Shown here piece after piece: positions 1-64,000 of a stretch of 64,000 bases of DNA. Under the pieces are notes generated by a model. It made no database searches and was not told where the DNA came from. It worked only from the letters and a program-made list of their open reading frames with translations. How positions within the stretch are numbered: position 1 is the stretch's first letter; every line of letters starts with the position of its first letter. Made by a program: the position numbers and the translations under genes. Source of the stretch: Chitinophagales bacterium (lineage in GTDB: Bacteria > Bacteroidota > Bacteroidia > Chitinophagales > JADJOU01); contig JAURJQ010000022.1 in assembly GCA_030832185.1 (NCBI GenBank), positions 124,001 through 188,000 on the forward strand, in the 5' to 3' direction.

Positions 1-651
1 TTCTTCCTTTTTCATACCTTGGGCTATGAAAGGCTGTGCTTGGCGGCTACATTCAGTGCTAAACAAGACATAAAATTTACCAACAAAAAAATCACCTTTA
101 ATACCCTCAGATTCAGGAGTGGTTTGATTTCCATATTCCATATAGCCGACCATACTTTTGCAAATAGCGATCCCTCTATCGTTGAAAATATTAACCTTGT
201 GCACATCATGACCTACTTCTTTCAAAATAGCAGCTACGGCGTAGCCAAGAAACATATTTCTTAGGTGTCCGATATGAATGGGCTTATTGGTATTAGGCCC
301 ACAATACTCCAATACTATCTTTTTTAAATCTTTAGATTCTATCTTTAAATCAGAGTTATCTTGAATTAAAAGTTGAAAGGCTTTGGGAGAAAGCCGGAGA
401 TTTAGAAATCCTTTAATTACTTGCTGACCTAATATCAAGTCTGAGGACATAAGATATATTCCAATCGCATTCGCTAAATCGTCAGGACTTTTTTTGACTA
501 ACTTAGCCAACGGAAATACCATGAGGGTTATGTGTCCCTGATGCTCTTTGTTGGTAGATTGAAAGATAAAATCAGATGGAATACACTCTGAATAGTTTGT
601 TTTAAAAAATTCAATTAAAACAGCTTTTAGTAATCGATAAATTGATTCCAT
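1..651 (-). CDS. argS: Arginine--tRNA ligase, N-terminal part (runs off window)
   Basis: Charges tRNA-Arg with arginine in the cytoplasm. The reading frame opens with ATG at 651 and stays open for 217 codons to the window edge, so the C-terminal catalytic remainder and anticodon-binding domain lie outside. Residues 1-95 match the extra N-terminal domain of bacterial ArgRS. The class I signature HIGH is at residues 126-129 inside PIHIGHLRN, preceded by EYCGPNTNKP, which is typical of ArgRS. The gene follows the coiled-coil gene by 7 bases on the same strand and is probably co-transcribed with it. Confidence 0.93.
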   Translation of the reverse strand, partial: MESIYRLLKAVLIEFFKTNYSECIPSDFIFQSTNKEHQGHITLMVFPLAKLVKKSPDDLANAIGIYLMSSDLILGQQVIKGFLNLRLSPKAFQLLIQDNSDLKIESKDLKKIVLEYCGPNTNKPIHIGHLRNMFLGYAVAAILKEVGHDVHKVNIFNDRGIAICKSMVGYMEYGNQTTPESEGIKGDFFVGKFYVLFSTECSRQAQPFIAQGMKKEE

Positions 652-658
652 ATTTCTA

Positions 659-1810
659 TTATTCAGTTTTATCTATAGAATCGGACACTCCAGACAGATC
701 AGCTAGCTCATCAGCTATAATCACTGGTACTTCGATAGGCTTAACTATATCTTGAGTTGCAGGAATTACTTCTGGTGTAGCTGGCTTTTCTTTTGAATTC
801 GATCTTTTAGTCAGTTTCTGAAGAGTCTTCTGAATATCTGCCAATTTTTCTTCCTTGGAGGCTATTCTATCTTTCAGTACTTTAATTTTAGCCTCTCTTA
901 ATTGCAATTCGAGTTTATTATTGACATAATCTAACTTCTTAGAATTGTAATCTAAGTCTTTTTTATCCATATCTAGAGTCTTCTGCATTCTAGCTAAAGC
1001 TAGATTCAAACCGTCTATTCTAGAATTATTAACTCCACCCATTAACGTGTCTCTTCTTAATTTGATGCGATCATATCGCGATTGGATATCATCAAAAAGT
1101 ATGTTTTTTATATCGCGTTTGATATCTTCAGTGCGCAGTTTGGATTGCATGGCCTTTAGCTCTTCTAGAATGCTTTTAAAATGAACCCCCTGCACTTCTA
1201 TTCTAGTATCTATACTTGTCAATAGTTCTGAAAATTCTTGACGTATTTTCTCAGAACTCGCATCCTTCTCGCGTAATAATGATTCCTTCAATTTTTTGAG
1301 ATGGTCGAAAACACCGTTTATTTCTTCCTTGAAATAGGCGAGCTTTTCTTGACTGATTTCCCTTTCCTTTTTGTAATCTAGCACTTTCTCCCAAAATTCT
1401 TTAGCCTCTTCAAATATGTCTGAACTGAAATGTTTTAATTCAGCTGCTTTAATTTTTATATCCTCTAATTGCGCATTAAATTGTTCAAATAATTTAGCAT
1501 TGAGAAGTAAATAGGACCATTCATTTTGAAGTTGACGAATAGCTCCACTCTTTCCTTCTATCTTTATATTGTCAGGTAGCAGCGATTCTTCAGTAAAACT
1601 TCTGTTTTCTATAATAGTATTTACTGGGAATTCTACATCCTCTCCAGAGACAAATTTCTTTAAAATTAGATCTATTTCTTCATCCTTCATTCCACTTGTA
1701 GTGAAATGCTTAACCTCAATATTCATGCTATTAACATTGAGTTCTAACGCCACAAAAATTGCTTCGTCTTTTTGATTGAGTCCGCTTGTAGCGAATCTGT
1801 TCTTAGCCAT
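659..1810 (-). CDS. Conserved coiled-coil protein of unknown function
   Basis: A 383-residue protein that I do not recognise as a named family. There is no signal peptide or membrane segment, so it is probably cytoplasmic. Residues about 90-340 are rich in Lys, Glu, Leu and Arg with long heptad-like stretches, suggesting an extended coiled coil. The C-terminal 50 residues are low-complexity, rich in Pro, Val and Ile, and end in an acidic patch. The N-terminal 80 residues look globular. It lies 7 bases upstream of argS on the same strand. Function cannot be inferred from sequence alone; a structural or scaffolding role is only a guess. Confidence 0.8.
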   Translation of the reverse strand: MAKNRFATSGLNQKDEAIFVALELNVNSMNIEVKHFTTSGMKDEEIDLILKKFVSGEDVEFPVNTIIENRSFTEESLLPDNIKIEGKSGAIRQLQNEWSYLLLNAKLFEQFNAQLEDIKIKAAELKHFSSDIFEEAKEFWEKVLDYKKEREISQEKLAYFKEEINGVFDHLKKLKESLLREKDASSEKIRQEFSELLTSIDTRIEVQGVHFKSILEELKAMQSKLRTEDIKRDIKNILFDDIQSRYDRIKLRRDTLMGGVNNSRIDGLNLALARMQKTLDMDKKDLDYNSKKLDYVNNKLELQLREAKIKVLKDRIASKEEKLADIQKTLQKLTKRSNSKEKPATPEVIPATQDIVKPIEVPVIIADELADLSGVSDSIDKTE

Positions 1811-1927
1811 AGTGTAGTATTTAAGATTTAGATAAACTAGCCAGAAGACTGCTTAAATAAAAATTACATTAAATGAAACGGTTTAAAATATATAACGTAA
1901 TAAAAAATGTTGACGAAAGTACGAAAA

Positions 1928-2992
1928 TTATTCTACAACCAGAACCCAATTATGTGGGTCAGGTAAAAGACCAGATTTAACACCTTCTATTTCGTGTTTC
2001 ATTATTTGAGATATCTGCCTATCCATAAAGTCTAGATCATATTGCTTATCATGATATACAAAGCTTGCAATAGGATTGACCACAGCAGCAGTACCCGCAC
2101 CAAACATGTCGCGGAGTGTCTTATTCTCATAAGCTATCATAAATTCAGTTACAGAAATTTTTCGTTCTTCGGCTTTGATACCTTTATCTTTGGCTAGCTT
2201 CAATATAGAATCTCTAGTAACGCCATGCAAAATAGTGCCCTCTTCTAGAGAAGGAGTGATTAAGGTATCACCAATTTGAAAAAAGATATTCATCGTACCT
2301 ATTTCTTGAAAATATTTGTGCTCAAATCCGTCAGTCCATAGTATTTGATTGCAACCTTGATCTTTCGCTTCTTTAACAGGAAGTAGGGTGGCGGAATAAT
2401 TTCCAGAAAACTTAGCTGCACCCGTGCCACCGGGAAATGCACGAACATACTTCTCTTGAATCAATACATTGACTGGCTCCGCGTAATATGAACCCACAGG
2501 ACCAATGATGACTATATATTTATAATGATCTCCAATTTTAACCCCTAAAATGGGATCTGTACCGAAAAGAAATGGCCGTATATAAAGACTTGTATTGGCT
2601 ATTCCCTTAGGTACCCAAGCGGCGTCTACTTTAATCAATTCGGAAATAGACTGGATAAATAAATCTTTGGGAACTGCTGGCATAGCAAGTCTTTCAGCTG
2701 ATAAGCGAAAGCGCTCAGCATTGGCTTCGGGCCTAAACAGTAAAATTTTATTATCAGGACTTCGCTCTGCTTTGAGACCTTCAAAGATGCTCTGACCATA
2801 ATGAAGTGCAAAAGTAGCTGGGTGCAAATCTAAATTTCCGAAAGGTTCAATACGACAATCTCTCCATGCACCATCATAATAATCAGCGATAAACATATGA
2901 TCCGTAAAGGTTTTGCCAAATCCTAAACTAGAAAAATCTGTATTATCTAGATTAGTTCTCGGATTTTTCGTAATTTTGATGTCCCAATTCAT
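1928..2992 (-). CDS. ilvE: Branched-chain amino acid aminotransferase
   Basis: PLP-dependent class IV aminotransferase that interconverts Leu, Ile and Val with their 2-oxo acids using glutamate/2-oxoglutarate, in the cytoplasm. At 354 residues it has the length of the type II (eukaryote-like) BCAT group. Visible motifs include HYGQSIFEGLKA near residue 64, RPFLFGTDP near 140, the lysine-containing GGTGAAKFSGNYS that should hold the PLP lysine, and the late GTAAVVNPI cofactor-phosphate region. The start ATG at 2992 overlaps the ATG of the divergent gene at 2991, so both promoters must lie inside the neighbouring coding sequences or be shared. Confidence 0.93.
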   Translation of the reverse strand: MNWDIKITKNPRTNLDNTDFSSLGFGKTFTDHMFIADYYDGAWRDCRIEPFGNLDLHPATFALHYGQSIFEGLKAERSPDNKILLFRPEANAERFRLSAERLAMPAVPKDLFIQSISELIKVDAAWVPKGIANTSLYIRPFLFGTDPILGVKIGDHYKYIVIIGPVGSYYAEPVNVLIQEKYVRAFPGGTGAAKFSGNYSATLLPVKEAKDQGCNQILWTDGFEHKYFQEIGTMNIFFQIGDTLITPSLEEGTILHGVTRDSILKLAKDKGIKAEERKISVTEFMIAYENKTLRDMFGAGTAAVVNPIASFVYHDKQYDLDFMDRQISQIMKHEIEGVKSGLLPDPHNWVLVVE

Positions 2993-3479
2993 GTCTCAAA
3001 TAATGCTTATCAACCGTGTAAAAATTTATACTTCTATCCAGAGCAAAGAAATCCACCAGAAACCTATTCTATACTCTGATTCTATTTCCTATGAAAATTT
3101 AGGAAGTAAATTCTCTAGCATATGTTGCATTATGAACTGTTCTTCTCCGCTCTCTGAAAGCAAAGATTATAAAACTTTGACAAAGGTCTTTAAAAAACTC
3201 ATGATGAATATTGAGAACATATATGTAGTCAATATAAATAACTCTAAATCAAACAATTTCATTCAATTTATCCATGAATTCAACTTTAGCAAAATATTTA
3301 TATTTGGCGAAGATGCGCTTATGAATAATTTACCTGTAACGCTTGAAAAGCTAAAATCTACTTCATATGAAATGAAGCATATACTTTTAATGGAAAATCT
3401 AAATACCCTGACGACTTCTAAAGATGAAAACTTAAAAGCAAAATGCTGGGACTCCATTCAAAATTTTTACAAACAGTAA
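2991..3479 (+). CDS. Hypothetical protein, possibly DNA polymerase III psi (HolD)-like
   Basis: A 162-residue soluble protein. I start it at ATG 2991 (or the alternative ATG at 3003), because a start at 2913 would run 80 bases into ilvE on the other strand. It has alternating beta/alpha character (IYVVNIN, KIFIFGEDAL, HILLMENLNTL) and ends in KAKCWDSIQNFYKQ. That layout, a small alpha/beta domain ending in a proline-poor loop, a Lys and a Trp helix, recalls the HolD/psi subunit of the clamp-loader complex, which has a uracil-DNA-glycosylase-like fold. The resemblance is weak and is an inference. It may be co-transcribed with ppx 67 bases downstream. Confidence 0.6.
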   Translation: MSQIMLINRVKIYTSIQSKEIHQKPILYSDSISYENLGSKFSSICCIMNCSSPLSESKDYKTLTKVFKKLMMNIENIYVVNINNSKSNNFIQFIHEFNFSKIFIFGEDALMNNLPVTLEKLKSTSYEMKHILLMENLNTLTTSKDENLKAKCWDSIQNFYKQ

Positions 3480-3546
3480 ACTAGTTTTCAATAAATAGTA
3501 ATGCGCTATTTTTAATTGATTTAGCAAATAAAAACCACGTTTAAAA

Positions 3547-4446
3547 ATGAAAATAGACCGTTATGCAGGGATAGATATAGGCTCTAATGGTGTTAGACTT
3601 CTTATCATGAATGTATATGTAATTAATGACCAAGCGCATTTTGATAAAGCTATTCTCGTTCGCGCTCCTATCAGATTAGGATCAGATAGTTTCGTTAAAA
3701 ATGAAATACAGGACGATAACATAGAAATGCTCTCTGAAGCTATGAAATCATTTTATAGCCTAATGAAATGCTACAAAGTAAAAAAATATAGAGCTTGCGC
3801 TACATCTGCCCTTCGTGAGGCATCAAATGCTCTGGATGTAGTAGAAACTGTCTATAAAAATAGTGAGATAAAAATAGACCTTATAGAAGGAAAGGAAGAG
3901 GCGAAAATCATCTATACTACACAGATAGCAGAATATATAAAAGATGAAAAAGGTTATCTTTTTATCGATGTAGGTGGTGGAAGCACAGAGCTCACTTATT
4001 ATTATAAGGGGAAATCTAGAGCAAGTCGCAGTTTCAAAATAGGGACTGTACGTGCATTGAAAAACTTGGTAGAATACAAGGAATGGTTGGAAATGGAGAC
4101 TTTTATTAAAGAACTAAAACTTGCTGAAGACACCGTAGCAGTAGGAACAGGTGGCAATATTAATACACTATTTAAGAAAAGTCAAAAACCACTAGGAAAG
4201 CCATTGACTGCCCGTTATTTAAGAGATATGCATAAAGATTTGAAGATATTGACAGTAGATGAGCGGATCATTCAATACAATTTTAATCCCGATCGCGCGG
4301 ATGTCATTGTCCCAGCCTTGGAAATTTATACTACTATCATGAAAGCAGCTAAAGTAAATGATATCTATGTACCTAAAATAGGTCTTGCAGATGGAATCGT
4401 TCGAAGTCTATACGAGGGCAGAGAAACCTTGACTCTTTTTGATTGA
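3547..4446 (+). CDS. Ppx/GppA family phosphatase
   Basis: Member of the ASKHA phosphotransferase fold that hydrolyses inorganic polyphosphate and/or pppGpp to ppGpp, a cytoplasmic phosphate and stringent-response function. The 299-residue protein shows the first phosphate loop GIDIGSNGVRLLI at the N-terminus and the second, DVGGGSTEL, near residue 142, with the conserved TSALREASN segment between. It has only the catalytic domain; the C-terminal HD-like domain of E. coli Ppx (about 510 residues) is absent, which is usual for the short form. Whether polyphosphate or pppGpp is the main substrate cannot be told here. Confidence 0.88.
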   Translation: MKIDRYAGIDIGSNGVRLLIMNVYVINDQAHFDKAILVRAPIRLGSDSFVKNEIQDDNIEMLSEAMKSFYSLMKCYKVKKYRACATSALREASNALDVVETVYKNSEIKIDLIEGKEEAKIIYTTQIAEYIKDEKGYLFIDVGGGSTELTYYYKGKSRASRSFKIGTVRALKNLVEYKEWLEMETFIKELKLAEDTVAVGTGGNINTLFKKSQKPLGKPLTARYLRDMHKDLKILTVDERIIQYNFNPDRADVIVPALEIYTTIMKAAKVNDIYVPKIGLADGIVRSLYEGRETLTLFD

Positions 4447-4462
4447 ACTGCGGATTTATTAC

Positions 4463-4470
4463 TAAATTTG
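4463..4470 (+). promoter_or_regulatory. Candidate -7 promoter box for the DUF983/adk pair
   Basis: TAAATTTG fits the Bacteroidota -7 consensus TAnnTTTG and ends 17 bases before the ATG at 4488. Upstream TTG triplets sit 17 and 21 bases away, bracketing the usual spacing of about 19-20, so the -33 element is only partly supported. Confidence 0.35.
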
Positions 4471-4487
4471 TAGTTTAGATTAAATCA

Positions 4488-4826
4488 ATGTCCAAGTTTT
4501 TAAGTATCATTTTCTGCAAATGCCCAAAGTGCGGTATATCAGATATGTTTAAATATTCGTCGTTTAACATATTCAATTTTATCACCATGCATCCAGAATG
4601 TCCAAGCTGCAAAGTCAATTTTGAGCCTGAGCCCGGATTTTACTTAGGGGCTATGTATGTATCCTATCTAGTCAATTCATTTATATTTCTACTCACTGCG
4701 TTGATGCTGACGTTTTACTTTGACAAATCAATAATATTCACCTTTATTACAGTAGGAATATTGTCAATTCTGGTGCTACCATACACTTTAAGAATCAGCA
4801 GGGTTATTTGGCTTTATATTAATTAA
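4488..4826 (+). CDS. DUF983 family membrane protein
   Basis: A 112-residue protein of the DUF983 family, whose function is not established. Two zinc-ribbon-like CPxC knuckles are visible (C12/C15 and C38/C41), followed by the family signature EPEPGFYLGAMYVSY near residues 47-61. Two membrane helices follow (about 57-78 and 83-104). The protein is therefore probably an inner-membrane protein with a small N-terminal metal-binding head. It is 18 bases upstream of adk on the same strand. DUF983 proteins are sometimes found near cytochrome oxidase genes; nothing here points to that. Confidence 0.85.
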   Translation: MSKFLSIIFCKCPKCGISDMFKYSSFNIFNFITMHPECPSCKVNFEPEPGFYLGAMYVSYLVNSFIFLLTALMLTFYFDKSIIFTFITVGILSILVLPYTLRISRVIWLYIN

Positions 4827-4844
4827 TTTTTCACATTATAAATT

Positions 4845-5417
4845 ATGTTCAACTTAGTTATTTTCGGTCCTCCCGGCGCAGGTAAAGGTACTCAATCCGA
4901 TAAGATTATTGAAAAATATCAATTAAAACATATTTCTACAGGAGACATGTTTCGCGCCCATATTAGTCAGCAAACAGATTTAGGAAAAGAAGTTCAAAGT
5001 ATTCTCGACAATGGAATTCTGGTTCCCGATGAAATTACAATTCGCATGCTTGAAAATGAAATGTCTCAGTATACAGATGTCAAAGGATTTATCCTTGACG
5101 GTTTTCCTCGCACAGTAGGGCAAGCAGAAGCTTTGGATAAATTTTTAGAATCAAAAGGACAAAAAGTCAATCTTGTATTAGAACTGGAAGTATCACAATC
5201 TGAAATAGAACAACGTATCCATGAAAGAGGTAAAATCAGTGGCAGAGCCGATGATAGTGCTGACAAATTGGTAAAACGTATAGACGAATATTTCACTAAG
5301 ACGGTTCATGTGTTGCCATATTATGAAGCTCAAAATAAAGTAGCTAAGGTCAATGGGATTGGTGATATAGAGACAATTTTTAATAATATTACAGTGGAGA
5401 TTGACAAGGCACTTTAG
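4845..5417 (+). CDS. adk: Adenylate kinase
   Basis: Converts ATP + AMP to 2 ADP and sets adenylate balance. The 190-residue length marks the short-lid form, with no zinc-binding LID. The P-loop GPPGAGKGTQ is at residues 8-17, followed by STGDMFR (AMP binding) near 32-38, LDGFPRT near 83-89, and the lid arginines around RGKISGRADD. The start ATG at 4845 follows the DUF983 stop closely, so the two are likely one transcript. Nothing unusual is seen in the catalytic residues. Confidence 0.96.
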   Translation: MFNLVIFGPPGAGKGTQSDKIIEKYQLKHISTGDMFRAHISQQTDLGKEVQSILDNGILVPDEITIRMLENEMSQYTDVKGFILDGFPRTVGQAEALDKFLESKGQKVNLVLELEVSQSEIEQRIHERGKISGRADDSADKLVKRIDEYFTKTVHVLPYYEAQNKVAKVNGIGDIETIFNNITVEIDKAL

Positions 5418-5504
5418 GATTTTGAAAGTTTTGAATTTTAAGTTGGAGATGATACAATATAAAATTCCATAAAAACTAACAATTACAAATTAAAACTAAC
5501 TAGT

Positions 5505-6494
5505 TTGGATAGTAACTTTATAGATTACGTAAATATATTCTGCCGCTCTGGAAAAGGTGGTGCTGGAAGTAGACATTTCCGCAAGGAAAAATTTGTTCCC
5601 CAAGGAGGACCCGATGGCGGAAATGGAGGAAGAGGTGGGCACATCATAGTCAAAGGAAATAAACAGCTATGGACGCTTCTGCACTTGAAATATAGAAAAC
5701 ATGTCCATGCCGATGATGGTGTGAACGGTTCTGGAGGCAATTGCACTGGTTCTGATGGAAAAGATCAAATATTAGAAGTTCCTTTAGGTACAGTTATAAA
5801 AGATACAGAAACAAAAGAAATCCTATTCGAAATCACAGACCATGACCAAGAAGTCATACTAAGAAAAGGCGGTCGTGGAGGACTAGGAAATACCTACTTC
5901 AAAACAGCTACCAATCAAGCACCCACCTATTCCCAACCTGGAGAAATGGGTGACGAAAACTGGACGATATTTGAATTAAAGGTGCTTGCAGACGTGGGCC
6001 TCGTAGGGTTTCCGAATGCGGGAAAGTCTACCCTGCTCTCCGTAGTATCCGCAGCCAAGCCAGAAATAGCGAATTATCCATTTACAACTCTTGTACCGCA
6101 GCTAGGCATTGTGAGTTTTAAAGAAAACTTATCTTTTTGTATGGCGGATATACCGGGTATCATAGAAGGTGCTTCAGAAGGCAGAGGTCTTGGACACCGA
6201 TTTCTAAGACATATCGAGCGCAATGCCGCACTACTTTTTATGATATCTGCTGAATCAGAGAGTATCAAAAAAGAATACAATATCCTCCTTAAGGAACTAA
6301 AAAAATACAATCCCGAATTACTCGATAAGAAAAGACTCGTAGCGATAACTAAATGCGACTTAGTCGATGATGAGATTGAAGGTTGGATTCGCAAAGAACT
6401 CCCAAAAAATCTAGACGTCATTTTCATATCTTCACTTACTATGCGTAATATAGAATTGCTTAAAGAGAAGCTGTGGAAGATGATTAATAATTAA
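5505..6494 (+). CDS. obgE: GTPase Obg/CgtA
   Basis: Essential P-loop GTPase that binds the 50S ribosomal subunit and couples ribosome assembly to nucleotide status. The 329-residue protein has the glycine-rich N-terminal Obg domain (to about residue 158), then the G domain: [11 protein letters not shown] (G1), the [12 protein letters not shown] switch, DIPGIIEGA (G3) and TKCD (G4). It lacks the optional C-terminal OCT domain. The start is a TTG at 5505, the only start that keeps the canonical N-terminus, [15 protein letters not shown]; an ATG in this position is absent. Confidence 0.95.
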
Positions 6495-6532
6495 TTGGCT
6501 GGAGTGATTTATAATTTTGTATTTAACTTTAA

Positions 6533-6775
6533 TCAAAATTAAGAATCAAACTCCAAGCAATCAAAAATCCAGATAAAAAACTAGGGATAAATCCAGCAGG
6601 ACTAACAGCTAGTGTAGCAGATTTAGAAAAAAACATACAAGAGCAAAGCAAATTTGTAAATACCTATATCCAAACCCAACATAAGCAAAAGTCTATTTTA
6701 TTCGAAAGAATTTACCACATTTCGTTTACCAATGAAGAAATAGCAAATTATTTGCCCTCTATTTTCCTCGACTGA
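6533..6775 (+). pseudogene. Unidentified decayed coding fragment
   Basis: An open frame of 80 codons with no start codon, running from just after a TAA at 6530 to a TGA at 6773. Its translation is protein-like: charged and amphipathic, with segments such as INPAGLTASVADLEKN and FTNEEIANYLPSIF. It is probably the 3' end of a lost gene. It lies head-on to the broken methyltransferase, so a restriction-modification partner is conceivable, but I cannot identify it. Confidence 0.35.
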
Positions 6776-7060
6776 TCCTTTATAATACCACAATACTCTT
6801 AAGATCTTTCGAAACCAATATGATTTTTGCCTAGCTTCTGAGCTGCTAAGGCCTTGCTAATCCACAAAAAGATAGACCGCTGCGCCTAGCTTGGCTAAGC
6901 GAAAGCATTCTGCCAGAACATCTTCTAAGAAAACTAAGTACTCCTCCGTATTGTAGAGATCAGATTCGAATTCGGGGACTACATATTTCTGATTTTTAAG
7001 CCCTCAGACGCACTTGACAAGGTATTGGAAATACGGAGGATCTGTAAATATCAATTTTCA
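6770..7060 (-). pseudogene. Broken N4/N6 DNA methyltransferase fragment
   Basis: On the minus strand one frame encodes LIFTDPPYFQYLV, where DPPY (within 7028-7045) is the catalytic motif IV of amino-methyltransferases that modify adenine N6 or cytosine N4. The same frame continues past a TGA (7004-7006) into SDLYNTEEYLVFLEDVLAEC and then RLAKLGAAVYLFVD, which resembles the strand-helix region after motif IV, and ends at a TAG (6857-6859) exactly 49 codons later. With two in-frame stops, no start and no AdoMet-binding FxGxG segment, this is a remnant. The 658-base gap between obg and nadK holds only this and the opposite-strand fragment. Confidence 0.55.
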
Positions 7061-7152
7061 CTTTCATTCTTCATTTTTTTTAAAACCCGCTAGGCAGTCT
7101 AAATTACAGACTTTATTAATAGTCATAACTTAATACGTTCAGTTATCCTAAT

Positions 7153-8022
7153 CTATGCAAGCGACTTCTTTCCCCAGTATAATTTTTCTTTGAGCGCATT
7201 CCAAAAATTACTTTCATTTGGCTGATATATATAAAAAGAATTTGGCGCCTTTCGCACCGAAATGATGTGCTGTGAGGTGATATGAGTCAGCCGCGAGTCA
7301 AGAGTGCATAAAAACTCTGGGGTCCGCCCTTTGATCTCAAAGCTAAGAACTGTATCATCTGGCAGCACAATAGGTCGTATATTCAAATTATGTGGCGCTA
7401 TAGGGGTAATAATAAAGCTATTGGTACTCGGGTGTAGAATAGGTCCACCGCAACTCAGGGAATAACCAGTAGATCCGGTAGATGTGGAGATTATCAAACC
7501 GTCGGCTATATATTCATTGAGAAATTCTCCATTGGCATAGGCGGTGACCTCTATCATAGAAGAGGTATTCGCACGGAGAAATGTAAGGTCATTGAGGGCT
7601 ATATTTTCATTTATAAATATAGGGATGTTGGCATTAACCTCCAGAAGCATGCGCTCTTCTATATTTTTAATTCCTTCTTGAAATTTGAGAATAGCTCCAT
7701 AGGACTCTTCTTTATTTACACCCGCCAGAAAACCCAGTCTGCCTAAATTCACTCCCAACACTGGAGTCTGCGTAAGTTTAGTCAATACCACAGTATCCAG
7801 TATAGTGCCATCACCACCTAGGCTTATCATCAAGTCTGGCTTAATTTCTTTGATATCTATACAATTCTTAAAACTAGATATAGATTGATTAGCTAAATCC
7901 AACTCTTGCAGTTCTTCACATAGATAGAGATCCATGTGATTCTTTTTAATAAATTCAAGAAGAGTTAGCGCATAGTCTTTATGCTGCTCTTTTAGTTTTC
8001 TGCTATATAATGCTATTTTCAA
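7153..8022 (-). CDS. nadK: NAD kinase
   Basis: Phosphorylates NAD to NADP in the cytoplasm. The 289-residue protein has the catalytic GGDGT motif at residues 69-73 and the glycine-rich STSTGSTGYSLSCGGPI segment that binds NAD, followed by the beta-sandwich C-terminal region (PIAPHNLNIRPIV). Length and motif order are standard. It is the last gene of a minus-strand cluster, 6 bases after the CBS-domain gene. The pairing with a CBS protein suggests adenine-nucleotide sensing, but that is inference. Confidence 0.95.
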   Translation of the reverse strand: MKIALYSRKLKEQHKDYALTLLEFIKKNHMDLYLCEELQELDLANQSISSFKNCIDIKEIKPDLMISLGGDGTILDTVVLTKLTQTPVLGVNLGRLGFLAGVNKEESYGAILKFQEGIKNIEERMLLEVNANIPIFINENIALNDLTFLRANTSSMIEVTAYANGEFLNEYIADGLIISTSTGSTGYSLSCGGPILHPSTNSFIITPIAPHNLNIRPIVLPDDTVLSFEIKGRTPEFLCTLDSRLTHITSQHIISVRKAPNSFYIYQPNESNFWNALKEKLYWGKKSLA

Positions 8023-8028
8023 CGGAGG

Positions 8029-8649
8029 TTAAACATTTAGATAAGTGAGAAGATTTTCATATCTAGTTTTCAGATAATCATAGACTCCCGTTTCGTTGAA
8101 ATAATTGGTCACTTGATAGCCCTTATTCTCAAGTATGCCAATGATTCTTTTGAGGTCGTTGTATTGAAACGAAAGGGTCAGTTCGATGATATTTAAATTC
8201 AAATATCGAGAATGAAAGGTTAATATTTTATTTCCCTCAGACTCCACCACTCTAGCTAACTCTGCCAATGAAAATTGATAACTTGAGATTTCTAAAACCA
8301 AAATAGCCGAATCTAAAGACAAGCTCATATGATCTTGGAAATAATGTATAAGAGATTGATAACTGAAGGCTCCTTGATAGACCCCTTTATCTACTATGAA
8401 TACCACATTAGCGCCTAATTCCTTCATTCGCTGCAGACAAGTGAGCGGGTGGACATGGCTCGGCACTATAAATAAAGGCTCTAGGATGATGTCTTCCTTA
8501 GAATAATTAGCTATGACATCCTGTTCTAGCGCACCTAGCCACTCCCCTGCTCCGTTTATTAGGGGTAGATGGGAATGTATTGTGGCTTCCAAAGTAGAAG
8601 GAATATTTTCCAAAATAGGCTTAACCTCTGTATCGATATACTCATTCAT
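8029..8649 (-). CDS. CBS-domain protein adjacent to nadK
   Basis: A 206-residue soluble protein. The first ~120 residues look like a pair of CBS motifs (LPLINGAGEWLGALEQDVIANY and ANVVFIVDKGVYQGAFSYQSLI), which in other proteins bind AMP, ATP or related ligands. The C-terminal part, with ILVLEISSYQFSLAELARVVE followed by ILTFHSRY and YNDLKRIIGILENKGY, resembles an ACT-like regulatory fold. There is no catalytic domain, so a regulatory partner role is likely. It is 3 bases downstream of the hydrolase gene and 6 bases upstream of nadK, so it should share their transcript. Confidence 0.75.
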   Translation of the reverse strand: MNEYIDTEVKPILENIPSTLEATIHSHLPLINGAGEWLGALEQDVIANYSKEDIILEPLFIVPSHVHPLTCLQRMKELGANVVFIVDKGVYQGAFSYQSLIHYFQDHMSLSLDSAILVLEISSYQFSLAELARVVESEGNKILTFHSRYLNLNIIELTLSFQYNDLKRIIGILENKGYQVTNYFNETGVYDYLKTRYENLLTYLNV

Positions 8650-8652
8650 AGT

Positions 8653-9402
8653 CTAAGGTGTGTATACTTTATCTAAAAATGGCAACATAGCCTCTGTAAA
8701 TTCTTTCGGATACTCCATCATAGGAGCATGACCACAACCCTCTATCCATGATAGTTCAGAATTGGGCATTAATTGATGAAATTTTTCTGCCACGAAAGGC
8801 GGTGTTATAGAATCTTCTCTGCCCCATATCAGCAAGGTTTTATTTGTAATTGTATGAATGCTATGAAGCAGATTCTGACGCGTAGCACTCTTTGCCATTT
8901 TAATTATACGAATAGCATTAGATTTAGAATTCACTATAGCCTCTATTTCAGACACTAATTCTTCTGTTACGATAGATTTATTACCAAAAGTCTCTAATAT
9001 TTTAGATCGCAGAAAATCTTTATCTCGTTTAGGATATTCATTTCCCAGAGAACTTTCAAACAACCCACTGCTTGCAGTCAATATTAATGACTTAACCTTT
9101 GAAGGGTATTGAATAGCGTATAGCAAAGCCAAATGCCCGCCTAAGGAATTGCCGAGTATAGAAAATTCTTTCAATCCCATAAAATCTACAAAACCTTTGA
9201 TATAAGTCACCATACCATCCAGATTGGCCTGCTTAAGTTCGCAATCATATAGCGGAAGATATGGCATGACAAACCGATATTTATGACCAGCTAATTGCAT
9301 CATAGTTTCAAAATTGCTCAAGGAACCAAAAAGCCCATGCAAAATTAGCACCGTAGGTCCACTACCTATTTCTGTATAATTATAATCTTCTGAAACCGAC
9401 AT
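8653..9402 (-). CDS. Alpha/beta hydrolase
   Basis: A 249-residue alpha/beta-fold hydrolase with a complete triad: nucleophile S86 in GNSLGGH, acid D197 in WGREDSITPP and H225 in EGCGHAPMMEYP. The oxyanion region HGLFGS follows the first strands. This arrangement is shared by C-C bond hydrolases, epoxide hydrolases and esterases such as YbfF or MenH-like enzymes, so the substrate cannot be assigned. No signal peptide is seen. It sits between a 2OG oxygenase (46 bases upstream) and the CBS gene (3 bases downstream). Confidence 0.85.
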   Translation of the reverse strand: MSVSEDYNYTEIGSGPTVLILHGLFGSLSNFETMMQLAGHKYRFVMPYLPLYDCELKQANLDGMVTYIKGFVDFMGLKEFSILGNSLGGHLALLYAIQYPSKVKSLILTASSGLFESSLGNEYPKRDKDFLRSKILETFGNKSIVTEELVSEIEAIVNSKSNAIRIIKMAKSATRQNLLHSIHTITNKTLLIWGREDSITPPFVAEKFHQLMPNSELSWIEGCGHAPMMEYPKEFTEAMLPFLDKVYTP

Positions 9403-9448
9403 CTATCCTCAATTACTCCGCATTACTAGTTTAACGTAAATTTAAATT

Positions 9449-10399
9449 TTATTTTTTTATGAGTCCTATTTCTAGCAAACGCTCTGTGAGATAATCTCCT
9501 GCTGTAATAGGTTGATAAGCGCTTGGGTGCGTATCATTAATACAGGAAGGCAAACACGTCAAATCCATTTCAGATACTGGATGTAGAAAAAATGGCATGG
9601 AGAATCGGCTGGTATGCCATTTATCACGAGGTGGATTCACTACTCTATGAGTCGTAGATTTCAACCTATTATTGGTCAGTCGCTGCAGCATATCACCTAC
9701 ATTGACTACAAAATGATTTTCGGGGGCATTGACTTTTAGCCAGCTTCCATCGGCAGTCTTCACTTCCAGTCCCTCAGCACTGGCTCCTACAAGAAGAGTT
9801 ATCAGATTAATATCTTCGTGCGCTTCTGCTCTGATGGAGTTTTTAGGCTCATGTAAAATAGGAGGGTAATGTATCGCTCGTAAAATTGAATTACCATTTT
9901 TAATAAATGGTTCGAAATAATGATCTGCTAGTCCTAGATAAGAAGCTATAGCTTTGAGTAATATACTTCCGCTCTTTTCGAATCCACGATAAAGCGCCAT
10001 ACTCTGCCGATTGAAATCATGAATTTCACTGACCTGCACATTGGCAGGATAGTGTTCATTACTTACATAGTCTCCTTCTACTTCCTGTCCTATCTGCCAA
10101 AATTCTTTTAAATCTGGTGCATCAGATCCTTTAGCATGCTCTCTTCCGAATGAAGTGTATCCTCTCTGACCACCTAGTTCAGGAACTTCATATTTAACCT
10201 TAGTTTCTACTGGCAATTTGAAAAATGATTCTACACTTCCGTAAAACTTTTTAATCTCTTCCTCTGGAGTAAAGTGATTCTTTACACAAGCGAATCCAAT
10301 ATTAGAAAATGTGCCTCCTAAATCATTAATAAATTTTTTCTTTACTGCCGGATCAGGACTCAAATAGTCCATTGGATCGAGGTTGGGTATAAAGTTCAT
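9449..10399 (-). CDS. Isopenicillin N synthase-like 2OG-Fe(II) oxygenase
   Basis: A 316-residue non-heme iron dioxygenase of the isopenicillin N synthase family. The iron-binding facial triad is intact: H194 and D196 in AHEDINLITLL and H251 in STTHRVVNPP; the 2-oxoglutarate-binding R265-x-S267 is in RFSMPFF. The N-terminal non-haem dioxygenase domain (GFACVKNH) is also typical. Family members oxidise very diverse small molecules, so the substrate is unknown. It is cytoplasmic and lies 17 bases downstream of the membrane-protein gene on the same strand. Confidence 0.88.
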   Translation of the reverse strand: MNFIPNLDPMDYLSPDPAVKKKFINDLGGTFSNIGFACVKNHFTPEEEIKKFYGSVESFFKLPVETKVKYEVPELGGQRGYTSFGREHAKGSDAPDLKEFWQIGQEVEGDYVSNEHYPANVQVSEIHDFNRQSMALYRGFEKSGSILLKAIASYLGLADHYFEPFIKNGNSILRAIHYPPILHEPKNSIRAEAHEDINLITLLVGASAEGLEVKTADGSWLKVNAPENHFVVNVGDMLQRLTNNRLKSTTHRVVNPPRDKWHTSRFSMPFFLHPVSEMDLTCLPSCINDTHPSAYQPITAGDYLTERLLEIGLIKK

Positions 10400-10416
10400 A
10401 TATTTATGATAGATTT

Positions 10417-11583
10417 TTAAAAGAATAGAAACAAAGATAAGTTAGTTAATACAATAAGCCCAACAATTTTTACTAAAGCTGGTCTGGCGTCAGAGGCCTT
10501 AAACAATTTCTCTAACCATACACTAATGCAGATCACCAAAGGCGGCACAAAATATAAGCTAGCAAATGGATTTTGAAAATAATGAACGAGTAAAATACTA
10601 TAAATCAGAATTGGAATGAGGCTTAATATCAAATACTTGTATCCATTTTTAGTAAAAATAAACTTTCTTTTCTTAGCCATAAAAGAATAAAAAACCAATA
10701 CTGCTAAGGCAACAAACAAGACGCCAAGTCGCTTGATCATTTGAGTCACAATCTCAAACCCAGACTGCTTGAGATGACCATAAAATGGTGATTCCCGCAG
10801 AAAGGTATCCTTAAAATAATAGATTACTGTCTTCCAACCACCTGCTAACCCATATTGCCCATAAATCAGCATTGTTATAGATCCCGCAACCACAGCAGCT
10901 ATGATAATGTAAGGGAATAATTTATAGCCTTTCCTCAGATTGACAAAAGCGATAAGAATAATCATAAAATTAAATACGACTCCAAACCAAGAAGAATAAG
11001 ACATGATAGCTAAAAATAAGCCAATCAAAAAGATATACTTCACACTCCTGTATCGCTCCTTTATGAGGAGTTTTAGGAAGATATATTGCGAAATAATGAG
11101 GAAAGGTAAAACAAAAATGTCAGGGTGATAATTAAAAAATTGATAGCTCAGAATAGGGTAAGCGGTGAGATAAAGAATCATACCTATCCATGCATATGGA
11201 CTCGTTTCCGTTTTAGCATGCTTGAGCGTAAGAAGACATATAGTCAAATAAATAAAAAAGGCGGAAACAGCTACTAGAGTGCTATTAAAAACATAATAAC
11301 TTTTAAAACCAAACACAGAATTGAAACCAAATAAGCTGTAGTATGATAATGGTGGATGGGATAAATAAGCTATAGCGCTAGAATCGTGCACAAAGATTGG
11401 CACGAAGTGATGTTGACTCCATGCATGCGTTTTCCAATAATCAATAATACAAAGGGCCTTTTGAGAATAGTCTTGCGGCTCGATATCACCTGCATGAATA
11501 AGGGCTAGTACCAGAATCTGATAGGCTAATAAAAATATAATAACCCAAAGCAATGGTCTTTTAACACTCACTTTTAATGACAC
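10417..11583 (-). CDS. GT-C type membrane glycosyltransferase-like protein
   Basis: A 388-residue protein with about ten hydrophobic segments. The first external loop after TM1 has DIEPQDYSQ and later SHPPLSYY; an acidic residue after TM1 plus an HPPL motif is seen in the ArnT/PMT (GT39) family, which transfers sugars from polyprenyl-phosphate donors. The protein is shorter than typical ArnT (about 550 residues) and lacks a clear soluble C-terminal domain, so function is only suggested. It is the first gene of the cluster that ends with nadK; a TAGGTTTG box precedes it. Confidence 0.7.
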   Translation of the reverse strand: MSLKVSVKRPLLWVIIFLLAYQILVLALIHAGDIEPQDYSQKALCIIDYWKTHAWSQHHFVPIFVHDSSAIAYLSHPPLSYYSLFGFNSVFGFKSYYVFNSTLVAVSAFFIYLTICLLTLKHAKTETSPYAWIGMILYLTAYPILSYQFFNYHPDIFVLPFLIISQYIFLKLLIKERYRSVKYIFLIGLFLAIMSYSSWFGVVFNFMIILIAFVNLRKGYKLFPYIIIAAVVAGSITMLIYGQYGLAGGWKTVIYYFKDTFLRESPFYGHLKQSGFEIVTQMIKRLGVLFVALAVLVFYSFMAKKRKFIFTKNGYKYLILSLIPILIYSILLVHYFQNPFASLYFVPPLVICISVWLEKLFKASDARPALVKIVGLIVLTNLSLFLFF

Positions 11584-11633
11584 GATAGTGGTTAGTTTTT
11601 AGCGTTTACTTGAACTCGAATCCTTAATTTATA

Positions 11634-11641
11634 CAAACCTA
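11634..11641 (-). promoter_or_regulatory. Candidate -7 promoter box for the nadK cluster
   Basis: On the minus strand, TAGGTTTG matches TAnnTTTG, 50 bases upstream of the start at 11583. No TTG at the expected distance is visible, so support rests on the -7 box and its intergenic position only. Confidence 0.3.
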
Positions 11642-11684
11642 CTCAATTTTTAGAAATTGCGCTGCGGTTTCTTAAAAATTAAGC

Positions 11685-11693
11685 TATATTTGC
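11685..11693 (+). promoter_or_regulatory. Candidate -7 promoter box for rpoN
   Basis: TATATTTGC matches the extended Bacteroidota -7 consensus TAnnTTTGC, 41 bases upstream of the ATG at 11735. The nearest upstream TTG is about 25 bases away, longer than usual. Confidence 0.35.
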
Positions 11694-11734
11694 TTTTAAG
11701 CGTAATGGTATAATTTTTGATACCCAAAATCTAT

Positions 11735-13195
11735 ATGGCCAAAAATTCATTAAAGCAGGTTCAGACCCAGCAGCAGAAGCTCTCCCAACAGAATATTCAA
11801 TTATTCAAAATGATGGAGTTGAACTTATTGCAATTTGATGAAAAAGTAAAGGAAGAATTGGACTTAAATCCTGCTCTAGAGGATATTGATAACTCCGTAT
11901 CGGCTGAAAATATAGATAGTTTCGATAGAGAATTTTCACCTCAAACTAAATCCATAGAGAGCTTATCACTGGAAGGAAATTATTCCAATACATCTAGTTC
12001 AAGAGAATCAGCAGACCACTATGGTCAGAGCCATTCTGAGATAGATGATTCGGAATGGTATATCCCTGCCGAAGATAGCGAAACCCTGATGGCGAATCTC
12101 AATAACCAACTGACCTATCTCAATCTATCATCTGATCAAATGATTATAGGAGAGTTTATTATAGGCAGCTTAGATGATGATGGCTATCTGAGACGTTCTA
12201 TGGAGAGTATCATAGATGACCTTAGTTTCAGACAGAACTTTTATACCTCCAAGGAAGCCGTAGCCGAGGTCCTAGAGTTCGTCCAGGATCTGGATCCTCC
12301 AGGGATCGCCGCTAGAAATCTTCAGGAATGTCTTTCTATTCAGCTTCGCAAGAAAAAATACACAGTACTAGTAGATCACGCATTAACTATAGTCAGCGAT
12401 TATTTCGAAGACTATACGAAGAAAAACTACGATAGAATATTCAAAAAACTCAAACTAACTGAAAGAGAATTTCAATCAGTTAAAACGATAATACAAAACC
12501 TAAACCCTCTGCCCGGTCAGGATAAGGATAATACGCTTGGCAAATTTATCATCCCTGATTTCTTTGTCTATAGAAATGAAAATAAGCTAGAACTAGAACT
12601 ACATTCCTATAATAAACCCAATCTGGTCATCAATAAGGAATTTGTAGATATGCTCAAAAAAATAAAAGCTGAGAAGAAAAAATCAAAAGCAGAGCAGGAT
12701 GCCCAGGATTATGTAGCAGATAAGATCAATAAAGCTAATCAATTTCTATCACTCATAAAAGAGCGTCAAGAGACCATGGTTATTATCATGGAGACTATTC
12801 TCACTAAGCAGAGAGAATTCTTCCTCACGGGAGAAGAATCCAATCTAAAACCCATGACGCTAAAAAATATAGCGGATGTCGTATTTTTTGATGTATCTAC
12901 CATCTCTAGAGTCACCAGTACGAAATATGTGCAAACAGAGTTTGGTATTTTCAGCCTCAAAAAGTTATTTACAGAGGGCATCATGAATGCTGATGGAGAA
13001 GAAGTGAGCAATCGAAAAATAATGAAGAGTATAGAAGATCTCATAGAAGATGAAAATAAATCAAATCCCTTTTCGGATGATGATATCACTATAGAATTAG
13101 AAAAAATGGGCTACAAAATAGCTCGTCGTACAGTGGCTAAATATAGAGAAAACCTTAAGATTCCACCCAAACATGCACGAAAATTAAATTCCTAA
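11735..13195 (+). CDS. rpoN: RNA polymerase sigma-54 factor
   Basis: Sigma factor that recognises -24/-12 promoters and needs an AAA+ activator; none is encoded in this window. I start at ATG 11735 (486 residues) because it gives the canonical MAKNSLKQ start; an in-frame TTG at 11717 is less likely. The Gln-rich activator-interacting region I is at residues about 5-45, followed by an acidic linker, the core-binding domain (SLDDDGYL, LDPPGIAARNLQECL), the helix-turn-helix (DVSTISRVTSTKYVQT) and the RpoN box ARRTVAKYRE near residues 463-472. It is 1 base upstream of a membrane-protein gene. Confidence 0.96.
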   Translation: MAKNSLKQVQTQQQKLSQQNIQLFKMMELNLLQFDEKVKEELDLNPALEDIDNSVSAENIDSFDREFSPQTKSIESLSLEGNYSNTSSSRESADHYGQSHSEIDDSEWYIPAEDSETLMANLNNQLTYLNLSSDQMIIGEFIIGSLDDDGYLRRSMESIIDDLSFRQNFYTSKEAVAEVLEFVQDLDPPGIAARNLQECLSIQLRKKKYTVLVDHALTIVSDYFEDYTKKNYDRIFKKLKLTEREFQSVKTIIQNLNPLPGQDKDNTLGKFIIPDFFVYRNENKLELELHSYNKPNLVINKEFVDMLKKIKAEKKKSKAEQDAQDYVADKINKANQFLSLIKERQETMVIIMETILTKQREFFLTGEESNLKPMTLKNIADVVFFDVSTISRVTSTKYVQTEFGIFSLKKLFTEGIMNADGEEVSNRKIMKSIEDLIEDENKSNPFSDDDITIELEKMGYKIARRTVAKYRENLKIPPKHARKLNS

Positions 13196-13196
13196 T

Positions 13197-13844
13197 ATGA
13201 ACCTAAGTTTTGCTCGATTCTTTTCTGTCATTTTTCATCCTATCTTAATACCCTTATATAGCATATTGATTATTTTATATATGTTCCCCTATCGATATGT
13301 GCATGTGCCAGACAAGACGTGGAATGTGACCATAGGTGTCATTCTAGCAATGACTATGCTCATACCGGCAATTGTCATTTTAATATTAAAAAAACTGGAA
13401 ATTGTTGAAGACTATGATATCAGTCTTCAGAAGCAGCGTATTTTTCCCTATCTCATCTTCTTTTTCTTCTATCTAATGACCTTTCTTACCATTCGGCCTA
13501 AGCTCAATAGCTCTTTGGTGTTTTTAGAAGATGCCTTGCTAGCCTCCGTCATGCTTGGCGCTACCATATCCCTCTGCCTCGCCTTTTTTCTCAATAATTT
13601 CCTAAAAGTAAGTGTACACACCATGGGGGTTACCAATTTATTTATGGTGGTATGTCTACTTTCTGGAAATACCCATCAAGTCACCTTCTTCTTACTCCTT
13701 ATCACGCTCATAGCCATTGGGGTTACAGGCAGTGCAAGAATCTATCTACGTGCGCACACATCGCGGGAGGTATACTATGGGTTGTTCTGTGGCTTCATGG
13801 GCCAATTGATCGCTTTTCTGGCTTATTTTGATAAAGGGGTATAG
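13197..13844 (+). CDS. PAP2-like integral membrane protein
   Basis: A 215-residue protein with about six membrane helices. The C-terminal half contains KVSVHTMG and, after another helix, ARIYLRAHTSREVYYGLFCG. The spacing of SxHT and RxxLxxHTxxxVxxG resembles motifs 2 and 3 of the PAP2/undecaprenyl-pyrophosphate phosphatase superfamily, but motif 1 (KxxxxxxRP) is not obvious, although RP is present in TIRPKLN. Activity is therefore uncertain. It starts 1 base after rpoN and is probably translationally linked to it. Substrates of relatives are lipid phosphates of the envelope. Confidence 0.7.
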   Translation: MNLSFARFFSVIFHPILIPLYSILIILYMFPYRYVHVPDKTWNVTIGVILAMTMLIPAIVILILKKLEIVEDYDISLQKQRIFPYLIFFFFYLMTFLTIRPKLNSSLVFLEDALLASVMLGATISLCLAFFLNNFLKVSVHTMGVTNLFMVVCLLSGNTHQVTFFLLLITLIAIGVTGSARIYLRAHTSREVYYGLFCGFMGQLIAFLAYFDKGV

Positions 13845-13876
13845 GACATATTATTTTCCGCTTACTATTGAAAACC

Positions 13877-16800
13877 CTACCTCAGCAGCATAAAATTTCC
13901 TTCTCCAGCAACTATTTTTCCTGGTATAAAAGATTCTGCTTCGTAAGTATAATAGAATACGTCTGAATTCTGAGGTAAATCTTTATAATTTCCATCCCAC
14001 CCAGTTTTTTCATCATTCGTAAAGAATATAAGTTGACCCTGTCTATTAAATATTTTAAAACTTACAAGTTTTTTGATACCAAATCCACGAGCATAGAGTA
14101 TATCGTTATTCCCATCTCCATTCGGAGAGAAGGCTGTAGGAACTCGCACCACTATATCAGGATATAAACGAATCACGTATTTATAGGAAGATTTAAAACA
14201 TTTTCTAAAATCCTCTATTGTTAGATTATACGTTACTGAATCAAAGATTCTCATCATTGGATTGGCACAATTTTCACACGATGGATTTTTCCATTTAGGC
14301 GTCCAAGTATAGCTCCAATAAGTATCATAACCTACTGGGAGGGTAATCTCTTTTCCCATTTCTATGATAGTATCCCAGGATCTTTCTTTACGAGGTTGAA
14401 TCACTACAGCGTTTAATGATACAGAATCACTGCACCCATTGGGCGATGTAGCCTTTAAATTAAATCTAGTGGTTTCTGAAATCTGGGTAGATATCGGCGA
14501 ACTACTATATGGTGAGGCATTAAAACTATCTGGGGACAAAAACAACTTTGAATTCGGTATATCTACCTGATACTTTATATCCAGTCGCTTGCCTAGACAG
14601 ACAGAATCCACTTGGGCCGAAACTTTAGGTTTTGGAAATAGTATGATCGTAGAAGCCGAGCTATCGACACATCCCAGTGGACTGCGATAGGCGTATTGTT
14701 TGATTCTATAGGTACCAGGCTGCTGATAATTATATAGCATTAACTTATCGCTCGATAGACTTGTATCACCATTGCCGAAATTCCACTTGAAATAATCCGC
14801 TCTAGGAGCCGTATTATGAATACTGACAGGTCCTAGACAGTATGCTGTATCCGTTTTATTATTCAAATGATGTCTAGAAAGTGCTTCATAAACTAAGACC
14901 GTATCCACTTTAGCCAGAGGACAAGATTTGCCCGGTGCGAATACTATAAAACTAATAGGTACCGAATCAGAAAAAGCATTTGCTGTAGTATAACGATGTG
15001 TGACGACTCTTTCTATTCCACTTCGGATGGTTCCATCTCCGAAAGACCATAAAACAGTATCTACATCTACAGCATTAATTAATGTAAAGGTGATACTATC
15101 ATTCTTGCAGATAGCTGGTTTATCAAGTGAAAGAGTCGCTTCTGGTCCATAGACGGTATCATGTATAGGTATTGTCAAAAAACACCCATAACTTGTCCAA
15201 AAAATTGCCTCGATGAGATTCGGTCCTTTATCCAAATCTATAGTAGCAGGATTCACCGTCCTAGGACTTCCTTTGAATAGATATTTAAATTCCAGAGAAG
15301 GAATAAAGGCGCTATCATAAAACTTGACTGTGGTGACTCCGGGAAAACACTTATTGGCAGCTAAATCAAATGAATTATCTATCTGAAGTCGAGGTCTAGG
15401 ATATACGATAGTCACGTCAGTAAATGTTCTGGTACATCCTGTTTGGCGTCTTGTCTTTTCTAATTTTATGTTATGGATCCCAAGATTACTAAATTTATAA
15501 TTCAACTGGTAAGTAGTGTCATTTGGAATCAAAACATTATTGACATACCAGCGATATTGATACTTAAGAATATCATTTTCCGTACTTCGAATATTGTGAG
15601 TAAGTTCCTGACAAGTGGTATCTGGCACGATTAGATCTGAAGTATCGGACGTGAAATAAAAAAACTTCTCCAATACCTTATCTTGACAGTTTTTAGTATC
15701 TTGTATCTCCAGTCTAATTTTAAACGTATCGGCAAATCTTGTTTCTGCATAAAACAAGGTATTGAAATCCGTAGATACAAAAAACTGTGTATCGTTATTA
15801 TTTTTCACGAAGGAGACACTCCAAAAAACATTAGATATGCCAAAAGGACTGGTAGAAAGATTTTGTAAATTAATCCATTGAGCCGGTGGACAGCTATCTG
15901 TATAGTCTACCTTAAAATCGATATGATTATCGGTGACTATGATTCTTTTCGTTATCTTATCATCACACCCATTGATATCACGTGCTATAAGGGCCAGATT
16001 CATGGTATCCTCCCAGATATAGACGGGTATAGAGTCACTAGATGTATACGGAGGATATTTCTTACTGGGGTTGCCCGGCTTAGCTATACTCTCCAGCTGC
16101 CAGGTATATCTATACCCTTGATCCATATCTGCATTTCTACTTTGGCTAGGGTTAAATGTATATGGAGTGCCATTAAGGAAGAGCGTTGGATTTATTCGAC
16201 GACAGAAAAGGGTATCGGTAAAAATGGCCTTGACCTTTCTTATTTTGATGAGGGTAGAATCTTCATATCGGCATCCATTAGGATTTTCAGAAGACAGTTT
16301 GACCATATAGTCTATACTATCTCCTATAAATTTATGCCATACCGTATCTCTCAAGGTATCAAAAATATTTCCATCTCCAAAATTCCAGTTGATCTTGGTA
16401 TAGATATCTGCCGTATCGGTTACGAAAAATTGAATACTATCTCTTCGACTGCATTTGAAATCATAATTGAGATTAAATTTCGGTCCAGAAATAGTCAAAC
16501 TATCCATAGTGCTCGTGGTGCAACCCAATTTTTCCGCTATCAAATAGATATACTGTTTGCCTACATTATAAAAATTTTTATGCGTAAAATTAATCTGTTC
16601 GAAGCAGTTAAAACTCTTTTCCTTATCTGTCACAAAATACCACCGATCAAAGTTGCTGGAATTTGCCACAGCTACTGAAGTACTGTCTGATATACAAAAG
16701 TTTTTATTAGATATAATCAACGCCGGCAAAATAGAATCTGCTCTATACGTGTAAACAGGATTCACTGTATCGATGCAACCCAAGGTGTTTTTCACTATAG

Positions 16801-18448
16801 CATATGTTTTATAGGTGCCTGGATTTACGAATACATGATCCAGCTTATTTGTCTTGGTGCGCTTCACACTTCCATCGCCTAAATACCATATAACAGAATC
16901 GATACTTCCCTCTCCAAAGTGGTGTACAACAAAAGAATCTTTTCTTCCTTTACAACCTTTAGTGTAATGATTTACGAGATGTGGTCTAAATAAAGACTCC
17001 TGAAATCCCCTATACCAATCGGTGAACGTATGGACGCAATTGGTCTCTAAATTTCTAAAAGCTATTTTCGTGTGAAGCGTCAATGGTCCTCTGCGATAGT
17101 ACTCATCTGTTTTTAATAATCGATCCAGACCATAAGGTAAAATAGTATCAGGTCCAGCTCTTGAATCACTATCATTTCTGCGAATATTGAAGCTATCGGT
17201 TCTAATCATGATCCCATACTTGTCTGTATAAAACATTTTAAAATCAATAACATCCCAGCAAGGCGTCCATCGCCTAGCCACAATAGTATCTCTAAATGGG
17301 GTTCCGCAGTTTCTACTAAATCTAAATTCTGGCAATGGATAGCTTTGACAAATATTGACCTTTTTAGCAACTGTAGTTTTACAAGACGTGTCTGCTTTGT
17401 TTATTTTAGTGATATACAGGTAGGCCCAGGTATCTATATTAGGATTATCCGCGTAGAACCCTGAGAAAAAAAAGCTATCCCCCACTAAAATAGTTTCTTT
17501 ATTGAAAATATTCGCTCCCGACAATCTCAATTGAGATGAAAATTCATAGATAAATTTTGACGTATCTAAATCCTTTATTTTTATTTTACCGTAATATGGC
17601 GAACGACACACTCTACTGCTAGCTGTGTAGTCTAGGAAAGGAGTGTCTACTTTTAATCTCACGGTATCATAGCCTAGACAGCCATATTGATTTCGGGCGG
17701 CTAAAGTAATTGTAGCTAAGGTATTGGTTGTAAAAATTAAGTTAGGAGGATTGATATTGGTAGAGCTTCCGACAGTCGGCTGATCCCATTTCCATAGGTA
17801 GGTCAGGGTGGTATTGAGTGTGTCTTTAGATTTGTTAGTAATATTAGGGGTAAAGGGCACCTTACAAGCCGTAACAGGTGTCAAATCAATCTTAGCCCGA
17901 GGGACATCTAAAATTCTAAAAAAAGAATCTTTCTTTAACTCACCATAGCAGCTAGGAATGCTAGTATTGACCTGCATAGTCACGTAGCAGTAGTGTAAAT
18001 AATAACTAGGAATGACATCTATTGCGGGACTACCTAGTTTTGATCCTCCATTTTGATATATCCATCGAACAACCGTTGGCGTGACCCCAGTAGGATAGCT
18101 CGTAATATCTTTTAGATTAAACCTAAAAGGAAAACAACCCGTATTAGAAGAATCTGTGGTGAAGTTAAAGTTCAATTTAGGGTGTATAGTAATAGTTCTA
18201 GTCAAGCTGCCTATAGTGACGGTATAGGTTCCTGGTAGGTTATAACTAAATATGGGTGAATCAATGGTAGGGGTGCTTCCATTTCCGCTATTCCACTGCT
18301 GACCAGAATGCGTATTACCTACCGTATAGAATTTAAATGTATCTGGGGCACAGCCTACATATCTATTAGACGTTGTATTAATCTGGGCTTCTAAACCCAA
18401 AATAATAAAACAAAATGATATGAAAAAACTTAACCCAATACCTTTCAA
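13877..18448 (-). CDS. Large secreted PKD-repeat protein with T9SS type B sorting domain
   Basis: A 1523-residue secreted protein. A signal peptide (about residues 1-21, ending GLEAQ) is followed by many Ig-like/PKD-type repeats with the hallmark GDG...H.F...GTY.V (for example WYLGDGSVKRT then FVNPGTYKTYAI), many pairs of Cys, and numerous aromatic-rich strands. The C-terminal ~90 residues are the CHU_C / gliding-motility-associated domain: VPTAFSPNGDGNND, FKIFNRQGQLIFF, GWDGNYKDLPQNSDVFYY. This targets it through the outer membrane by T9SS and surface attachment. Repetition suggests an adhesin-like or structural role. It is monocistronic and divergent from the M43-like gene. Confidence 0.92.
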   Translation of the reverse strand: MKGIGLSFFISFCFIILGLEAQINTTSNRYVGCAPDTFKFYTVGNTHSGQQWNSGNGSTPTIDSPIFSYNLPGTYTVTIGSLTRTITIHPKLNFNFTTDSSNTGCFPFRFNLKDITSYPTGVTPTVVRWIYQNGGSKLGSPAIDVIPSYYLHYCYVTMQVNTSIPSCYGELKKDSFFRILDVPRAKIDLTPVTACKVPFTPNITNKSKDTLNTTLTYLWKWDQPTVGSSTNINPPNLIFTTNTLATITLAARNQYGCLGYDTVRLKVDTPFLDYTASSRVCRSPYYGKIKIKDLDTSKFIYEFSSQLRLSGANIFNKETILVGDSFFFSGFYADNPNIDTWAYLYITKINKADTSCKTTVAKKVNICQSYPLPEFRFSRNCGTPFRDTIVARRWTPCWDVIDFKMFYTDKYGIMIRTDSFNIRRNDSDSRAGPDTILPYGLDRLLKTDEYYRRGPLTLHTKIAFRNLETNCVHTFTDWYRGFQESLFRPHLVNHYTKGCKGRKDSFVVHHFGEGSIDSVIWYLGDGSVKRTKTNKLDHVFVNPGTYKTYAIVKNTLGCIDTVNPVYTYRADSILPALIISNKNFCISDSTSVAVANSSNFDRWYFVTDKEKSFNCFEQINFTHKNFYNVGKQYIYLIAEKLGCTTSTMDSLTISGPKFNLNYDFKCSRRDSIQFFVTDTADIYTKINWNFGDGNIFDTLRDTVWHKFIGDSIDYMVKLSSENPNGCRYEDSTLIKIRKVKAIFTDTLFCRRINPTLFLNGTPYTFNPSQSRNADMDQGYRYTWQLESIAKPGNPSKKYPPYTSSDSIPVYIWEDTMNLALIARDINGCDDKITKRIIVTDNHIDFKVDYTDSCPPAQWINLQNLSTSPFGISNVFWSVSFVKNNNDTQFFVSTDFNTLFYAETRFADTFKIRLEIQDTKNCQDKVLEKFFYFTSDTSDLIVPDTTCQELTHNIRSTENDILKYQYRWYVNNVLIPNDTTYQLNYKFSNLGIHNIKLEKTRRQTGCTRTFTDVTIVYPRPRLQIDNSFDLAANKCFPGVTTVKFYDSAFIPSLEFKYLFKGSPRTVNPATIDLDKGPNLIEAIFWTSYGCFLTIPIHDTVYGPEATLSLDKPAICKNDSITFTLINAVDVDTVLWSFGDGTIRSGIERVVTHRYTTANAFSDSVPISFIVFAPGKSCPLAKVDTVLVYEALSRHHLNNKTDTAYCLGPVSIHNTAPRADYFKWNFGNGDTSLSSDKLMLYNYQQPGTYRIKQYAYRSPLGCVDSSASTIILFPKPKVSAQVDSVCLGKRLDIKYQVDIPNSKLFLSPDSFNASPYSSSPISTQISETTRFNLKATSPNGCSDSVSLNAVVIQPRKERSWDTIIEMGKEITLPVGYDTYWSYTWTPKWKNPSCENCANPMMRIFDSVTYNLTIEDFRKCFKSSYKYVIRLYPDIVVRVPTAFSPNGDGNNDILYARGFGIKKLVSFKIFNRQGQLIFFTNDEKTGWDGNYKDLPQNSDVFYYTYEAESFIPGKIVAGEGNFMLLR

Positions 18449-18501
18449 GGCTTTTTATTTATTTCAGATGAACTGATATACTATTTCTATTTCCACAGAA
18501 A

Positions 18502-18509
18502 CAAATATA
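18502..18509 (-). promoter_or_regulatory. Candidate -7 promoter box for the PKD protein gene
   Basis: On the minus strand TATATTTG matches TAnnTTTG, 53 bases upstream of the start at 18448, in the 132-base divergent spacer. The -33 element is not evident. Confidence 0.35.
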
Positions 18510-18580
18510 GAAAAAATAGGATAAGAATTGATGAAAAATCATGTAATTTCAGTTTATTATATTAGTTTTGTGAGAGAAAC

Positions 18581-19399
18581 ATGAAGACTTTTATAGCTAT
18601 ATCTTTTCTATTCGTTTCCTCGCACATTTTTGCGCAGGATTATACTAAAAACAAAATCCCATGCGAACCTGTTGTGTATCCTATTCAATTCTACTATATT
18701 CACAATCATCCTCTGCTTATCCAGAGAGACGGTAGTTTTCTCACAGAGATAAAAGATACATTAAACAAATATTTTGAGCCCATGTGTATTCAATTTCAAA
18801 TATGTAAAATTGATACCATACATGATTATAACTATTTTGTTCTTGATGATGATCCGAACACCATTGAACGCAATGATATTCGCTCTATGTATTACAATCC
18901 AAAGGCTATCAACATTTATTGGCTCAGATCTGGAGGTGCGACGGAATCATTTTTTGGGCTTTGTGAAGAGAAGGATAAAAAGCCATATATTTTTATAAAT
19001 CCGACCAATTTCCAGCCACCGAATAAAACGAATATTTGTGTGCAAGTATATCGGTATTTTGGATTAGATTATACGGCCTCCAATCCTAGTTCTGTAGAAT
19101 TTGTAAATAGATCGAATAGCCTAATTACTGCAGATTCTCTTTGGGACACCCCCGCAGACCCAGGCACTATAAGCTTCCCTTCGCCAGATACCTTTACAAT
19201 GCCCCAGGCCCCGCCAAGTATTTCTTATGTATATACCAATAGAAAAGATCCGAATGGGGACTACTATAACCCTATGGTTCTAAATCCCATGTCAATATAT
19301 AATCTGAATCAAAAACAGCCTTGGCTCACTCATGAGCAAAATCGAAAAATTGTCATCAATGAGCGTAAGTGCAGAAGGCGATTCTGGGGATTGGAATAG
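18581..19399 (+). CDS. Secreted M43-like protein lacking zinc ligands (pseudo-protease)
   Basis: A 272-residue protein with a signal peptide (residues 1-19, ending IFAQ). Its layout follows the M43 (cytophagalysin/pappalysin) metalloprotease domain: YPIQFYYIHNH at 33-43, IQFQICKID near 70-78, INIYWL at 110-115, then VQVYRYFGLDYT at 154-165, SLWDTPADP at 186-194, NPMSIYN at 235-241 and LTHEQNRKI at 249-257. The zinc motif HExxHxxGxxH should occur at 154-164, but those positions are V, Q, R and Y while the surrounding FGL is kept. It therefore looks catalytically inactive. A TAGTTTTG box lies 10 bases before the ATG. Convergent with the next gene, one base apart. Confidence 0.75.
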   Translation: MKTFIAISFLFVSSHIFAQDYTKNKIPCEPVVYPIQFYYIHNHPLLIQRDGSFLTEIKDTLNKYFEPMCIQFQICKIDTIHDYNYFVLDDDPNTIERNDIRSMYYNPKAINIYWLRSGGATESFFGLCEEKDKKPYIFINPTNFQPPNKTNICVQVYRYFGLDYTASNPSSVEFVNRSNSLITADSLWDTPADPGTISFPSPDTFTMPQAPPSISYVYTNRKDPNGDYYNPMVLNPMSIYNLNQKQPWLTHEQNRKIVINERKCRRRFWGLE

Positions 19400-19400
19400 T

Positions 19401-19994
19401 TTAAGAACGCTTTAGCCATCCTGTGATACTCATCCGAGTAACACTCGTTGGCAGGACCTCATGTTCGTATTTCCCACTATCAAAAAAAACCATTCTTCCT
19501 AGACTAGGAGCTATTTTGATGGTTTCATTTTCCTTATAGATGACTAGCTCTCCTCCGTCACCTTCCTTCCAATTCGCATTGAGATACATGATCATGGAGA
19601 ATACACGGCTATCATTTTTAGAAAATTGATCTAGATGTTTTTTATAAAAACTACCCTGCTCATAGAGCGCATAGTGAAATTCAGACTTCATTATACCAGC
19701 ATAGCAGGTTTGATTGAGATAGGAAATCCATAAATCAATTAATTCAAAAAACAAACGCTCAGAACTATTCGATGTGGTAGTCTCTAGCCAGTGAATTTTA
19801 TCTTTTCGATAAGTTAAATCTTTATGGAAGTCTTCGTTTTGACCTATACCAGCTGATTTCATGTCATTCTTCATTTCATGTCCCGCCAGATTTAGAACAA
19901 GTCCATCAGATAGCTCCGATGATAGAAAATCACAGCTCTGCCCTACTCCACTATCCAGATAAGAAGCTATGAGCTCTTCAAAAATTAAATTCAA
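19401..19994 (-). CDS. Prolyl 4-hydroxylase-like 2OG-Fe(II) oxygenase
   Basis: A 197-residue dioxygenase of the SM-20/prolyl-4-hydroxylase type. The iron ligands H120 and D122 are in YKKHLDQF and H178 in KYEHEVLP; R187 should bind the 2-oxoglutarate carboxylate. The MYLNANWKEGDGGELVIY stretch is typical of the jelly-roll core in PiuC/SM-20 proteins. Bacterial members hydroxylate proteins or small molecules; the target here is unknown. No signal peptide. It is followed upstream on the same strand by mnmE after 54 bases and its stop nearly touches the stop of the convergent M43-like gene. Confidence 0.88.
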   Translation of the reverse strand: MNLIFEELIASYLDSGVGQSCDFLSSELSDGLVLNLAGHEMKNDMKSAGIGQNEDFHKDLTYRKDKIHWLETTTSNSSERLFFELIDLWISYLNQTCYAGIMKSEFHYALYEQGSFYKKHLDQFSKNDSRVFSMIMYLNANWKEGDGGELVIYKENETIKIAPSLGRMVFFDSGKYEHEVLPTSVTRMSITGWLKRS

Positions 19995-20048
19995 TGTCTA
20001 GATAGACACACAGAAATGAGATGCATACGATTGTAATATAGAAAGAAA

Positions 20049-21401
20049 TTACTTCCCGATACAGAATTTTCCAAAAATTGTTCCCAATATGTCTTTATCT
20101 ATATCTATATTACCCGTAATATCACCGATATGGCGGAGGGTATTTCGGAGGTGAGAAGAAAGCAAATCACCTGATAGGTTTTGGATCATACTTTGTTTGA
20201 CTTCTTGCAGAGAAATCATAGCCATTTTGAGGGATTCGAGGTGACGAAGATTGGATATAATGACAGAATTTTCAAATTTTGACACTTCTAGGATATGAGC
20301 CATTTTTCTTTTCAAATCATCTAGCCCTTGTTTAGTCTTGGTAGATAGAAAAATAATTGTATCACTTGTAAAGAGCTCCTCTTTCAGATCTATTTTATTG
20401 GCTACTTGTATTAGTTTTTTCCCTTCGCGCGCTATCTCATTCAGAAATGGACTGATGGCATTTTGACCATGTTCTTCATCTCTTATATCGTATATATGAA
20501 TAATGATATCTGCTTTCTTGATAGCCAGTTTGGTTCGCTCTATTCCTATATTTTCTATTGTATCATCTGACTGCCGCAGACCTGCGGTGTCTATAAAGCG
20601 ATATTGAATGCCCTCGATGGTCATGACCTCTTCTATCGTATCACGAGTAGTTCCAGCTATGTCGCTCACTATGGCGCGCTCTTCATTGAGCAGCAGATTG
20701 AGCAGACTGGACTTGCCGGCATTCGGATAACCTACTATGGCTACTGGGACACCATTTTTAATCGCATTTCCATAATTGAAACTCTCGATTAAATTCTGAA
20801 TTTTGACTTCTAGATTCTGAACGAGGCTGGATAGCTCTTCCCTGTTTGCAAATTCAACATCTTCTTCTCCAAAATCCAATTCCAATTCGATTAAGGCCGT
20901 AAAATTGATCAATGATTCTCTCAAGGCAGCGAGTTCATTCGATACACCTCCTCTCATTTGATGCAGCGCTATGCTGTGCGATGCCTTAGATTCTGAAGCG
21001 ATCAAATCTGCCACAGCTTCTGCCTGAGCAAGGTCTAGCTTGCCATTCATAAAAGCTCGTTGGGTAAATTCTCCTGGCTGCGCCATACGCACATTGTTCT
21101 GAATCAATAATTCTAAAATAGTCTTGATAATATAAGGAGACCCATGACAGGAAATCTCTACAGTATCTTCTCCAGTATAGGACTTTGGATTTCGGAAAAC
21201 CGAAATTAAAACTTCGTCGACTATTTCATCTTCTTTCTTAATTGTACCCAACACAACAGATTGGCTTGTAATATTTTCTAGTTTTTTCTTACTAAAAAAA
21301 ATCTTATCGACCACCTCTATAGCTTGCGCTCCGCTCAATCGAATGACGGCTATAGCTCCAGAACCTTGGGGGGTGGCAAGGGCAATTATAGTGTCATTCA
21401 T
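20049..21401 (-). CDS. mnmE: tRNA modification GTPase MnmE
   Basis: With MnmG it installs carboxymethylaminomethyl groups on wobble uridine 34 of several tRNAs. The 450-residue protein has the N-terminal tetrahydrofolate-binding domain (1-115), a helical domain, and an inserted G domain: GYPNAGKSS at 224-232, TTRDT at 251-255, DTAG at 271-274 and NKID. The C-terminal CIGK box that contains the catalytic cysteine is present at 447-450. Length and motifs are normal. Its start overlaps the stop of add by 4 bases (ATGA), indicating translational coupling. MnmG is not in the window. Confidence 0.96.
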   Translation of the reverse strand: MNDTIIALATPQGSGAIAVIRLSGAQAIEVVDKIFFSKKKLENITSQSVVLGTIKKEDEIVDEVLISVFRNPKSYTGEDTVEISCHGSPYIIKTILELLIQNNVRMAQPGEFTQRAFMNGKLDLAQAEAVADLIASESKASHSIALHQMRGGVSNELAALRESLINFTALIELELDFGEEDVEFANREELSSLVQNLEVKIQNLIESFNYGNAIKNGVPVAIVGYPNAGKSSLLNLLLNEERAIVSDIAGTTRDTIEEVMTIEGIQYRFIDTAGLRQSDDTIENIGIERTKLAIKKADIIIHIYDIRDEEHGQNAISPFLNEIAREGKKLIQVANKIDLKEELFTSDTIIFLSTKTKQGLDDLKRKMAHILEVSKFENSVIISNLRHLESLKMAMISLQEVKQSMIQNLSGDLLSSHLRNTLRHIGDITGNIDIDKDILGTIFGKFCIGK

Positions 21402-22405
21402 TGTTCTATAAAATTTTCTACATCAGCTATTTTCATACTTTTTACTTCATCATCTAATAGTGAATACTGAAATGAATTCTTCACCAGCTGAATTATTTCT
21501 TTTTGTTCTAAATCTAAAGCCCTAATAATAGCCTCGAAATTAGCCATTAATTGTCCTCCAAAATAAGCGGGATCATCAGAGTTAATCGTGACTCTCAACC
21601 CTAAGTCCAACATTTTTTTAAGAGGATGGTCTTTGATATCTTCTACCACCTGCAGGGCAGTATTAGATAGGGGACAAACGGTCAGGGCCAGATCTCTGCG
21701 AATGATTTCTTGCACTAATTTTTCATCTTCCAGACAACGATTTCCATGATCGATGCGCTTTATCTTCAATACGTCTATCGCTTGCCATATATAGTCTGGT
21801 GGTCCTTCCTCGCCAGCATGAGCCAGAGGGATATAGCCTTCGGCTACGGATGCCTCAAAAACTCGTTGAAATTTCGAAGGTGGGTGCCCTAATTCTGATG
21901 AATCTAGACCTACGGCTTTTATCAGATGTTTAAATGGTTTCGATAGTTCTAATATTTCAAATGCAGACTTTTCCGATAGGTGGCGGAGATAAGACATAAT
22001 TAGAAAACTAGATATCTCATATTCTTTTTCTGCCTGCTGACAAGCTTTGGATATTCCTTGAATGACTGTTTTAAATGCTATTCCCCTTTCTGTATGACTT
22101 TGCGGGTCAAACATAATTTCGGTATGCACGATATTCTGCTCTTTGCATTTGGTCAGATACTCCCATGTCAAATCATAAAAATCTTCTTCGTTTATCAGCA
22201 CATGTGTGCCTTGGTAGTATATATCTAGAAAATCCTGCAAGCAGTTGAATTGATATGCATTGCGCAGCTCGTCAACCGAAGAATAAGGAATCTCAATACC
22301 ATTTCTACTCGCCAATTTGAAAAACAACTCAGGTTCAAGTGTGCCTTCAATGTGCAGATGAAGCTCCGCTTTAGGGATTTTACTAATTAATTCTTTGATA
22401 TCCAT
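21398..22405 (-). CDS. add: Adenosine deaminase
   Basis: Zinc hydrolase converting adenosine to inosine in purine salvage. The 335-residue protein carries the metal ligands ELHLHIEG (H16, H18), HAGEEGPP (H of the third ligand plus catalytic Glu), IDHGNR and SDDPAYFGG (Asp ligand). The order and spacing match the adenosine/adenine deaminase family; the SDDPAYFGG ending and the ILGTLEP-like N-terminus cannot alone decide between adenosine and adenine as substrate. It overlaps mnmE by four bases. Confidence 0.9.
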   Translation of the reverse strand: MDIKELISKIPKAELHLHIEGTLEPELFFKLASRNGIEIPYSSVDELRNAYQFNCLQDFLDIYYQGTHVLINEEDFYDLTWEYLTKCKEQNIVHTEIMFDPQSHTERGIAFKTVIQGISKACQQAEKEYEISSFLIMSYLRHLSEKSAFEILELSKPFKHLIKAVGLDSSELGHPPSKFQRVFEASVAEGYIPLAHAGEEGPPDYIWQAIDVLKIKRIDHGNRCLEDEKLVQEIIRRDLALTVCPLSNTALQVVEDIKDHPLKKMLDLGLRVTINSDDPAYFGGQLMANFEAIIRALDLEQKEIIQLVKNSFQYSLLDDEVKSMKIADVENFIEQ

Positions 22406-22462
22406 TTTTAGAAATATCAGCTAAGATATACATTCATATTTAGACCAAATTAAAAATTCATA

Positions 22463-22972
22463 CTAAGGCTTTCTATACCCTATTCTAGTTCTTTCTTTGA
22501 TATCTTCTGTTTGCTTATCTTTATTGAGCAGATAATTGAGTGCATCGAATACATCCTTGAATTTTTTATTATAAGTCAATTCTAGTTCTTTTACTTTATC
22601 CGATAAATCATGATGCGATAAAACTAAGTTTCGTATGTATACAAAGGCGCGTACGATAAAAATATTCACTTCTATGGCTTTAGGGCTTTGTAACACTGAT
22701 GCTAACATCGCCGCACCTTGTTCAGTGAATAAATACGGTGAGTATCTATTACCGCCATGTAGACTTGAGGTGCCAGTTTGGCACCTCAAGTCTGACCATT
22801 CTTCTTTTTTTACTTCAATTAGGAAGTCAGATGGAAATCTTTCTTTATTTCTATTGACGGCTCGCTTAAGGTATTTGGTTTCTATGCCATATAATTCTGC
22901 TTAGTCATAATCCAACATTACTTTACTCCCTTTAAATTCAAATATTTTAGATTTGATTATTTCTATATCCAT
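22463..22972 (-). pseudogene. ORF6N-domain (phage antirepressor-type) gene, broken by one stop
   Basis: From an ATG at 22972 the minus strand encodes 169 amino acids matching the ORF6N DNA-binding domain: FKGSKVMLDYD-stop-AELYGIET, then NRNKERFPSDFLIEV, YSPYLFTEQGAAMLASVL and AIEVNIFIVRAFVYIR. The only defect is a TAA at 22901-22903 (codon 24) where relatives have Leu or another residue in the D-x-A-x-LYG segment. No convincing downstream start exists, so the DNA-binding half cannot be translated normally. ORF6N genes come from phages and islands, so this marks an old mobile-DNA residue. A perfect hairpin lies inside it. Confidence 0.8.
22761..22793. repeat. Perfect inverted repeat, 15-bp arms, 3-base loop
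   Basis: agacttgaggtgcca at 22761-22775 is the exact reverse complement of 22779-22793, separated by gtt. It lies inside the ORF6N pseudogene where the coding sense reads LRCQTGTSSL. There is no T-run next to it, so it is not an obvious terminator. It could be an operator, a mobile-element scar or simply a structure favoured by the codons. Confidence 0.85.
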
Positions 22973-22984
22973 ATATACTATATT

Positions 22985-23043
22985 AAAAAAAAAGGCGCTC
23001 CAGCGATCAATACAAATTAGAGTATTTCCTGCCTTCACGCCTT
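22985..23043 (-). terminator. Probable terminator of ssb
   Basis: Read on the minus strand, an imperfect hairpin with outer arms AAGGCG / CGCCTT and inner pairs CAG/CTG and AATAC/GTATT closes directly onto a run of nine T (22985-22993). It begins 23 bases after the ssb stop. The stem has internal bulges, so strength is uncertain. Confidence 0.45.
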
Positions 23044-23066
23044 AGTGGCTAATTAAACTGCAAAAA

Positions 23067-23408
23067 CTATGCTGACTCTTTGCTGCTAAATAGATTGAAC
23101 TCGTTGACTACGATTTCAGTGACATATTTTTTAGTGCCTTCTTTTTCATAGCTGCGACTTACGAGTTTGCCCTCAATAGCTAGTTCACTTCCTTTTTTCA
23201 AAAGTTTTTCTGCGTTTTCGGCTGACTTACCAAAGAAAACCAAATTGTGCCAATAAGTATCTGTTACCTTCTCTTTCTTATCATTATAATAATAATCAGA
23301 GGTAGCGATAGATACGCGGGCTATTTTAGAACCTTTGTCTGTATTGATGATCGTAGGAGCTGCGCCTAAATTACCTATAAGTCTTACTGAATTTTTAATT
23401 GTGTTCAT
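23067..23408 (-). CDS. ssb: Single-stranded DNA-binding protein, short form
   Basis: OB-fold protein that coats single-stranded DNA. At 113 residues it holds only the OB core: SVRLIGNLGAAPTI, YWHNLVFFGKSAENAEKLL and IEGKLVSRSYE. It ends soon after EIVVNEFNLFSS and lacks the flexible linker and acidic DDxPF tail that recruits repair and replication partners in standard SSB. It may thus be an accessory SSB, or the short type common in Bacteroidota. A CATCTTTGC box with a TTG 21 bases upstream lies in the spacer toward the divergent zinc-ribbon gene. Confidence 0.92.
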   Translation of the reverse strand: MNTIKNSVRLIGNLGAAPTIINTDKGSKIARVSIATSDYYYNDKKEKVTDTYWHNLVFFGKSAENAEKLLKKGSELAIEGKLVSRSYEKEGTKKYVTEIVVNEFNLFSSKESA

Positions 23409-23547
23409 GTTGAGTGTAATTTAAATGGTTTGTAAAATGATTAATTTTTTAAAATTTGTTTATGTCTAATTGCAATTGACAGTGCAAAGATGGGGGCATG
23501 GGGTAACGGATAGCAAGAGTCTAAGTAATTGTAGTCGAATAAAAACA

Positions 23548-23577
23548 TTTGCAAATGATTAAAAATGGATATATTTG
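23548..23577 (+). promoter_or_regulatory. Bacteroidota-type promoter of the zinc-ribbon gene
   Basis: TTTG at 23548-23551 and TATATTTG at 23570-23577 are 18 bases apart, a good match to the -33/-7 promoter of this phylum. It also argues that the TTG at 23549 is part of the promoter and not a start codon, so translation begins at ATG 23618. Confidence 0.6.
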
Positions 23578-23617
23578 TTTGAAGATAGCCATAAATTCAC
23601 GGATTAAACAGTTGATT

Positions 23618-23971
23618 ATGAATGAAAAACTATGCCTCGAATGCTCCAAAGTCTTAAAAGGTCGAGCAGATAAAAAATTCTGCGATGAGGGCTGTAGAAA
23701 TCAGTATAACAATAATCTCAATAGCGATACGAGTGCAGAAATGCGTTCGATTCAGAATATTTTAAGAAAAAATAGGCGCATACTGGTCGAAGTTTTAGGT
23801 GAAAATGAAAAACTCAAAACCTCGCTTAAAAAACTAACAGATAAAGGTTTCCTTCTTGATTACATGACCTATCTTTACAATACAAAAACAGGTAGTCAGT
23901 ATAGATATAGTTTTGAATATGGCATTATGCTACTAGAAGAAAATATGGTATTGATAGTGAAAAAGGGGTAA
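23618..23971 (+). CDS. Small zinc-ribbon protein with coiled segment
   Basis: A 117-residue protein starting MNEKLCLECSK. The N-terminus carries CxxC (LCLEC) and CDEGC with KFC before it, the pattern of a treble-clef or DUF2116-like zinc ribbon (CLEC...RADKKFCDEGCRNQYNN). Residues about 40-75 (IQNILRKNRRILVEVLGENEKLK) look like a helical coil. The last 40 residues have aromatic strands (YNTKTGSQYRYSFEYGIMLL). Function is unknown; nucleic-acid binding is a reasonable guess from the basic ribbon. It is divergent from ssb and convergent with the next gene, 9 bases apart. Confidence 0.75.
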   Translation: MNEKLCLECSKVLKGRADKKFCDEGCRNQYNNNLNSDTSAEMRSIQNILRKNRRILVEVLGENEKLKTSLKKLTDKGFLLDYMTYLYNTKTGSQYRYSFEYGIMLLEENMVLIVKKG

Positions 23972-23980
23972 AAAAATCTA

Positions 23981-25831
23981 TTATTTATAGATGAAACTTA
24001 TAGATACATCATCTACTAATATTTTAGATTTCGCTTGATTATTGATATATACTTCAAATACGTCTCCTTCATACAAATCTTTATGGATAGGGTATGGAAT
24101 AAAATATTCTATCGCAGACCATTGATTTAATTTTACTTCAAAAATATTGACAGGAATGGTGTCTCCTGAACAATTTCCCAATTTATTATCAATTTTACAA
24201 GATTTATTGAAAATAGTCACACCCTGACGCTTGACATTAAATGCCAATTCCGACAAGTGATAGTAGTAGTATGGAGAGTTCTTTAATAAAAACTTTCCTG
24301 ATATTTTAATATATTGAAGATTGTCTAATTCTTTTTTACTTAGAACATGATGTAGGAGTACGGGAGAGTATTCCAAGTCAGAAAGATAAAAGACTTTGGA
24401 AGAAGATAAAGAATCAAAAAATGCAATACTATCACTTTCAAATGAATTAGATACTATCGTTCTTTTACTGAAATTTCTTAGGTCTCGCGGCTGTATATAA
24501 GGAATATCCATTGTCACCAAATCCAATTTGTCTAATTTGGATTTAAACAAAGTAGAGGCATTATATGCAAGGCTGGAATGTTCTGACCACAACTGACCAT
24601 TTAATTGTTTATATGTGAATGCTAAATTTATATAGACAGTAGCAATGATAAACAAGAATAGTCCAAATTTAAAAACTGCCTTTTTACTGAGAACATATTG
24701 AATGCAAGCCGCCATAGGAAAGGCGAGAATAGCATAGATATTGATCATAGGTCGAGAGCCAAATCCGTTGACATACTGATAACAAAACCAAGAATAAATA
24801 AGATAACTATAACCAGAAATTATAATTATAGATACCAAAGCCCATTTTTTATTCATTCTATACATTATCAATCCAAATACTGATAAAAGCATCATGGGAG
24901 AATAATGCAACCAACCATTGTCTGAGCCAAACCAACCATCAAGAATATGTGGATTCGATAAATCCAACTTTTGACTTCCGTAACTATAGTAAAAGTAGCT
25001 CCCAGACATTATCTTCCAGTAGATCAATTGCGGAACTATTGGCAAAAATGCTATCAAAATTCCAACTAGTAATTTCCAGCGTTGACATTTTATAAATTGC
25101 CATTTTTCTATTAATGACTTTTTATCATAAACATCATACAATAGAGGGATGAGTAGTATGATGATATCTGTAGCTCTAATGAGTATAACCATTCCTATCG
25201 CTAATCCAATTAATATGGATCTTTTAAATGTTGGGTGCTCATGAAACGCCAGGCTCCAATAAATCACAAGTGCATATAGAAAAAAAAGTGGAACGTGCGA
25301 CATACCATAGTGATAGGAGGTAAAGAAAAGCATATTACTTCCTAAAAAGATAATAAAGCAAACAAATCTTGCTAAATCTGAATTATAAAATCGCCTTAAT
25401 GATAGAAAAGTCAACCAAAATCCTAACAAAAAATAAACTATGTCTGAAATTTTAATCCATTGGCAATAAACATTTCCAAAGCCATCTTGGCTGGAACCCA
25501 TTAGCATAGACTGAAAATGAGCTATTAAAAAAAATGGAAGTTCCATTAGAGCTATACCTATAGTGTATTGAACTAAATGCTTATCCAAAGGAGTTTTAGG
25601 ATTATTGTATGGCCCATTTATCACATAGTCTTTTATTCTATCTGGAATCACTCTATCGTTTCCCGAAGTTTCCATGTGAGTCAGATTATTGTATATAAAG
25701 GTAGATGGCAAATAGGAATAATATCCTAAAGAATCTCCCCCAAATATTTCATTATGAACTCCATAGCTAGAAAAGAAGTAAAGCCATACTAGAAGGCTCA
25801 ATACTCCTAATAAGTAATTGATTCTTTTCAA
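23981..25831 (-). CDS. Multi-pass membrane protein, GT-C-like
   Basis: A 616-residue protein with about eleven membrane helices in the first 420 residues and a soluble, probably periplasmic, C-terminal domain of about 190 residues. After TM1 comes EIFGGDSLGYYSYLPS, with acidic residues in the first loop as in GT-C glycosyltransferases that use polyprenyl-linked sugars. No specific family is recognisable. The start appears to be TTG at 25831, because an in-frame stop lies six codons upstream and no ATG occurs before residue 53. A TATATTTGC box is 25 bases upstream. It is monocistronic. Confidence 0.75.
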   Translation of the reverse strand: MKRINYLLGVLSLLVWLYFFSSYGVHNEIFGGDSLGYYSYLPSTFIYNNLTHMETSGNDRVIPDRIKDYVINGPYNNPKTPLDKHLVQYTIGIALMELPFFLIAHFQSMLMGSSQDGFGNVYCQWIKISDIVYFLLGFWLTFLSLRRFYNSDLARFVCFIIFLGSNMLFFTSYHYGMSHVPLFFLYALVIYWSLAFHEHPTFKRSILIGLAIGMVILIRATDIIILLIPLLYDVYDKKSLIEKWQFIKCQRWKLLVGILIAFLPIVPQLIYWKIMSGSYFYYSYGSQKLDLSNPHILDGWFGSDNGWLHYSPMMLLSVFGLIMYRMNKKWALVSIIIISGYSYLIYSWFCYQYVNGFGSRPMINIYAILAFPMAACIQYVLSKKAVFKFGLFLFIIATVYINLAFTYKQLNGQLWSEHSSLAYNASTLFKSKLDKLDLVTMDIPYIQPRDLRNFSKRTIVSNSFESDSIAFFDSLSSSKVFYLSDLEYSPVLLHHVLSKKELDNLQYIKISGKFLLKNSPYYYYHLSELAFNVKRQGVTIFNKSCKIDNKLGNCSGDTIPVNIFEVKLNQWSAIEYFIPYPIHKDLYEGDVFEVYINNQAKSKILVDDVSISFIYK

Positions 25832-25855
25832 AAAGGTGATATGTATTTATTACAA

Positions 25856-25864
25856 GCAAATATA
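25856..25864 (-). promoter_or_regulatory. Candidate -7 promoter box for the 616-residue membrane protein
   Basis: On the minus strand TATATTTGC matches TAnnTTTGC and lies 24 bases before the TTG start at 25831. A TTG about 24 bases further upstream is more distant than the usual spacing. Confidence 0.35.
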
Positions 25865-25921
25865 AAATAGAATTCATAGGTGCTTAAACAATAAATCTAA
25901 TGCCTTTAGACTTAGTAGGCT

Positions 25922-25930
25922 TATTTTTGC
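25922..25930 (+). promoter_or_regulatory. Candidate -7 promoter box for cca, very close to the start
   Basis: TATTTTTGC fits TAnnTTTGC. Only five bases separate the G of the box from the ATG at 25935, so a transcript starting at the usual distance would have no leader. No clear -33 TTG is present, which lowers confidence. Confidence 0.35.
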
Positions 25931-25934
25931 AGAC

Positions 25935-27356
25935 ATGAAGCTTGAAGAACAGAGATTACCTGAGTCTATATTTTTTAGTGCGTGCAAAACTATTTCTATA
26001 GAATTAGGAATAAAATGCTACTTAGTAGGTGGCTATGTGCGAGATATTCAGCTTCAAAAATCATGCAAAGATGTCGATATTGTTGTCATTGGATCTGGAA
26101 TTGAGTTTGCAAGGCAAGTAGCTAAAAAATTAAATCCAAAGATTAAAGTCAATTATTTCGAAAACTTTGGTACTGCTCAGTTTATATATGAAGGAATCGA
26201 CTATGAGTTCGTAGGTGCACGCAAGGAATCTTACCTTCGAGACTCCAGAAAACCTATCGTAGAAGATGGAACATTTGAAGATGACATAGCACGTCGCGAT
26301 TTCACCATCAACGCTCTAGCTATTTCGCTCAACGAGGAGAATTATGGAGAGCTAATAGATTTCTACCAGGGAATGAGTGATCTTAAAGCTAAGATTATTC
26401 GAACGCCACTAGACCCAGATATCACATTTTCTGACGATCCTTTGCGCATGATGCGCGCCATTCGATTTGCCAGTCAGTTGGGATTTATGATCGAAGATAA
26501 ATCGTTTGAAGCTATTCAGCGAAATGCTGCACGATTGGAGATCATTTCTAAGGAACGAATTCATGTTGAGTTAAATAAAATACTGCTAAGTCCAAAGCCA
26601 TCGATTGGATTGAATTTGATGTTTAAAGCAGGATTATTGCCTCATGTAATGCCTGAACTGCTTCTACTGCATGGTGTGGAGCTCTACAAAGGAAAAGGAC
26701 ATAAAGATAATTTCTATCATACACTGCAAGTCGTCGATAATGTAGCTGAGAAATCGCATAATCTTTGGCTGCGCTGGAGCGCGCTATTGCACGATATAGC
26801 TAAACCTCAAACCAAGGCTTTTAGTGAAGAAAACGGCTGGTCATTCCACGGACATGAAGTTCTGGGAGGTAAAATGGCTGTCAATATTTTCAAAACACTA
26901 AAATTGCCCTTAGATCAACCTTTGCAATATGTTCGCAAATTAATTTTTCTCCATTTGAGACCAATCGCCTTGACTAAGGAAGAGATAACGGATAGTGCAG
27001 TTCGAAGATTACTATTCGAAGCCGGAGACGATATCGATGACCTTCTTATCCTCTGCCATAGTGATATCACGAGCAAAAATGAGGCCAAAGTTGCTCGATA
27101 TATAAACAATCTAGAGAAACTCAAACTCAAAATAAAAGAAGTAGAAGAAAGGGATCATATTAAGAATTTTCAGCCACCAATTACAGGAGAAATAATTATG
27201 AAGACCTATGATTTAAAGCCTTCAAAAGTAATTGGCGATATAAAGAATCATATTAAAGAGGCTATACTAGATGGTATTATTAGAAATAATTATGAAGAGG
27301 CCTATGCGCTAATGCAAGAGATTGCAGCAAATTATATATCCAATGAACCCGCCTAA
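25935..27356 (+). CDS. cca: CCA-adding enzyme / poly(A) polymerase family with HD domain
   Basis: Adds or repairs the 3' CCA end of tRNAs. The 473-residue class II nucleotidyltransferase shows GGYVRD at 32-37, the catalytic DVD (D46, D48), RRDFTINA near 120-127 and the neck helices, followed by an HD domain with HxxxV and LLHD (H286, D287). Poly(A) polymerase cannot be excluded, but the HD-containing form in Bacteroidota is generally the tRNA enzyme. The 3' end overlaps the miaA start by 14 bases, joining two tRNA maturation genes in one transcript. Confidence 0.93.
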   Translation: MKLEEQRLPESIFFSACKTISIELGIKCYLVGGYVRDIQLQKSCKDVDIVVIGSGIEFARQVAKKLNPKIKVNYFENFGTAQFIYEGIDYEFVGARKESYLRDSRKPIVEDGTFEDDIARRDFTINALAISLNEENYGELIDFYQGMSDLKAKIIRTPLDPDITFSDDPLRMMRAIRFASQLGFMIEDKSFEAIQRNAARLEIISKERIHVELNKILLSPKPSIGLNLMFKAGLLPHVMPELLLLHGVELYKGKGHKDNFYHTLQVVDNVAEKSHNLWLRWSALLHDIAKPQTKAFSEENGWSFHGHEVLGGKMAVNIFKTLKLPLDQPLQYVRKLIFLHLRPIALTKEEITDSAVRRLLFEAGDDIDDLLILCHSDITSKNEAKVARYINNLEKLKLKIKEVEERDHIKNFQPPITGEIIMKTYDLKPSKVIGDIKNHIKEAILDGIIRNNYEEAYALMQEIAANYISNEPA

Positions 27357-28272
27357 TTTAGTAGCTATCTCCGGCCCCACAGGCATCGGTAAAACTAAAC
27401 TCGCTATTGAATTAGCTAAGAAATTGAATGCAGAAATTATCTCATTTGATTCTCGGCAGATATATAGTGAACTGAATATCGGCGTTGCTAGACCGAGTGA
27501 AGAGGAATTGTCAGAAGTAAAGCATCACTTGATAGGACATAAATCTATACATGATAAGTACTCGGCGCAGGATTTTGTGAAGGAGGTGCATGAGTTACTA
27601 GATTCCCGTATACACGGGAACGACTTGGTGCTTGTAGGAGGAACAGGATTTTTTCTCTATGCATTAGAGAAAGGATTAGATGAATTGCCTGACATTTCAG
27701 AGACTACAAGGCTTAAAGTTCAACAAGAATTTGATCGATACGGTTTAGTGTACATGCAAGAAAGGGTGAAGGAAATTGACCCTATTTCTTATTCTCAAAT
27801 GGAAATAACCAATCCTCGGAGACTACAGCGTATAGTGGAGATATGGGAAGAGACGGGAGATATCTATAGTGATTTGGTTTCCGGAGATTCCCGTTTGCGA
27901 GGGAATGACGGTGAAAAACTAAGACAATTAGAAATTAAAAATATTGTGTTAGATATTCCCAGAGAAATCTTATATGATAGAATTAATCAACGAGTCGATA
28001 GGATGATAAAATATGGCTTGGTCGAAGAGGCTAAACATTATTTGCCTAATCGAGAGTTGAATGCTCTGAATACAGTAGGCTATAAAGAGTTGTTTTCCTA
28101 TTTTGATAGAGTTTTGACACTAGAGGAAGCCATAGATAAAATCAAGCAACATAGTCGAAACTATGCCAAGCGTCAGATCACATGGAATAAAAAATACCTA
28201 GCTCATGCACTATGGGTCAATTCTCTACAGGAAAATGTCGTCCAAAAAATTTTAGACTATGTCCATACTTGA
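27343..28272 (+). CDS. miaA: tRNA dimethylallyltransferase with two palindrome-encoded segments
   Basis: Transfers dimethylallyl to N6 of adenosine 37 in tRNAs that read UNN codons. I start at ATG 27343 (309 residues; E. coli is 316) rather than the upstream frame start at 27322. The P-loop SGPTGIGKT is at 10-18, then DSRQIYSELNIGVA, LVGGTGFFLYAL and NPRRLQRIVEI. Two peptides of the form DSRxxGND, at 87-94 and 182-189, are encoded by palindromic elements and lie in loops of the fold. The gene overlaps cca by 14 bases and the MFS gene by 14 bases. Confidence 0.93.
   Translation: MNPPNLVAISGPTGIGKTKLAIELAKKLNAEIISFDSRQIYSELNIGVARPSEEELSEVKHHLIGHKSIHDKYSAQDFVKEVHELLDSRIHGNDLVLVGGTGFFLYALEKGLDELPDISETTRLKVQQEFDRYGLVYMQERVKEIDPISYSQMEITNPRRLQRIVEIWEETGDIYSDLVSGDSRLRGNDGEKLRQLEIKNIVLDIPREILYDRINQRVDRMIKYGLVEEAKHYLPNRELNALNTVGYKELFSYFDRVLTLEEAIDKIKQHSRNYAKRQITWNKKYLAHALWVNSLQENVVQKILDYVHT
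27601..27624 (+). repeat. dRS3-like palindromic element inside miaA, copy 1
   Basis: GATTCCCGT, six variable bases, GGGAACGAC. The core reads ATTCCC-N8-GGGAAC, one base from the ATTCCC-N8-GGGAAT form known as dRS3 in Neisseria. It encodes DSRIHGND in frame with miaA, at residues 87-94, between the helix ending HELL and the strand LVLVGGTGFF. Confidence 0.7.
27886..27909 (+). repeat. dRS3-like palindromic element inside miaA, copy 2
   Basis: GATTCCCGT, six variable bases, GGGAATGAC. The core is an exact ATTCCC-N8-GGGAAT. It is in the same orientation and reading frame as copy 1 and encodes DSRLRGND at residues 182-189, in the linker between DIYSDLVSG and the strand NIVLDIPRE. Confidence 0.75.
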
Positions 28273-29491
28273 GTCTTATAAAAAATTAGAGCGGCCGATA
28301 TATTATCTCATACTTGCAGAGTTTCTGCTCCAATGCATCAATGCTACTTTTTTAGTTTTGGTCAATTATTATTTAATAAAACTAGGATATAAAGACTATG
28401 AAATAGCTGAATTTGTTTCCTATCGCTATATCTCCGTACTCATACTGGGTGTTCCTTTCGGTCTTTTATACAAGCGAATAAACCTGCTTCCGATGATTAA
28501 AATTGGCGCTTTACTCTTTGTGGCGAATGCTATCGCTATTATCTTAGTAGCACCTTATCATTCACAATTATTAATGACTGTTCTCATGTTCTTTTTTGGG
28601 GTATTTTTACTAATGTCTCATGTCGTATCACTTCCCTTTTTATTAAAAATCACCAGCAAAGATAACTTAAGTATATCATTATCGCTATTCTTCCAGACTT
28701 GGGGTGCATCCGTTATGACAGTTGGAATAGTTTCTTTTCTATATAATAAAATATTTACGAATTACAGTTCTGAAAAAACTATCATTCTAACGATATTCCT
28801 TCTCGCGAGTATCGCTATAATTCTATTATTCAAAATACCAAAAGATATAGAAATCAAGGCGAAGGAAATGGAAGATGTCGTCGATATAAAGCCCGATAAA
28901 AGTGAAACAAAAAATATTTTCTATTTACTTCTACCTACTCTAATTATAGCTATAGGGGCTGGATTTAGTATACCATTTTTTAATCTCTTCTTTTTCTATA
29001 CTTACCAGATGAATTCTGATAGCTATTCGATTATCCTTGGTCTCTCTCATCTCATAGTTATCGTATTCATGATGTTTACTCCTTGGATTCAATCGAGACT
29101 CGGATATCAGAAAGGAATAGTAGGTATACAATCTCTTGGAATTCTCTGCCTTATTATTATGGTATGGGCTAATAAATTTTTCCCTTTATCCATAGCGTAT
29201 ATCCTTTCCGTAACATTTTTTATATTGCGACAGCCACTCATGAATAGTGCGCAGCCGATAATTACTAATTATAAAATGAATGTCATTGGTAAAAAAAATC
29301 AAGCACTAATAGGAAGTATTGAAGCCACTATTTGGTCGGGGTCTTTTTGGTTTAGCTCTATCATCTTTGCTGAATTGAGAAAAGTAGATCTTAGCTACGC
29401 CACTATATTCAATATTACCATTGTGCTATATATTATTGGAGCCTTAAGTTGGTATTTTATTATAAAAAAACTTGGCCCTCAAAATGAATAA
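28259..29491 (+). CDS. MFS transporter
   Basis: A 410-residue inner-membrane protein with twelve predicted helices in two six-helix halves separated by a hydrophilic loop at about residues 200-222 (KEMEDVVDIKPDKSETKN). The N-terminal half has LNATFLVLVNYYLIKLG-like TM1 and a small motif A-like GLLYKRI near residue 80, consistent with the major facilitator superfamily. Substrate is unknown; drug, sugar or peptide-type efflux are all possible. It starts at ATG 28259, overlapping miaA by 14 bases, so it is likely translated from the cca-miaA transcript. Confidence 0.85.
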   Translation: MSILESYKKLERPIYYLILAEFLLQCINATFLVLVNYYLIKLGYKDYEIAEFVSYRYISVLILGVPFGLLYKRINLLPMIKIGALLFVANAIAIILVAPYHSQLLMTVLMFFFGVFLLMSHVVSLPFLLKITSKDNLSISLSLFFQTWGASVMTVGIVSFLYNKIFTNYSSEKTIILTIFLLASIAIILLFKIPKDIEIKAKEMEDVVDIKPDKSETKNIFYLLLPTLIIAIGAGFSIPFFNLFFFYTYQMNSDSYSIILGLSHLIVIVFMMFTPWIQSRLGYQKGIVGIQSLGILCLIIMVWANKFFPLSIAYILSVTFFILRQPLMNSAQPIITNYKMNVIGKKNQALIGSIEATIWSGSFWFSSIIFAELRKVDLSYATIFNITIVLYIIGALSWYFIIKKLGPQNE

Positions 29492-29639
29492 AATTTTATT
29501 CAAAGCAGTTTATTGCCAATCTAGAAAAGGATACGAAGAGCGCAGGTAAAAATAAAGTACCAAAAATAGTCATAAAATAAGCTCTTTTCATGTTTGCTTT
29601 GAATTCTATATAATATTGATACTTGTATATTTTAAACAC

Positions 29640-29820
29640 TTAAAACGAAAATGGTGCTGAGGAAACTTATAGGAGCTAATTCGCATGCAGAAAAATTAGC
29701 CAAGCATGAAAAGACTGAAACCTTTAACGAATAGAATCATAGTGAAATGCCGAAGTGGAGCATGGAGAAGTGATACTAAAGATATAGTAAAGGAAAACTA
29801 ACCATGCTGTAACTATTAGT
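29640..29820 (+). ncRNA. Candidate structured RNA, perhaps a group II intron domain I remnant
   Basis: This gene-free stretch has a higher G content than its flanks and several complementary pairs: GCTAATT/AATTAGC around 29678, GCATGG/CCATGC enclosing TACTA/TAGTA between about 29759 and 29807. Phrases such as GGAGCTAA, GAATCATAGTGAAATGCC and GAAGTGGAGCATGG recall the conserved 5' domain of bacterial group II introns as I remember it, but no domain V, reverse transcriptase or 3' end is present. The rest of the 345-base gap (29492-29639) shows nothing. Confidence 0.35.
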
Positions 29821-29836
29821 ATTTTCGAAAAAAAAA

Positions 29837-30475
29837 TTACTTCTTCCTCCCCATCAATATCCCATCACGGATAGGTAAGATATTACAATGCCAGTCGATG
29901 TCATCGAACATGATCTCAGTGGTTTTGAGGATGGCTTTAGTTCTATTATCAGGCTTCTCATTGAGTACTTGTCCGCTCCATAAGATGTTATCCACGAGAA
30001 TGTAGCCTTTAGGGCGCACCTTATGTTTCAGAACTTCAAAATAGTTCGGATAATTACTTTTATCTGCATCGATAAAGACTAAATCTAAACTGTCGTTTTC
30101 CAATGCATGACAAAAGGGCAAAGCTTCCTCTAGCCTATAATCTATGATATGTTCTAATTTAAGTAATTGAAAATATTTTCGAGCTAGATACGCTATATCT
30201 TCATTGACATCTAAGGTTACTAGCTGCGATGTTGAATGCATGCCCAATGCCATACAAATAGCACTGTAGCCAGTATAAGTACCTAATTCTAGTACTTTTT
30301 GAGGCTTTAAAGCGCTGATAAAATGATATAAAAACATGCCTTGCTCCTTACCCGATAGCATATTGGGCATCGGAATAGAAGCGAAGGTTTCTTTCTCAAG
30401 CTCTTCTAACTCCGGACATAAATGATCCATTTTCTGCGAAATATAGGATTGAATATCGGGATGGGTAATATGCAT
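29837..30475 (-). CDS. Class I SAM O-methyltransferase
   Basis: A 212-residue methyltransferase of the caffeoyl-CoA/catechol O-methyltransferase type. The AdoMet site is LELGTYTGYSAICMA near residue 60, the acidic metal-binding motif is DADKSNYPNYFE near 140, and VDNILWSGQV follows, as is characteristic of the divalent-cation-dependent group. No signal peptide is present. The methyl acceptor is unknown; bacterial members methylate diverse phenolic or hydroxylated metabolites. It is convergent with the MFS gene across the 345-base gap. Confidence 0.88.
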   Translation of the reverse strand: MHITHPDIQSYISQKMDHLCPELEELEKETFASIPMPNMLSGKEQGMFLYHFISALKPQKVLELGTYTGYSAICMALGMHSTSQLVTLDVNEDIAYLARKYFQLLKLEHIIDYRLEEALPFCHALENDSLDLVFIDADKSNYPNYFEVLKHKVRPKGYILVDNILWSGQVLNEKPDNRTKAILKTTEIMFDDIDWHCNILPIRDGILMGRKK

Positions 30476-30587
30476 GTGAAACTATTTTGGGATGGACAAT
30501 GATTGATTTCTTAATTTTGCAAATGTAAATGAAATTATCAATCTGATTTTCACTAAACAGTTTAATAATTTCATTAAAAATCAACTA

Positions 30588-30595
30588 TACCTTTG
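30588..30595 (+). promoter_or_regulatory. Candidate -7 promoter box for the fabK-dnaJ-sco group
   Basis: TACCTTTG matches TAnnTTTG, 28 bases before ATG 30624. The -33 region has TTTA at a somewhat long spacing. Confidence 0.35.
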
Positions 30596-30623
30596 ATATA
30601 AGTAAATTTATAGGATAAATATT

Positions 30624-31571
30624 ATGAAGTCAACCAATCGCATTTGCCAGCTTTTCGGGATAGAAAAACCGATCATACAGGCAGGTATGATTTGGTGCAG
30701 TGGCTGGAAATTAGCCTCCGCCGTATCGAACGCTGGTGGCCTAGGCATCATAGGTGCAGGATCTATGTATCCCGATATCCTAAAGGAGCATTTAACTAAA
30801 TGTAAAAAGGCGACTGATAAGCCGTTTGCTGTCAATCTACCCCTACTCTATCCTGATATAGACAAGCATATAGAGTCTTGTATAGAGTTTAAGGTTCCTA
30901 TCGTCTTTACCTCTGCTGGTAATCCAAAGACCTGGACAGAAGTCCTCAAGAAAGAAGGTGTCAAAGTAGTGCATGTAGTTAGTTCTAGCAAATTTGCTCT
31001 AAAAAGTCAAGATGCGGGTGTGGACGCTGTGGTAGCCGAAGGCTTCGAAGCTGGTGGTCACAATGGCCGTGAAGAAACAACCACACTATGCCTCATTCCC
31101 AAAGTAAAAAATACAATAGATATACCCCTGATAGCTGCTGGTGGCATAGGCTGCGGACGCAGTATGCTGGCGGCTTTTGCCTTAGGTGCAGATGCTGTGC
31201 AGGTAGGTAGTCGCTTTGTTGGTAGTATAGAATCTAGTGCGCATAGCATTTTTAAAGAACGAGTTCTCGCTGCCACAGAAGGTGAAACTAGGCTGAGTCT
31301 AAAAGCATTAACTCCTGTGAGATTGTTAGAAAACGACTTTGCGCGGAGAGTGTTACTGGCAGAAAATGCATGTGCCAGCAAAGACGAATTGGAAGCCCTC
31401 CTAGGAAGAGGTCGTGCTAAGAAAGGGATGTTTGAAGGTGACATGATTGAGGGTGAATTGGAGATAGGACAGGTCAGTGCGAATTTTGACGAGTTGAAAT
31501 CTGCGGCAGACATTGTAGAAGAGCTATGGAGTGAATTTCTCAGAGAGAAAGCAAAACTGGCAGCAATATGA
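30624..31571 (+). CDS. FabK/nitronate monooxygenase-type flavoprotein
   Basis: A 315-residue FMN-dependent TIM-barrel enzyme. It has the N-terminal KPIIQAGMIW segment, GGLGIIGAGSM near residue 38, the active-site AEGFEAGGHNG near 142 and the FMN phosphate region AAGGIGCGRSMLAAFALGADAVQVGSRF. The family includes enoyl-ACP reductase II (FabK, last step of fatty acid elongation) and nitronate monooxygenase; I lean to FabK-like but cannot separate them by eye. It overlaps the DnaJ-domain gene by 4 bases, so the two are coupled. Confidence 0.85.
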   Translation: MKSTNRICQLFGIEKPIIQAGMIWCSGWKLASAVSNAGGLGIIGAGSMYPDILKEHLTKCKKATDKPFAVNLPLLYPDIDKHIESCIEFKVPIVFTSAGNPKTWTEVLKKEGVKVVHVVSSSKFALKSQDAGVDAVVAEGFEAGGHNGREETTTLCLIPKVKNTIDIPLIAAGGIGCGRSMLAAFALGADAVQVGSRFVGSIESSAHSIFKERVLAATEGETRLSLKALTPVRLLENDFARRVLLAENACASKDELEALLGRGRAKKGMFEGDMIEGELEIGQVSANFDELKSAADIVEELWSEFLREKAKLAAI

Positions 31572-32077
31572 CCATAAGTCAAGCCAGAACGGTACTGGGA
31601 ATGCCAGAAAACTTCACTCTTGCCGACCTCAAATCACAGTACAGAAAAAAAGTACTGATAGCCCACCCAGACAGAAATGGAGGCGATGATAGTAAATTCA
31701 TTATAGTGCAGCGCGCCTTTGAATTGCTCACGGCTCATAAAGAAAATAGCACCCTATACTACCAACATACGAAGCAATCACCCCACTATAAACATGCGAA
31801 TGAGGTCTATCAGCAGCGCAGACAAGCTGAGCAGGCCTATAAAGAAAAAGTACATTACACTACAAGACGTCGAAGAGCCAAAACACCGCCAAAAACAGAA
31901 TCATTTGACGATTTGAAAACAAATCTAAAATACTTTATCTTCACCGCTTTAAGTCTTAGCTCTTTCTTTATTTTACTTCTGATCTCTATTCGATTTGGTG
32001 CTTTTGGTATCCTTTTCTTTTTAATTATTTTTGCTACTTTATTTTCCCGCATTGACTTTCGAAAAATTAAACTATAA
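31568..32077 (+). CDS. Membrane-anchored J-domain protein
   Basis: A 169-residue protein with an N-terminal J domain (residues about 1-60) carrying the HPD tripeptide in LIAHPDRNGG, which stimulates DnaK ATPase. After a basic, low-complexity middle, the C-terminus has two adjacent membrane helices (about 120-142 and 145-162). This architecture fits an inner-membrane co-chaperone. It lacks the Gly/Phe, zinc-finger and client-binding domains of DnaJ itself. It overlaps the FabK-like gene by 4 bases and precedes the SCO gene by 6 bases. Confidence 0.85.
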   Translation: MTISQARTVLGMPENFTLADLKSQYRKKVLIAHPDRNGGDDSKFIIVQRAFELLTAHKENSTLYYQHTKQSPHYKHANEVYQQRRQAEQAYKEKVHYTTRRRRAKTPPKTESFDDLKTNLKYFIFTALSLSSFFILLLISIRFGAFGILFFLIIFATLFSRIDFRKIKL

Positions 32078-32083
32078 TCTATC

Positions 32084-32767
32084 ATGAAAAAAAATTTCAT
32101 TCGCCTTGGCTACCTTCTCACTCTTGTATTTATCATAGCTGCATGGTGGATTGGAGCGAAGACAATCCAAGAAAATCAACCATTATCGAGCGGTCTAGGC
32201 TATTATGCCCAAGATTCTACCCGAGCGGAGCAGTACCTCGTGAAGGATTTTCAATTTATGGATCAGGATTCACAAATTATTACGAGGCAACGATTTGAAA
32301 ATAAAATATGGCTCACAGATTTTTTCTTCTCTACCTGCGAAGGTATCTGCCCTATCATGAATATGAACTTGGCGGCTGTTCAAGATAGTTTCGCTTTAGA
32401 CACCCATGTGCTATTTCTATCCCATACCGTAGATCCTGAGACGGACGATGTACCTAAACTAAAGGCTTATGCAGAAAAGCACAGAGCTTTAAAAAATAGA
32501 TGGTACTTCGTCACAGGTGAGGCCAATGTCATCTATGACCTAGCGAGAACGTCCTATTTTTCTGCTACCCCTAAGGATAGCTCCTTTGGCGAAGATTTCG
32601 TACATAGTCAACTCATCTGCCTCATAGATCCCCACCTGCATATTAGAGGCTACTACGATGGTACGAGTGGTAAAGATATTTTAAAGTTAGTTCAAGATAT
32701 CCGTAAACTCAAAATAGAGTACGAACTCTATGAAAAGCCTAAGAAAAAGTTTTTAGGAATATTTTAA
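32084..32767 (+). CDS. SCO1/SenC-family copper chaperone
   Basis: Inserts copper into the CuA site of cytochrome c oxidase or acts as a periplasmic thiol reductase. The 227-residue protein has an N-terminal signal anchor (about residues 7-25) and a thioredoxin-like domain. The copper ligands C85 and C89 form CEGIC in TCEGICPIMN and H174 is in DFVHSQLI. It has the normal SCO length. No oxidase genes are in the window, so it may act on a distant one. It is the last gene of the FabK-like/J-domain group. Confidence 0.9.
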   Translation: MKKNFIRLGYLLTLVFIIAAWWIGAKTIQENQPLSSGLGYYAQDSTRAEQYLVKDFQFMDQDSQIITRQRFENKIWLTDFFFSTCEGICPIMNMNLAAVQDSFALDTHVLFLSHTVDPETDDVPKLKAYAEKHRALKNRWYFVTGEANVIYDLARTSYFSATPKDSSFGEDFVHSQLICLIDPHLHIRGYYDGTSGKDILKLVQDIRKLKIEYELYEKPKKKFLGIF

Positions 32768-32826
32768 ATGAAATAACAATATCACTAGAGGTCAGAATAG
32801 AGCCAAAAAAGGTATTTTCAACTATT

Positions 32827-33183
32827 TTAATACAACCATACATCTTCAAAATGTTCAATCTCAGGAACTTTACTGTCATATATAATTATAGCTATGATAT
32901 CTAGGAAAGTTTCGTCCTCTATTTTATTTTCATATTTATACTGATCAATTGTTTCGAGGAGAAGTTTAATCTTTTTCTTATTTACTGCCTGCTCTGGCTC
33001 TCCTCCCCCTTTTCTGCTCTTCACTTCAAAGAACGTAAATTTCCCATTGGGATTTATTGCTATGATATCAATCTCCCCTTTTCTAAATCTATAATTTTTC
33101 CGTAAAACTTTGTAGCCCAAACCTAGGAGATACTCGGCAGCTATATTCTCTCCTAATTTACCGACATCATTATGTTCTGCCAT
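32827..33183 (-). CDS. YraN family (UPF0102) endonuclease-like protein
   Basis: A 118-residue protein of the UPF0102 group, with a restriction-endonuclease-like fold related to Holliday-junction resolvases. Motifs seen: GENIAAEYLLGLGYKVL, NYRFRKGEIDIIA (putative catalytic E-D) and FFEVKSRKGG (E-x-K), then PEQAVNKKKIKLLL. The family is usually found near rplS or rsmI; here it stands alone, 59 bases from the SCO stop. The biological role is not established. Confidence 0.9.
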   Translation of the reverse strand: MAEHNDVGKLGENIAAEYLLGLGYKVLRKNYRFRKGEIDIIAINPNGKFTFFEVKSRKGGGEPEQAVNKKKIKLLLETIDQYKYENKIEDETFLDIIAIIIYDSKVPEIEHFEDVWLY

Positions 33184-33246
33184 CTATTTATAGATTTATC
33201 TTATTTTTGTTTTCCTTTATTTTAATCAAAGCAAAAATAAGAAGTC

Positions 33247-34245
33247 ATGAATGAAAAAATGAGAGAATTAACCGAAAATTTTCCAAATCAAGTCCGCGAA
33301 TCGATTGAAATAGCTGATAAGTCTATGCTGACTGCAGCGAAAGGAATAAAAAATATAGTTATTTCTGGATTAGGTGGCTCTGGCATTGGTGCAAGTATTG
33401 TATCAAATTGGATATACGATAGTTGCAAGTTACCCATTACCATCAATAAAGGTTACTTTTTACCAAACTTCGTCAAGAAAAACACCCTAGTCATCTGTAG
33501 CTCCTATAGTGGCAATACAGAAGAGACTATGCATGTTTTGGATCAGGCATATAAGTCAGGAGCTAAAATAGTATGCATATCGAGTGGAGGAAAAATGATA
33601 GAATTTTGCAAGGCCCATAACATAGACTATATTCAAGTGCCAGGTGGAATGCCCCCTAGAACTTGTATTGGCTATTCTATTGTGCAGTTGATGCAGGTAT
33701 TGACATTTAATAAATTTATACCAGGGAAATTATTTAAACAATTAATAAGGATTCCAGACTTCCTCAAAAAAGAAGAAGCCTCCATACAAAAACTATCCTC
33801 CAAACTGTGTGATAAAATTTTCGACAAAATGCCTATCATCTATGGTGATGAAAGATTTGAAGGAGTGGTCGTTCGATATAGACAGCAAATCAATGAAAAT
33901 GCCAAAATACTTTGCTGGCATCATGTGATTCCAGAAATGAATCATAATGAAATGGTAGGTTGGAGAGAGGAAAACCCTAATCTAGCCGTTATATTTATCG
34001 ATAACAATCTAGATTTTAAACGTAACGTTCAGCGAAGAGAAATCAATGAAGAGACTATAAGGAAGTATACTCCAAATATTCACCATATTCAGTCTAAAGG
34101 CCGAAACTTTATAGAGCAGTCGTTTTATCACATGTTTTTTGGCGATTTATTATCCATTTATCTAGCAGAAAAAAGAGGTTTTGAGGCTATGGAAATAGAT
34201 GTCATCAATCACTTGAAGTCTACCCTAGAAAAAACTAGTTTTTAA
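33247..34245 (+). CDS. Bifunctional phosphoglucose/phosphomannose isomerase
   Basis: A 332-residue SIS-fold isomerase that interconverts glucose-6-phosphate, fructose-6-phosphate and mannose-6-phosphate. It has ISGLGGSGIGASIV near residue 38, SSYSGNTEET near 82 (the SIS sugar-phosphate loop) and the C-terminal WREENPN/FYHMFFGDLLS region with a catalytic His and Glu expected. The short, archaeal/Bacteroidota type is distinct from the 550-residue E. coli Pgi. A TATTTTTG box occurs 38 bases upstream but without a clear -33. No other glycolytic genes are nearby. Confidence 0.9.
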   Translation: MNEKMRELTENFPNQVRESIEIADKSMLTAAKGIKNIVISGLGGSGIGASIVSNWIYDSCKLPITINKGYFLPNFVKKNTLVICSSYSGNTEETMHVLDQAYKSGAKIVCISSGGKMIEFCKAHNIDYIQVPGGMPPRTCIGYSIVQLMQVLTFNKFIPGKLFKQLIRIPDFLKKEEASIQKLSSKLCDKIFDKMPIIYGDERFEGVVVRYRQQINENAKILCWHHVIPEMNHNEMVGWREENPNLAVIFIDNNLDFKRNVQRREINEETIRKYTPNIHHIQSKGRNFIEQSFYHMFFGDLLSIYLAEKRGFEAMEIDVINHLKSTLEKTSF

Positions 34246-34297
34246 TTTAAACCTTTTTTAGTACTTTTACATCAAAGAATAAATTAAATTTTAGCTT

Positions 34298-35134
34298 ATG
34301 AAAAAATTATTATTGCCCATAGTGGCCATTTTGCTTCTTGGCTCATGTAAAAAAGCAGCTGAGCTCATCGAAGAAATTCAAAAAGATAAAATCATGGCCG
34401 AAGATAACCATGCTGCGGAGGACGAAGCAGATGATATCAGTGTCATGTCTGATGAAGCTTATAATTATGGTGAATTAAGATCAAGAGGTGGCAGTGGTGG
34501 ATCAGGAGTCATGGGAGACACCGTGAAAATCATTCGATCTCAAATGGATAGTACGATTACCATCGACTTCGGTAAAAATGGTATCGCTGGAAAAAATGGT
34601 AAAATTCGTAAAGGGAAAATTGTCATTAAATTTAATGGAGGCTACAAAATAGTCAATTCGTCTATTTCGCAGACCTTTGACAACTATTCTGTCAATGGTA
34701 AGAAAATAGAAGGCACGCGATCTATCACCTATAAAGGCGATACAAGTGGAATGCCAAAATGGGCCATTCAATCTGACCTTACCATCACCAAAACGGATGG
34801 CAAAAAAGTAACGTGGTCTAGCACCAGAATTAGAATTATGACTGCAGGTTCTGCGACTCCTCTTAACTGGTATGACGATGAGTATACTATAACTGGATAT
34901 GCCAATGGAATTACATCCAATGGCGATACCTACAGCTTAGTTATAGGAAAGCCTCTTTTCATAAAAATGAGTTTTTCTGCTCCTAGCTTGTGTAAATACA
35001 TATTAGATGGAACGATTACTTATACCAGAGCTACTCGCAGTGTTAGTCTTGATTATGGCTACGGTGGTGTCACTAGCTGTGATAATCAGGCAGAAATGAA
35101 TTATAATGGGAAAAAGAGTATAATAATTCTTTAA
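34298..35134 (+). CDS. Lipoprotein of unknown function
   Basis: A 278-residue lipoprotein with a classical signal: MKKLLLPIVAILLLGSC, where C17 would be lipidated. Residues 20-50 are strongly acidic with many Glu/Asp, followed by a Gly-rich SRGGSGGSG linker. The remainder is beta-rich with repeated lengths and a late Cys pair (LCKYI and TSCDNQ). I recognise no family. It probably sits on the outer membrane or faces the periplasm. A strong terminator follows. Confidence 0.8.
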   Translation: MKKLLLPIVAILLLGSCKKAAELIEEIQKDKIMAEDNHAAEDEADDISVMSDEAYNYGELRSRGGSGGSGVMGDTVKIIRSQMDSTITIDFGKNGIAGKNGKIRKGKIVIKFNGGYKIVNSSISQTFDNYSVNGKKIEGTRSITYKGDTSGMPKWAIQSDLTITKTDGKKVTWSSTRIRIMTAGSATPLNWYDDEYTITGYANGITSNGDTYSLVIGKPLFIKMSFSAPSLCKYILDGTITYTRATRSVSLDYGYGGVTSCDNQAEMNYNGKKSIIIL

Positions 35135-35207
35135 AGATTAAATACTGCTGTGAATCTGACGGGTGCTAGCTAGTCTTCTGCTCGAACGATAAACATGAAC
35201 CTTTTTC

Positions 35208-35236
35208 AAATCCCCGCTAATGCGGGGATTTTTTTT
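35208..35236 (+). terminator. Rho-independent terminator after the lipoprotein gene
   Basis: aaatccccgc at 35208-35217 pairs perfectly with gcggggattt at 35222-35231 across a 4-base loop, and runs into eight T. The stem ends inside the recQ upstream region, 15 bases before its start. Confidence 0.9.
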
Positions 35237-35250
35237 ATCTTTACCTCGAC

Positions 35251-37152
35251 ATGTATAGTGCGCTTTCTATTCTCAAAAAATACTGGAACTACGATCAATT
35301 TAGACCTGCTCAGATTCCAATAATAGATTCTATATTAGCGAATTATGACACCTTGGGCCTTCTGACAACAGGGGGCGGAAAATCAATCTGTTTCCAAGTC
35401 CCTGCTATGATGAGAGAAGGTATCTGCCTGGTAATTAGTCCACTTATAGCCTTAATGAAAGACCAAGTAGTGCAACTAAATCAGCGTAAAATACCTGCTG
35501 CGGCTTACTACTCCGCCCAGTCAAAGGAAAAACAGCAGAAAATAATAGACTACCTCATGGAAGGGAAATTAAAATTTCTCTATATATCCCCTGAGAGATT
35601 GATCACTAAAGACTTTCAAACGAGACTTAGGGAAATCAAGGTAGGGCTTCTAGTCATAGACGAGGCGCACTGTATTTCTCAATGGGGCTATGATTTCAGA
35701 CCTGCATATTTGAAAATTCCAAATATCTATGCTTATTTGCCTAATGCGCCCAAGCTAGCCTTGACTGCCACAGCGACACCTCAAGTTATTGAGGATATTC
35801 AGGATAAATTGGATTTTAAAAATGGAAAAGTATTTACTAGTAGTTATTTTAAATCTAATCTGAGTTATCAGGTATTAAAATCAGAGCGCAAAGTAGAAGA
35901 CCTCGTTCGCTGGATAAAAAAACTCTCAGGCTCAGGACTAGTCTATGTAAACCGAAGGAGCGCCGCTGAAGAACTTGTAAAACAACTCAAAGACCATTTT
36001 AATATCAACGCAGACTATTATCATGCCGGCCTTTCTCCAGAACAAAGAAATGAAAAGCAGGATCAATGGCTTAAATATCCAAATTCTGTTATGGTAGCAA
36101 CCAATGCTTTTGGAATGGGGATTGACAATCCGAATGTAAACTATGTCATTCACTACCATTTTCCTAACAGTATAGAGGCCTATTTCCAAGAGTGTGGGAG
36201 AGCAGGGCGAGCAGGGCAGAAATGTCATGCTATTGCGCTCATTTCCGATGCAGACCTAAAAGAGAAAGCTGACATTTTAAATAATTATCCAAGTATAAAC
36301 GAGGTGCGAAATTGCCTTTTGACCCTCTTTAATCACTTTGATATCCCCTATGAAATGGGACAAGGAAGAAGATATGACTGGTCTGTAGAAGAATTTTTAA
36401 GCAAATTCAAACTAGACTACCATGCTACTCATAAAAGTTTGCAAATTCTGCAAGATAATGCACTCATTTATATTCAGGATGCATTTTACAAGCCAGATGA
36501 GCTTCAGCTCCTGGCTAACGATAGGCAACTAAAAGACCTAGCAGAAACTTATCCAGATTATGGGCAGCTTATTAGCCAAATGATTAGAACATATGAAGGA
36601 ATTCATTTTAAAAGACGAGTAAATCTATTTAAATTGGCTAAAACCTACCACTACCATATTCTTGAATTAAAAACGAGTCTTCAAAAATTAGCTAAAATAG
36701 GCATAGTGGACTACGAAGCTTCTACCAATAAACCTACAATCGAATTTTTAATTAATAAGTTAGCTACAAAAGATTTTCCAGTAGACCAAACACAATATAC
36801 AAATAGGAAAACGAGTCTCCAGGATCAACTAAAAGCCTGCCTGAACTATTTGGAAGAGAGAAGTATCTGCCGAAGTATTCAGCTTCTAGACTATCTAGGC
36901 GAGAAAAATAGTGCTCCTTGTGGTATATGCGACTGCTGCCTTTCTAGAACCAATAAAATAATACCACAGGACTATCTAGATATAAGAGATACCATATTAA
37001 TAAACTTAGAATCAAAAATTTATACCCCAATTCATAAACTGCTCTTATTAAACAGGAAATATCCAGAAATGGCAGTTCGAAAAGTCTTAGATAGACTATT
37101 GGAATTAAATCAAATAGAAAAAGGACAAGGTGAGGTCTTTAAAAAGACTTAG
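35251..37152 (+). CDS. recQ: ATP-dependent DNA helicase RecQ
   Basis: 3'-5' superfamily 2 helicase for recombination and fork repair. The 633-residue protein has Walker A GGGKS at 41-45, DEAH at 137-140, SAT-like TATATPQ, motif V/VI (MVATNAFGMGIDNPNVNYVIHYHFP and QECGRAGRAGQ) and a RecQ-C-terminal zinc region with CRSI..C..CDCC near residues 545-572. The HRDC domain found in the longer form is missing, but the short form is common. A TATCTTTAC sequence, 6 bases before the ATG, resembles a -7 box. Confidence 0.93.
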   Translation: MYSALSILKKYWNYDQFRPAQIPIIDSILANYDTLGLLTTGGGKSICFQVPAMMREGICLVISPLIALMKDQVVQLNQRKIPAAAYYSAQSKEKQQKIIDYLMEGKLKFLYISPERLITKDFQTRLREIKVGLLVIDEAHCISQWGYDFRPAYLKIPNIYAYLPNAPKLALTATATPQVIEDIQDKLDFKNGKVFTSSYFKSNLSYQVLKSERKVEDLVRWIKKLSGSGLVYVNRRSAAEELVKQLKDHFNINADYYHAGLSPEQRNEKQDQWLKYPNSVMVATNAFGMGIDNPNVNYVIHYHFPNSIEAYFQECGRAGRAGQKCHAIALISDADLKEKADILNNYPSINEVRNCLLTLFNHFDIPYEMGQGRRYDWSVEEFLSKFKLDYHATHKSLQILQDNALIYIQDAFYKPDELQLLANDRQLKDLAETYPDYGQLISQMIRTYEGIHFKRRVNLFKLAKTYHYHILELKTSLQKLAKIGIVDYEASTNKPTIEFLINKLATKDFPVDQTQYTNRKTSLQDQLKACLNYLEERSICRSIQLLDYLGEKNSAPCGICDCCLSRTNKIIPQDYLDIRDTILINLESKIYTPIHKLLLLNRKYPEMAVRKVLDRLLELNQIEKGQGEVFKKT

Positions 37153-37298
37153 AAGTCTCCAAAAAAGTCCTAAATCAATAATTAATTAAATTATTGATTA
37201 TCTTATATTTGAGTAGTTAAAAGAAATCATATAAATTGAGAAAATATAAAAAATGTGCTAAGAAGTAGTCATAAAATAAGGAAAAACTAAAAATAGAC

Positions 37299-37329
37299 TT
37301 GAAATTAAAAAACAAATGACTATCTTTGC
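37299..37329 (+). promoter_or_regulatory. Bacteroidota promoter of the rplU-rpmA operon
   Basis: CTTG (TTG at 37299-37301), 19 bases, TATCTTTGC at 37321-37329. Both boxes and spacing agree with the phylum consensus. The start codon is 27 bases after the box and a GAAGGAGAGA ribosome-binding-like purine run precedes it. Confidence 0.65.
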
Positions 37330-37355
37330 ACACTCAAAAAAAACGAAGGAGAGAT

Positions 37356-37658
37356 ATGTACGCAATCGTAGAAATAGCTGGGAAGCAATACAAAGCAGAG
37401 AAAGGAAGATTTCTTTATGTAGATTTATTAAATGGTAAAGAAGGAGACAAAGTGACCTTTGACCGTGTCTTACTAACGGATAATGGTGGGAACGTAAATG
37501 TAGGAGCGCCTACCACCGGTACTTCTGTATCTGCTACAATCTTAAAGCATAAAAGAGCAGATAAGGTAATTGTATTCAAAAAGAAAAGAAGAAAAGGATA
37601 TAAGGTGAAAAATGGTCACAGACAGGCTTTCACCCAGATTCAAATAGATAGTATTTAA
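37356..37658 (+). CDS. rplU: 50S ribosomal protein L21
   Basis: A 100-residue ribosomal protein starting at ATG 37356; the in-frame upstream AUG-like start at 37326 would fall inside the promoter. MYAIVEIAGKQYKAEKGRFL and the later KKKRRKGYKVKNGHRQAFTQIQI are family hallmarks. The basic C-terminus binds 23S rRNA. It is 27 bases upstream of rpmA, the usual pairing. Confidence 0.97.
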   Translation: MYAIVEIAGKQYKAEKGRFLYVDLLNGKEGDKVTFDRVLLTDNGGNVNVGAPTTGTSVSATILKHKRADKVIVFKKKRRKGYKVKNGHRQAFTQIQIDSI

Positions 37659-37685
37659 TATTTTCAACATATAAAATAGTAAGAA

Positions 37686-37943
37686 ATGGCTCATAAGAAA
37701 GGTGTCGGTAGTTCGAAAAACGGAAGAGAATCACATAGCAAAAGATTAGGCATAAAATTATTCGGAGGACAAGAAGCTATTCCTGGTAATATTATAGTTC
37801 GTCAGAGAGGCACACAATTTCACCCAGGTAACGGTGTAGGAATAGGCAAAGACCATACCATATTTGCTATGGTAGAAGGCGTAGTAGATTTCAAAAGGAA
37901 AGCAGATGAAAGAACATTTATAAGTGTTCTTCCAAAAGCTTAA
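37686..37943 (+). CDS. rpmA: 50S ribosomal protein L27
   Basis: An 85-residue protein. [20 protein letters not shown] places the flexible N-terminus near the peptidyl-transferase centre; [21 protein letters not shown] is characteristic. There is no extra N-terminal extension requiring cleavage. It ends before a clear terminator, so rplU-rpmA is a two-gene operon. Confidence 0.97.
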
Positions 37944-37972
37944 TTGAGATTCAATTTAGTTTAAAAAGATAT

Positions 37973-38008
37973 AAAAAACTCTGCTAACTATACTAGCAGA
38001 GTTTTTTT
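37973..38008 (+). terminator. Rho-independent terminator after rpmA
   Basis: aaaaaactctgcta at 37973-37986 and tagcagagtttttt at 37994-38007 form a perfect 14-pair stem with a 7-base loop, followed by T. It lies 30 bases after the rpmA stop. Confidence 0.92.
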
Positions 38009-38011
38009 GTG

Positions 38012-38019
38012 TAGATTTG
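38012..38019 (+). promoter_or_regulatory. Candidate -7 promoter box for sufD, very close to the start
   Basis: TAGATTTG matches TAnnTTTG; the ATG of sufD is six bases after its G. The -33 region falls in the terminator loop and shows no TTG, so this is tentative. Transcription would begin at or next to the ATG. Confidence 0.3.
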
Positions 38020-38025
38020 AAACCC

Positions 38026-39345
38026 ATGAATACCAGCACATATAGTTATAAAGATATATTTAAGGAGCAAGAGAAAAATCTCGAACAGTTTCAAAACTCC
38101 TATATTCACAATGCTAAGCTTGATGCATTTGATGATTTCTATAGATTAGGATTCCCTACAAGAAGACATGAGGCGTGGAAATATACCAACGTAGCTGCTT
38201 TTACGAGAGCCTCCCTCAATCCTTTATTTTTTCCTCAAGTTCACTTAGATATTAAGAAAAGTGACTTTAGATACTACGACCATATCAAAGCCAATAAACT
38301 AGTCGTGGTAAATGGTAGTTTCCAAAAACACTTATCCGAAATTCACGAGAATCCAGATGATGTTTCTATTATGTCTGTATCTGAGGCTATCACAGGAGGT
38401 GACCCTTGTTTTGCCAGACATTTCAATTCGTTAGCACAGAATAGTCAAGATCATTTCACTGCACTCAATACTTCTATGTTTGGTGATGGCATCCTAATCC
38501 ATGTCAAGAAGAATGTGCAATGTCAGTATCCAATTATCTGGTACTTTATTTCTAAAGACAACTCCGATTGTATAATTAACCCTAGGAATTTGATAATTTT
38601 AGACAAGGGAGCTAGAGCTGAAATAATAAAAGACCATCAAGGATTGACCGAGGGTGATTATTTCATAAACGCCGTAACTGAAATCATTCTTTCTGAAGAT
38701 ACAACCTTGGATATGACCAGTATTCAGAATGAAACCTCGCATGGACTTCATTATGTCAGTACCAAGGAAATATCGCAAAAGAAAAATTCAGTATTTAACT
38801 TTACGAATATTTCTCTTTCAGGAAAATTGATTCGAAATAATCTCCGTTCAATTCTCAGTGAAGAGAATATAGAGTGCAATATTCGTGGTCTTTACTATGG
38901 TAAGGATCATGACACGATAGACAATAATTTTTTAGTAGAGCATAATGCAGAAAATTGTGTTAGTAATCAGCTAGTCAAAGGTATCTTAAAGGACGAATCC
39001 AATGGTATATTCACTGGTAAAATATATGTCCATCCCGGAGCTAACAAGACTAATGCCTATCAGAAAAACAACAACCTTTTGCTCTCGGAAAGTGCCACTA
39101 TGAATTCTAGACCTCAGCTAGAAATATATGCGGATGATGTAAAATGTAGCCATGGCGCAACGAATGGGCAGATAGATGAAAATGCTAAATACTATCTCAT
39201 GTCCAGAGGTCTGAAAGAGGATACTGCACTTTCCTTTATTCAATATGCTTTTGTTGCCGAAGTTTTTGGTTTCATTAAAAATCAAGGAATCAGAGACTAT
39301 TTAGATGAGGTTTTCCGTTATAAGCTAGGATTAGTTCAGATATAA
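38026..39345 (+). CDS. sufD: Fe-S cluster assembly protein SufD, without sufB/sufC neighbours
   Basis: A 439-residue SufBCD scaffold subunit starting at ATG 38026; the in-frame TTG at 38017 lies within the promoter-like box. The N-terminus has FPTRRHEAWKYTNV and the beta-helix core ends with VKCSHGATNGQIDENAKYYLMSRGL, typical of SufD. SufD acts with SufB and the ATPase SufC; neither is within the window. The gene is preceded by the rpmA terminator, and followed by the PorG-like gene after 58 bases. Whether it is a lone paralog cannot be known here. Confidence 0.9.
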   Translation: MNTSTYSYKDIFKEQEKNLEQFQNSYIHNAKLDAFDDFYRLGFPTRRHEAWKYTNVAAFTRASLNPLFFPQVHLDIKKSDFRYYDHIKANKLVVVNGSFQKHLSEIHENPDDVSIMSVSEAITGGDPCFARHFNSLAQNSQDHFTALNTSMFGDGILIHVKKNVQCQYPIIWYFISKDNSDCIINPRNLIILDKGARAEIIKDHQGLTEGDYFINAVTEIILSEDTTLDMTSIQNETSHGLHYVSTKEISQKKNSVFNFTNISLSGKLIRNNLRSILSEENIECNIRGLYYGKDHDTIDNNFLVEHNAENCVSNQLVKGILKDESNGIFTGKIYVHPGANKTNAYQKNNNLLLSESATMNSRPQLEIYADDVKCSHGATNGQIDENAKYYLMSRGLKEDTALSFIQYAFVAEVFGFIKNQGIRDYLDEVFRYKLGLVQI

Positions 39346-39390
39346 CTATTTAGCGTCTTTTGATTCATACTTTATAGATGAATTCTACGT

Positions 39391-39398
39391 TATATTTG
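39391..39398 (+). promoter_or_regulatory. Candidate -7 promoter box for the PorG-like gene, very close to the start
   Basis: TATATTTG matches TAnnTTTG; five bases separate it from ATG 39404. A TTTA is 17 bases upstream, a weak -33. Confidence 0.35.
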
Positions 39399-39403
39399 TA
39401 ACG

Positions 39404-40252
39404 ATGTATAAGCTCGGAATAGTATTTTTCATATTAATCTCACTAGAGTTAAAAAGTCAAGCTCCCAAATTAGAACATGAGTTAGGTATTGGTGTTGGTT
39501 TGGCTAATTACTATGGAGATTTAAACAATCACTTTGGTATTGATGCTATACGACCTGCCGCCACTTTATTCTGGAGAGGAAATTATGGCTATCGATTTTC
39601 ATTAAAGACATCGCTTTCTCATATGCAATTAGCAGGGGCAGATGCGAATTCTAGTTCTAATTTTCAACGTCAGCGCAATTTGTCGTTTCATAGTAGCGTC
39701 ACAGATATCAATGCGCAGATAGAATTCAATTTCCTCAAATATGTAAAAAATGTATATTTCAATGAAATGGGTTCTCGCTTCACTCCATATCTTTCATTAG
39801 GTGCTGGTGTCTTTTTTTTCAATCCACAAACCTACCATAAAGGAATAGAGTATTCACTACAACCATTGGGCACGGAAGGACAGACAGACCAAAGCTATAC
39901 ACAACTTGGGCGTTACAATCTCTTCGCCTTATCCATAAATTACGGCTGTGGGTTTAAGTTTCACCTCAAGCGCAATATAAGTCTAGGACTCGACTTTCAG
40001 ATACATAGGGCTATGACAGACTACCTAGATGATGTAAGTGGGAAGTATGTTCCGGTTATCAGTCTACCTGAAGCCGATAAGGGCATAGCCTTTCAGCTTT
40101 ACGATCGCAGTAAAGAACTCTTAACTGCTCCTGCTATCGGTCAAGAAGGCAAGCAGCGAGGCTCTATGAATGGAAATGACGATTTCGCTAATCTATTTTT
40201 GACAATTTCTTGGACATTTTTCTCTCCTGCCTGCCCTGGCTATAGGCAGTGA
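39404..40252 (+). CDS. porG: PorG-like outer-membrane beta-barrel (DUF6089)
   Basis: A 282-residue outer-membrane protein with a signal peptide (about 1-20, ending LKSQAP). The family hallmarks are NYYGDLNN early, RQRNLSFHSSVTDINAQIEFN, then TPYLSLGAGVFFFNP and PLGTEGQTD, and a C-terminal aromatic strand (ANLFLTISWTFF). In DUF6089/PorG, a T9SS component of Porphyromonas, the protein helps build the secretion apparatus. The presence of T9SS cargo proteins elsewhere in this window agrees with that, but assignment to the secretion machinery is inference from family. Confidence 0.78.
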   Translation: MYKLGIVFFILISLELKSQAPKLEHELGIGVGLANYYGDLNNHFGIDAIRPAATLFWRGNYGYRFSLKTSLSHMQLAGADANSSSNFQRQRNLSFHSSVTDINAQIEFNFLKYVKNVYFNEMGSRFTPYLSLGAGVFFFNPQTYHKGIEYSLQPLGTEGQTDQSYTQLGRYNLFALSINYGCGFKFHLKRNISLGLDFQIHRAMTDYLDDVSGKYVPVISLPEADKGIAFQLYDRSKELLTAPAIGQEGKQRGSMNGNDDFANLFLTISWTFFSPACPGYRQ

Positions 40253-40311
40253 TAAATAAAAAAACCAAATAAAGTTTTTAAGTGTATTTTAGATTAACTA
40301 AACAGTAAACA

Positions 40312-41205
40312 ATGCGCAAACTATTACTTGCCTTATTTCTCTGCCTCTGTATTAATCTTATTAATAGTCAGGTGATAAATTCAGAAGATATTCCTGATTT
40401 TAAGTATACCAAGAAATCCTACTTAGTATATGACATAGATGGAAAATATCAAACGACTGCTTCCCGAGATAGCGGACTAACTAGAAATTACGAAACAATG
40501 GATATGGATTTTTTCGATCTGGACGATAGAAAGACTAGCCTTGTCAGGATACAGCAGCCAGTTTTAGTTTGTATAGAAGGTTATTATATAGATAAGCTAA
40601 AGTCTGGAACATTTGTATATTCTATCCTTGATAGCCTTAACCCTCAAAAGCGCTTTAAGATATGGGAACAGTCCTTTAGAAAAGGAAAATTGAATGGTAT
40701 GAGTAAAGCATACACTATTCAGGGAAAGGTAGCTGCTGAATATAACTACCAAGACGACAGCCTAGTAGGTAAATCAAAGCTCTATGGTGCTGATGGCCAT
40801 ACTATTATAGAAGAAATTAGTTATGATCTAGAAAGAGGTAAGTATGTAAAACGGACCTATAATGATACTAGTGGCAAATTAATGCGAGAAGAAAACTACT
40901 CAAATTATACATTAAATGGCATATCAAGAGATTTCTACGCAAATGGGCAGGTGGAAATGGAGGAATTTTATATTGATGATAAGCTAAATGGCACGCGCCG
41001 ACACTTCTATCCTTCTGGAGCGCGCTGGACAGAGGTAGAATATAGAAATGGTAAAACATGGACAGCCCTAGGAGCGTATCTTGAAAATGGAAGGCCCCTC
41101 TTTCCTGGCTCATTAAGCAATGGAACCGGTGTGCTGCATATCTACGACCGCTATGGTGTTGTTCAGGAATCCTATATGTTTATGAAAGGAGAGTTTATAA
41201 AGTAA
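40312..41205 (+). CDS. Secreted MORN_2-repeat protein (YwqK type)
   Basis: A 297-residue protein with a signal peptide (residues 1-19, ending INSQV). The C-terminal two-thirds contains MORN_2-type repeats: KLNGMSKAYTIQGKVAAEYNY, LNGISRDFYANGQVEMEEFY, LNGTRRHFYPSGARWTEVEY. These proteins are often labelled as YwqK-type antitoxins, but a secreted form more likely has an envelope or structural role; I infer no toxin partner. The stop abuts the stop of the convergent HmuY-like gene with no gap. Confidence 0.82.
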   Translation: MRKLLLALFLCLCINLINSQVINSEDIPDFKYTKKSYLVYDIDGKYQTTASRDSGLTRNYETMDMDFFDLDDRKTSLVRIQQPVLVCIEGYYIDKLKSGTFVYSILDSLNPQKRFKIWEQSFRKGKLNGMSKAYTIQGKVAAEYNYQDDSLVGKSKLYGADGHTIIEEISYDLERGKYVKRTYNDTSGKLMREENYSNYTLNGISRDFYANGQVEMEEFYIDDKLNGTRRHFYPSGARWTEVEYRNGKTWTALGAYLENGRPLFPGSLSNGTGVLHIYDRYGVVQESYMFMKGEFIK

Positions 41206-42204
41206 TTAAAAATCTCTTTGCAAAAAAGTAATGAACCCATTTACTGGCTTCTTATCTACCGTTTTCGTGAATGAAACAAATTGCAATCCGTGTTTTTTGC
41301 CCGCTACACTTACTACATAGCTGCGAGGTAGAATAGAATAAAAACCATCCGGACCCCCATTACTAAATTTTTTCCAATCATGGCCTACAGCCGACAAACT
41401 TGACAAATAGTTATAAGAAGACAAACTAGATTCACTTATATTCTCAAGATTGACATTTTCTAGCTTTGCTATTTTAACATTTTTAGAAGGATTGGAGATA
41501 AGTCCGGCTACACCATACATTTGTGGTTGACTAAAATCTGTGACAAAGGTGGTATATCTGGTCACTTCAAAATCCCAACTCATTTTGTCCGTAGGCTCTA
41601 TATCCTGAACAGTGCCCGTAACTAGAGAGACGTAGGTATAATGGGTAGAAAAATTTAACGGAATGGTCAATGTTTTTTCATTGCTACCATCTATATTGGC
41701 ATAGCGGAAACTAACTTCAGTCGGGGTATAGGTAAGTATTTGAAACTTGATACTAGGAAAGTAAACACCAGGATAACTTAGATAATATACATTGAACAAA
41801 CCTCTTGAAAATAAATCTGCAGCGCTATCATAATAGTTTGCATAGATAGGTTTTCTTACAGTATCAAAAAATGCTTGTTCGATAGATCTAGACCAAATCG
41901 TATCATTTTTTGATGTTCCCCAGCAGCTTTTCCCAAAGGCATAATTCATAATGACTTTATTCATATTTGTAGGATCATTCGCAAAAGCTATATGCCAACT
42001 GAGGTTATCCGATGTTTTGACAATAGATCTTGATGCTAGTTGATAATAAATCTTAGCCTTATACTCATTCGCTTGGTCCAGATTAAGTTCTACCTTAGGA
42101 AAGGGAGATAACTCAACATTTATAGGCCCGTCTATTTCTTTTAGGCAAGAGGTTAAGAATACAGTTGAAAAAACAATGATCCCAAAAATTAGTTTACTTA
42201 ACAT
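41206..42204 (-). CDS. HmuY-like lipoprotein, heme-capture candidate
   Basis: A 332-residue lipoprotein (lipobox VFLTSC, lipidated Cys at about residue 20). The fold follows HmuY, a heme-binding hemophore: the NLSWHIAFAN and KMSWDFEVTRYTTFV strand signatures are present and the protein has a late LPRSYVVSVAG region. HmuY coordinates heme by two histidines in Porphyromonas; the corresponding ligands cannot be placed by eye. It overlaps the TonB-receptor gene by 11 bases and is the last gene of the gyrA run. It is a likely surface or outer-membrane ligand carrier feeding the receptor. Confidence 0.75.
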   Translation of the reverse strand: MLSKLIFGIIVFSTVFLTSCLKEIDGPINVELSPFPKVELNLDQANEYKAKIYYQLASRSIVKTSDNLSWHIAFANDPTNMNKVIMNYAFGKSCWGTSKNDTIWSRSIEQAFFDTVRKPIYANYYDSAADLFSRGLFNVYYLSYPGVYFPSIKFQILTYTPTEVSFRYANIDGSNEKTLTIPLNFSTHYTYVSLVTGTVQDIEPTDKMSWDFEVTRYTTFVTDFSQPQMYGVAGLISNPSKNVKIAKLENVNLENISESSLSSYNYLSSLSAVGHDWKKFSNGGPDGFYSILPRSYVVSVAGKKHGLQFVSFTKTVDKKPVNGFITFLQRDF

Positions 42205-44446
42205 TGTCTAGATTTAAGGTGATACTTGTAAAAATGGTTCTTCCCCATAGATTATTGACTTCACTATTCGGCGCACTATGCACATTTCCCGAGAAGCCAG
42301 ATACTCGCAGATTTCTAATGTTTAAAATATTCTTAACACCTATTGTAATATTCAATTTATCATTCCATATATTTTTAGAAGCACTAAGATCAGAATACAT
42401 AAAGGCTGGTATAGCAGACTCTTCTACACTATTGGTCTGTAAATTATAAACTACGAAAGGATTGTATGAATTAAACTTATTGACAGATGTAAATTTCATA
42501 TCCCACTTTTTATAATAATAAGTTAGATTGGCGTTAATCGTCCAGTTAAATAAAAAATAATCTAGTTGATTCGTTGAGTTGCTGAATAAACGCTGGAAAC
42601 CATTAAACGAAGTGCCAAGCACGAAAATGTAATCTTTATATTTTACACGATTATCTATATTAGTTATAAGCCCTCTCACATTGCCTATGTTCAGATACTT
42701 AAATTCATTTGTATTTGGATTAACATTGACTATATCTATGGCGTTTGATTTATTGAAATAAGTAAAGTTTAGTGAGGATGAATATGATACCAAACTGCTA
42801 GAAGCTTTTACCTTCTCTGGTTTGACATCTATGCCAAATTGGAAATTATCATTGGTTTCTGTCGTCAAATTAGGGTTTCCAGTAATATTATGATTAATGT
42901 CAATAAACGTAAAGTAAAGCTCCTTTAACTCAGGTATGCGATAGCCTCGGCTAAATGCAAATCTGGAACTAAAATGTTTACTGAGTTCATATCTAAAGTT
43001 GACAGTAGTAGATATGGGAGTGGGCGCTACATTATTAATACTATATCTTAAACCTGGCTGCATAAGTAGTTTTTCAGAGAACTTGTAGTTAGCCATTACA
43101 AATAAACTTAAATCAGTTATTGCCTTGGCACTAGAATCCAACTTCTGAGAATTACCGATATCCATATTGAAGTCTGCACCATAGAGCAAATTAAGCCTTT
43201 TACTTGGTATTTCATGCTTGATTTGAGAACGTCCAAAGATGTTATAAATTTTTTCATTGACATCTCTTAAATATGTTCGACTTCCTGCTATTAAATCTTG
43301 ATTATAGTATTCAATATTTCGCGAAAAATAATTAAAGTTAGAATAATTTTGCCACTCTACATACTTTGAGAATATAGTATTGGTATTGCCGCCTACGTTA
43401 AACTTAGTAGTCTTGTAGTATTCATCATTCACCAGGATTTGCTGAGAAGATGCAGGATTTAATTTATTCATAATACTTTCCCAAAATCCATTTATTTTCA
43501 TATGCAGACTCGTCTTTTTAGACAATGGGGCATAGTAGGATGTATTAACCATAAATTGCTCCTTAGGGTTCCATGCTAGATCTCGCCAAATAGGTTTGAC
43601 GAATCTTTTTAGAGAATCTTCATTCTGATCCCAGCCAAAGAAAACATTTCTATGAACGCCTAGACTTAACCTATGGCCTTTGACAGAGGTATTATAATAT
43701 ACATTGGCATTCACCACACCTACAGATTCTGCATATAGGTTCGCTTTAATATTAGACTCATAGGCTGTTCCAGTTTTCGTAATTAAATTTATAACACCAC
43801 CTGTAGCATTAGTTCCGTAGATCGTAGAAAGTGGTCCATCGACTACTTCAATTTTTTCAATATTGCCTAGTAATATTTGAGAATAATCTATATTACCATT
43901 TAATCTTCCTGCCACAGGTATGCCGTCAATCATTAGCTTTAAGTCAGAGCCACTCATACCATTTATCGAAACTTTAGTGCCTAATATGGGATCTTGGGTT
44001 ATCGTAAAGTTATTTTCTGTCAATAAAAAATCAGCTAGAGTCACCGCATTTTTATTCTTAATTTCTTCTGCAGTATAAAATTTTATTTTGAATGGAGATT
44101 GATACTTATTTCCTGGTACAATCTGACCGGTAACCAATACCTCTTCCAATAAATTTTTTATCGGCTTCATAAAAACCGACTTAGTATAAAGAGACCTGTT
44201 TATGACAATGCGAGTCATTCCTAATTTAAACATAATGACCGAATCCCATTCTGCGAAATACTTAAAATAAACTTCTCCCTTAAAATTAGATCTTGTGACG
44301 TCAAGAGATCTATTCTGGAAAAAAAGAATTGAGGTAACTCCTTCTAAAGGCTCATTAGTGATAGAATGCTGAACTATAAATTCTTGGCTAAATAGCGGAG
44401 TTGAAGAAACGAAAACCAAAAATAAAAAAACAAGGGAATGCCTCAC
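42194..44446 (-). CDS. TonB-dependent outer-membrane receptor
   Basis: A 750-residue receptor. A signal peptide (about 1-20, ending LFSQ) is followed by a carboxypeptidase-regulatory-like N-terminal domain (NEPLEGVTSILF), a TonB-box-like LEEVLVTGQ near residue 105, a plug domain (IMIDGIPVAG-like, DGPLSTIYGTNATGGVINLITK), and a 22-stranded type barrel with terminal FTSITLNLDN. The plug's YGTNATGGVIN is typical of siderophore/heme receptors. Flanked by HmuY-like genes on both sides, it most probably imports heme or a related ligand. TonB/ExbBD are not in the window. Confidence 0.9.
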   Translation of the reverse strand: MRHSLVFLFLVFVSSTPLFSQEFIVQHSITNEPLEGVTSILFFQNRSLDVTRSNFKGEVYFKYFAEWDSVIMFKLGMTRIVINRSLYTKSVFMKPIKNLLEEVLVTGQIVPGNKYQSPFKIKFYTAEEIKNKNAVTLADFLLTENNFTITQDPILGTKVSINGMSGSDLKLMIDGIPVAGRLNGNIDYSQILLGNIEKIEVVDGPLSTIYGTNATGGVINLITKTGTAYESNIKANLYAESVGVVNANVYYNTSVKGHRLSLGVHRNVFFGWDQNEDSLKRFVKPIWRDLAWNPKEQFMVNTSYYAPLSKKTSLHMKINGFWESIMNKLNPASSQQILVNDEYYKTTKFNVGGNTNTIFSKYVEWQNYSNFNYFSRNIEYYNQDLIAGSRTYLRDVNEKIYNIFGRSQIKHEIPSKRLNLLYGADFNMDIGNSQKLDSSAKAITDLSLFVMANYKFSEKLLMQPGLRYSINNVAPTPISTTVNFRYELSKHFSSRFAFSRGYRIPELKELYFTFIDINHNITGNPNLTTETNDNFQFGIDVKPEKVKASSSLVSYSSSLNFTYFNKSNAIDIVNVNPNTNEFKYLNIGNVRGLITNIDNRVKYKDYIFVLGTSFNGFQRLFSNSTNQLDYFLFNWTINANLTYYYKKWDMKFTSVNKFNSYNPFVVYNLQTNSVEESAIPAFMYSDLSASKNIWNDKLNITIGVKNILNIRNLRVSGFSGNVHSAPNSEVNNLWGRTIFTSITLNLDNVK

Positions 44447-44454
44447 GATTGACC

Positions 44455-45750
44455 TTAATGTACAAATAATTTATGAGAATAAATTTGAGAATCATTCTCT
44501 ATTTGTAAGAAGATCAACTTGTTTTTAAACGCATTCACATCTATCTTTAAATCAGCTCCCATAGTTGATTTATAAAGTACTTTACCTGTGATATCAAATA
44601 AGGTTACTAATTTTTTTTGCACACCTTGAGTTTTACTGACCATTTTCAAATCAGATCCATCTTGATAAACTTTTATTTCATTTTCTTCAGGATAGCCCGA
44701 CGATATAGAAGATATACTTCCCTTATTTATAAATGCAATATTGATAGATTTACTAGCTGCATCATAGGTAGTGAAAACGATATGCCATAACTTATTATTT
44801 CTATCTTTTAGAAAATAGCTTCTTCCAGAAGCTGGCTGACCAGATGTTTTATTAAGCCACTTCTCGCCTATTTGATTAAATTCTCTAGAAATAGGATCGG
44901 GAGAATTTAGTGAATTATTATAGAGTACCGTAGCTGGATCACCAATAGCCTCATAGGCTTCTGTTTTCACTACTCCTGGTTTTAAATATTCTTCAGGATA
45001 GCCAGCTATAGAAGACATTCGTATTAAATTGTGCGCGTTATTAGTTAAGACTCCTATAGGAAAAGTCTCTAAGCCCACATTATATTTTCTAAACAACAGA
45101 TCCCAATCATTATAGAGTGGCTCAAAGTCATTGGTCACTGCTCCAGTACTAAGATTAATATATCTATAATGTCTGGCAATAGGCGATACTTTAGATACTA
45201 CAATAGTTCTCGGATTCGAATTGTCGAGATCTGCATATCTTATGGTGAACTCGCGACCTGGAGAAGACTTATACGAGATATAAAATTTGCCATAGACATT
45301 ATCCTCACGCTTTACAATGTATATCTTAGTGGCTACATTGACGAAGCTAGGGTCTGTATAAAACGTACCAATACCAATATTAAATGAAGTATTAAAACTA
45401 CCTCTATAAAAGGTATCTAAGGCCCCATAGTAAAAGATACTAGAGCTATTAACCACAGAATTCAAGGTATCGGTGAAAGTTATGGCTGAAAACTGAGTTG
45501 TATCTTTATAAACGCGCCACACTTTCACACCTCTAGTTTCATTGATTTTTCCACCTATTTCATGGACTTCATTGTACAAAGCAATATCCCAACCTGTTTG
45601 GGTCTTTACGGAAGTGGTATTTGAGTTTAAATTTAAAAATACATGATCCGTGTCTTCTACGATAATGCTCTTAACTGTATAATTAGTGGGAGGGTTATTT
45701 TGAGCTATCGATAAAATAGGTATGGTACATAGCAATAAAAATCTTTTCAT
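44455..45750 (-). CDS. HmuY-like protein with T9SS type A sorting domain
   Basis: A 431-residue secreted protein with a signal peptide (about 1-17). Residues about 25-260 show HmuY-type strands (WDIALYNEVHE, NDWDLLFRKYNVGLETFPIGV), linked to a second beta domain, and the last ~75 residues (KKLVTLFDITGKVLYKSTM and LKIDVNAFKNKLIFLQIE) form a T9SS type A sorting domain. It would be exported by T9SS and may bind ligand at the surface or in the medium, while the downstream lipoprotein remains at the cell. It is 9 bases downstream of the TPR gene and 8 bases upstream of the receptor. Confidence 0.78.
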   Translation of the reverse strand: MKRFLLLCTIPILSIAQNNPPTNYTVKSIIVEDTDHVFLNLNSNTTSVKTQTGWDIALYNEVHEIGGKINETRGVKVWRVYKDTTQFSAITFTDTLNSVVNSSSIFYYGALDTFYRGSFNTSFNIGIGTFYTDPSFVNVATKIYIVKREDNVYGKFYISYKSSPGREFTIRYADLDNSNPRTIVVSKVSPIARHYRYINLSTGAVTNDFEPLYNDWDLLFRKYNVGLETFPIGVLTNNAHNLIRMSSIAGYPEEYLKPGVVKTEAYEAIGDPATVLYNNSLNSPDPISREFNQIGEKWLNKTSGQPASGRSYFLKDRNNKLWHIVFTTYDAASKSINIAFINKGSISSISSGYPEENEIKVYQDGSDLKMVSKTQGVQKKLVTLFDITGKVLYKSTMGADLKIDVNAFKNKLIFLQIENDSQIYSHKLFVH

Positions 45751-45759
45751 TTTCAGTAT

Positions 45760-46881
45760 TTATTTTACTCGATTAATTTGTTCAAATATTTTCTCAAAAT
45801 CTACTTTCTTCTCATCTATAATTTTGGCCTTTGCGAAATACTCTTTGGCCTCCTTGATGTTCGATAATGCCTTAGGTCGCGTAGCATCATTTTGTTCATT
45901 TAGAATACCAAGCGAAGAATTAAATAGAGCATAACCCAGACCATAATTTAAATCAAAATCATTAGGATACAACTTAAGTCCTTTACGATAATTTTCAATA
46001 GACTCTTCATATTTATCTTGACTTTCTAAGGTCTGAGATTTCACCAAATAGAGAGCAGTAGTTGGTGCCTGACGAATAGCTTCATCTAATTGCTTCAAGG
46101 CTGCGCTATATTCTTTAGCATCCAAACTACGATTAATAGAAAAAATAAGTAAATCTGGATCCGCAGGATACTTGGCTATACCTTCCTCGATATATTTATA
46201 AGCTGCTGATTTATCATCCAGCTGAAAACAAAGTTGGATAAGTCTAGCATAAGAAACTGCAGAACCTCCCGATGATACTTCTTTTTCAAATAAGGCTTTT
46301 GCTTCGTCTTTTTTATCACTATTGATGCAAAAGACGACCATATTATTGGTGATGTCATTGGAGGAAAGCGTAGTTTTCTCTCCTGTATTAGAAACCAAAG
46401 TAAAGTCCAGTTTATTCTCTACTAATACAGACTGAATTTCAAACAAATTTTTGTACAAATCATAGGCTAAACTATTTTTATTCTCTTTGTGCATTTGTAT
46501 ACCTTCAGAATATAAATCATAACCTAATATTTGCATCAATCTGAATAGTTGTTCTTTATTCTTAAAGTTTTTATTAATTCTGTAAACATTAATGAGTCCT
46601 TTGGACGCAGATAAGATATAATTCGTTTTTTCTATAGGCTTCTTAGATTCATAATATTGCTTGGTGATCAAACCCAAATAGTATTGAGCATCCTCACTTT
46701 CTAGATTCTTAGAATCTTTCATAGCCTCAGTGATTAACTCATAGGCCTTCTCCAAGTCTGATAGCTTAGACTCTTTCATAAAGCTAGTATAGTATGAGCC
46801 GGCCTTAGAGACCTCCTTGGTCTGACTATAAACTATAGAGCCTAAACTCAAAAACAGTATAAAGAAAAAAACTATTCTCAT
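45760..46881 (-). CDS. Secreted TPR-repeat protein
   Basis: A 373-residue periplasmic or surface protein starting at ATG 46881, which gives a signal peptide (MRIVFFFILFLSLGSIVYSQ). The in-frame GTG at 46902 is an alternative. The chain is built of helical repeats; typical TPR units include YIEEGIAKYPADPDLLIF, ALKQLDEAIRQAPTTALYLV and IENYRKGLKLYPNDFDLNYG. It lacks catalytic motifs. It is 24 bases after gyrA from the ATG (3 from the GTG), and 9 bases upstream of the HmuY-like T9SS gene, so it likely scaffolds or assists that system. Confidence 0.82.
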   Translation of the reverse strand: MRIVFFFILFLSLGSIVYSQTKEVSKAGSYYTSFMKESKLSDLEKAYELITEAMKDSKNLESEDAQYYLGLITKQYYESKKPIEKTNYILSASKGLINVYRINKNFKNKEQLFRLMQILGYDLYSEGIQMHKENKNSLAYDLYKNLFEIQSVLVENKLDFTLVSNTGEKTTLSSNDITNNMVVFCINSDKKDEAKALFEKEVSSGGSAVSYARLIQLCFQLDDKSAAYKYIEEGIAKYPADPDLLIFSINRSLDAKEYSAALKQLDEAIRQAPTTALYLVKSQTLESQDKYEESIENYRKGLKLYPNDFDLNYGLGYALFNSSLGILNEQNDATRPKALSNIKEAKEYFAKAKIIDEKKVDFEKIFEQINRVK

Positions 46882-46905
46882 CTCTATATTTTTATATATC
46901 ACAAA

Positions 46906-49503
46906 CTATTCCGCATCTCCTTCTTCAGGAGTATTATTTTCCATAGCATCATCTTCTGTATCCATAACTGTCCCGTCATCGATGAGCGGATTATCCTCAT
47001 CTTCAAAATCATCATCCTCATCTACCACTACTTTGGCTACGGCTGCTATGCTATCTTTCTTATCCAATTTTATCAAAGTCACTCCTTGCGTTGCTCTACC
47101 TACTACGCGCATTTTATCTACGCCAAGGCGTATAGCAATACCAGATTTATTAATAATCATTAGATGATTTCCATCTACCACATTTAGTATAGAAATTAGA
47201 TTTCCTGTTTTTTCTGTAATATTGAGGGTTTTGACACCTTTTCCTCCTCTATTAGTCACTCTGTAAATAGCTTCTCCATCTTCGGGATCGTCTATATAAG
47301 TTCGTTTCCCAAATCCTTTTTCACTGACTACCAATACAGTTTGAGGTATCTCACTCGATTTGTCTACACTGACTATACCTATTATTTCATTACCCGGGTT
47401 ATCTCCTAGATCCATACCAGTGACTCCAGCAGCCGTTCTGCCCATCGAACGCACTTTATTTTCATTAAATCGAATTGCTCTTCCATCTTTAGAGGCTATG
47501 ATCATTTCCATATTACCATTTGTCAATAATGCATCAAGTAATTCATCTTCTTCGCGAATAGTAATAGCAATAACTCCATTCTGTCTTGGCCTAGAAAATT
47601 CTTCTAAAAGTGTCTTTTTTATCACACCATTTTTAGTACAGAAGAAGACATAATGAGAATTGATATATTCCTCATCTTTTATGTTTTCGATAGGTAGATA
47701 GGCTAGTATTTTTTCATCGCCTGCTATATTCATAAGATTCTGAATAGCACGCCCCATGCTCGTTTTATTCCCCTCAGGTATTTCATATACATTGATCCAA
47801 TAACATCGTCCTTTACTTGTAAATAATAGAAGCACATTGTGGGTATTGGCTATAAATAAGTGCTCGGTGAAATCTTCTGTTCGAGATTTAGAACCCTTAG
47901 CTCCGCGTCCTCCTCTATTTTGCTCTCTGTACTCTTCTAAAGACGTTCTTTTGATATAACCTAGGTGTGAAATAGTCACCACGACTTGCTCATTAGCTAT
48001 TATATCCAGAATATCAATATCGCCAGAAGTGGCTATAATATCAGTTTTTCTGGCATCGCCAAATTTTTCTTTCATCTCTATCAGTTCATCTTTGATAATC
48101 TGCATGCGAAGGTTGACATCCGAAAGAATTTCTTTTAGTTTGTTTATCAAATCCATCAATCGCTTGAACTCATCCTTCAGTTTGTCAATTTCTAGACCTG
48201 TTAATGCTCCTAGTCGCATATCAATAATGGCTTTAGACTGCAATTCTGATAGCGTAAATCTAGACTCCAAGTTTCGCTGCGCTTCTGACTGACTAGGTGA
48301 TTTTTTGATTATTTCAATTACCTCATCTATATTGTCTACGGCTATAATAAGACCTTCGACTATGTGCGCTCTCGCCTCAGCTTTTCGCAGTTCGAATTCA
48401 GTTCGACGTGTAATGACATCATGTCTAAAATCGATAAAGTGATGAATTAATTGTTTTAGATTCAATAATTCTGGCCTACCATTTACCAAGGCTATATTAT
48501 TGACACCGTATGAAGTCTGCAATTGAGACATCTGAAAAAGTCTATTCAATACTACGTTGGTGATAGCGTCTCTTCTCAGTTCGATGACCAATCGCATACC
48601 ATTTCGATCTGATTCATCTCGCACATCTGATATTCCCTCTATTCGACCTTCATTGACTAATTCAGAAATCTGCACATGCAATTTCGCTTTATTGACCTGA
48701 TAAGGAATCTCAGTAATAATGATACTTTCGCGATTATTCTCTACCTCTATTTCAGCTCTACCTCGCACCACAACTTTACCTCTTCCTGTCTCAAATGCTT
48801 CTTTCACACCATCTATACCGTATATAACACCGCCAGTTGGAAAGTCTGGCGCTTTAATATGCTGCATCAATTCATCAATTGTCACATCATTATTTTCAAT
48901 ATATGCGATACAACCATCAATAGATTCACTAAGATTGTGTGGTAGCATATTGGTAGCCATACCTACAGCTATACCACTAGATCCATTCACCAATAGATTA
49001 GGAATCTTAGTAGGCATGACTTTAGGCTCATCAAGTGTATCGTCAAAGTTTTTCTGAAAATCGACGGTCTCTTTTTCTAAGTCATTGACGAATTCCATAG
49101 CTATCTTACTCATACGAGCTTCCGTATAACGCATAGCCGCTGGACTATCCCCATCTACTGAACCAAAATTACCCTGACCATCTACTAGCTTATAACGTAG
49201 ACTCCAATCTTGGGCCATACGCACCATCGTATCATATACAGATGAGTCTCCATGCGGGTGAAATTTACCCATGACCTCTCCCACTATTCTAGCAGACTTT
49301 TTGTATGCACTAGAGGCTGTGACGCCCAACTCATGCATACCGAAAATAACTCTTCTATGCACAGGTTTGAACCCATCTCTCACATCCGGAATAGCTCGAG
49401 CTACAATGACAGACATAGCATAATCTATGTAACTGTCTTTCATAGAATCACTAATATCTACATTAATAATTCCCTTCTTATCCTTATCATCAAATTCACT
49501 CAT
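46906..49503 (-). CDS. gyrA: DNA gyrase subunit A
   Basis: Breakage-reunion subunit of gyrase. The 865-residue protein has the catalytic Tyr126 in AMRYTEARM, the quinolone region [18 protein letters not shown] with Ser87 and Asp91 in the positions of E. coli Ser83 and Asp87, and a C-terminal wrapping domain with the GyrA box as QNRGGRG (usual QRRGGRG). The last ~35 residues are very acidic ([11 protein letters not shown]), as in many gyrase A tails. Topoisomerase IV ParC is unlikely because of the GyrA box and full six-blade region. It is the first gene of the run with the HmuY/TonB genes. Confidence 0.96.
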
Positions 49504-49537
49504 GTAATTCTATTTATTTCAATTTTAATCTAGCCAA

Positions 49538-49545
49538 CAAATATA
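49538..49545 (-). promoter_or_regulatory. Candidate -7 promoter box for gyrA
   Basis: On the minus strand TATATTTG matches TAnnTTTG, 34 bases upstream of the gyrA start. A TTGAC sequence is 24 bases further, longer than the usual spacing. Confidence 0.35.
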
Positions 49546-49675
49546 CTAAATTTAGAACCTAATTTTAGTCAAATTATCCATATTTTGTGCACAATTGAGC
49601 ATTTAGGTTTTATTAAGATTTTACTAGTGAAATTGGTTTAATTTTACCCATAAAATCTCATTTTCTTATACCAAA

Positions 49676-50509
49676 ATGAATCTTAAAAACATAGCACTAA
49701 AAACGGTAGGTCAATATCTCAATCTACATGCTCATATTCGACCTAGGCAGGCTGCCGCTATGGGATTAAATCTATTTTGTAGACCCTTTGCAAAAAAACT
49801 AAAACCACACCAAAAACAATATCTCAAAGATGCTAAATTTTCTAAACTTGAATTCGCTCAAATTAAAATACAAACCTATAAATGGGGGAATGGTCCTAAA
49901 TCCGTCCTCCTTGTTCATGGCTGGGCTAGCCATAGCTATCGGTGGAGAACTTATATCGATGCTTTAGTTAAGTTAAATTACACCGTATATGCCTTTGATG
50001 CTCCGGGTCATGGACTCAGTGATGGACACTACCTGACGCTGCCAAACTATAGTGCAGTTATAGAGCAGTTTACTTCACAAATCGGAGGAATAGGTGCCAT
50101 TGTAGGGCATTCTTTCGGAGGATACGCTATTCTATATTGGCTATATGCATTTAAGCCTAGCAAAGATGCTAAAGCAGTTATCATGGCTGCACCAGGTGAA
50201 GTTTCCGACTTTATGGACCAAGGCATGAAGCAGCTTAATCTTTCTCTGAAGATGCAACACCACCTTCATCTAGAATTCAAGCATCGCGCAGGTAAAACAC
50301 CGCAAGACTTCTCCTCTCCCCTATTAGCAAAGGATTTAATTCAACCTGCCCTCATAGTGCATGACAGAAACGATCTAGATACCCAATATCAATATTCTGA
50401 GAAACTACATAGAGCATGGCAAGGTAGCCACTTGATGCTTACGAACGGACTAGGACATAGCCTGAAATCAAATGATGTCCTACTAAAAGTTTTGAATTTC
50501 TTGTTATGA
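49676..50509 (+). CDS. Alpha/beta hydrolase
   Basis: A 277-residue alpha/beta-fold protein without a signal peptide. The oxyanion-side VHGWASHSYRW and nucleophile elbow VGHSFGGY are clear; the acid is probably D in VHDRNDLDTQY and the His is in LGHSLKSND. The first 50 residues are an N-terminal helical extension not common in the core family. Substrate unknown. It overlaps the YitT gene by 4 bases (ATGA), so translation is coupled. Confidence 0.85.
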   Translation: MNLKNIALKTVGQYLNLHAHIRPRQAAAMGLNLFCRPFAKKLKPHQKQYLKDAKFSKLEFAQIKIQTYKWGNGPKSVLLVHGWASHSYRWRTYIDALVKLNYTVYAFDAPGHGLSDGHYLTLPNYSAVIEQFTSQIGGIGAIVGHSFGGYAILYWLYAFKPSKDAKAVIMAAPGEVSDFMDQGMKQLNLSLKMQHHLHLEFKHRAGKTPQDFSSPLLAKDLIQPALIVHDRNDLDTQYQYSEKLHRAWQGSHLMLTNGLGHSLKSNDVLLKVLNFLL

Positions 50510-51369
50510 AACGAATTGAATTTATCCGAAATTTAAAAGATGCCATATTTATTATACTCGGCATTTTTATGGCTTGTATTGGGTTAAAATGTTTCCTAAT
50601 CCCTAATGGTTATATAGATGGCGGAGCTATGGGGGTATCACTTTTATTGCAGCAGTTAACCAATATTGAATTAGCCATTTTTGTCATTCTCGTGAACCTG
50701 CCCTTTCTCATATTTGGAATTAAACAAATCTCACTCCAATTCACCATCAAAAGCATACTCGCTATATCTATATTAGCTGTCCTTCTGCATTATGTGACCT
50801 TACCTAGTATAACCGAAGACAAGCTACTTATAGCTGTTTTTGGAGGATTTTTTCTTGGTGCAGGTATAGGTCTGACTATCAGAGGTGGGGCAGTAATTGA
50901 TGGGACAGAGGTTATAGCTATATACATAAGTAGACGAACTGTCCTCTCTGTGGGTGATTTTATAGCTATCTTCAATGTAAGTTTATTTATTATAGCTATA
51001 GTGCTTATTGGCATTGAGACCGCTATGTATTCTATGCTTATTTATTTTTCTGCTTCTAAAACTATAGACTTTATAATCAATGGAATAGAAGAATATACGG
51101 CTGTATTGATCGTATCTGAGGAAAGTGAGCGAATTAAAAATTTCATATCAAATGATTTAGGGAAAGGAGTCACTGTATTCAACTCTGAGAAAGGATATGG
51201 GACTAAGGGGCATAAAGAACAGAGATATATACTTTATTGTGTAGTCACTAGACTGGAAGTGACTGATTTAATATTTGAAATTGAAAAAATTGACCCACAT
51301 GCTTTTATAACTCAACAATCCATAAAAGATTTAAAAGGCGGTCTCGTAAGAAAGCGCTCTCTTCATTAA
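50506..51369 (+). CDS. YitT family membrane protein
   Basis: A 287-residue inner-membrane protein of the DUF161/DUF2179 (YitT) family. Five membrane segments occupy residues about 10-180 with typical GGAMGVSLLLQQ and RGGAVIDGTEVIAIYISRR motifs, followed by the soluble C-terminal DUF2179 ferredoxin-like domain with FNSEKGYGTKGHKEQRYILYCVV. Family function is not firmly established. It overlaps the hydrolase by 4 bases and precedes nth by 15 bases. Confidence 0.88.
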   Translation: MKRIEFIRNLKDAIFIILGIFMACIGLKCFLIPNGYIDGGAMGVSLLLQQLTNIELAIFVILVNLPFLIFGIKQISLQFTIKSILAISILAVLLHYVTLPSITEDKLLIAVFGGFFLGAGIGLTIRGGAVIDGTEVIAIYISRRTVLSVGDFIAIFNVSLFIIAIVLIGIETAMYSMLIYFSASKTIDFIINGIEEYTAVLIVSEESERIKNFISNDLGKGVTVFNSEKGYGTKGHKEQRYILYCVVTRLEVTDLIFEIEKIDPHAFITQQSIKDLKGGLVRKRSLH

Positions 51370-51384
51370 TAAATAGGCGTTAAA

Positions 51385-52011
51385 ATGAAAAAAGCGGAAA
51401 AAACAGCTTATATATCAGATAAATTAGAAGAACTCTATCCTGAAACCCCAATCCCACTTAATCATACAGATGATTACACCCTACTTATAAGCGTATTGCT
51501 TTCTGCTCAATGCACGGATGAACGCGTAAATAAAACCACTCCCTTTCTTTTTGAAAAAGCTAAAACTCCTCATGCAATGATTAAACTTAGCGTGGATCAA
51601 ATAGAAGAAATCATTCGACCTTGTGGACTATCCAAGGCCAAATCGAATGCCATATACAATCTATCCCATATCCTGATAGACAAGCATCAAGGGAAAGTAC
51701 CACAAAACTTTGAAGATTTAGAATTTCTCCCAGGAGTTGGACATAAAACGGCTAGTGTAGTCATGAGTCAAGCGTTCGGAATCGCTGCTTTTCCGGTAGA
51801 TACCCATATTCATAGACTAGCTACACGCTGGAAACTAACGAATGGAAAATCGGTAGAACAGACAGAAAAGGACCTCAAACGACTCTTTCCAGAACATCTA
51901 TGGAATAAACTCCACCTTCAAATCATTTTCTACGGCCGTGAATATTGCCCTGCTAGAGGGCATATAATAGAAAATTGTCCTATTTGCCGTCAATTGGGGG
52001 TGAAGAAATAA
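51385..52011 (+). CDS. nth: Endonuclease III, HhH-GPD DNA glycosylase/AP lyase
   Basis: Base-excision repair enzyme removing oxidised pyrimidines. The 208-residue protein has the helix-hairpin-helix LPGVGHKTA with catalytic K121, then PVDTHIHR with D139. The iron-sulfur loop is incomplete: C188, C198 and C201 are seen but the fourth cysteine of the usual C-x6-C-x2-C-x5-C is missing and the first gap is longer. The 4Fe-4S cluster may therefore be absent or bound differently. It is 15 bases after the YitT gene and ends 48 bases from the convergent mltG. Confidence 0.93.
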   Translation: MKKAEKTAYISDKLEELYPETPIPLNHTDDYTLLISVLLSAQCTDERVNKTTPFLFEKAKTPHAMIKLSVDQIEEIIRPCGLSKAKSNAIYNLSHILIDKHQGKVPQNFEDLEFLPGVGHKTASVVMSQAFGIAAFPVDTHIHRLATRWKLTNGKSVEQTEKDLKRLFPEHLWNKLHLQIIFYGREYCPARGHIIENCPICRQLGVKK

Positions 52012-52059
52012 TGTTTTCCTTTCCACTTCCTTGGCCTTGGATAAAAATAAAAACTCAAC

Positions 52060-53058
52060 CTACCTCTGAATCTTCATTTCATTCATCTTTCGATGATAGC
52101 TAGAGGCAATGGATTCGTGCTCGGCTAGAGAGCGGCTAAAAAGATGATAGCCATTGAGGCTAGAGTCTGCGCAGTAGTATATGTAATCATGAGCTTCTGG
52201 CATCAAGACCGCATCGAGGGTACTTAGCTCTGGCATGCAGATAGGCCCTGGGGGTAATCCTATGATTTTATATGTATTGTAGGGGGAATTATACTGAGTA
52301 TGATAATAGTTGACCCTTTTGGCAGCAAAGTCTCGAGTGGCATATTTACAGGTGGCATCCACCTGGAGTGGCATATTGATTTTCATTCGATTGACCAGCA
52401 CACCTGCTATTTTAGAGCGCTCATCTTTTCGGGTGTATTCTTTCTGCACTAGACTAGCTAAAATGTACACTTCTGAAGGCTGGAGATTTAGTTTTTGCGC
52501 TTTTGCTCGTCGTTCCGCATTCCAGAATTTTTCCGTCTCCTTATGTATCTTAGTTAGTAGATCTTCAGGACTAATATCCCAGTAGAATTCATAGGTATTG
52601 GGCAGAAAAAGAGCCAAGGCATTCTCCTTAGAATAAACCCGCTGGCGCAGCTGAATACTATCATAAAGTACCCTCATAAAATCCAATGAGTCCATTTCTA
52701 ACTTCTCAGCTGCCTTCCCTGCCAGTTCTTCGACAAAGGTAGCCGTAGAAATCGTCCATCGAATGGGATCTTGCCTACCGAATTTAAGTTTCCGTAGAAT
52801 ATCAAAACTTGTCATTGATTTTTTAAGCCGATAATGCCCAGCAGGCACGGATTTTACTTCATAAATCAAATGAACCAAATCGAAAATATATGTATTTTTG
52901 ATAACCGAATGCGCTGACAAACTATCCATAACGGCTTTAATCGTCGTGGGCTCTCTTAATTTTAAACTATACTCATTCGCTACATTTCCTTTGTAAATAA
53001 ACAAAAGAAAAAAAACGACAGTAACCAGAAGTGTGAATATGCCAAGCTTCTTTACCAT
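52060..53058 (-). CDS. mltG: Endolytic murein transglycosylase MltG
   Basis: Cleaves nascent peptidoglycan strands at the inner membrane and sets glycan length. The 332-residue protein has one N-terminal membrane anchor (about 5-22) and a YceG-type LysM-like region, then the catalytic domain: ILASLVQKEYTRKDERSKIAG contains the conserved Glu (E207), followed by NRMKINMPLQVDATCKYA and YNSPYNTYKIIGLPPGPI. Its start overlaps the T9SS protein by 7 bases, linking wall remodelling to the envelope cluster upstream. Confidence 0.93.
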   Translation of the reverse strand: MVKKLGIFTLLVTVVFFLLFIYKGNVANEYSLKLREPTTIKAVMDSLSAHSVIKNTYIFDLVHLIYEVKSVPAGHYRLKKSMTSFDILRKLKFGRQDPIRWTISTATFVEELAGKAAEKLEMDSLDFMRVLYDSIQLRQRVYSKENALALFLPNTYEFYWDISPEDLLTKIHKETEKFWNAERRAKAQKLNLQPSEVYILASLVQKEYTRKDERSKIAGVLVNRMKINMPLQVDATCKYATRDFAAKRVNYYHTQYNSPYNTYKIIGLPPGPICMPELSTLDAVLMPEAHDYIYYCADSSLNGYHLFSRSLAEHESIASSYHRKMNEMKIQR

Positions 53059-55295
53059 CTGGTTATTTGTAGCTTTTCCGTTTGTAAAATTTCGCCATCA
53101 TCTACTAAACGCAGAATATACAAGCCCGGATTCAGTGAAGATACGTCCAGTGAATTCGTCTCATGTAGAGACTTTTCTAGAACTAATTTGCCCAATAAAT
53201 CATAGACTATGATTTCCATTGATTTAGATCTAGTCTCTAGCTGCAGTGTCAAGCTATGATCTGCTGGATTAGGATAGAGAATTAAGTTCTTTTTTCCTGC
53301 TGCAGCCTGCTGAGGTTTGACTCCTGCAGTAGAATATTTGCGCTGACCATCGAGTATAAGGCGCATCATAGGAGAACCTAATCTGCTCGGAGCAATATTT
53401 GATTTGGACCATATATTATTTAACTCCACAAAAATATTTTCAAAGCCTTTGGTGCTATTTCGATCATAGCCTATCTGTAGATTCCGTTCATCGGATTGAA
53501 TCCAGCCTACATAAATCGTATCCTGCACTTCTAGAGGCTCTTCGAGTCCGAAGGTCACAAAACTATTCATAGAATCTATATATTTAGGCTTCATATTGGT
53601 AAGGGTCTTTATTACTTCTTCTTTAGCACCATTCATACCGATAGTCTTCCATATCGTAAGGTTAAATAATAAACTAGAGACCGGTCCATTGATACTAGTA
53701 AATAAAATCTTGACGGCAGCTAACGTATCTTTATTAGGAATGAAGAATCGATAGGCCACTTTTTTAGTACCTAAGCCCTGCAGTCCATAAGCCCATTCGG
53801 CAGTTCCATCGTCATAAGCCATTTCATTAAAGAAAAACTGGCGTGTGGTAGCTGTGTCATTGGTTACAAAACCGTCGGACTGATCTAGGTAGATTTTGGT
53901 AGTCACATAAGTGCTATCCTCAATGAAAACAGGGAAATTTAAATCTGCATTAGACTCTAGCGGATGATAAACTAAAGGATCGGCTGAAAAGGTCTTTCCA
54001 GCTGTATTATTGGCAAAGATCAAACCTGTATTCTCATTGATACAATTATACTTATAGGCATTAAATATAGGTGCAGGATATATGTTTCTATTGATACCGA
54101 AGATAGTATCTTCTAGGTCTATACCTCCTCTATATTGCTGGGTAGGAAGTAGGGTGAAACGCTTGAGAATAGAGGGCAATTCATAGACGAAGTTAGCATC
54201 TCTCAAGCTAGTATCCTGAAAGGTTCTACCCGTATCTAGTCGCACATAGTCTATATGCCAATGGTCATTATTGCCAGATATTGTGGCATAGTTTTTAAAT
54301 CGAAACTGAAATTTATTATGAAAATAATTTGGATCTGAAGCTACGATAGGGTCTGGTATATGAATAGATGCAAACTGAAATCCGATGGAATCAAGGGATC
54401 GTTCATCATTTTTAGTTCCTTTGACTGTCCATACCGGAAACCATCTACCTCTATCGTCAAGAAATTCAACTAGGAGAGAGTCTTCTACATTAGGATTATC
54501 ACCTAGTCCCTGTGGTTGATATAAAAAACTCAAATATGCTGAATCAGAACCATTATATGAAGCCAAAAGTATAGGTGCAGATGTGAGGTAATCTGCTAAA
54601 CCATAGGCATTCGTAGCCAATTTATTATAAGGTACTCCATATTCATTAAGTCCATCTAATGTGGCGACGCCTTTACTAGGAGGCATATATGGCAGGTGCG
54701 AATTGAAATATGCATGTCTATCCGTCCATAAATAGCCTTTTAAAAAAAAATCTTTTTTGTAGGCAGAATAAATCAAGGTATCATAGATGAGACTATCGGA
54801 TAGCAGCGCACCTGTTGCTGAAAATTTTCGTTTGATCGTAGGTGGGTAAATATTTTCCGAAACCAAGGTATTGCAATTCGGAGAGTCGTTCAGCGAAAAT
54901 AAAATAGGGCTAAGAGGTGTTGTGGAAATATAATCTGGCGGGAAGGCTGGATTGTAGGTATCTTCTGTAGAGGGAAGTTTAGAAAACCTATAATTACCCA
55001 TTTTATAGTTTAGCAGACCAGGGCATTTTCCGATAACATAATACTGGCTTATTGGACTGGGTAGATTTTTATTCGCTGGACGCTGCTTATTAGTTGAGAA
55101 CTCATCTACGAATGGAAGATCAATTTCTTCATAGGTGATAGTATAATTAACGGAATCTTGACCTCCTCTGGGTTTGAGTTCTAATTTCTGTGAAGGCTTC
55201 GTTAGAAGCGGATTAAAGTTTAGTGGGTATAAAACGTCCTGAGCACGGATATTGGCATTCAATGCTAAACATATTAAAGCAATAGAAATTCTCAA
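53052..55295 (-). CDS. Large secreted protein with T9SS type A sorting domain
   Basis: A 747-residue protein with a signal peptide (about 1-19, ending NIRAQ). The central 650 residues are beta-rich and show no recognised enzyme motif; segments such as HWHIDYVRLDTG suggest an MAM/lectin-like jelly-roll domain. The C-terminus is a type A sorting domain: LILYPNPADHSLTLQLE, YDLLGKLVLEKSL, SLNPGLYILRL. It is placed between the PASTA gene (23 bases) and mltG (7-base overlap). It may act at the cell surface; function unknown. Confidence 0.85.
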   Translation of the reverse strand: MRISIALICLALNANIRAQDVLYPLNFNPLLTKPSQKLELKPRGGQDSVNYTITYEEIDLPFVDEFSTNKQRPANKNLPSPISQYYVIGKCPGLLNYKMGNYRFSKLPSTEDTYNPAFPPDYISTTPLSPILFSLNDSPNCNTLVSENIYPPTIKRKFSATGALLSDSLIYDTLIYSAYKKDFFLKGYLWTDRHAYFNSHLPYMPPSKGVATLDGLNEYGVPYNKLATNAYGLADYLTSAPILLASYNGSDSAYLSFLYQPQGLGDNPNVEDSLLVEFLDDRGRWFPVWTVKGTKNDERSLDSIGFQFASIHIPDPIVASDPNYFHNKFQFRFKNYATISGNNDHWHIDYVRLDTGRTFQDTSLRDANFVYELPSILKRFTLLPTQQYRGGIDLEDTIFGINRNIYPAPIFNAYKYNCINENTGLIFANNTAGKTFSADPLVYHPLESNADLNFPVFIEDSTYVTTKIYLDQSDGFVTNDTATTRQFFFNEMAYDDGTAEWAYGLQGLGTKKVAYRFFIPNKDTLAAVKILFTSINGPVSSLLFNLTIWKTIGMNGAKEEVIKTLTNMKPKYIDSMNSFVTFGLEEPLEVQDTIYVGWIQSDERNLQIGYDRNSTKGFENIFVELNNIWSKSNIAPSRLGSPMMRLILDGQRKYSTAGVKPQQAAAGKKNLILYPNPADHSLTLQLETRSKSMEIIVYDLLGKLVLEKSLHETNSLDVSSLNPGLYILRLVDDGEILQTEKLQITRW

Positions 55296-55318
55296 AATGA
55301 TAAGAACAGTTAAGGTTT

Positions 55319-56134
55319 TTATTTCAAGTTTAATCTAGCTTTTAACGCAGAATCTTTCAAAATATTTTGTGGAATCTTAGTTCCCAAGAATATATCCATA
55401 GATTCCCCCATGTTTATTTTTTCATCGTTGAGGGCAGACGGATACTGACGATAGACCACTGCAGTTGCCGCATCTTGGACATCTTTATCAAAATAATAAT
55501 TGGCAGTAATACCAGAACTAGCTAAGGCAGCCTGAACCTCTTCATATTTCTTGCCTATGACAAAAGGTGGGGTGACTACAATATTTGATAATCCATCACC
55601 CAGCGTCAAATTAATTGTAGTTCCTTTCGGAATCAATGTACCCGCTTTAATTTCTGTATTACCTATCATCTGAGATAATACTGCATCTTTCTCTGTAGAA
55701 GGAATATAAGATAAATTCCCGACGATGAGCCCTCTGGCCTCTAAGTCTATTTTAGCAAATCGCAAGGAGCTGCGGCCAACCAAACTGGGCATTTCTACCA
55801 TAGGTGGTCGTTTAGATGATATGACAAGAAAAATAGTTCTTCCTGATTTAATTTCAAGTCCTTGTGCAGGCTGCACTTCTACTATTGTTCCATCTTTTAA
55901 ATCTCTTCGGTATACGGTATCCTTGATTTCATAATCTAGATTAGCATTATCTATTTTATCCTCTGCATTCTCTATCGTCATATTGACTATATTAGGAATG
56001 ACAGAACTCTGCCCCCATTTTGTAATCTTCTTAAGACTAAAAAGAATGGCGATAGAGAACATGAGAAATATCCCGATGAACACGAGCAGATTTAACCAAA
56101 AATAGCGATGAAAAAGAAAAGAGAAAAAACGCAT
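55319..56134 (-). CDS. Membrane-anchored PASTA-domain protein
   Basis: A 271-residue protein with one N-terminal membrane helix (about 13-35) and three PASTA repeats: SVIPNIVNMTIENAEDKI, VEMPSLVGRSSLRFAKIDL and VVTPPFVIGKKYEEVQAALA. PASTA domains bind peptidoglycan in kinases and penicillin-binding proteins. No kinase or transpeptidase domain is attached here. It is 3 bases downstream of oppC and 23 bases upstream of the T9SS gene, so it belongs to the envelope cluster. Confidence 0.88.
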   Translation of the reverse strand: MRFFSFLFHRYFWLNLLVFIGIFLMFSIAILFSLKKITKWGQSSVIPNIVNMTIENAEDKIDNANLDYEIKDTVYRRDLKDGTIVEVQPAQGLEIKSGRTIFLVISSKRPPMVEMPSLVGRSSLRFAKIDLEARGLIVGNLSYIPSTEKDAVLSQMIGNTEIKAGTLIPKGTTINLTLGDGLSNIVVTPPFVIGKKYEEVQAALASSGITANYYFDKDVQDAATAVVYRQYPSALNDEKINMGESMDIFLGTKIPQNILKDSALKARLNLK

Positions 56135-56137
56135 TTA

Positions 56138-57430
56138 TTATTGTTTTAATCGAGGATCCATGGCATCTGTAAGACCTTCTCCCAGAAGATTGAAAACTGT
56201 TACTGTCACGAAGATAGCAAACCCTGGAATGATAGCTAACCACCATGCTTTAAAATATCCTCTAGCCGCTGACAGCATGCTGCCCCAGGTCACATCTTCT
56301 GGACGCATACCTATACCTAGAAATGATAAACTAGACTCTAATAGTATAGCACTGGCTACGCCGAAAGCAATTGCTACGAGCACCGATGAAAGTGAATTGG
56401 GCAACGCATGCTTAAATATAGTTCTCAACTCACTATAACCCAATGATTGAGCTGCTTGAATAAATTCTAGGCTTCGTACTTTTAGCAATTCTGCTCTTGT
56501 ATATTTAGCAATACCCGTCCAACTTGTAAATCCTATAATGACCATCACCATGAGAATATTGGGACGACTCATAACAGCTACAATAGACAAAATAAGGAGC
56601 AAAGTAGGAATAGAAACTTTGACTTCTATTAATCTAGATACCATAATATCTACTGGTACATTGACTTTTTTACCGAAAAATGGAATTCGTTTAAGTAAAA
56701 CTGCTAGAACATTACAAAGAGCTAAAATACCAATCAATAAAAACAGACTAAATAGGAGCTGAACTAAAAATCCACCCATACCTTCTGCAAGTGATTTAGA
56801 AAGGTAGTAACTGCGCACACTAAAGGCGTAATACATCCCTAAAAACAACCCAAATAAACTCAGCCAGAATCTACCTCGACTCATTTGCAATCCTTTATCG
56901 CCGAAATAACCAGCTAAGGCTCCGAAGAATATACCTATAAGAACAGAAATAGACATAGATATAATACCTACTAACATAGCTGTCCTGGTGCCATGCACCA
57001 TACCCGCTAAGACATCTCTACCTAAATTGTCCGTACCTAAATGATGTCTCCAGCCAGAACTCTCTACATCCTGATCATCTAATGGACTTTTATAATCTTT
57101 ATTATTAAGATCTAAATTTTGGGGTGAATAAGGAATTGGTGTTCGCACTACAAAATCATACTTCACCTCATTCCAGTTCACATTCGCCAACTCTTGAGGA
57201 TATTTAGCTATCCCTAATCCCACGCCATAACTTTTAAATATAGGGAAATAGCTATTTCCATTGATTCTACAAAAGATCGGCTTATCATTAGCTATAAAAT
57301 CGGCCATGATTCCTATAAAGAATATGACATAAACCATGCGCAATGACCATACGGCCAACCTATTTTTATTGAACTGTCTTTTGACAATTCCCCAATAACT
57401 CTGGTCTAATTTTTGAAGCGTCTTACTCAT
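56138..57430 (-). CDS. Peptide/nickel-type ABC transporter permease (OppC/DppC)
   Basis: A 430-residue inner-membrane permease, larger than the usual ~300. It has the N-terminal TM, then a large external loop with HHLGTDNLGRDVLAGMVHGTR, the standard permease start GALAGYFGDKG, an extra block (about residues 180-270) with two additional hydrophobic segments, and the EAA-loop IKYTRAELLKVRSLEFIQAAQSLG region and C-terminal LLGEGLTDAMDPRLKQ. This insertion is not in E. coli OppC. It forms a pair with the oppB gene 11 bases upstream. Confidence 0.88.
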   Translation of the reverse strand: MSKTLQKLDQSYWGIVKRQFNKNRLAVWSLRMVYVIFFIGIMADFIANDKPIFCRINGNSYFPIFKSYGVGLGIAKYPQELANVNWNEVKYDFVVRTPIPYSPQNLDLNNKDYKSPLDDQDVESSGWRHHLGTDNLGRDVLAGMVHGTRTAMLVGIISMSISVLIGIFFGALAGYFGDKGLQMSRGRFWLSLFGLFLGMYYAFSVRSYYLSKSLAEGMGGFLVQLLFSLFLLIGILALCNVLAVLLKRIPFFGKKVNVPVDIMVSRLIEVKVSIPTLLLILSIVAVMSRPNILMVMVIIGFTSWTGIAKYTRAELLKVRSLEFIQAAQSLGYSELRTIFKHALPNSLSSVLVAIAFGVASAILLESSLSFLGIGMRPEDVTWGSMLSAARGYFKAWWLAIIPGFAIFVTVTVFNLLGEGLTDAMDPRLKQ

Positions 57431-57441
57431 TTTTATTCAAT

Positions 57442-58917
57442 TTATTTTTCAAATGAAATTCTAGGATCTACCACACTATACATAATATCAGCTACAAGAT
57501 TTCCAATCAGAGTCAGAATAGCACCAAGCATCATGACGGTAAAAATCATAGGAAAATCTCGAGCAGTAAGTGCTTCTAGTGCCAATTTTCCCATACCTGG
57601 TATACTAAAGATATATTCAATAACAAAACTACCTGCAATAAGCCCTGGAAATATTCCAGAAAAAATGGTGATAATTGGAATCAAGGAATTTCGAAAAGCG
57701 TGCTTCCATACAACAGTTTTTTCATCATTACCCTTAGCTCTAGCTGTGCGAATATAGTCCTGACCTAAAGTATTGAGCATGCCGGTGCGCATTTGTCTAG
57801 ATACATAGGCTATACCACCGTATACTAAGCAGAAAATAGGTAAAACCAAATGATAAGCTCTAGTGCCTACTACTTCTATAAACGACATATCATCATCTAC
57901 TTCACCGAGACCATAAGTAGGAAATAAATTCAGACCATACTCATCGGTAGTAATAAATGTAACTAATAGAGTGGCTATCCAAAAACTAGGCAAAGAATAC
58001 ATTAGAAAAAGAAGAACCGTAGTGAATCGATCTGTTTTGGTACCCTTATTGGTTGCGCTAAATACACCTACTGGTATAGAAATAGAGTAAAATATAATTA
58101 AACTCAAAATATTCATAAGCAAAGTCCAAGGGATAGCATCTTTGAGCTTACTAGCTATTGGACGGCTATCTAAATAAGATTGACCAAAATCACCTCGGAG
58201 AAATCCTTTGGTTTGTCCTGGTTCTGCCTCGCCGAAAAACCATGGGGCATTCCCAAATAGCCACCTATGATATTGGTTATTTGTACCATACCAATTTATT
58301 GAAGGAATATAGTTTTGGAATACGCTCTTCTTTACCTTCATTTCTTCATAAAGAGCCTGTAATTTCTGTGTTTTGATGTAGACATTATTTAAAAGCGGCT
58401 GACCTTCAGTATTCTTAAGTAATGATTTGATGTGATTATTGATATCAATATCTTCACTAGTCATATAGAGAAGTTGCACCTTCTGCTTGATCTCCTTCAT
58501 ATTCTCAAAGATGGTATTATCTACCACTACATCGAAAAGACTCAACTCTAGGTCTTTAATCTGACTGTGATAGGCTGAAATTTCCTTCCAATTTCCATAC
58601 TGAGATGTCAAATCCGTTAAGGTTTCTTTATCAGCTTTTTTCACAAATTTATACATAGTATCCGGAAGAGCCGAAGAAGTAACTGCAAGATAAAAAGTAG
58701 GTAGATTTAAACCTAGATTCTCTGCCTTTTCATAATAGGCTTTTTCGCTAGCCATTTTCTCCAGTGCTTGACCTGCATCTCCTCCGCTATCTCTATTTCC
58801 TAGAGCTAACTTCACGGGATCACCAGGGGTTATCTTACTGAGCCCAAAAGTGATTAAAGATATTATCAATAATGTGGGGATAAAATAAGCTATACGCTTG
58901 GCTACATATTTAAACAT
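57442..58917 (-). CDS. Peptide/nickel-type ABC transporter permease (OppB/DppB) with periplasmic insertion
   Basis: A 491-residue permease; E. coli OppB has about 306. It has TM1 (about 10-30) with TPGDPVKLALG, then a soluble, helix-rich block of about 190 residues (40-235) before the typical GFLRGDFGQSYLDSRPIASKL and the permease core. The EAA loop, LGQDYIRTARAKGNDEKTV, precedes the last helices. The insert would face the periplasm and could contact the binding protein. The gene follows a 39-codon ORF on the same strand. No ATPase subunit (OppD/F) is in the window. Confidence 0.88.
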   Translation of the reverse strand: MFKYVAKRIAYFIPTLLIISLITFGLSKITPGDPVKLALGNRDSGGDAGQALEKMASEKAYYEKAENLGLNLPTFYLAVTSSALPDTMYKFVKKADKETLTDLTSQYGNWKEISAYHSQIKDLELSLFDVVVDNTIFENMKEIKQKVQLLYMTSEDIDINNHIKSLLKNTEGQPLLNNVYIKTQKLQALYEEMKVKKSVFQNYIPSINWYGTNNQYHRWLFGNAPWFFGEAEPGQTKGFLRGDFGQSYLDSRPIASKLKDAIPWTLLMNILSLIIFYSISIPVGVFSATNKGTKTDRFTTVLLFLMYSLPSFWIATLLVTFITTDEYGLNLFPTYGLGEVDDDMSFIEVVGTRAYHLVLPIFCLVYGGIAYVSRQMRTGMLNTLGQDYIRTARAKGNDEKTVVWKHAFRNSLIPIITIFSGIFPGLIAGSFVIEYIFSIPGMGKLALEALTARDFPMIFTVMMLGAILTLIGNLVADIMYSVVDPRISFEK

Positions 58918-58923
58918 ATACGA

Positions 58924-59043
58924 TTATTGTGCTATTTTAAATTCATTTACTAAACATTCTTTCCCATCTTCACACTGGCCGAATATTTTAGAACAGACTA
59001 AGTTTAAACTGCTGGTTAAATGGTCGATATTCTTACTATTCAT
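58924..59043 (-). CDS. Small 39-residue ORF leading the oppB cluster
   Basis: From ATG 59043 the minus strand encodes 39 residues and stops 6 bases before oppB starts. It carries three Cys (C17, C24, C30) within SKIFGQCEDGKECLVNEF. A TAAATTTGC box lies 25 bases upstream, so transcription of the cluster should pass through it. No homolog is recognised. It could be a leader peptide, a small protein or chance. Confidence 0.4.
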   Translation of the reverse strand: MNSKNIDHLTSSLNLVCSKIFGQCEDGKECLVNEFKIAQ

Positions 59044-59068
59044 TTATTATAAATCAGATTAAGCTATG

Positions 59069-59077
59069 GCAAATTTA
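59069..59077 (-). promoter_or_regulatory. Candidate -7 promoter box for the oppB cluster
   Basis: On the minus strand TAAATTTGC matches TAnnTTTGC, 25 bases before the 39-residue ORF at 59043 and downstream of the oppA terminator. The -33 TTG is not evident. Confidence 0.35.
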
Positions 59078-59122
59078 TCATTTTATTTTAAAAGAGCCTG
59101 CATTTTGTAATTACTAGCCTAT

Positions 59123-59160
59123 GTGCAAAAAAAATGCCACTGAATATCAGTGGCATTTTC
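59123..59160 (-). terminator. Rho-independent terminator after oppA
   Basis: aaaatgccactga at 59131-59143 and tcagtggcatttt at 59147-59159 form a 13-pair stem with a 3-base loop. On the minus strand it is followed by a run of T. It starts 19 bases after the oppA stop, so oppA is separated from oppBC. Confidence 0.9.
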
Positions 59161-59178
59161 AAAGTTGATTTAAAAAAA

Positions 59179-60930
59179 CTATTTAATTGTCTTGAATTCA
59201 TTATAGAGAACTCCTGGAGCTATCATAATATTTTCTATTTCAAATTTCTTGCTACTAGCTATTCTATTCGTTGGATTGAACAGGAAAATAACAGGAACTT
59301 CATCGTGAACTCTCTGTTGTAGCTGCTTATTCATTTCCTGTCTTTTTTCTAGATTCAATTCAGCGCCGATATCTTCAATTAGTTTATCCGATGCGGCGTC
59401 TCCCCAACCTACATTGTTACTACCTCCTGGCACTGCGCTTGATGTATGCCACTGTTGTTTAGGATCTGACATTTTTGGACTTATTGTAAAGCCCATGTTA
59501 TACATTTCAAATTGGTGTTTATCTAGTTCTGCCACCATAATGGTCCATTCTTTTTCCACTATTTTCAGATCTATACCTACTTTTTTAAACCCTTCTTGAA
59601 TAATGAGTCCTTGATTTTTGGCAGTTTCATCTTTAGGAATTTTGTATTCAACAACTAATTGAGTCTTTTTACCATTTAAGACTTTATCTCTGAAACCATC
59701 GCCATCCGTGTCTTTCCAGCCAGCTTCATCTAAAAGCTGAGCTGCTTTTTCAGGACTGAATTCGTATGCCTTTAAATTTTTATTATAATGAGGCTGAGTA
59801 CTATGAGCAAAACTTTCCGTTTTGGTACTTTCCCCAAATGAAATAATTTCATTTATTTTATCACGATCAACTGCATGAGCCATGGCTTTTCTTACACGTA
59901 CATCTTGAAATTTTTCATTTCGAAGATTTATACCTAAGAAACTATACCCCAATCTTCCTATTCTTGAAAGATTGAATTTATCTTTAAATGTTTCATTTTT
60001 TTCCAATTCTTTAAAGTCTTTAGCTTTAATGGCTACATAATTATCAATAGATCCATCTTTCATTGCTGTCATTGCGGTATTATCATCATTAATGATTTTC
60101 ACCTTTATCCTTTTTGGAAATGCCCAGAATGTTCTATCCTCTGAATGCGCATTGCCCCACCAGCTATCCTTCTTCACTAAAACTAACTCTTGTCCTGTAG
60201 TCCAAGATTCTAATCTATATGGACCAGCACCAGTAATAAAGGCTGGATCACGCTGAAACTTTTCACTATTGAAATCCATTGCAAACTTATTTATGTCTGC
60301 ATTTTCCCTTAATGCTGATCGTTTAGCGTCTGTATTCATATCTTTTATTGCAAACTTTCGCATGATTTTCTCTGGGTCGTAATTATACTCAGGCATAACA
60401 TAGCCACCAGCAAAATCTTCTATCATATAATATTTTTTATTGGCTATTACGCTAAATTTAAGCGGGTTAGCAGAATCGACAACTATATCGGCCAACCAAC
60501 TATAATATCCTCTCAAAGGTTCGCAATTTACTTTTGGATTAAGAATACATTTTATGGTAAACACATAATCATTAGAGGTGATAGGTGTTCCATTATCCCA
60601 CTTAGCGTCTTCACGTATTTCATAATCTAACTTTATTCCTCCTTTATATTCACCTTCCGTTATCTCGGTTATTTTAGCATTTTCTTTGATTATATATGGT
60701 GTCAAACTGTAATCTGGTACAGGATTAGAGCCATTTAGCGCTGCAAACATCAAATCAGCAACTTTCCTTGCATCATTAGTAGTTAAAGTAATTGGATTTA
60801 GCTTATCAGGGTCTGCGGATATTCTTATATTCAATGTTCCGCCTCCTTTTGCTTTGCCTTTGCAGGATAGAAGAGCTGTAGACAAAATCACAATAGAAAA
60901 CAATAAGCTATAGAGCGTTCTTTTATTCAT
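59179..60930 (-). CDS. Peptide-binding lipoprotein of an ABC transporter (OppA/DppA type)
   Basis: A 583-residue solute-binding protein of family 5, starting at ATG 60930 (the frame runs up to 60978 but the signal begins MNKRTLYSLLF). The lipobox TALLSC anchors it. Motifs: GGTLNIRISADPDKLNP, YEIREDAKWDNGTPITSNDYVFT, DVRVRKAMAHAVDRDKI and EAGWKDTDGDGFRD, as in OppA/DppA proteins that bind peptides. It lies upstream of oppB but is separated from it by a strong terminator. The ligand is presumed peptides, but murein peptides or nickel cannot be excluded. Confidence 0.92.
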   Translation of the reverse strand: MNKRTLYSLLFSIVILSTALLSCKGKAKGGGTLNIRISADPDKLNPITLTTNDARKVADLMFAALNGSNPVPDYSLTPYIIKENAKITEITEGEYKGGIKLDYEIREDAKWDNGTPITSNDYVFTIKCILNPKVNCEPLRGYYSWLADIVVDSANPLKFSVIANKKYYMIEDFAGGYVMPEYNYDPEKIMRKFAIKDMNTDAKRSALRENADINKFAMDFNSEKFQRDPAFITGAGPYRLESWTTGQELVLVKKDSWWGNAHSEDRTFWAFPKRIKVKIINDDNTAMTAMKDGSIDNYVAIKAKDFKELEKNETFKDKFNLSRIGRLGYSFLGINLRNEKFQDVRVRKAMAHAVDRDKINEIISFGESTKTESFAHSTQPHYNKNLKAYEFSPEKAAQLLDEAGWKDTDGDGFRDKVLNGKKTQLVVEYKIPKDETAKNQGLIIQEGFKKVGIDLKIVEKEWTIMVAELDKHQFEMYNMGFTISPKMSDPKQQWHTSSAVPGGSNNVGWGDAASDKLIEDIGAELNLEKRQEMNKQLQQRVHDEVPVIFLFNPTNRIASSKKFEIENIMIAPGVLYNEFKTIK

Positions 60931-60959
60931 TCTTTTAAAGTTAAATTTTAAACAAAGGA

Positions 60960-60967
60960 CAAATTTA
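60960..60967 (-). promoter_or_regulatory. Candidate -7 promoter box for oppA
   Basis: On the minus strand TAAATTTG matches TAnnTTTG and lies 29 bases before the ATG at 60930, supporting that start. The -33 element is not evident. Confidence 0.35.
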
Positions 60968-61123
60968 GTGGAATGCAATTTTATTTATTCATTTTTTTAT
61001 TCCTAATAAGCTATTCTATAATTTACTACATACTATGCAAATTGTGAATAATCTTAGTGAATTAGCATATTAAAAATGCTTTACTTTGCGTTAAAGATAT
61101 TATTTCTATACTAAAAATCATCT

Positions 61124-64000
61124 ATGCGTTTTTCTTCCATATTAATAGTAGGAATATCATGTATACTGCTCTCCTATTATAGTTCCGCTCAGTCCAATTC
61201 TATACATAATGATGTGTTAAGAAATTACCAACAAGCCATTCAATTCACTCAAAATCAAGATTATAGGCAAGCATATCAGTTTTTTGAGCTCTTGAGCAAT
61301 CTGCCGATACCTGAAAATCAAGTTGGTCAGTTGGCATTTTTTAAGCAGGAAGCGACTTATTACAAAGCTTATCTCGCAGGCAAACTTCAACTACCTGAAG
61401 CTGAGCAGAATCTACTTCAACTCTATGATAGAACGCATGACTCTAGAAAAAGTCAACTAGCCTATCATTTAGCGGATTTTTATTTTAGTAAAGAAAGTTA
61501 TGATCAAGCAGAAAAATGGTATGAAATCACAAGTGAAGACGCACTTAATGAAGAATGGAAGGACGATTACTATTTTAAATCGGGCTATTCACTCATGGAA
61601 GGCAATAAAGAGGATAAGGCAATAAAGCTGTTAGAAAAAAATCTAGAACTCAAGCAATCAAAATACAAATCAGAGGCAGCTTATTATCTTGGTGTTATCT
61701 ATTTTAATAAAAAGGATTATGCCAAGGCTGAAGGCTATTTACAATCCATAAAAAGTCAAGACCAAACCAAAGGAGCCAATTTCATCCTAGCACAAATACA
61801 ATTTCTCAAGAAAAATTATCTCGAAGTCATCAAACTTCTCAAAAATGATAACACTGAAAGTCAAGGGAAAAATCAGTTGATGGGGAAAAGTCATTTTGAA
61901 CTTAATAACTTTAAAGACGCTGAGATATACTTAGCTAGACACCTGGTTGAATCAAATAAAGTAAGCCCAGAAGATATGTATCAATTGGCTTTTTCTGAGT
62001 ATAAAAATGGTAATTACTCAGTAGCAGTAGATCATTTTAAAGAGCTTCAACTCAGCAATAGCTTCGGACAATACGCAATGTATGCTCTCGCAGACTGCTA
62101 TCTCAAAGCGAATAATAAACAAAATGCCTTGGCGGCCTTCCAGCAGGCTAGTCAGCAGAATCAAGACCCAATAATAACTGAAGAAAGTAAATTTCATGTA
62201 GGAAAGTTAAACTACGATCTTAAAAATTACAATCAATCGACAGACAACTTCTTTGATTTTACCACTAACTATCCCAATTCGAAACATGATAAAGAAGCCT
62301 GGGATTTATTGACACTCTCTCTTCTCAATACAAATAACTATCCTCAAGTGATAGGAATTATAGAAAAAAATCCAAAGATACAAGAAGGTAATGAGGTCTT
62401 ATATCAAGAGGTATGCTTTACCCATGCAGTCAATGCTAATAACAATGGCGATACCGCTACTGCATTAAAATACTTGAAAAAGGCGATTTTGAATCCTTTT
62501 GATAAAGCGCTAGAAGCAGAATCAAGATACCTACGAGCCGAAATCTTTTACAAAGGAGGGCAAATAGAGGATGCCACAAAAGAATACAATGAAGTCTATC
62601 GAATTCTGATAAAAGAAAAAATACTTTTTGCCCAGAACGCCACTCTTTTTAATGTGCATTATGGTCTTGGGTATTGTGAGTATTCCAAGCGAGATTTTGA
62701 TGCCGCATTGACTCAATTTATCAACTGCTCTAAAAACTATATATACTCTCAAAATGCGCCTATATCTAATACCATGCAGGATGTAGATCTACGGATGGCC
62801 GATATTTATTTTATGAATAAAAAATATGACGAGGCCTATAAGCAATATTCAAAAATATCCCTAAGAAGAGGGCAAGGCTATGATTATGCTACCCTTCAGA
62901 AAGCTAATATAGATGGGATAAAGAAAAATTTTAAAGATAAAATCACAACACTGAGCAAATTAATGCGGGAAGTTCCCAATTCTATCTATTTCAATGATGC
63001 TCAGTATCAGTTAGGTTTGGCCTATGAAGACGATCGAAATTTCGATATGGCTGTGCAGACATACTCTGATATTATCAATAAATCTAAATCACTGGAATAT
63101 ATACCAAAATCACTCATGCGTCTGGCGACTATATATTACAATAACCAAAATCTAAATGAAGCTCTCAATAAATATACCACTATTGTCAAGTCTCATATTA
63201 ACTCCCCTGAGGTCGACCCTGCACTAAAAGCTATCAAAGAAATATATATAAGCCAAGGGAAACCAGATGAATATTTGACATTTACCTCTTCCCTTCCTAG
63301 TTCTAAACATCTAGGGGTTACCGAACAGGATAGCCTTCTTTTCGAATCTGGTGAAGAACTCTATGCCAATCAGAACTACGATAATGCTATTGTTATTTTA
63401 AATAAATATTTAGAAAAATTCCCACAAGGTATTTTTAGTATTAAGGCGCACTATCTCAAAGCTGAGTGTTTTTCTGCTAAGAAAATGTATGCCGAAGCTA
63501 TCGATGAATATGAAAATTTGACGAAAGAAAATAATCATCCTTACTATGAAAGAGCTGTAGTGAAGACTGCCTATTTTCATTACAATAATAGCAAGGACTA
63601 TAGCAAAGCAAAAACGCTCTACCAAAAACTGCAGGCTATCGCTTCCACTTTTCAAAACAAGCAGCTAGCTAAAATAGGTATTCTAAAATCTAGCTATCGG
63701 TTGAAGAACCACCTCGAAGTCATTGAAATAGCAAAACTCATCGAAGGAGATGAGAACATAAGCCAAGATATAAAGTCTGAGGCGATATACTTTAAAGCCA
63801 TCTCGCTCTACCATACACAAAACTATAAGACGGCTATTCCTATCCTGGAGACACTCAGTAAAGATAAAAGCAGCAGTAAGGGCGCAGAATGCACCTATTA
63901 TTTAGCTTCTTCATATCATCATCTAAAAGACTATAAAAAATCAAATGAAATACTATTAAAATCTAAGGATGAATATGGTTCTTACGAGTCATGGGTCGTG
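61124..64000 (+). CDS. Large secreted TPR-repeat protein, 5' part (runs off window)
   Basis: From ATG 61124 the frame stays open for 959 codons to the window edge. A signal peptide (about residues 1-23, ending SSAQ) is followed by many tetratricopeptide repeats with the W/Y..G.A pattern (AAYYLGVIYFNKKDYAKAEGYL, YQLAFSEYKNGNYSVAVDHF, AQYQLGLAYEDDRNFDMAVQTY, AHYLKAECFSAKKMYAEAIDEY). It probably forms a long periplasmic solenoid that mediates protein contacts; very large TPR proteins of this kind are common in Bacteroidota. It is divergent from oppA, with 193 bases between. Confidence 0.88.
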   Translation, partial: MRFSSILIVGISCILLSYYSSAQSNSIHNDVLRNYQQAIQFTQNQDYRQAYQFFELLSNLPIPENQVGQLAFFKQEATYYKAYLAGKLQLPEAEQNLLQLYDRTHDSRKSQLAYHLADFYFSKESYDQAEKWYEITSEDALNEEWKDDYYFKSGYSLMEGNKEDKAIKLLEKNLELKQSKYKSEAAYYLGVIYFNKKDYAKAEGYLQSIKSQDQTKGANFILAQIQFLKKNYLEVIKLLKNDNTESQGKNQLMGKSHFELNNFKDAEIYLARHLVESNKVSPEDMYQLAFSEYKNGNYSVAVDHFKELQLSNSFGQYAMYALADCYLKANNKQNALAAFQQASQQNQDPIITEESKFHVGKLNYDLKNYNQSTDNFFDFTTNYPNSKHDKEAWDLLTLSLLNTNNYPQVIGIIEKNPKIQEGNEVLYQEVCFTHAVNANNNGDTATALKYLKKAILNPFDKALEAESRYLRAEIFYKGGQIEDATKEYNEVYRILIKEKILFAQNATLFNVHYGLGYCEYSKRDFDAALTQFINCSKNYIYSQNAPISNTMQDVDLRMADIYFMNKKYDEAYKQYSKISLRRGQGYDYATLQKANIDGIKKNFKDKITTLSKLMREVPNSIYFNDAQYQLGLAYEDDRNFDMAVQTYSDIINKSKSLEYIPKSLMRLATIYYNNQNLNEALNKYTTIVKSHINSPEVDPALKAIKEIYISQGKPDEYLTFTSSLPSSKHLGVTEQDSLLFESGEELYANQNYDNAIVILNKYLEKFPQGIFSIKAHYLKAECFSAKKMYAEAIDEYENLTKENNHPYYERAVVKTAYFHYNNSKDYSKAKTLYQKLQAIASTFQNKQLAKIGILKSSYRLKNHLEVIEIAKLIEGDENISQDIKSEAIYFKAISLYHTQNYKTAIPILETLSKDKSSSKGAECTYYLASSYHHLKDYKKSNEILLKSKDEYGSYESWVV

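Follow-up and report, generated by a model that had tools for sequence, protein, structure and literature searches.

A probable heme-salvage cassette with two tandem-domain HmuY-like proteins around one TonB-dependent receptor in a bacterium lacking heme synthesis

The 64,000-nucleotide stretch of DNA analysed here (the window) carries a gene for a TonB-dependent receptor flanked by genes for two different HmuY-like proteins, one with a predicted T9SS type A tail (T9 protein) and the other a predicted lipoprotein. These three genes probably form a heme-salvage cassette of an uncultured Bacteroidota bacterium which lacks heme synthesis. In such a cassette, the receptor would import heme while the lipoprotein, lipid-anchored at the surface, would sit at or over the receptor and pass heme to it, and the T9SS-exported paralogue, released or attached outside, would gather heme further from the cell. 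We infer heme binding by either HmuY-like protein, the lipoprotein-receptor complex and any order of transfer. Heme, which had been proposed as ligand in an earlier note on this DNA, is likely on sequence grounds because the receptor carries the FRAP-His signature of heme receptors and HemB is missing in most lipoprotein-bearing genomes.

The ORF list gives a minus-strand run of gyrA, a TPR protein, the T9 protein, the receptor and the lipoprotein, with intergenic gaps of 3, 9 and 8 nt followed by an overlap of 11 nt between receptor and lipoprotein (Table 1). The earlier note had described, around one receptor in a tight run starting with gyrA and TPR, two distinct HmuY-like proteins that differ in export route, one with a lipobox and the other with a signal peptide and a T9SS tail. 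The ORFs and the family profiles agree on the three cassette genes. The gyrA-TPR start is also present in the window, but this prefix was seen in this genus only, and for the same reason both genes were rejected as members of the system. Position 46881, taken in that note as the end coordinate, is an internal ATG of the TPR gene. The TPR protein diverges much faster than gyrA (dN 0.25 vs 0.04 against G001). At the other end, the gene after the lipoprotein encodes a MORN-repeat protein (40312-41205, plus strand), not a cobN-like hmuS or hmuTUV; it is convergent with the lipoprotein gene, which ends at 41206, with zero spacing. Comparison with the nearest species (G002) gave dN/dS of 0.24 for the lipoprotein, 0.07 for the receptor and 0.05 and 0.18 for two parts of the T9 protein, and from this range of 0.05-0.24 the three genes are maintained.

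Table 1. Coordinates of the cassette, its parts and the two upstream genes in the window
Feature	Position	Strand	Basis or remark
gyrA, first gene of the run	46906..49503	-	ORF; adjoins the cassette in this genus only
TPR protein, upstream of the T9 gene	45760..46902	-	Adjoins the cassette in this genus only
T9 protein, 431 aa: signal peptide, two tandem HmuY-like domains, C-terminal T9SS type A tail	44455..45750	-	
T9 protein, HmuY-like domain 1 (about residues 17-183)	45202..45702	-	hhalign
T9 protein, HmuY-like domain 2 (about residues 184-347)	44710..45201	-	hhalign
T9 protein, predicted T9SS type A sorting domain, diverged in the genus, without YPNPA motif	44458..44688	-	TIGR04183, PF18962, 8glk
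TonB-dependent receptor, 750 aa, plug and beta-barrel	42194..44446	-	Pfam
Receptor FRAP-His-NPNL heme-receptor signature YRIPELKELYFTFIDINHNITGNPNL, residues 502-527, invariant His519	42866..42943	-	
Receptor His723 codon, second invariant His, near the C-terminus	42278..42280	-	25/25 receptors
Lipoprotein, 332 aa: lipobox, two tandem HmuY-like domains	41206..42204	-	
Lipoprotein lipobox Cys20, followed by L-K-E-I-D	42145..42147	-	

Family PF14064 scored 20.9 bits on the window lipoprotein alone, below the cut-off of 27, and gave no match on the window T9 protein. A PF14064 search of the window's genome alone returned nothing, with controls likewise silent, and single-sequence PDB searches with the window proteins gave nothing useful. 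Because of these weak scores of single proteins, the HmuY label needed profiles of homologues, which were built from relatives in 60 related genomes. PF14064 matched 21 of the 23 lipoprotein homologues and 17 of the 26 T9 homologues (E <= 0.1). The lipoprotein family profile matched solved chains of the HmuY family (8b6a at 2e-9, 3h8t at 1.6e-8 and also 6eu8, 4gbs and 3u22), and the T9 family profile matched solved HmuY 3h8t at 5.6e-5. The two window proteins matched each other in blastp (4e-8), and their family profiles aligned with probability 100 and E 1e-50. Judged by these profiles, the T9 protein and the lipoprotein are remote HmuY relatives. AlphaFold models of the two proteins reached pLDDT of 39 and 36 from shallow five-row alignments, with rows drawn from the window, L061 and L063. 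The paired heme-ligand His or Met named as a check in the earlier note were looked for in the alignments of both families, and no His or Met was found conserved across either, which counts against heme salvage, although heme ligands of HmuY vary widely among the known homologues (PMC6200708).

Comparison of protein halves indicates that each flanking protein is composed of two HmuY-like domains in tandem, a point which was missed in the earlier note. Alignment of the N half with the C half by hhalign gave a probability of 94.7 (E 5.9e-8) within the lipoprotein and 95.0 (E 3.5e-8) within the T9 protein, each E-value being that of a single comparison, while control comparisons with the T9SS tail and receptor segments reached a probability of at most 8.5. 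Between the proteins, the N halves matched with a probability of 99.5 (E 1.9e-22) and the C halves with 99.9 (E 6.8e-35). These N-N and C-C matches are far stronger than the N-C matches, and the domain duplication therefore predates the split between T9 protein and lipoprotein. In a tree of 49 proteins, a single branch with support of 100/99 separated the lipoproteins from the T9 proteins, and this genus was on long branches in both parts. By tree and profile comparison, the two proteins are ancient paralogues.

The lipobox Cys is invariant in all 23 lipoprotein homologues, and the second residue after it is K, Q or R in every one of them (C-X-[KQR]). In Capnocytophaga, C-X-K-(D/E)2 was defined as surface-export signal (PMC5080379). 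C-L-K-E-I-D of the window lipoprotein is near but not exactly this optimum, which was defined in other families. With its lipobox and predicted export signal, the lipoprotein fits the surface-exposed lipoproteins of Bacteroidota. In the T9 protein, the tail scored 18.8 bits against TIGR04183 (cut-off 23). Por_Secre_tail (PF18962) matched 25 of the 26 T9 homologues (E <= 0.1) and the T9 family profile matched the solved T9SS tail 8glk at 1.1e-9. The T9SS translocon gene SprA is present in the window's genome, and the protein with its predicted sorting domain fits a T9SS type A cargo. Elsewhere in the window, a very large protein (13877-18448, 1523 aa) has a C-terminus resembling a gliding-type T9SS tail, and the C-terminus of another (53052-55295), which has YPNPA, resembles a T9SS type A tail, both by eye.

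The arrangement T9 protein, receptor and lipoprotein on the same strand was found at 18 loci within the order, spanning 12 genera and 9 families, and again at L135 and L136, both from another class. Gene order elsewhere in Bacteroidota had been set beforehand as a test able to refute the proposal, and its recurrence in these genera and in the other class supports it. Partial cassettes of both kinds were also observed. The receptor and lipoprotein occur without an adjacent T9 gene in five loci (L068, L075, L079, L086, L145), and the receptor and T9 gene without an adjacent lipoprotein in three (L070, L083, L092). Further families in the class and the phylum also have a receptor with a two-domain lipoprotein, L139, L140 and L142 being examples. 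In L137 (G249), T9 and lipoprotein genes are adjacent (5444-7770) and no family receptor was seen in the 13-kb stretch. Common flanking genes hinting at function were not found, as flanks vary by lineage except among close relatives. Reading of the ORFs near cassettes of other lineages, with no family search, recognised no hmuSTUV-like, cobN or other heme genes, which is a point against the heme-salvage reading.

The window's genome (98.95% complete) has neither ferrochelatase (HemH) nor HemB, and both are absent from all five genomes of the genus (completeness 99, 99, 99, 93 and 62%). COX1, which carries heme, is present in all five. A heme-salvage function predicts just this, an uptake system kept after synthesis is gone. 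The association was analysed among 299 genomes of the order which are at least 90% complete. The lipoprotein was scored as present at 230 bits or more, and HemB as absent, by inference, where a genome was outside the list of 202 HemB matches. Among 50 genomes with the lipoprotein, 43 lack HemB and 7 keep it, while 54 of the 249 genomes without the lipoprotein lack HemB and 195 keep it (Fisher p 6.8e-18, uncorrected for kinship). The 54 genomes with neither, and the seven with both, stand against heme salvage, and the HemB association itself is comparative. Genomes with only other profile hits, T9-type or remote, showed no link (46 with HemB, 21 without, p 0.88), and the idea that any profile hit tracks auxotrophy was rejected. 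Nearly all of 61 genomes checked for cytochrome oxidase keep it. In family f16, the lipoprotein frame of both genomes of one genus, G020 (C14:7864-8856) and G058 (C5:5234-6232), has one in-frame stop, with T9 gene and receptor kept nearby; this lipoprotein may be decaying although HemB is absent.

Two readings differ on how the binding proteins would serve the receptor. A quite plausible one, though short of probable, is parallel use, in which each protein supplies the receptor on its own: the lipoprotein would be its permanent partner, and the T9 protein would act as an accessory scavenger. The partial cassettes of both kinds fit this reading, as does the link of auxotrophy to the lipoprotein and not to the other profile hits, but full cassettes hold both proteins in fixed order over deep divergence, suggesting a joint role. 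A two-stage relay as proposed in the earlier note, in which the T9 protein captures heme and passes it to the lipoprotein and then to the receptor, is plausible but somewhat doubtful. The fixed order with the T9 gene first, the specialisation of the paralogues for two locations and the correlated divergence of the three proteins (r 0.55-0.70, one row per clade) speak for it. However, parallel divergence is what joint vertical inheritance alone would give, auxotrophy is tracked by the lipoprotein only, and the partial cassettes are of both kinds, so neither step strictly needs the other.

The receptor matched the Pfam plug (1.7e-18) and barrel (7e-20) families. FRAP, a His 14 residues further on and then N..L are found at constant spacing in all 25 aligned family receptors, as is the second invariant His, His723. 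FRAP and NPNL boxes with an intervening His mark heme receptors, whereas TonB receptors for other ligands do not conserve this His (PMC6449446, PMC6813434). In the alignment, Cir, FepA and XusA are without the signature His, and a FRAP-His regular expression found none with His in 25 other receptor loci, several of which may not span the whole region. The plug His of classical receptors (His128 of HemR) is not conserved in the family alignment, which is again unfavourable to heme salvage. TIGR01785 scored 72.8 bits on the receptor against a cut-off of 316.85 and was still the best-listed NCBIfam family. The next-best receptor in the window's genome scored 106 bits compared to 884 for the cassette receptor. 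Reuse of the HmuY fold for a ligand other than heme, such as a siderophore, cobalamin or another compound, appears unlikely. Among the profile neighbours of the receptor are indeed Cir, FepA, BtuB and XusA, a siderophore receptor (XusA at 1.2e-33), the binding proteins have no conserved His or Met, and loss of HemB also removes B12 and siroheme synthesis, which leaves some room for cobalamin. Nevertheless, the signature in every family receptor and its missing His in Cir, FepA and XusA, together with the tendency of lipoprotein-bearing genomes to lack HemB, argue for heme.

It is improbable that the HemB link is a by-product of kinship or small genomes and not of function: the p value ignores shared ancestry and the HemB-containing genomes of genus g27 without lipoprotein are larger, but the contrast recurs within g27 (HemB is missing from nine genomes that carry the lipoprotein and present in three that do not, and one genome has both) and within families f12 (G324), f14 (G033), f19 (G331) and f5 (G054), the lipoprotein genome of f5 is the larger one, and reduction would also delete the cassette, not favour it.

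The types of component in the proposed heme-salvage cassette are known. HmuY-HmuR of Porphyromonas gingivalis likewise places a HmuY-like lipoprotein of the surface next to a TonB-dependent heme receptor that carries FRAP and NPNL boxes. P. gingivalis HmuY, like the characterised members of PF14064, consists of one domain of about 200 residues, whereas the lipoprotein and the T9 protein have two domains each; the cassette also has two HmuY-like proteins, one exported via T9SS, and cobN or hmuSTUV were not recognised nearby. HmuY work is mostly from animal-associated bacteria. In Flavobacterium psychrophilum, HfpR-HfpY, a receptor and a HmuY-like heme-binding protein in one operon, is needed for heme use under iron scarcity, and HfpY shows less than 26% identity to other HmuY-like proteins (PMC9331221). 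It differs in having one HmuY-like protein, a DoxX-type gene between and no T9SS partner described (PMC9331221). C6N29_01035 of Flavobacterium columnare combines, as the T9 protein does, a HmuY domain with Por_Secre_tail and is T9SS-secreted; it was described as a single protein, with a lipoprotein partner unreported, and a deletion mutant grew without defect in the media tried (PMC9618737). Prevotella intermedia also has more than one iron-regulated HmuY homologue per genome, but the two do not flank a single receptor, as one has an orphan locus and the other belongs to a full hmu operon, and a split between T9SS and lipid anchor is not described (PMC10434189). In XusA-XusB of Bacteroides thetaiotaomicron, a surface lipoprotein similarly covers a TonB-dependent transporter like a lid and passes an iron compound to it, but XusB is a beta-propeller binding siderophores (PMC13142918) and XusA is without the FRAP-His motif. 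In the literature searched, no published account of the paired T9SS and lipoprotein arrangement was found, and the fixed pairing and its tie to lost heme synthesis appear undescribed.

The dual-route HmuY variant turns up repeatedly in related Bacteroidota that are known mostly from their genomes. If the heme-salvage reading is true, it would identify how heme enters these auxotrophs, the lipoprotein would serve as a genome marker of heme dependence, and cultivation could be aided by added heme or a heme-producing partner. As a tentative and rather doubtful extension, two tandem-domain HmuY hemophores in fixed pairing, one T9SS-exported and one lipid-anchored, that serve one receptor might be the standard heme-auxotroph route in a large uncultured group of Bacteroidota, heme being held by residues other than the known His-His or Met-Met pairs. 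The cassette is moreover a clean system in which to ask why a single receptor retains two paralogous binders, each in its own location. Four profile matches each were observed in three genomes (G012, G311 and G355), which apparently have more than one cassette or several paralogues.
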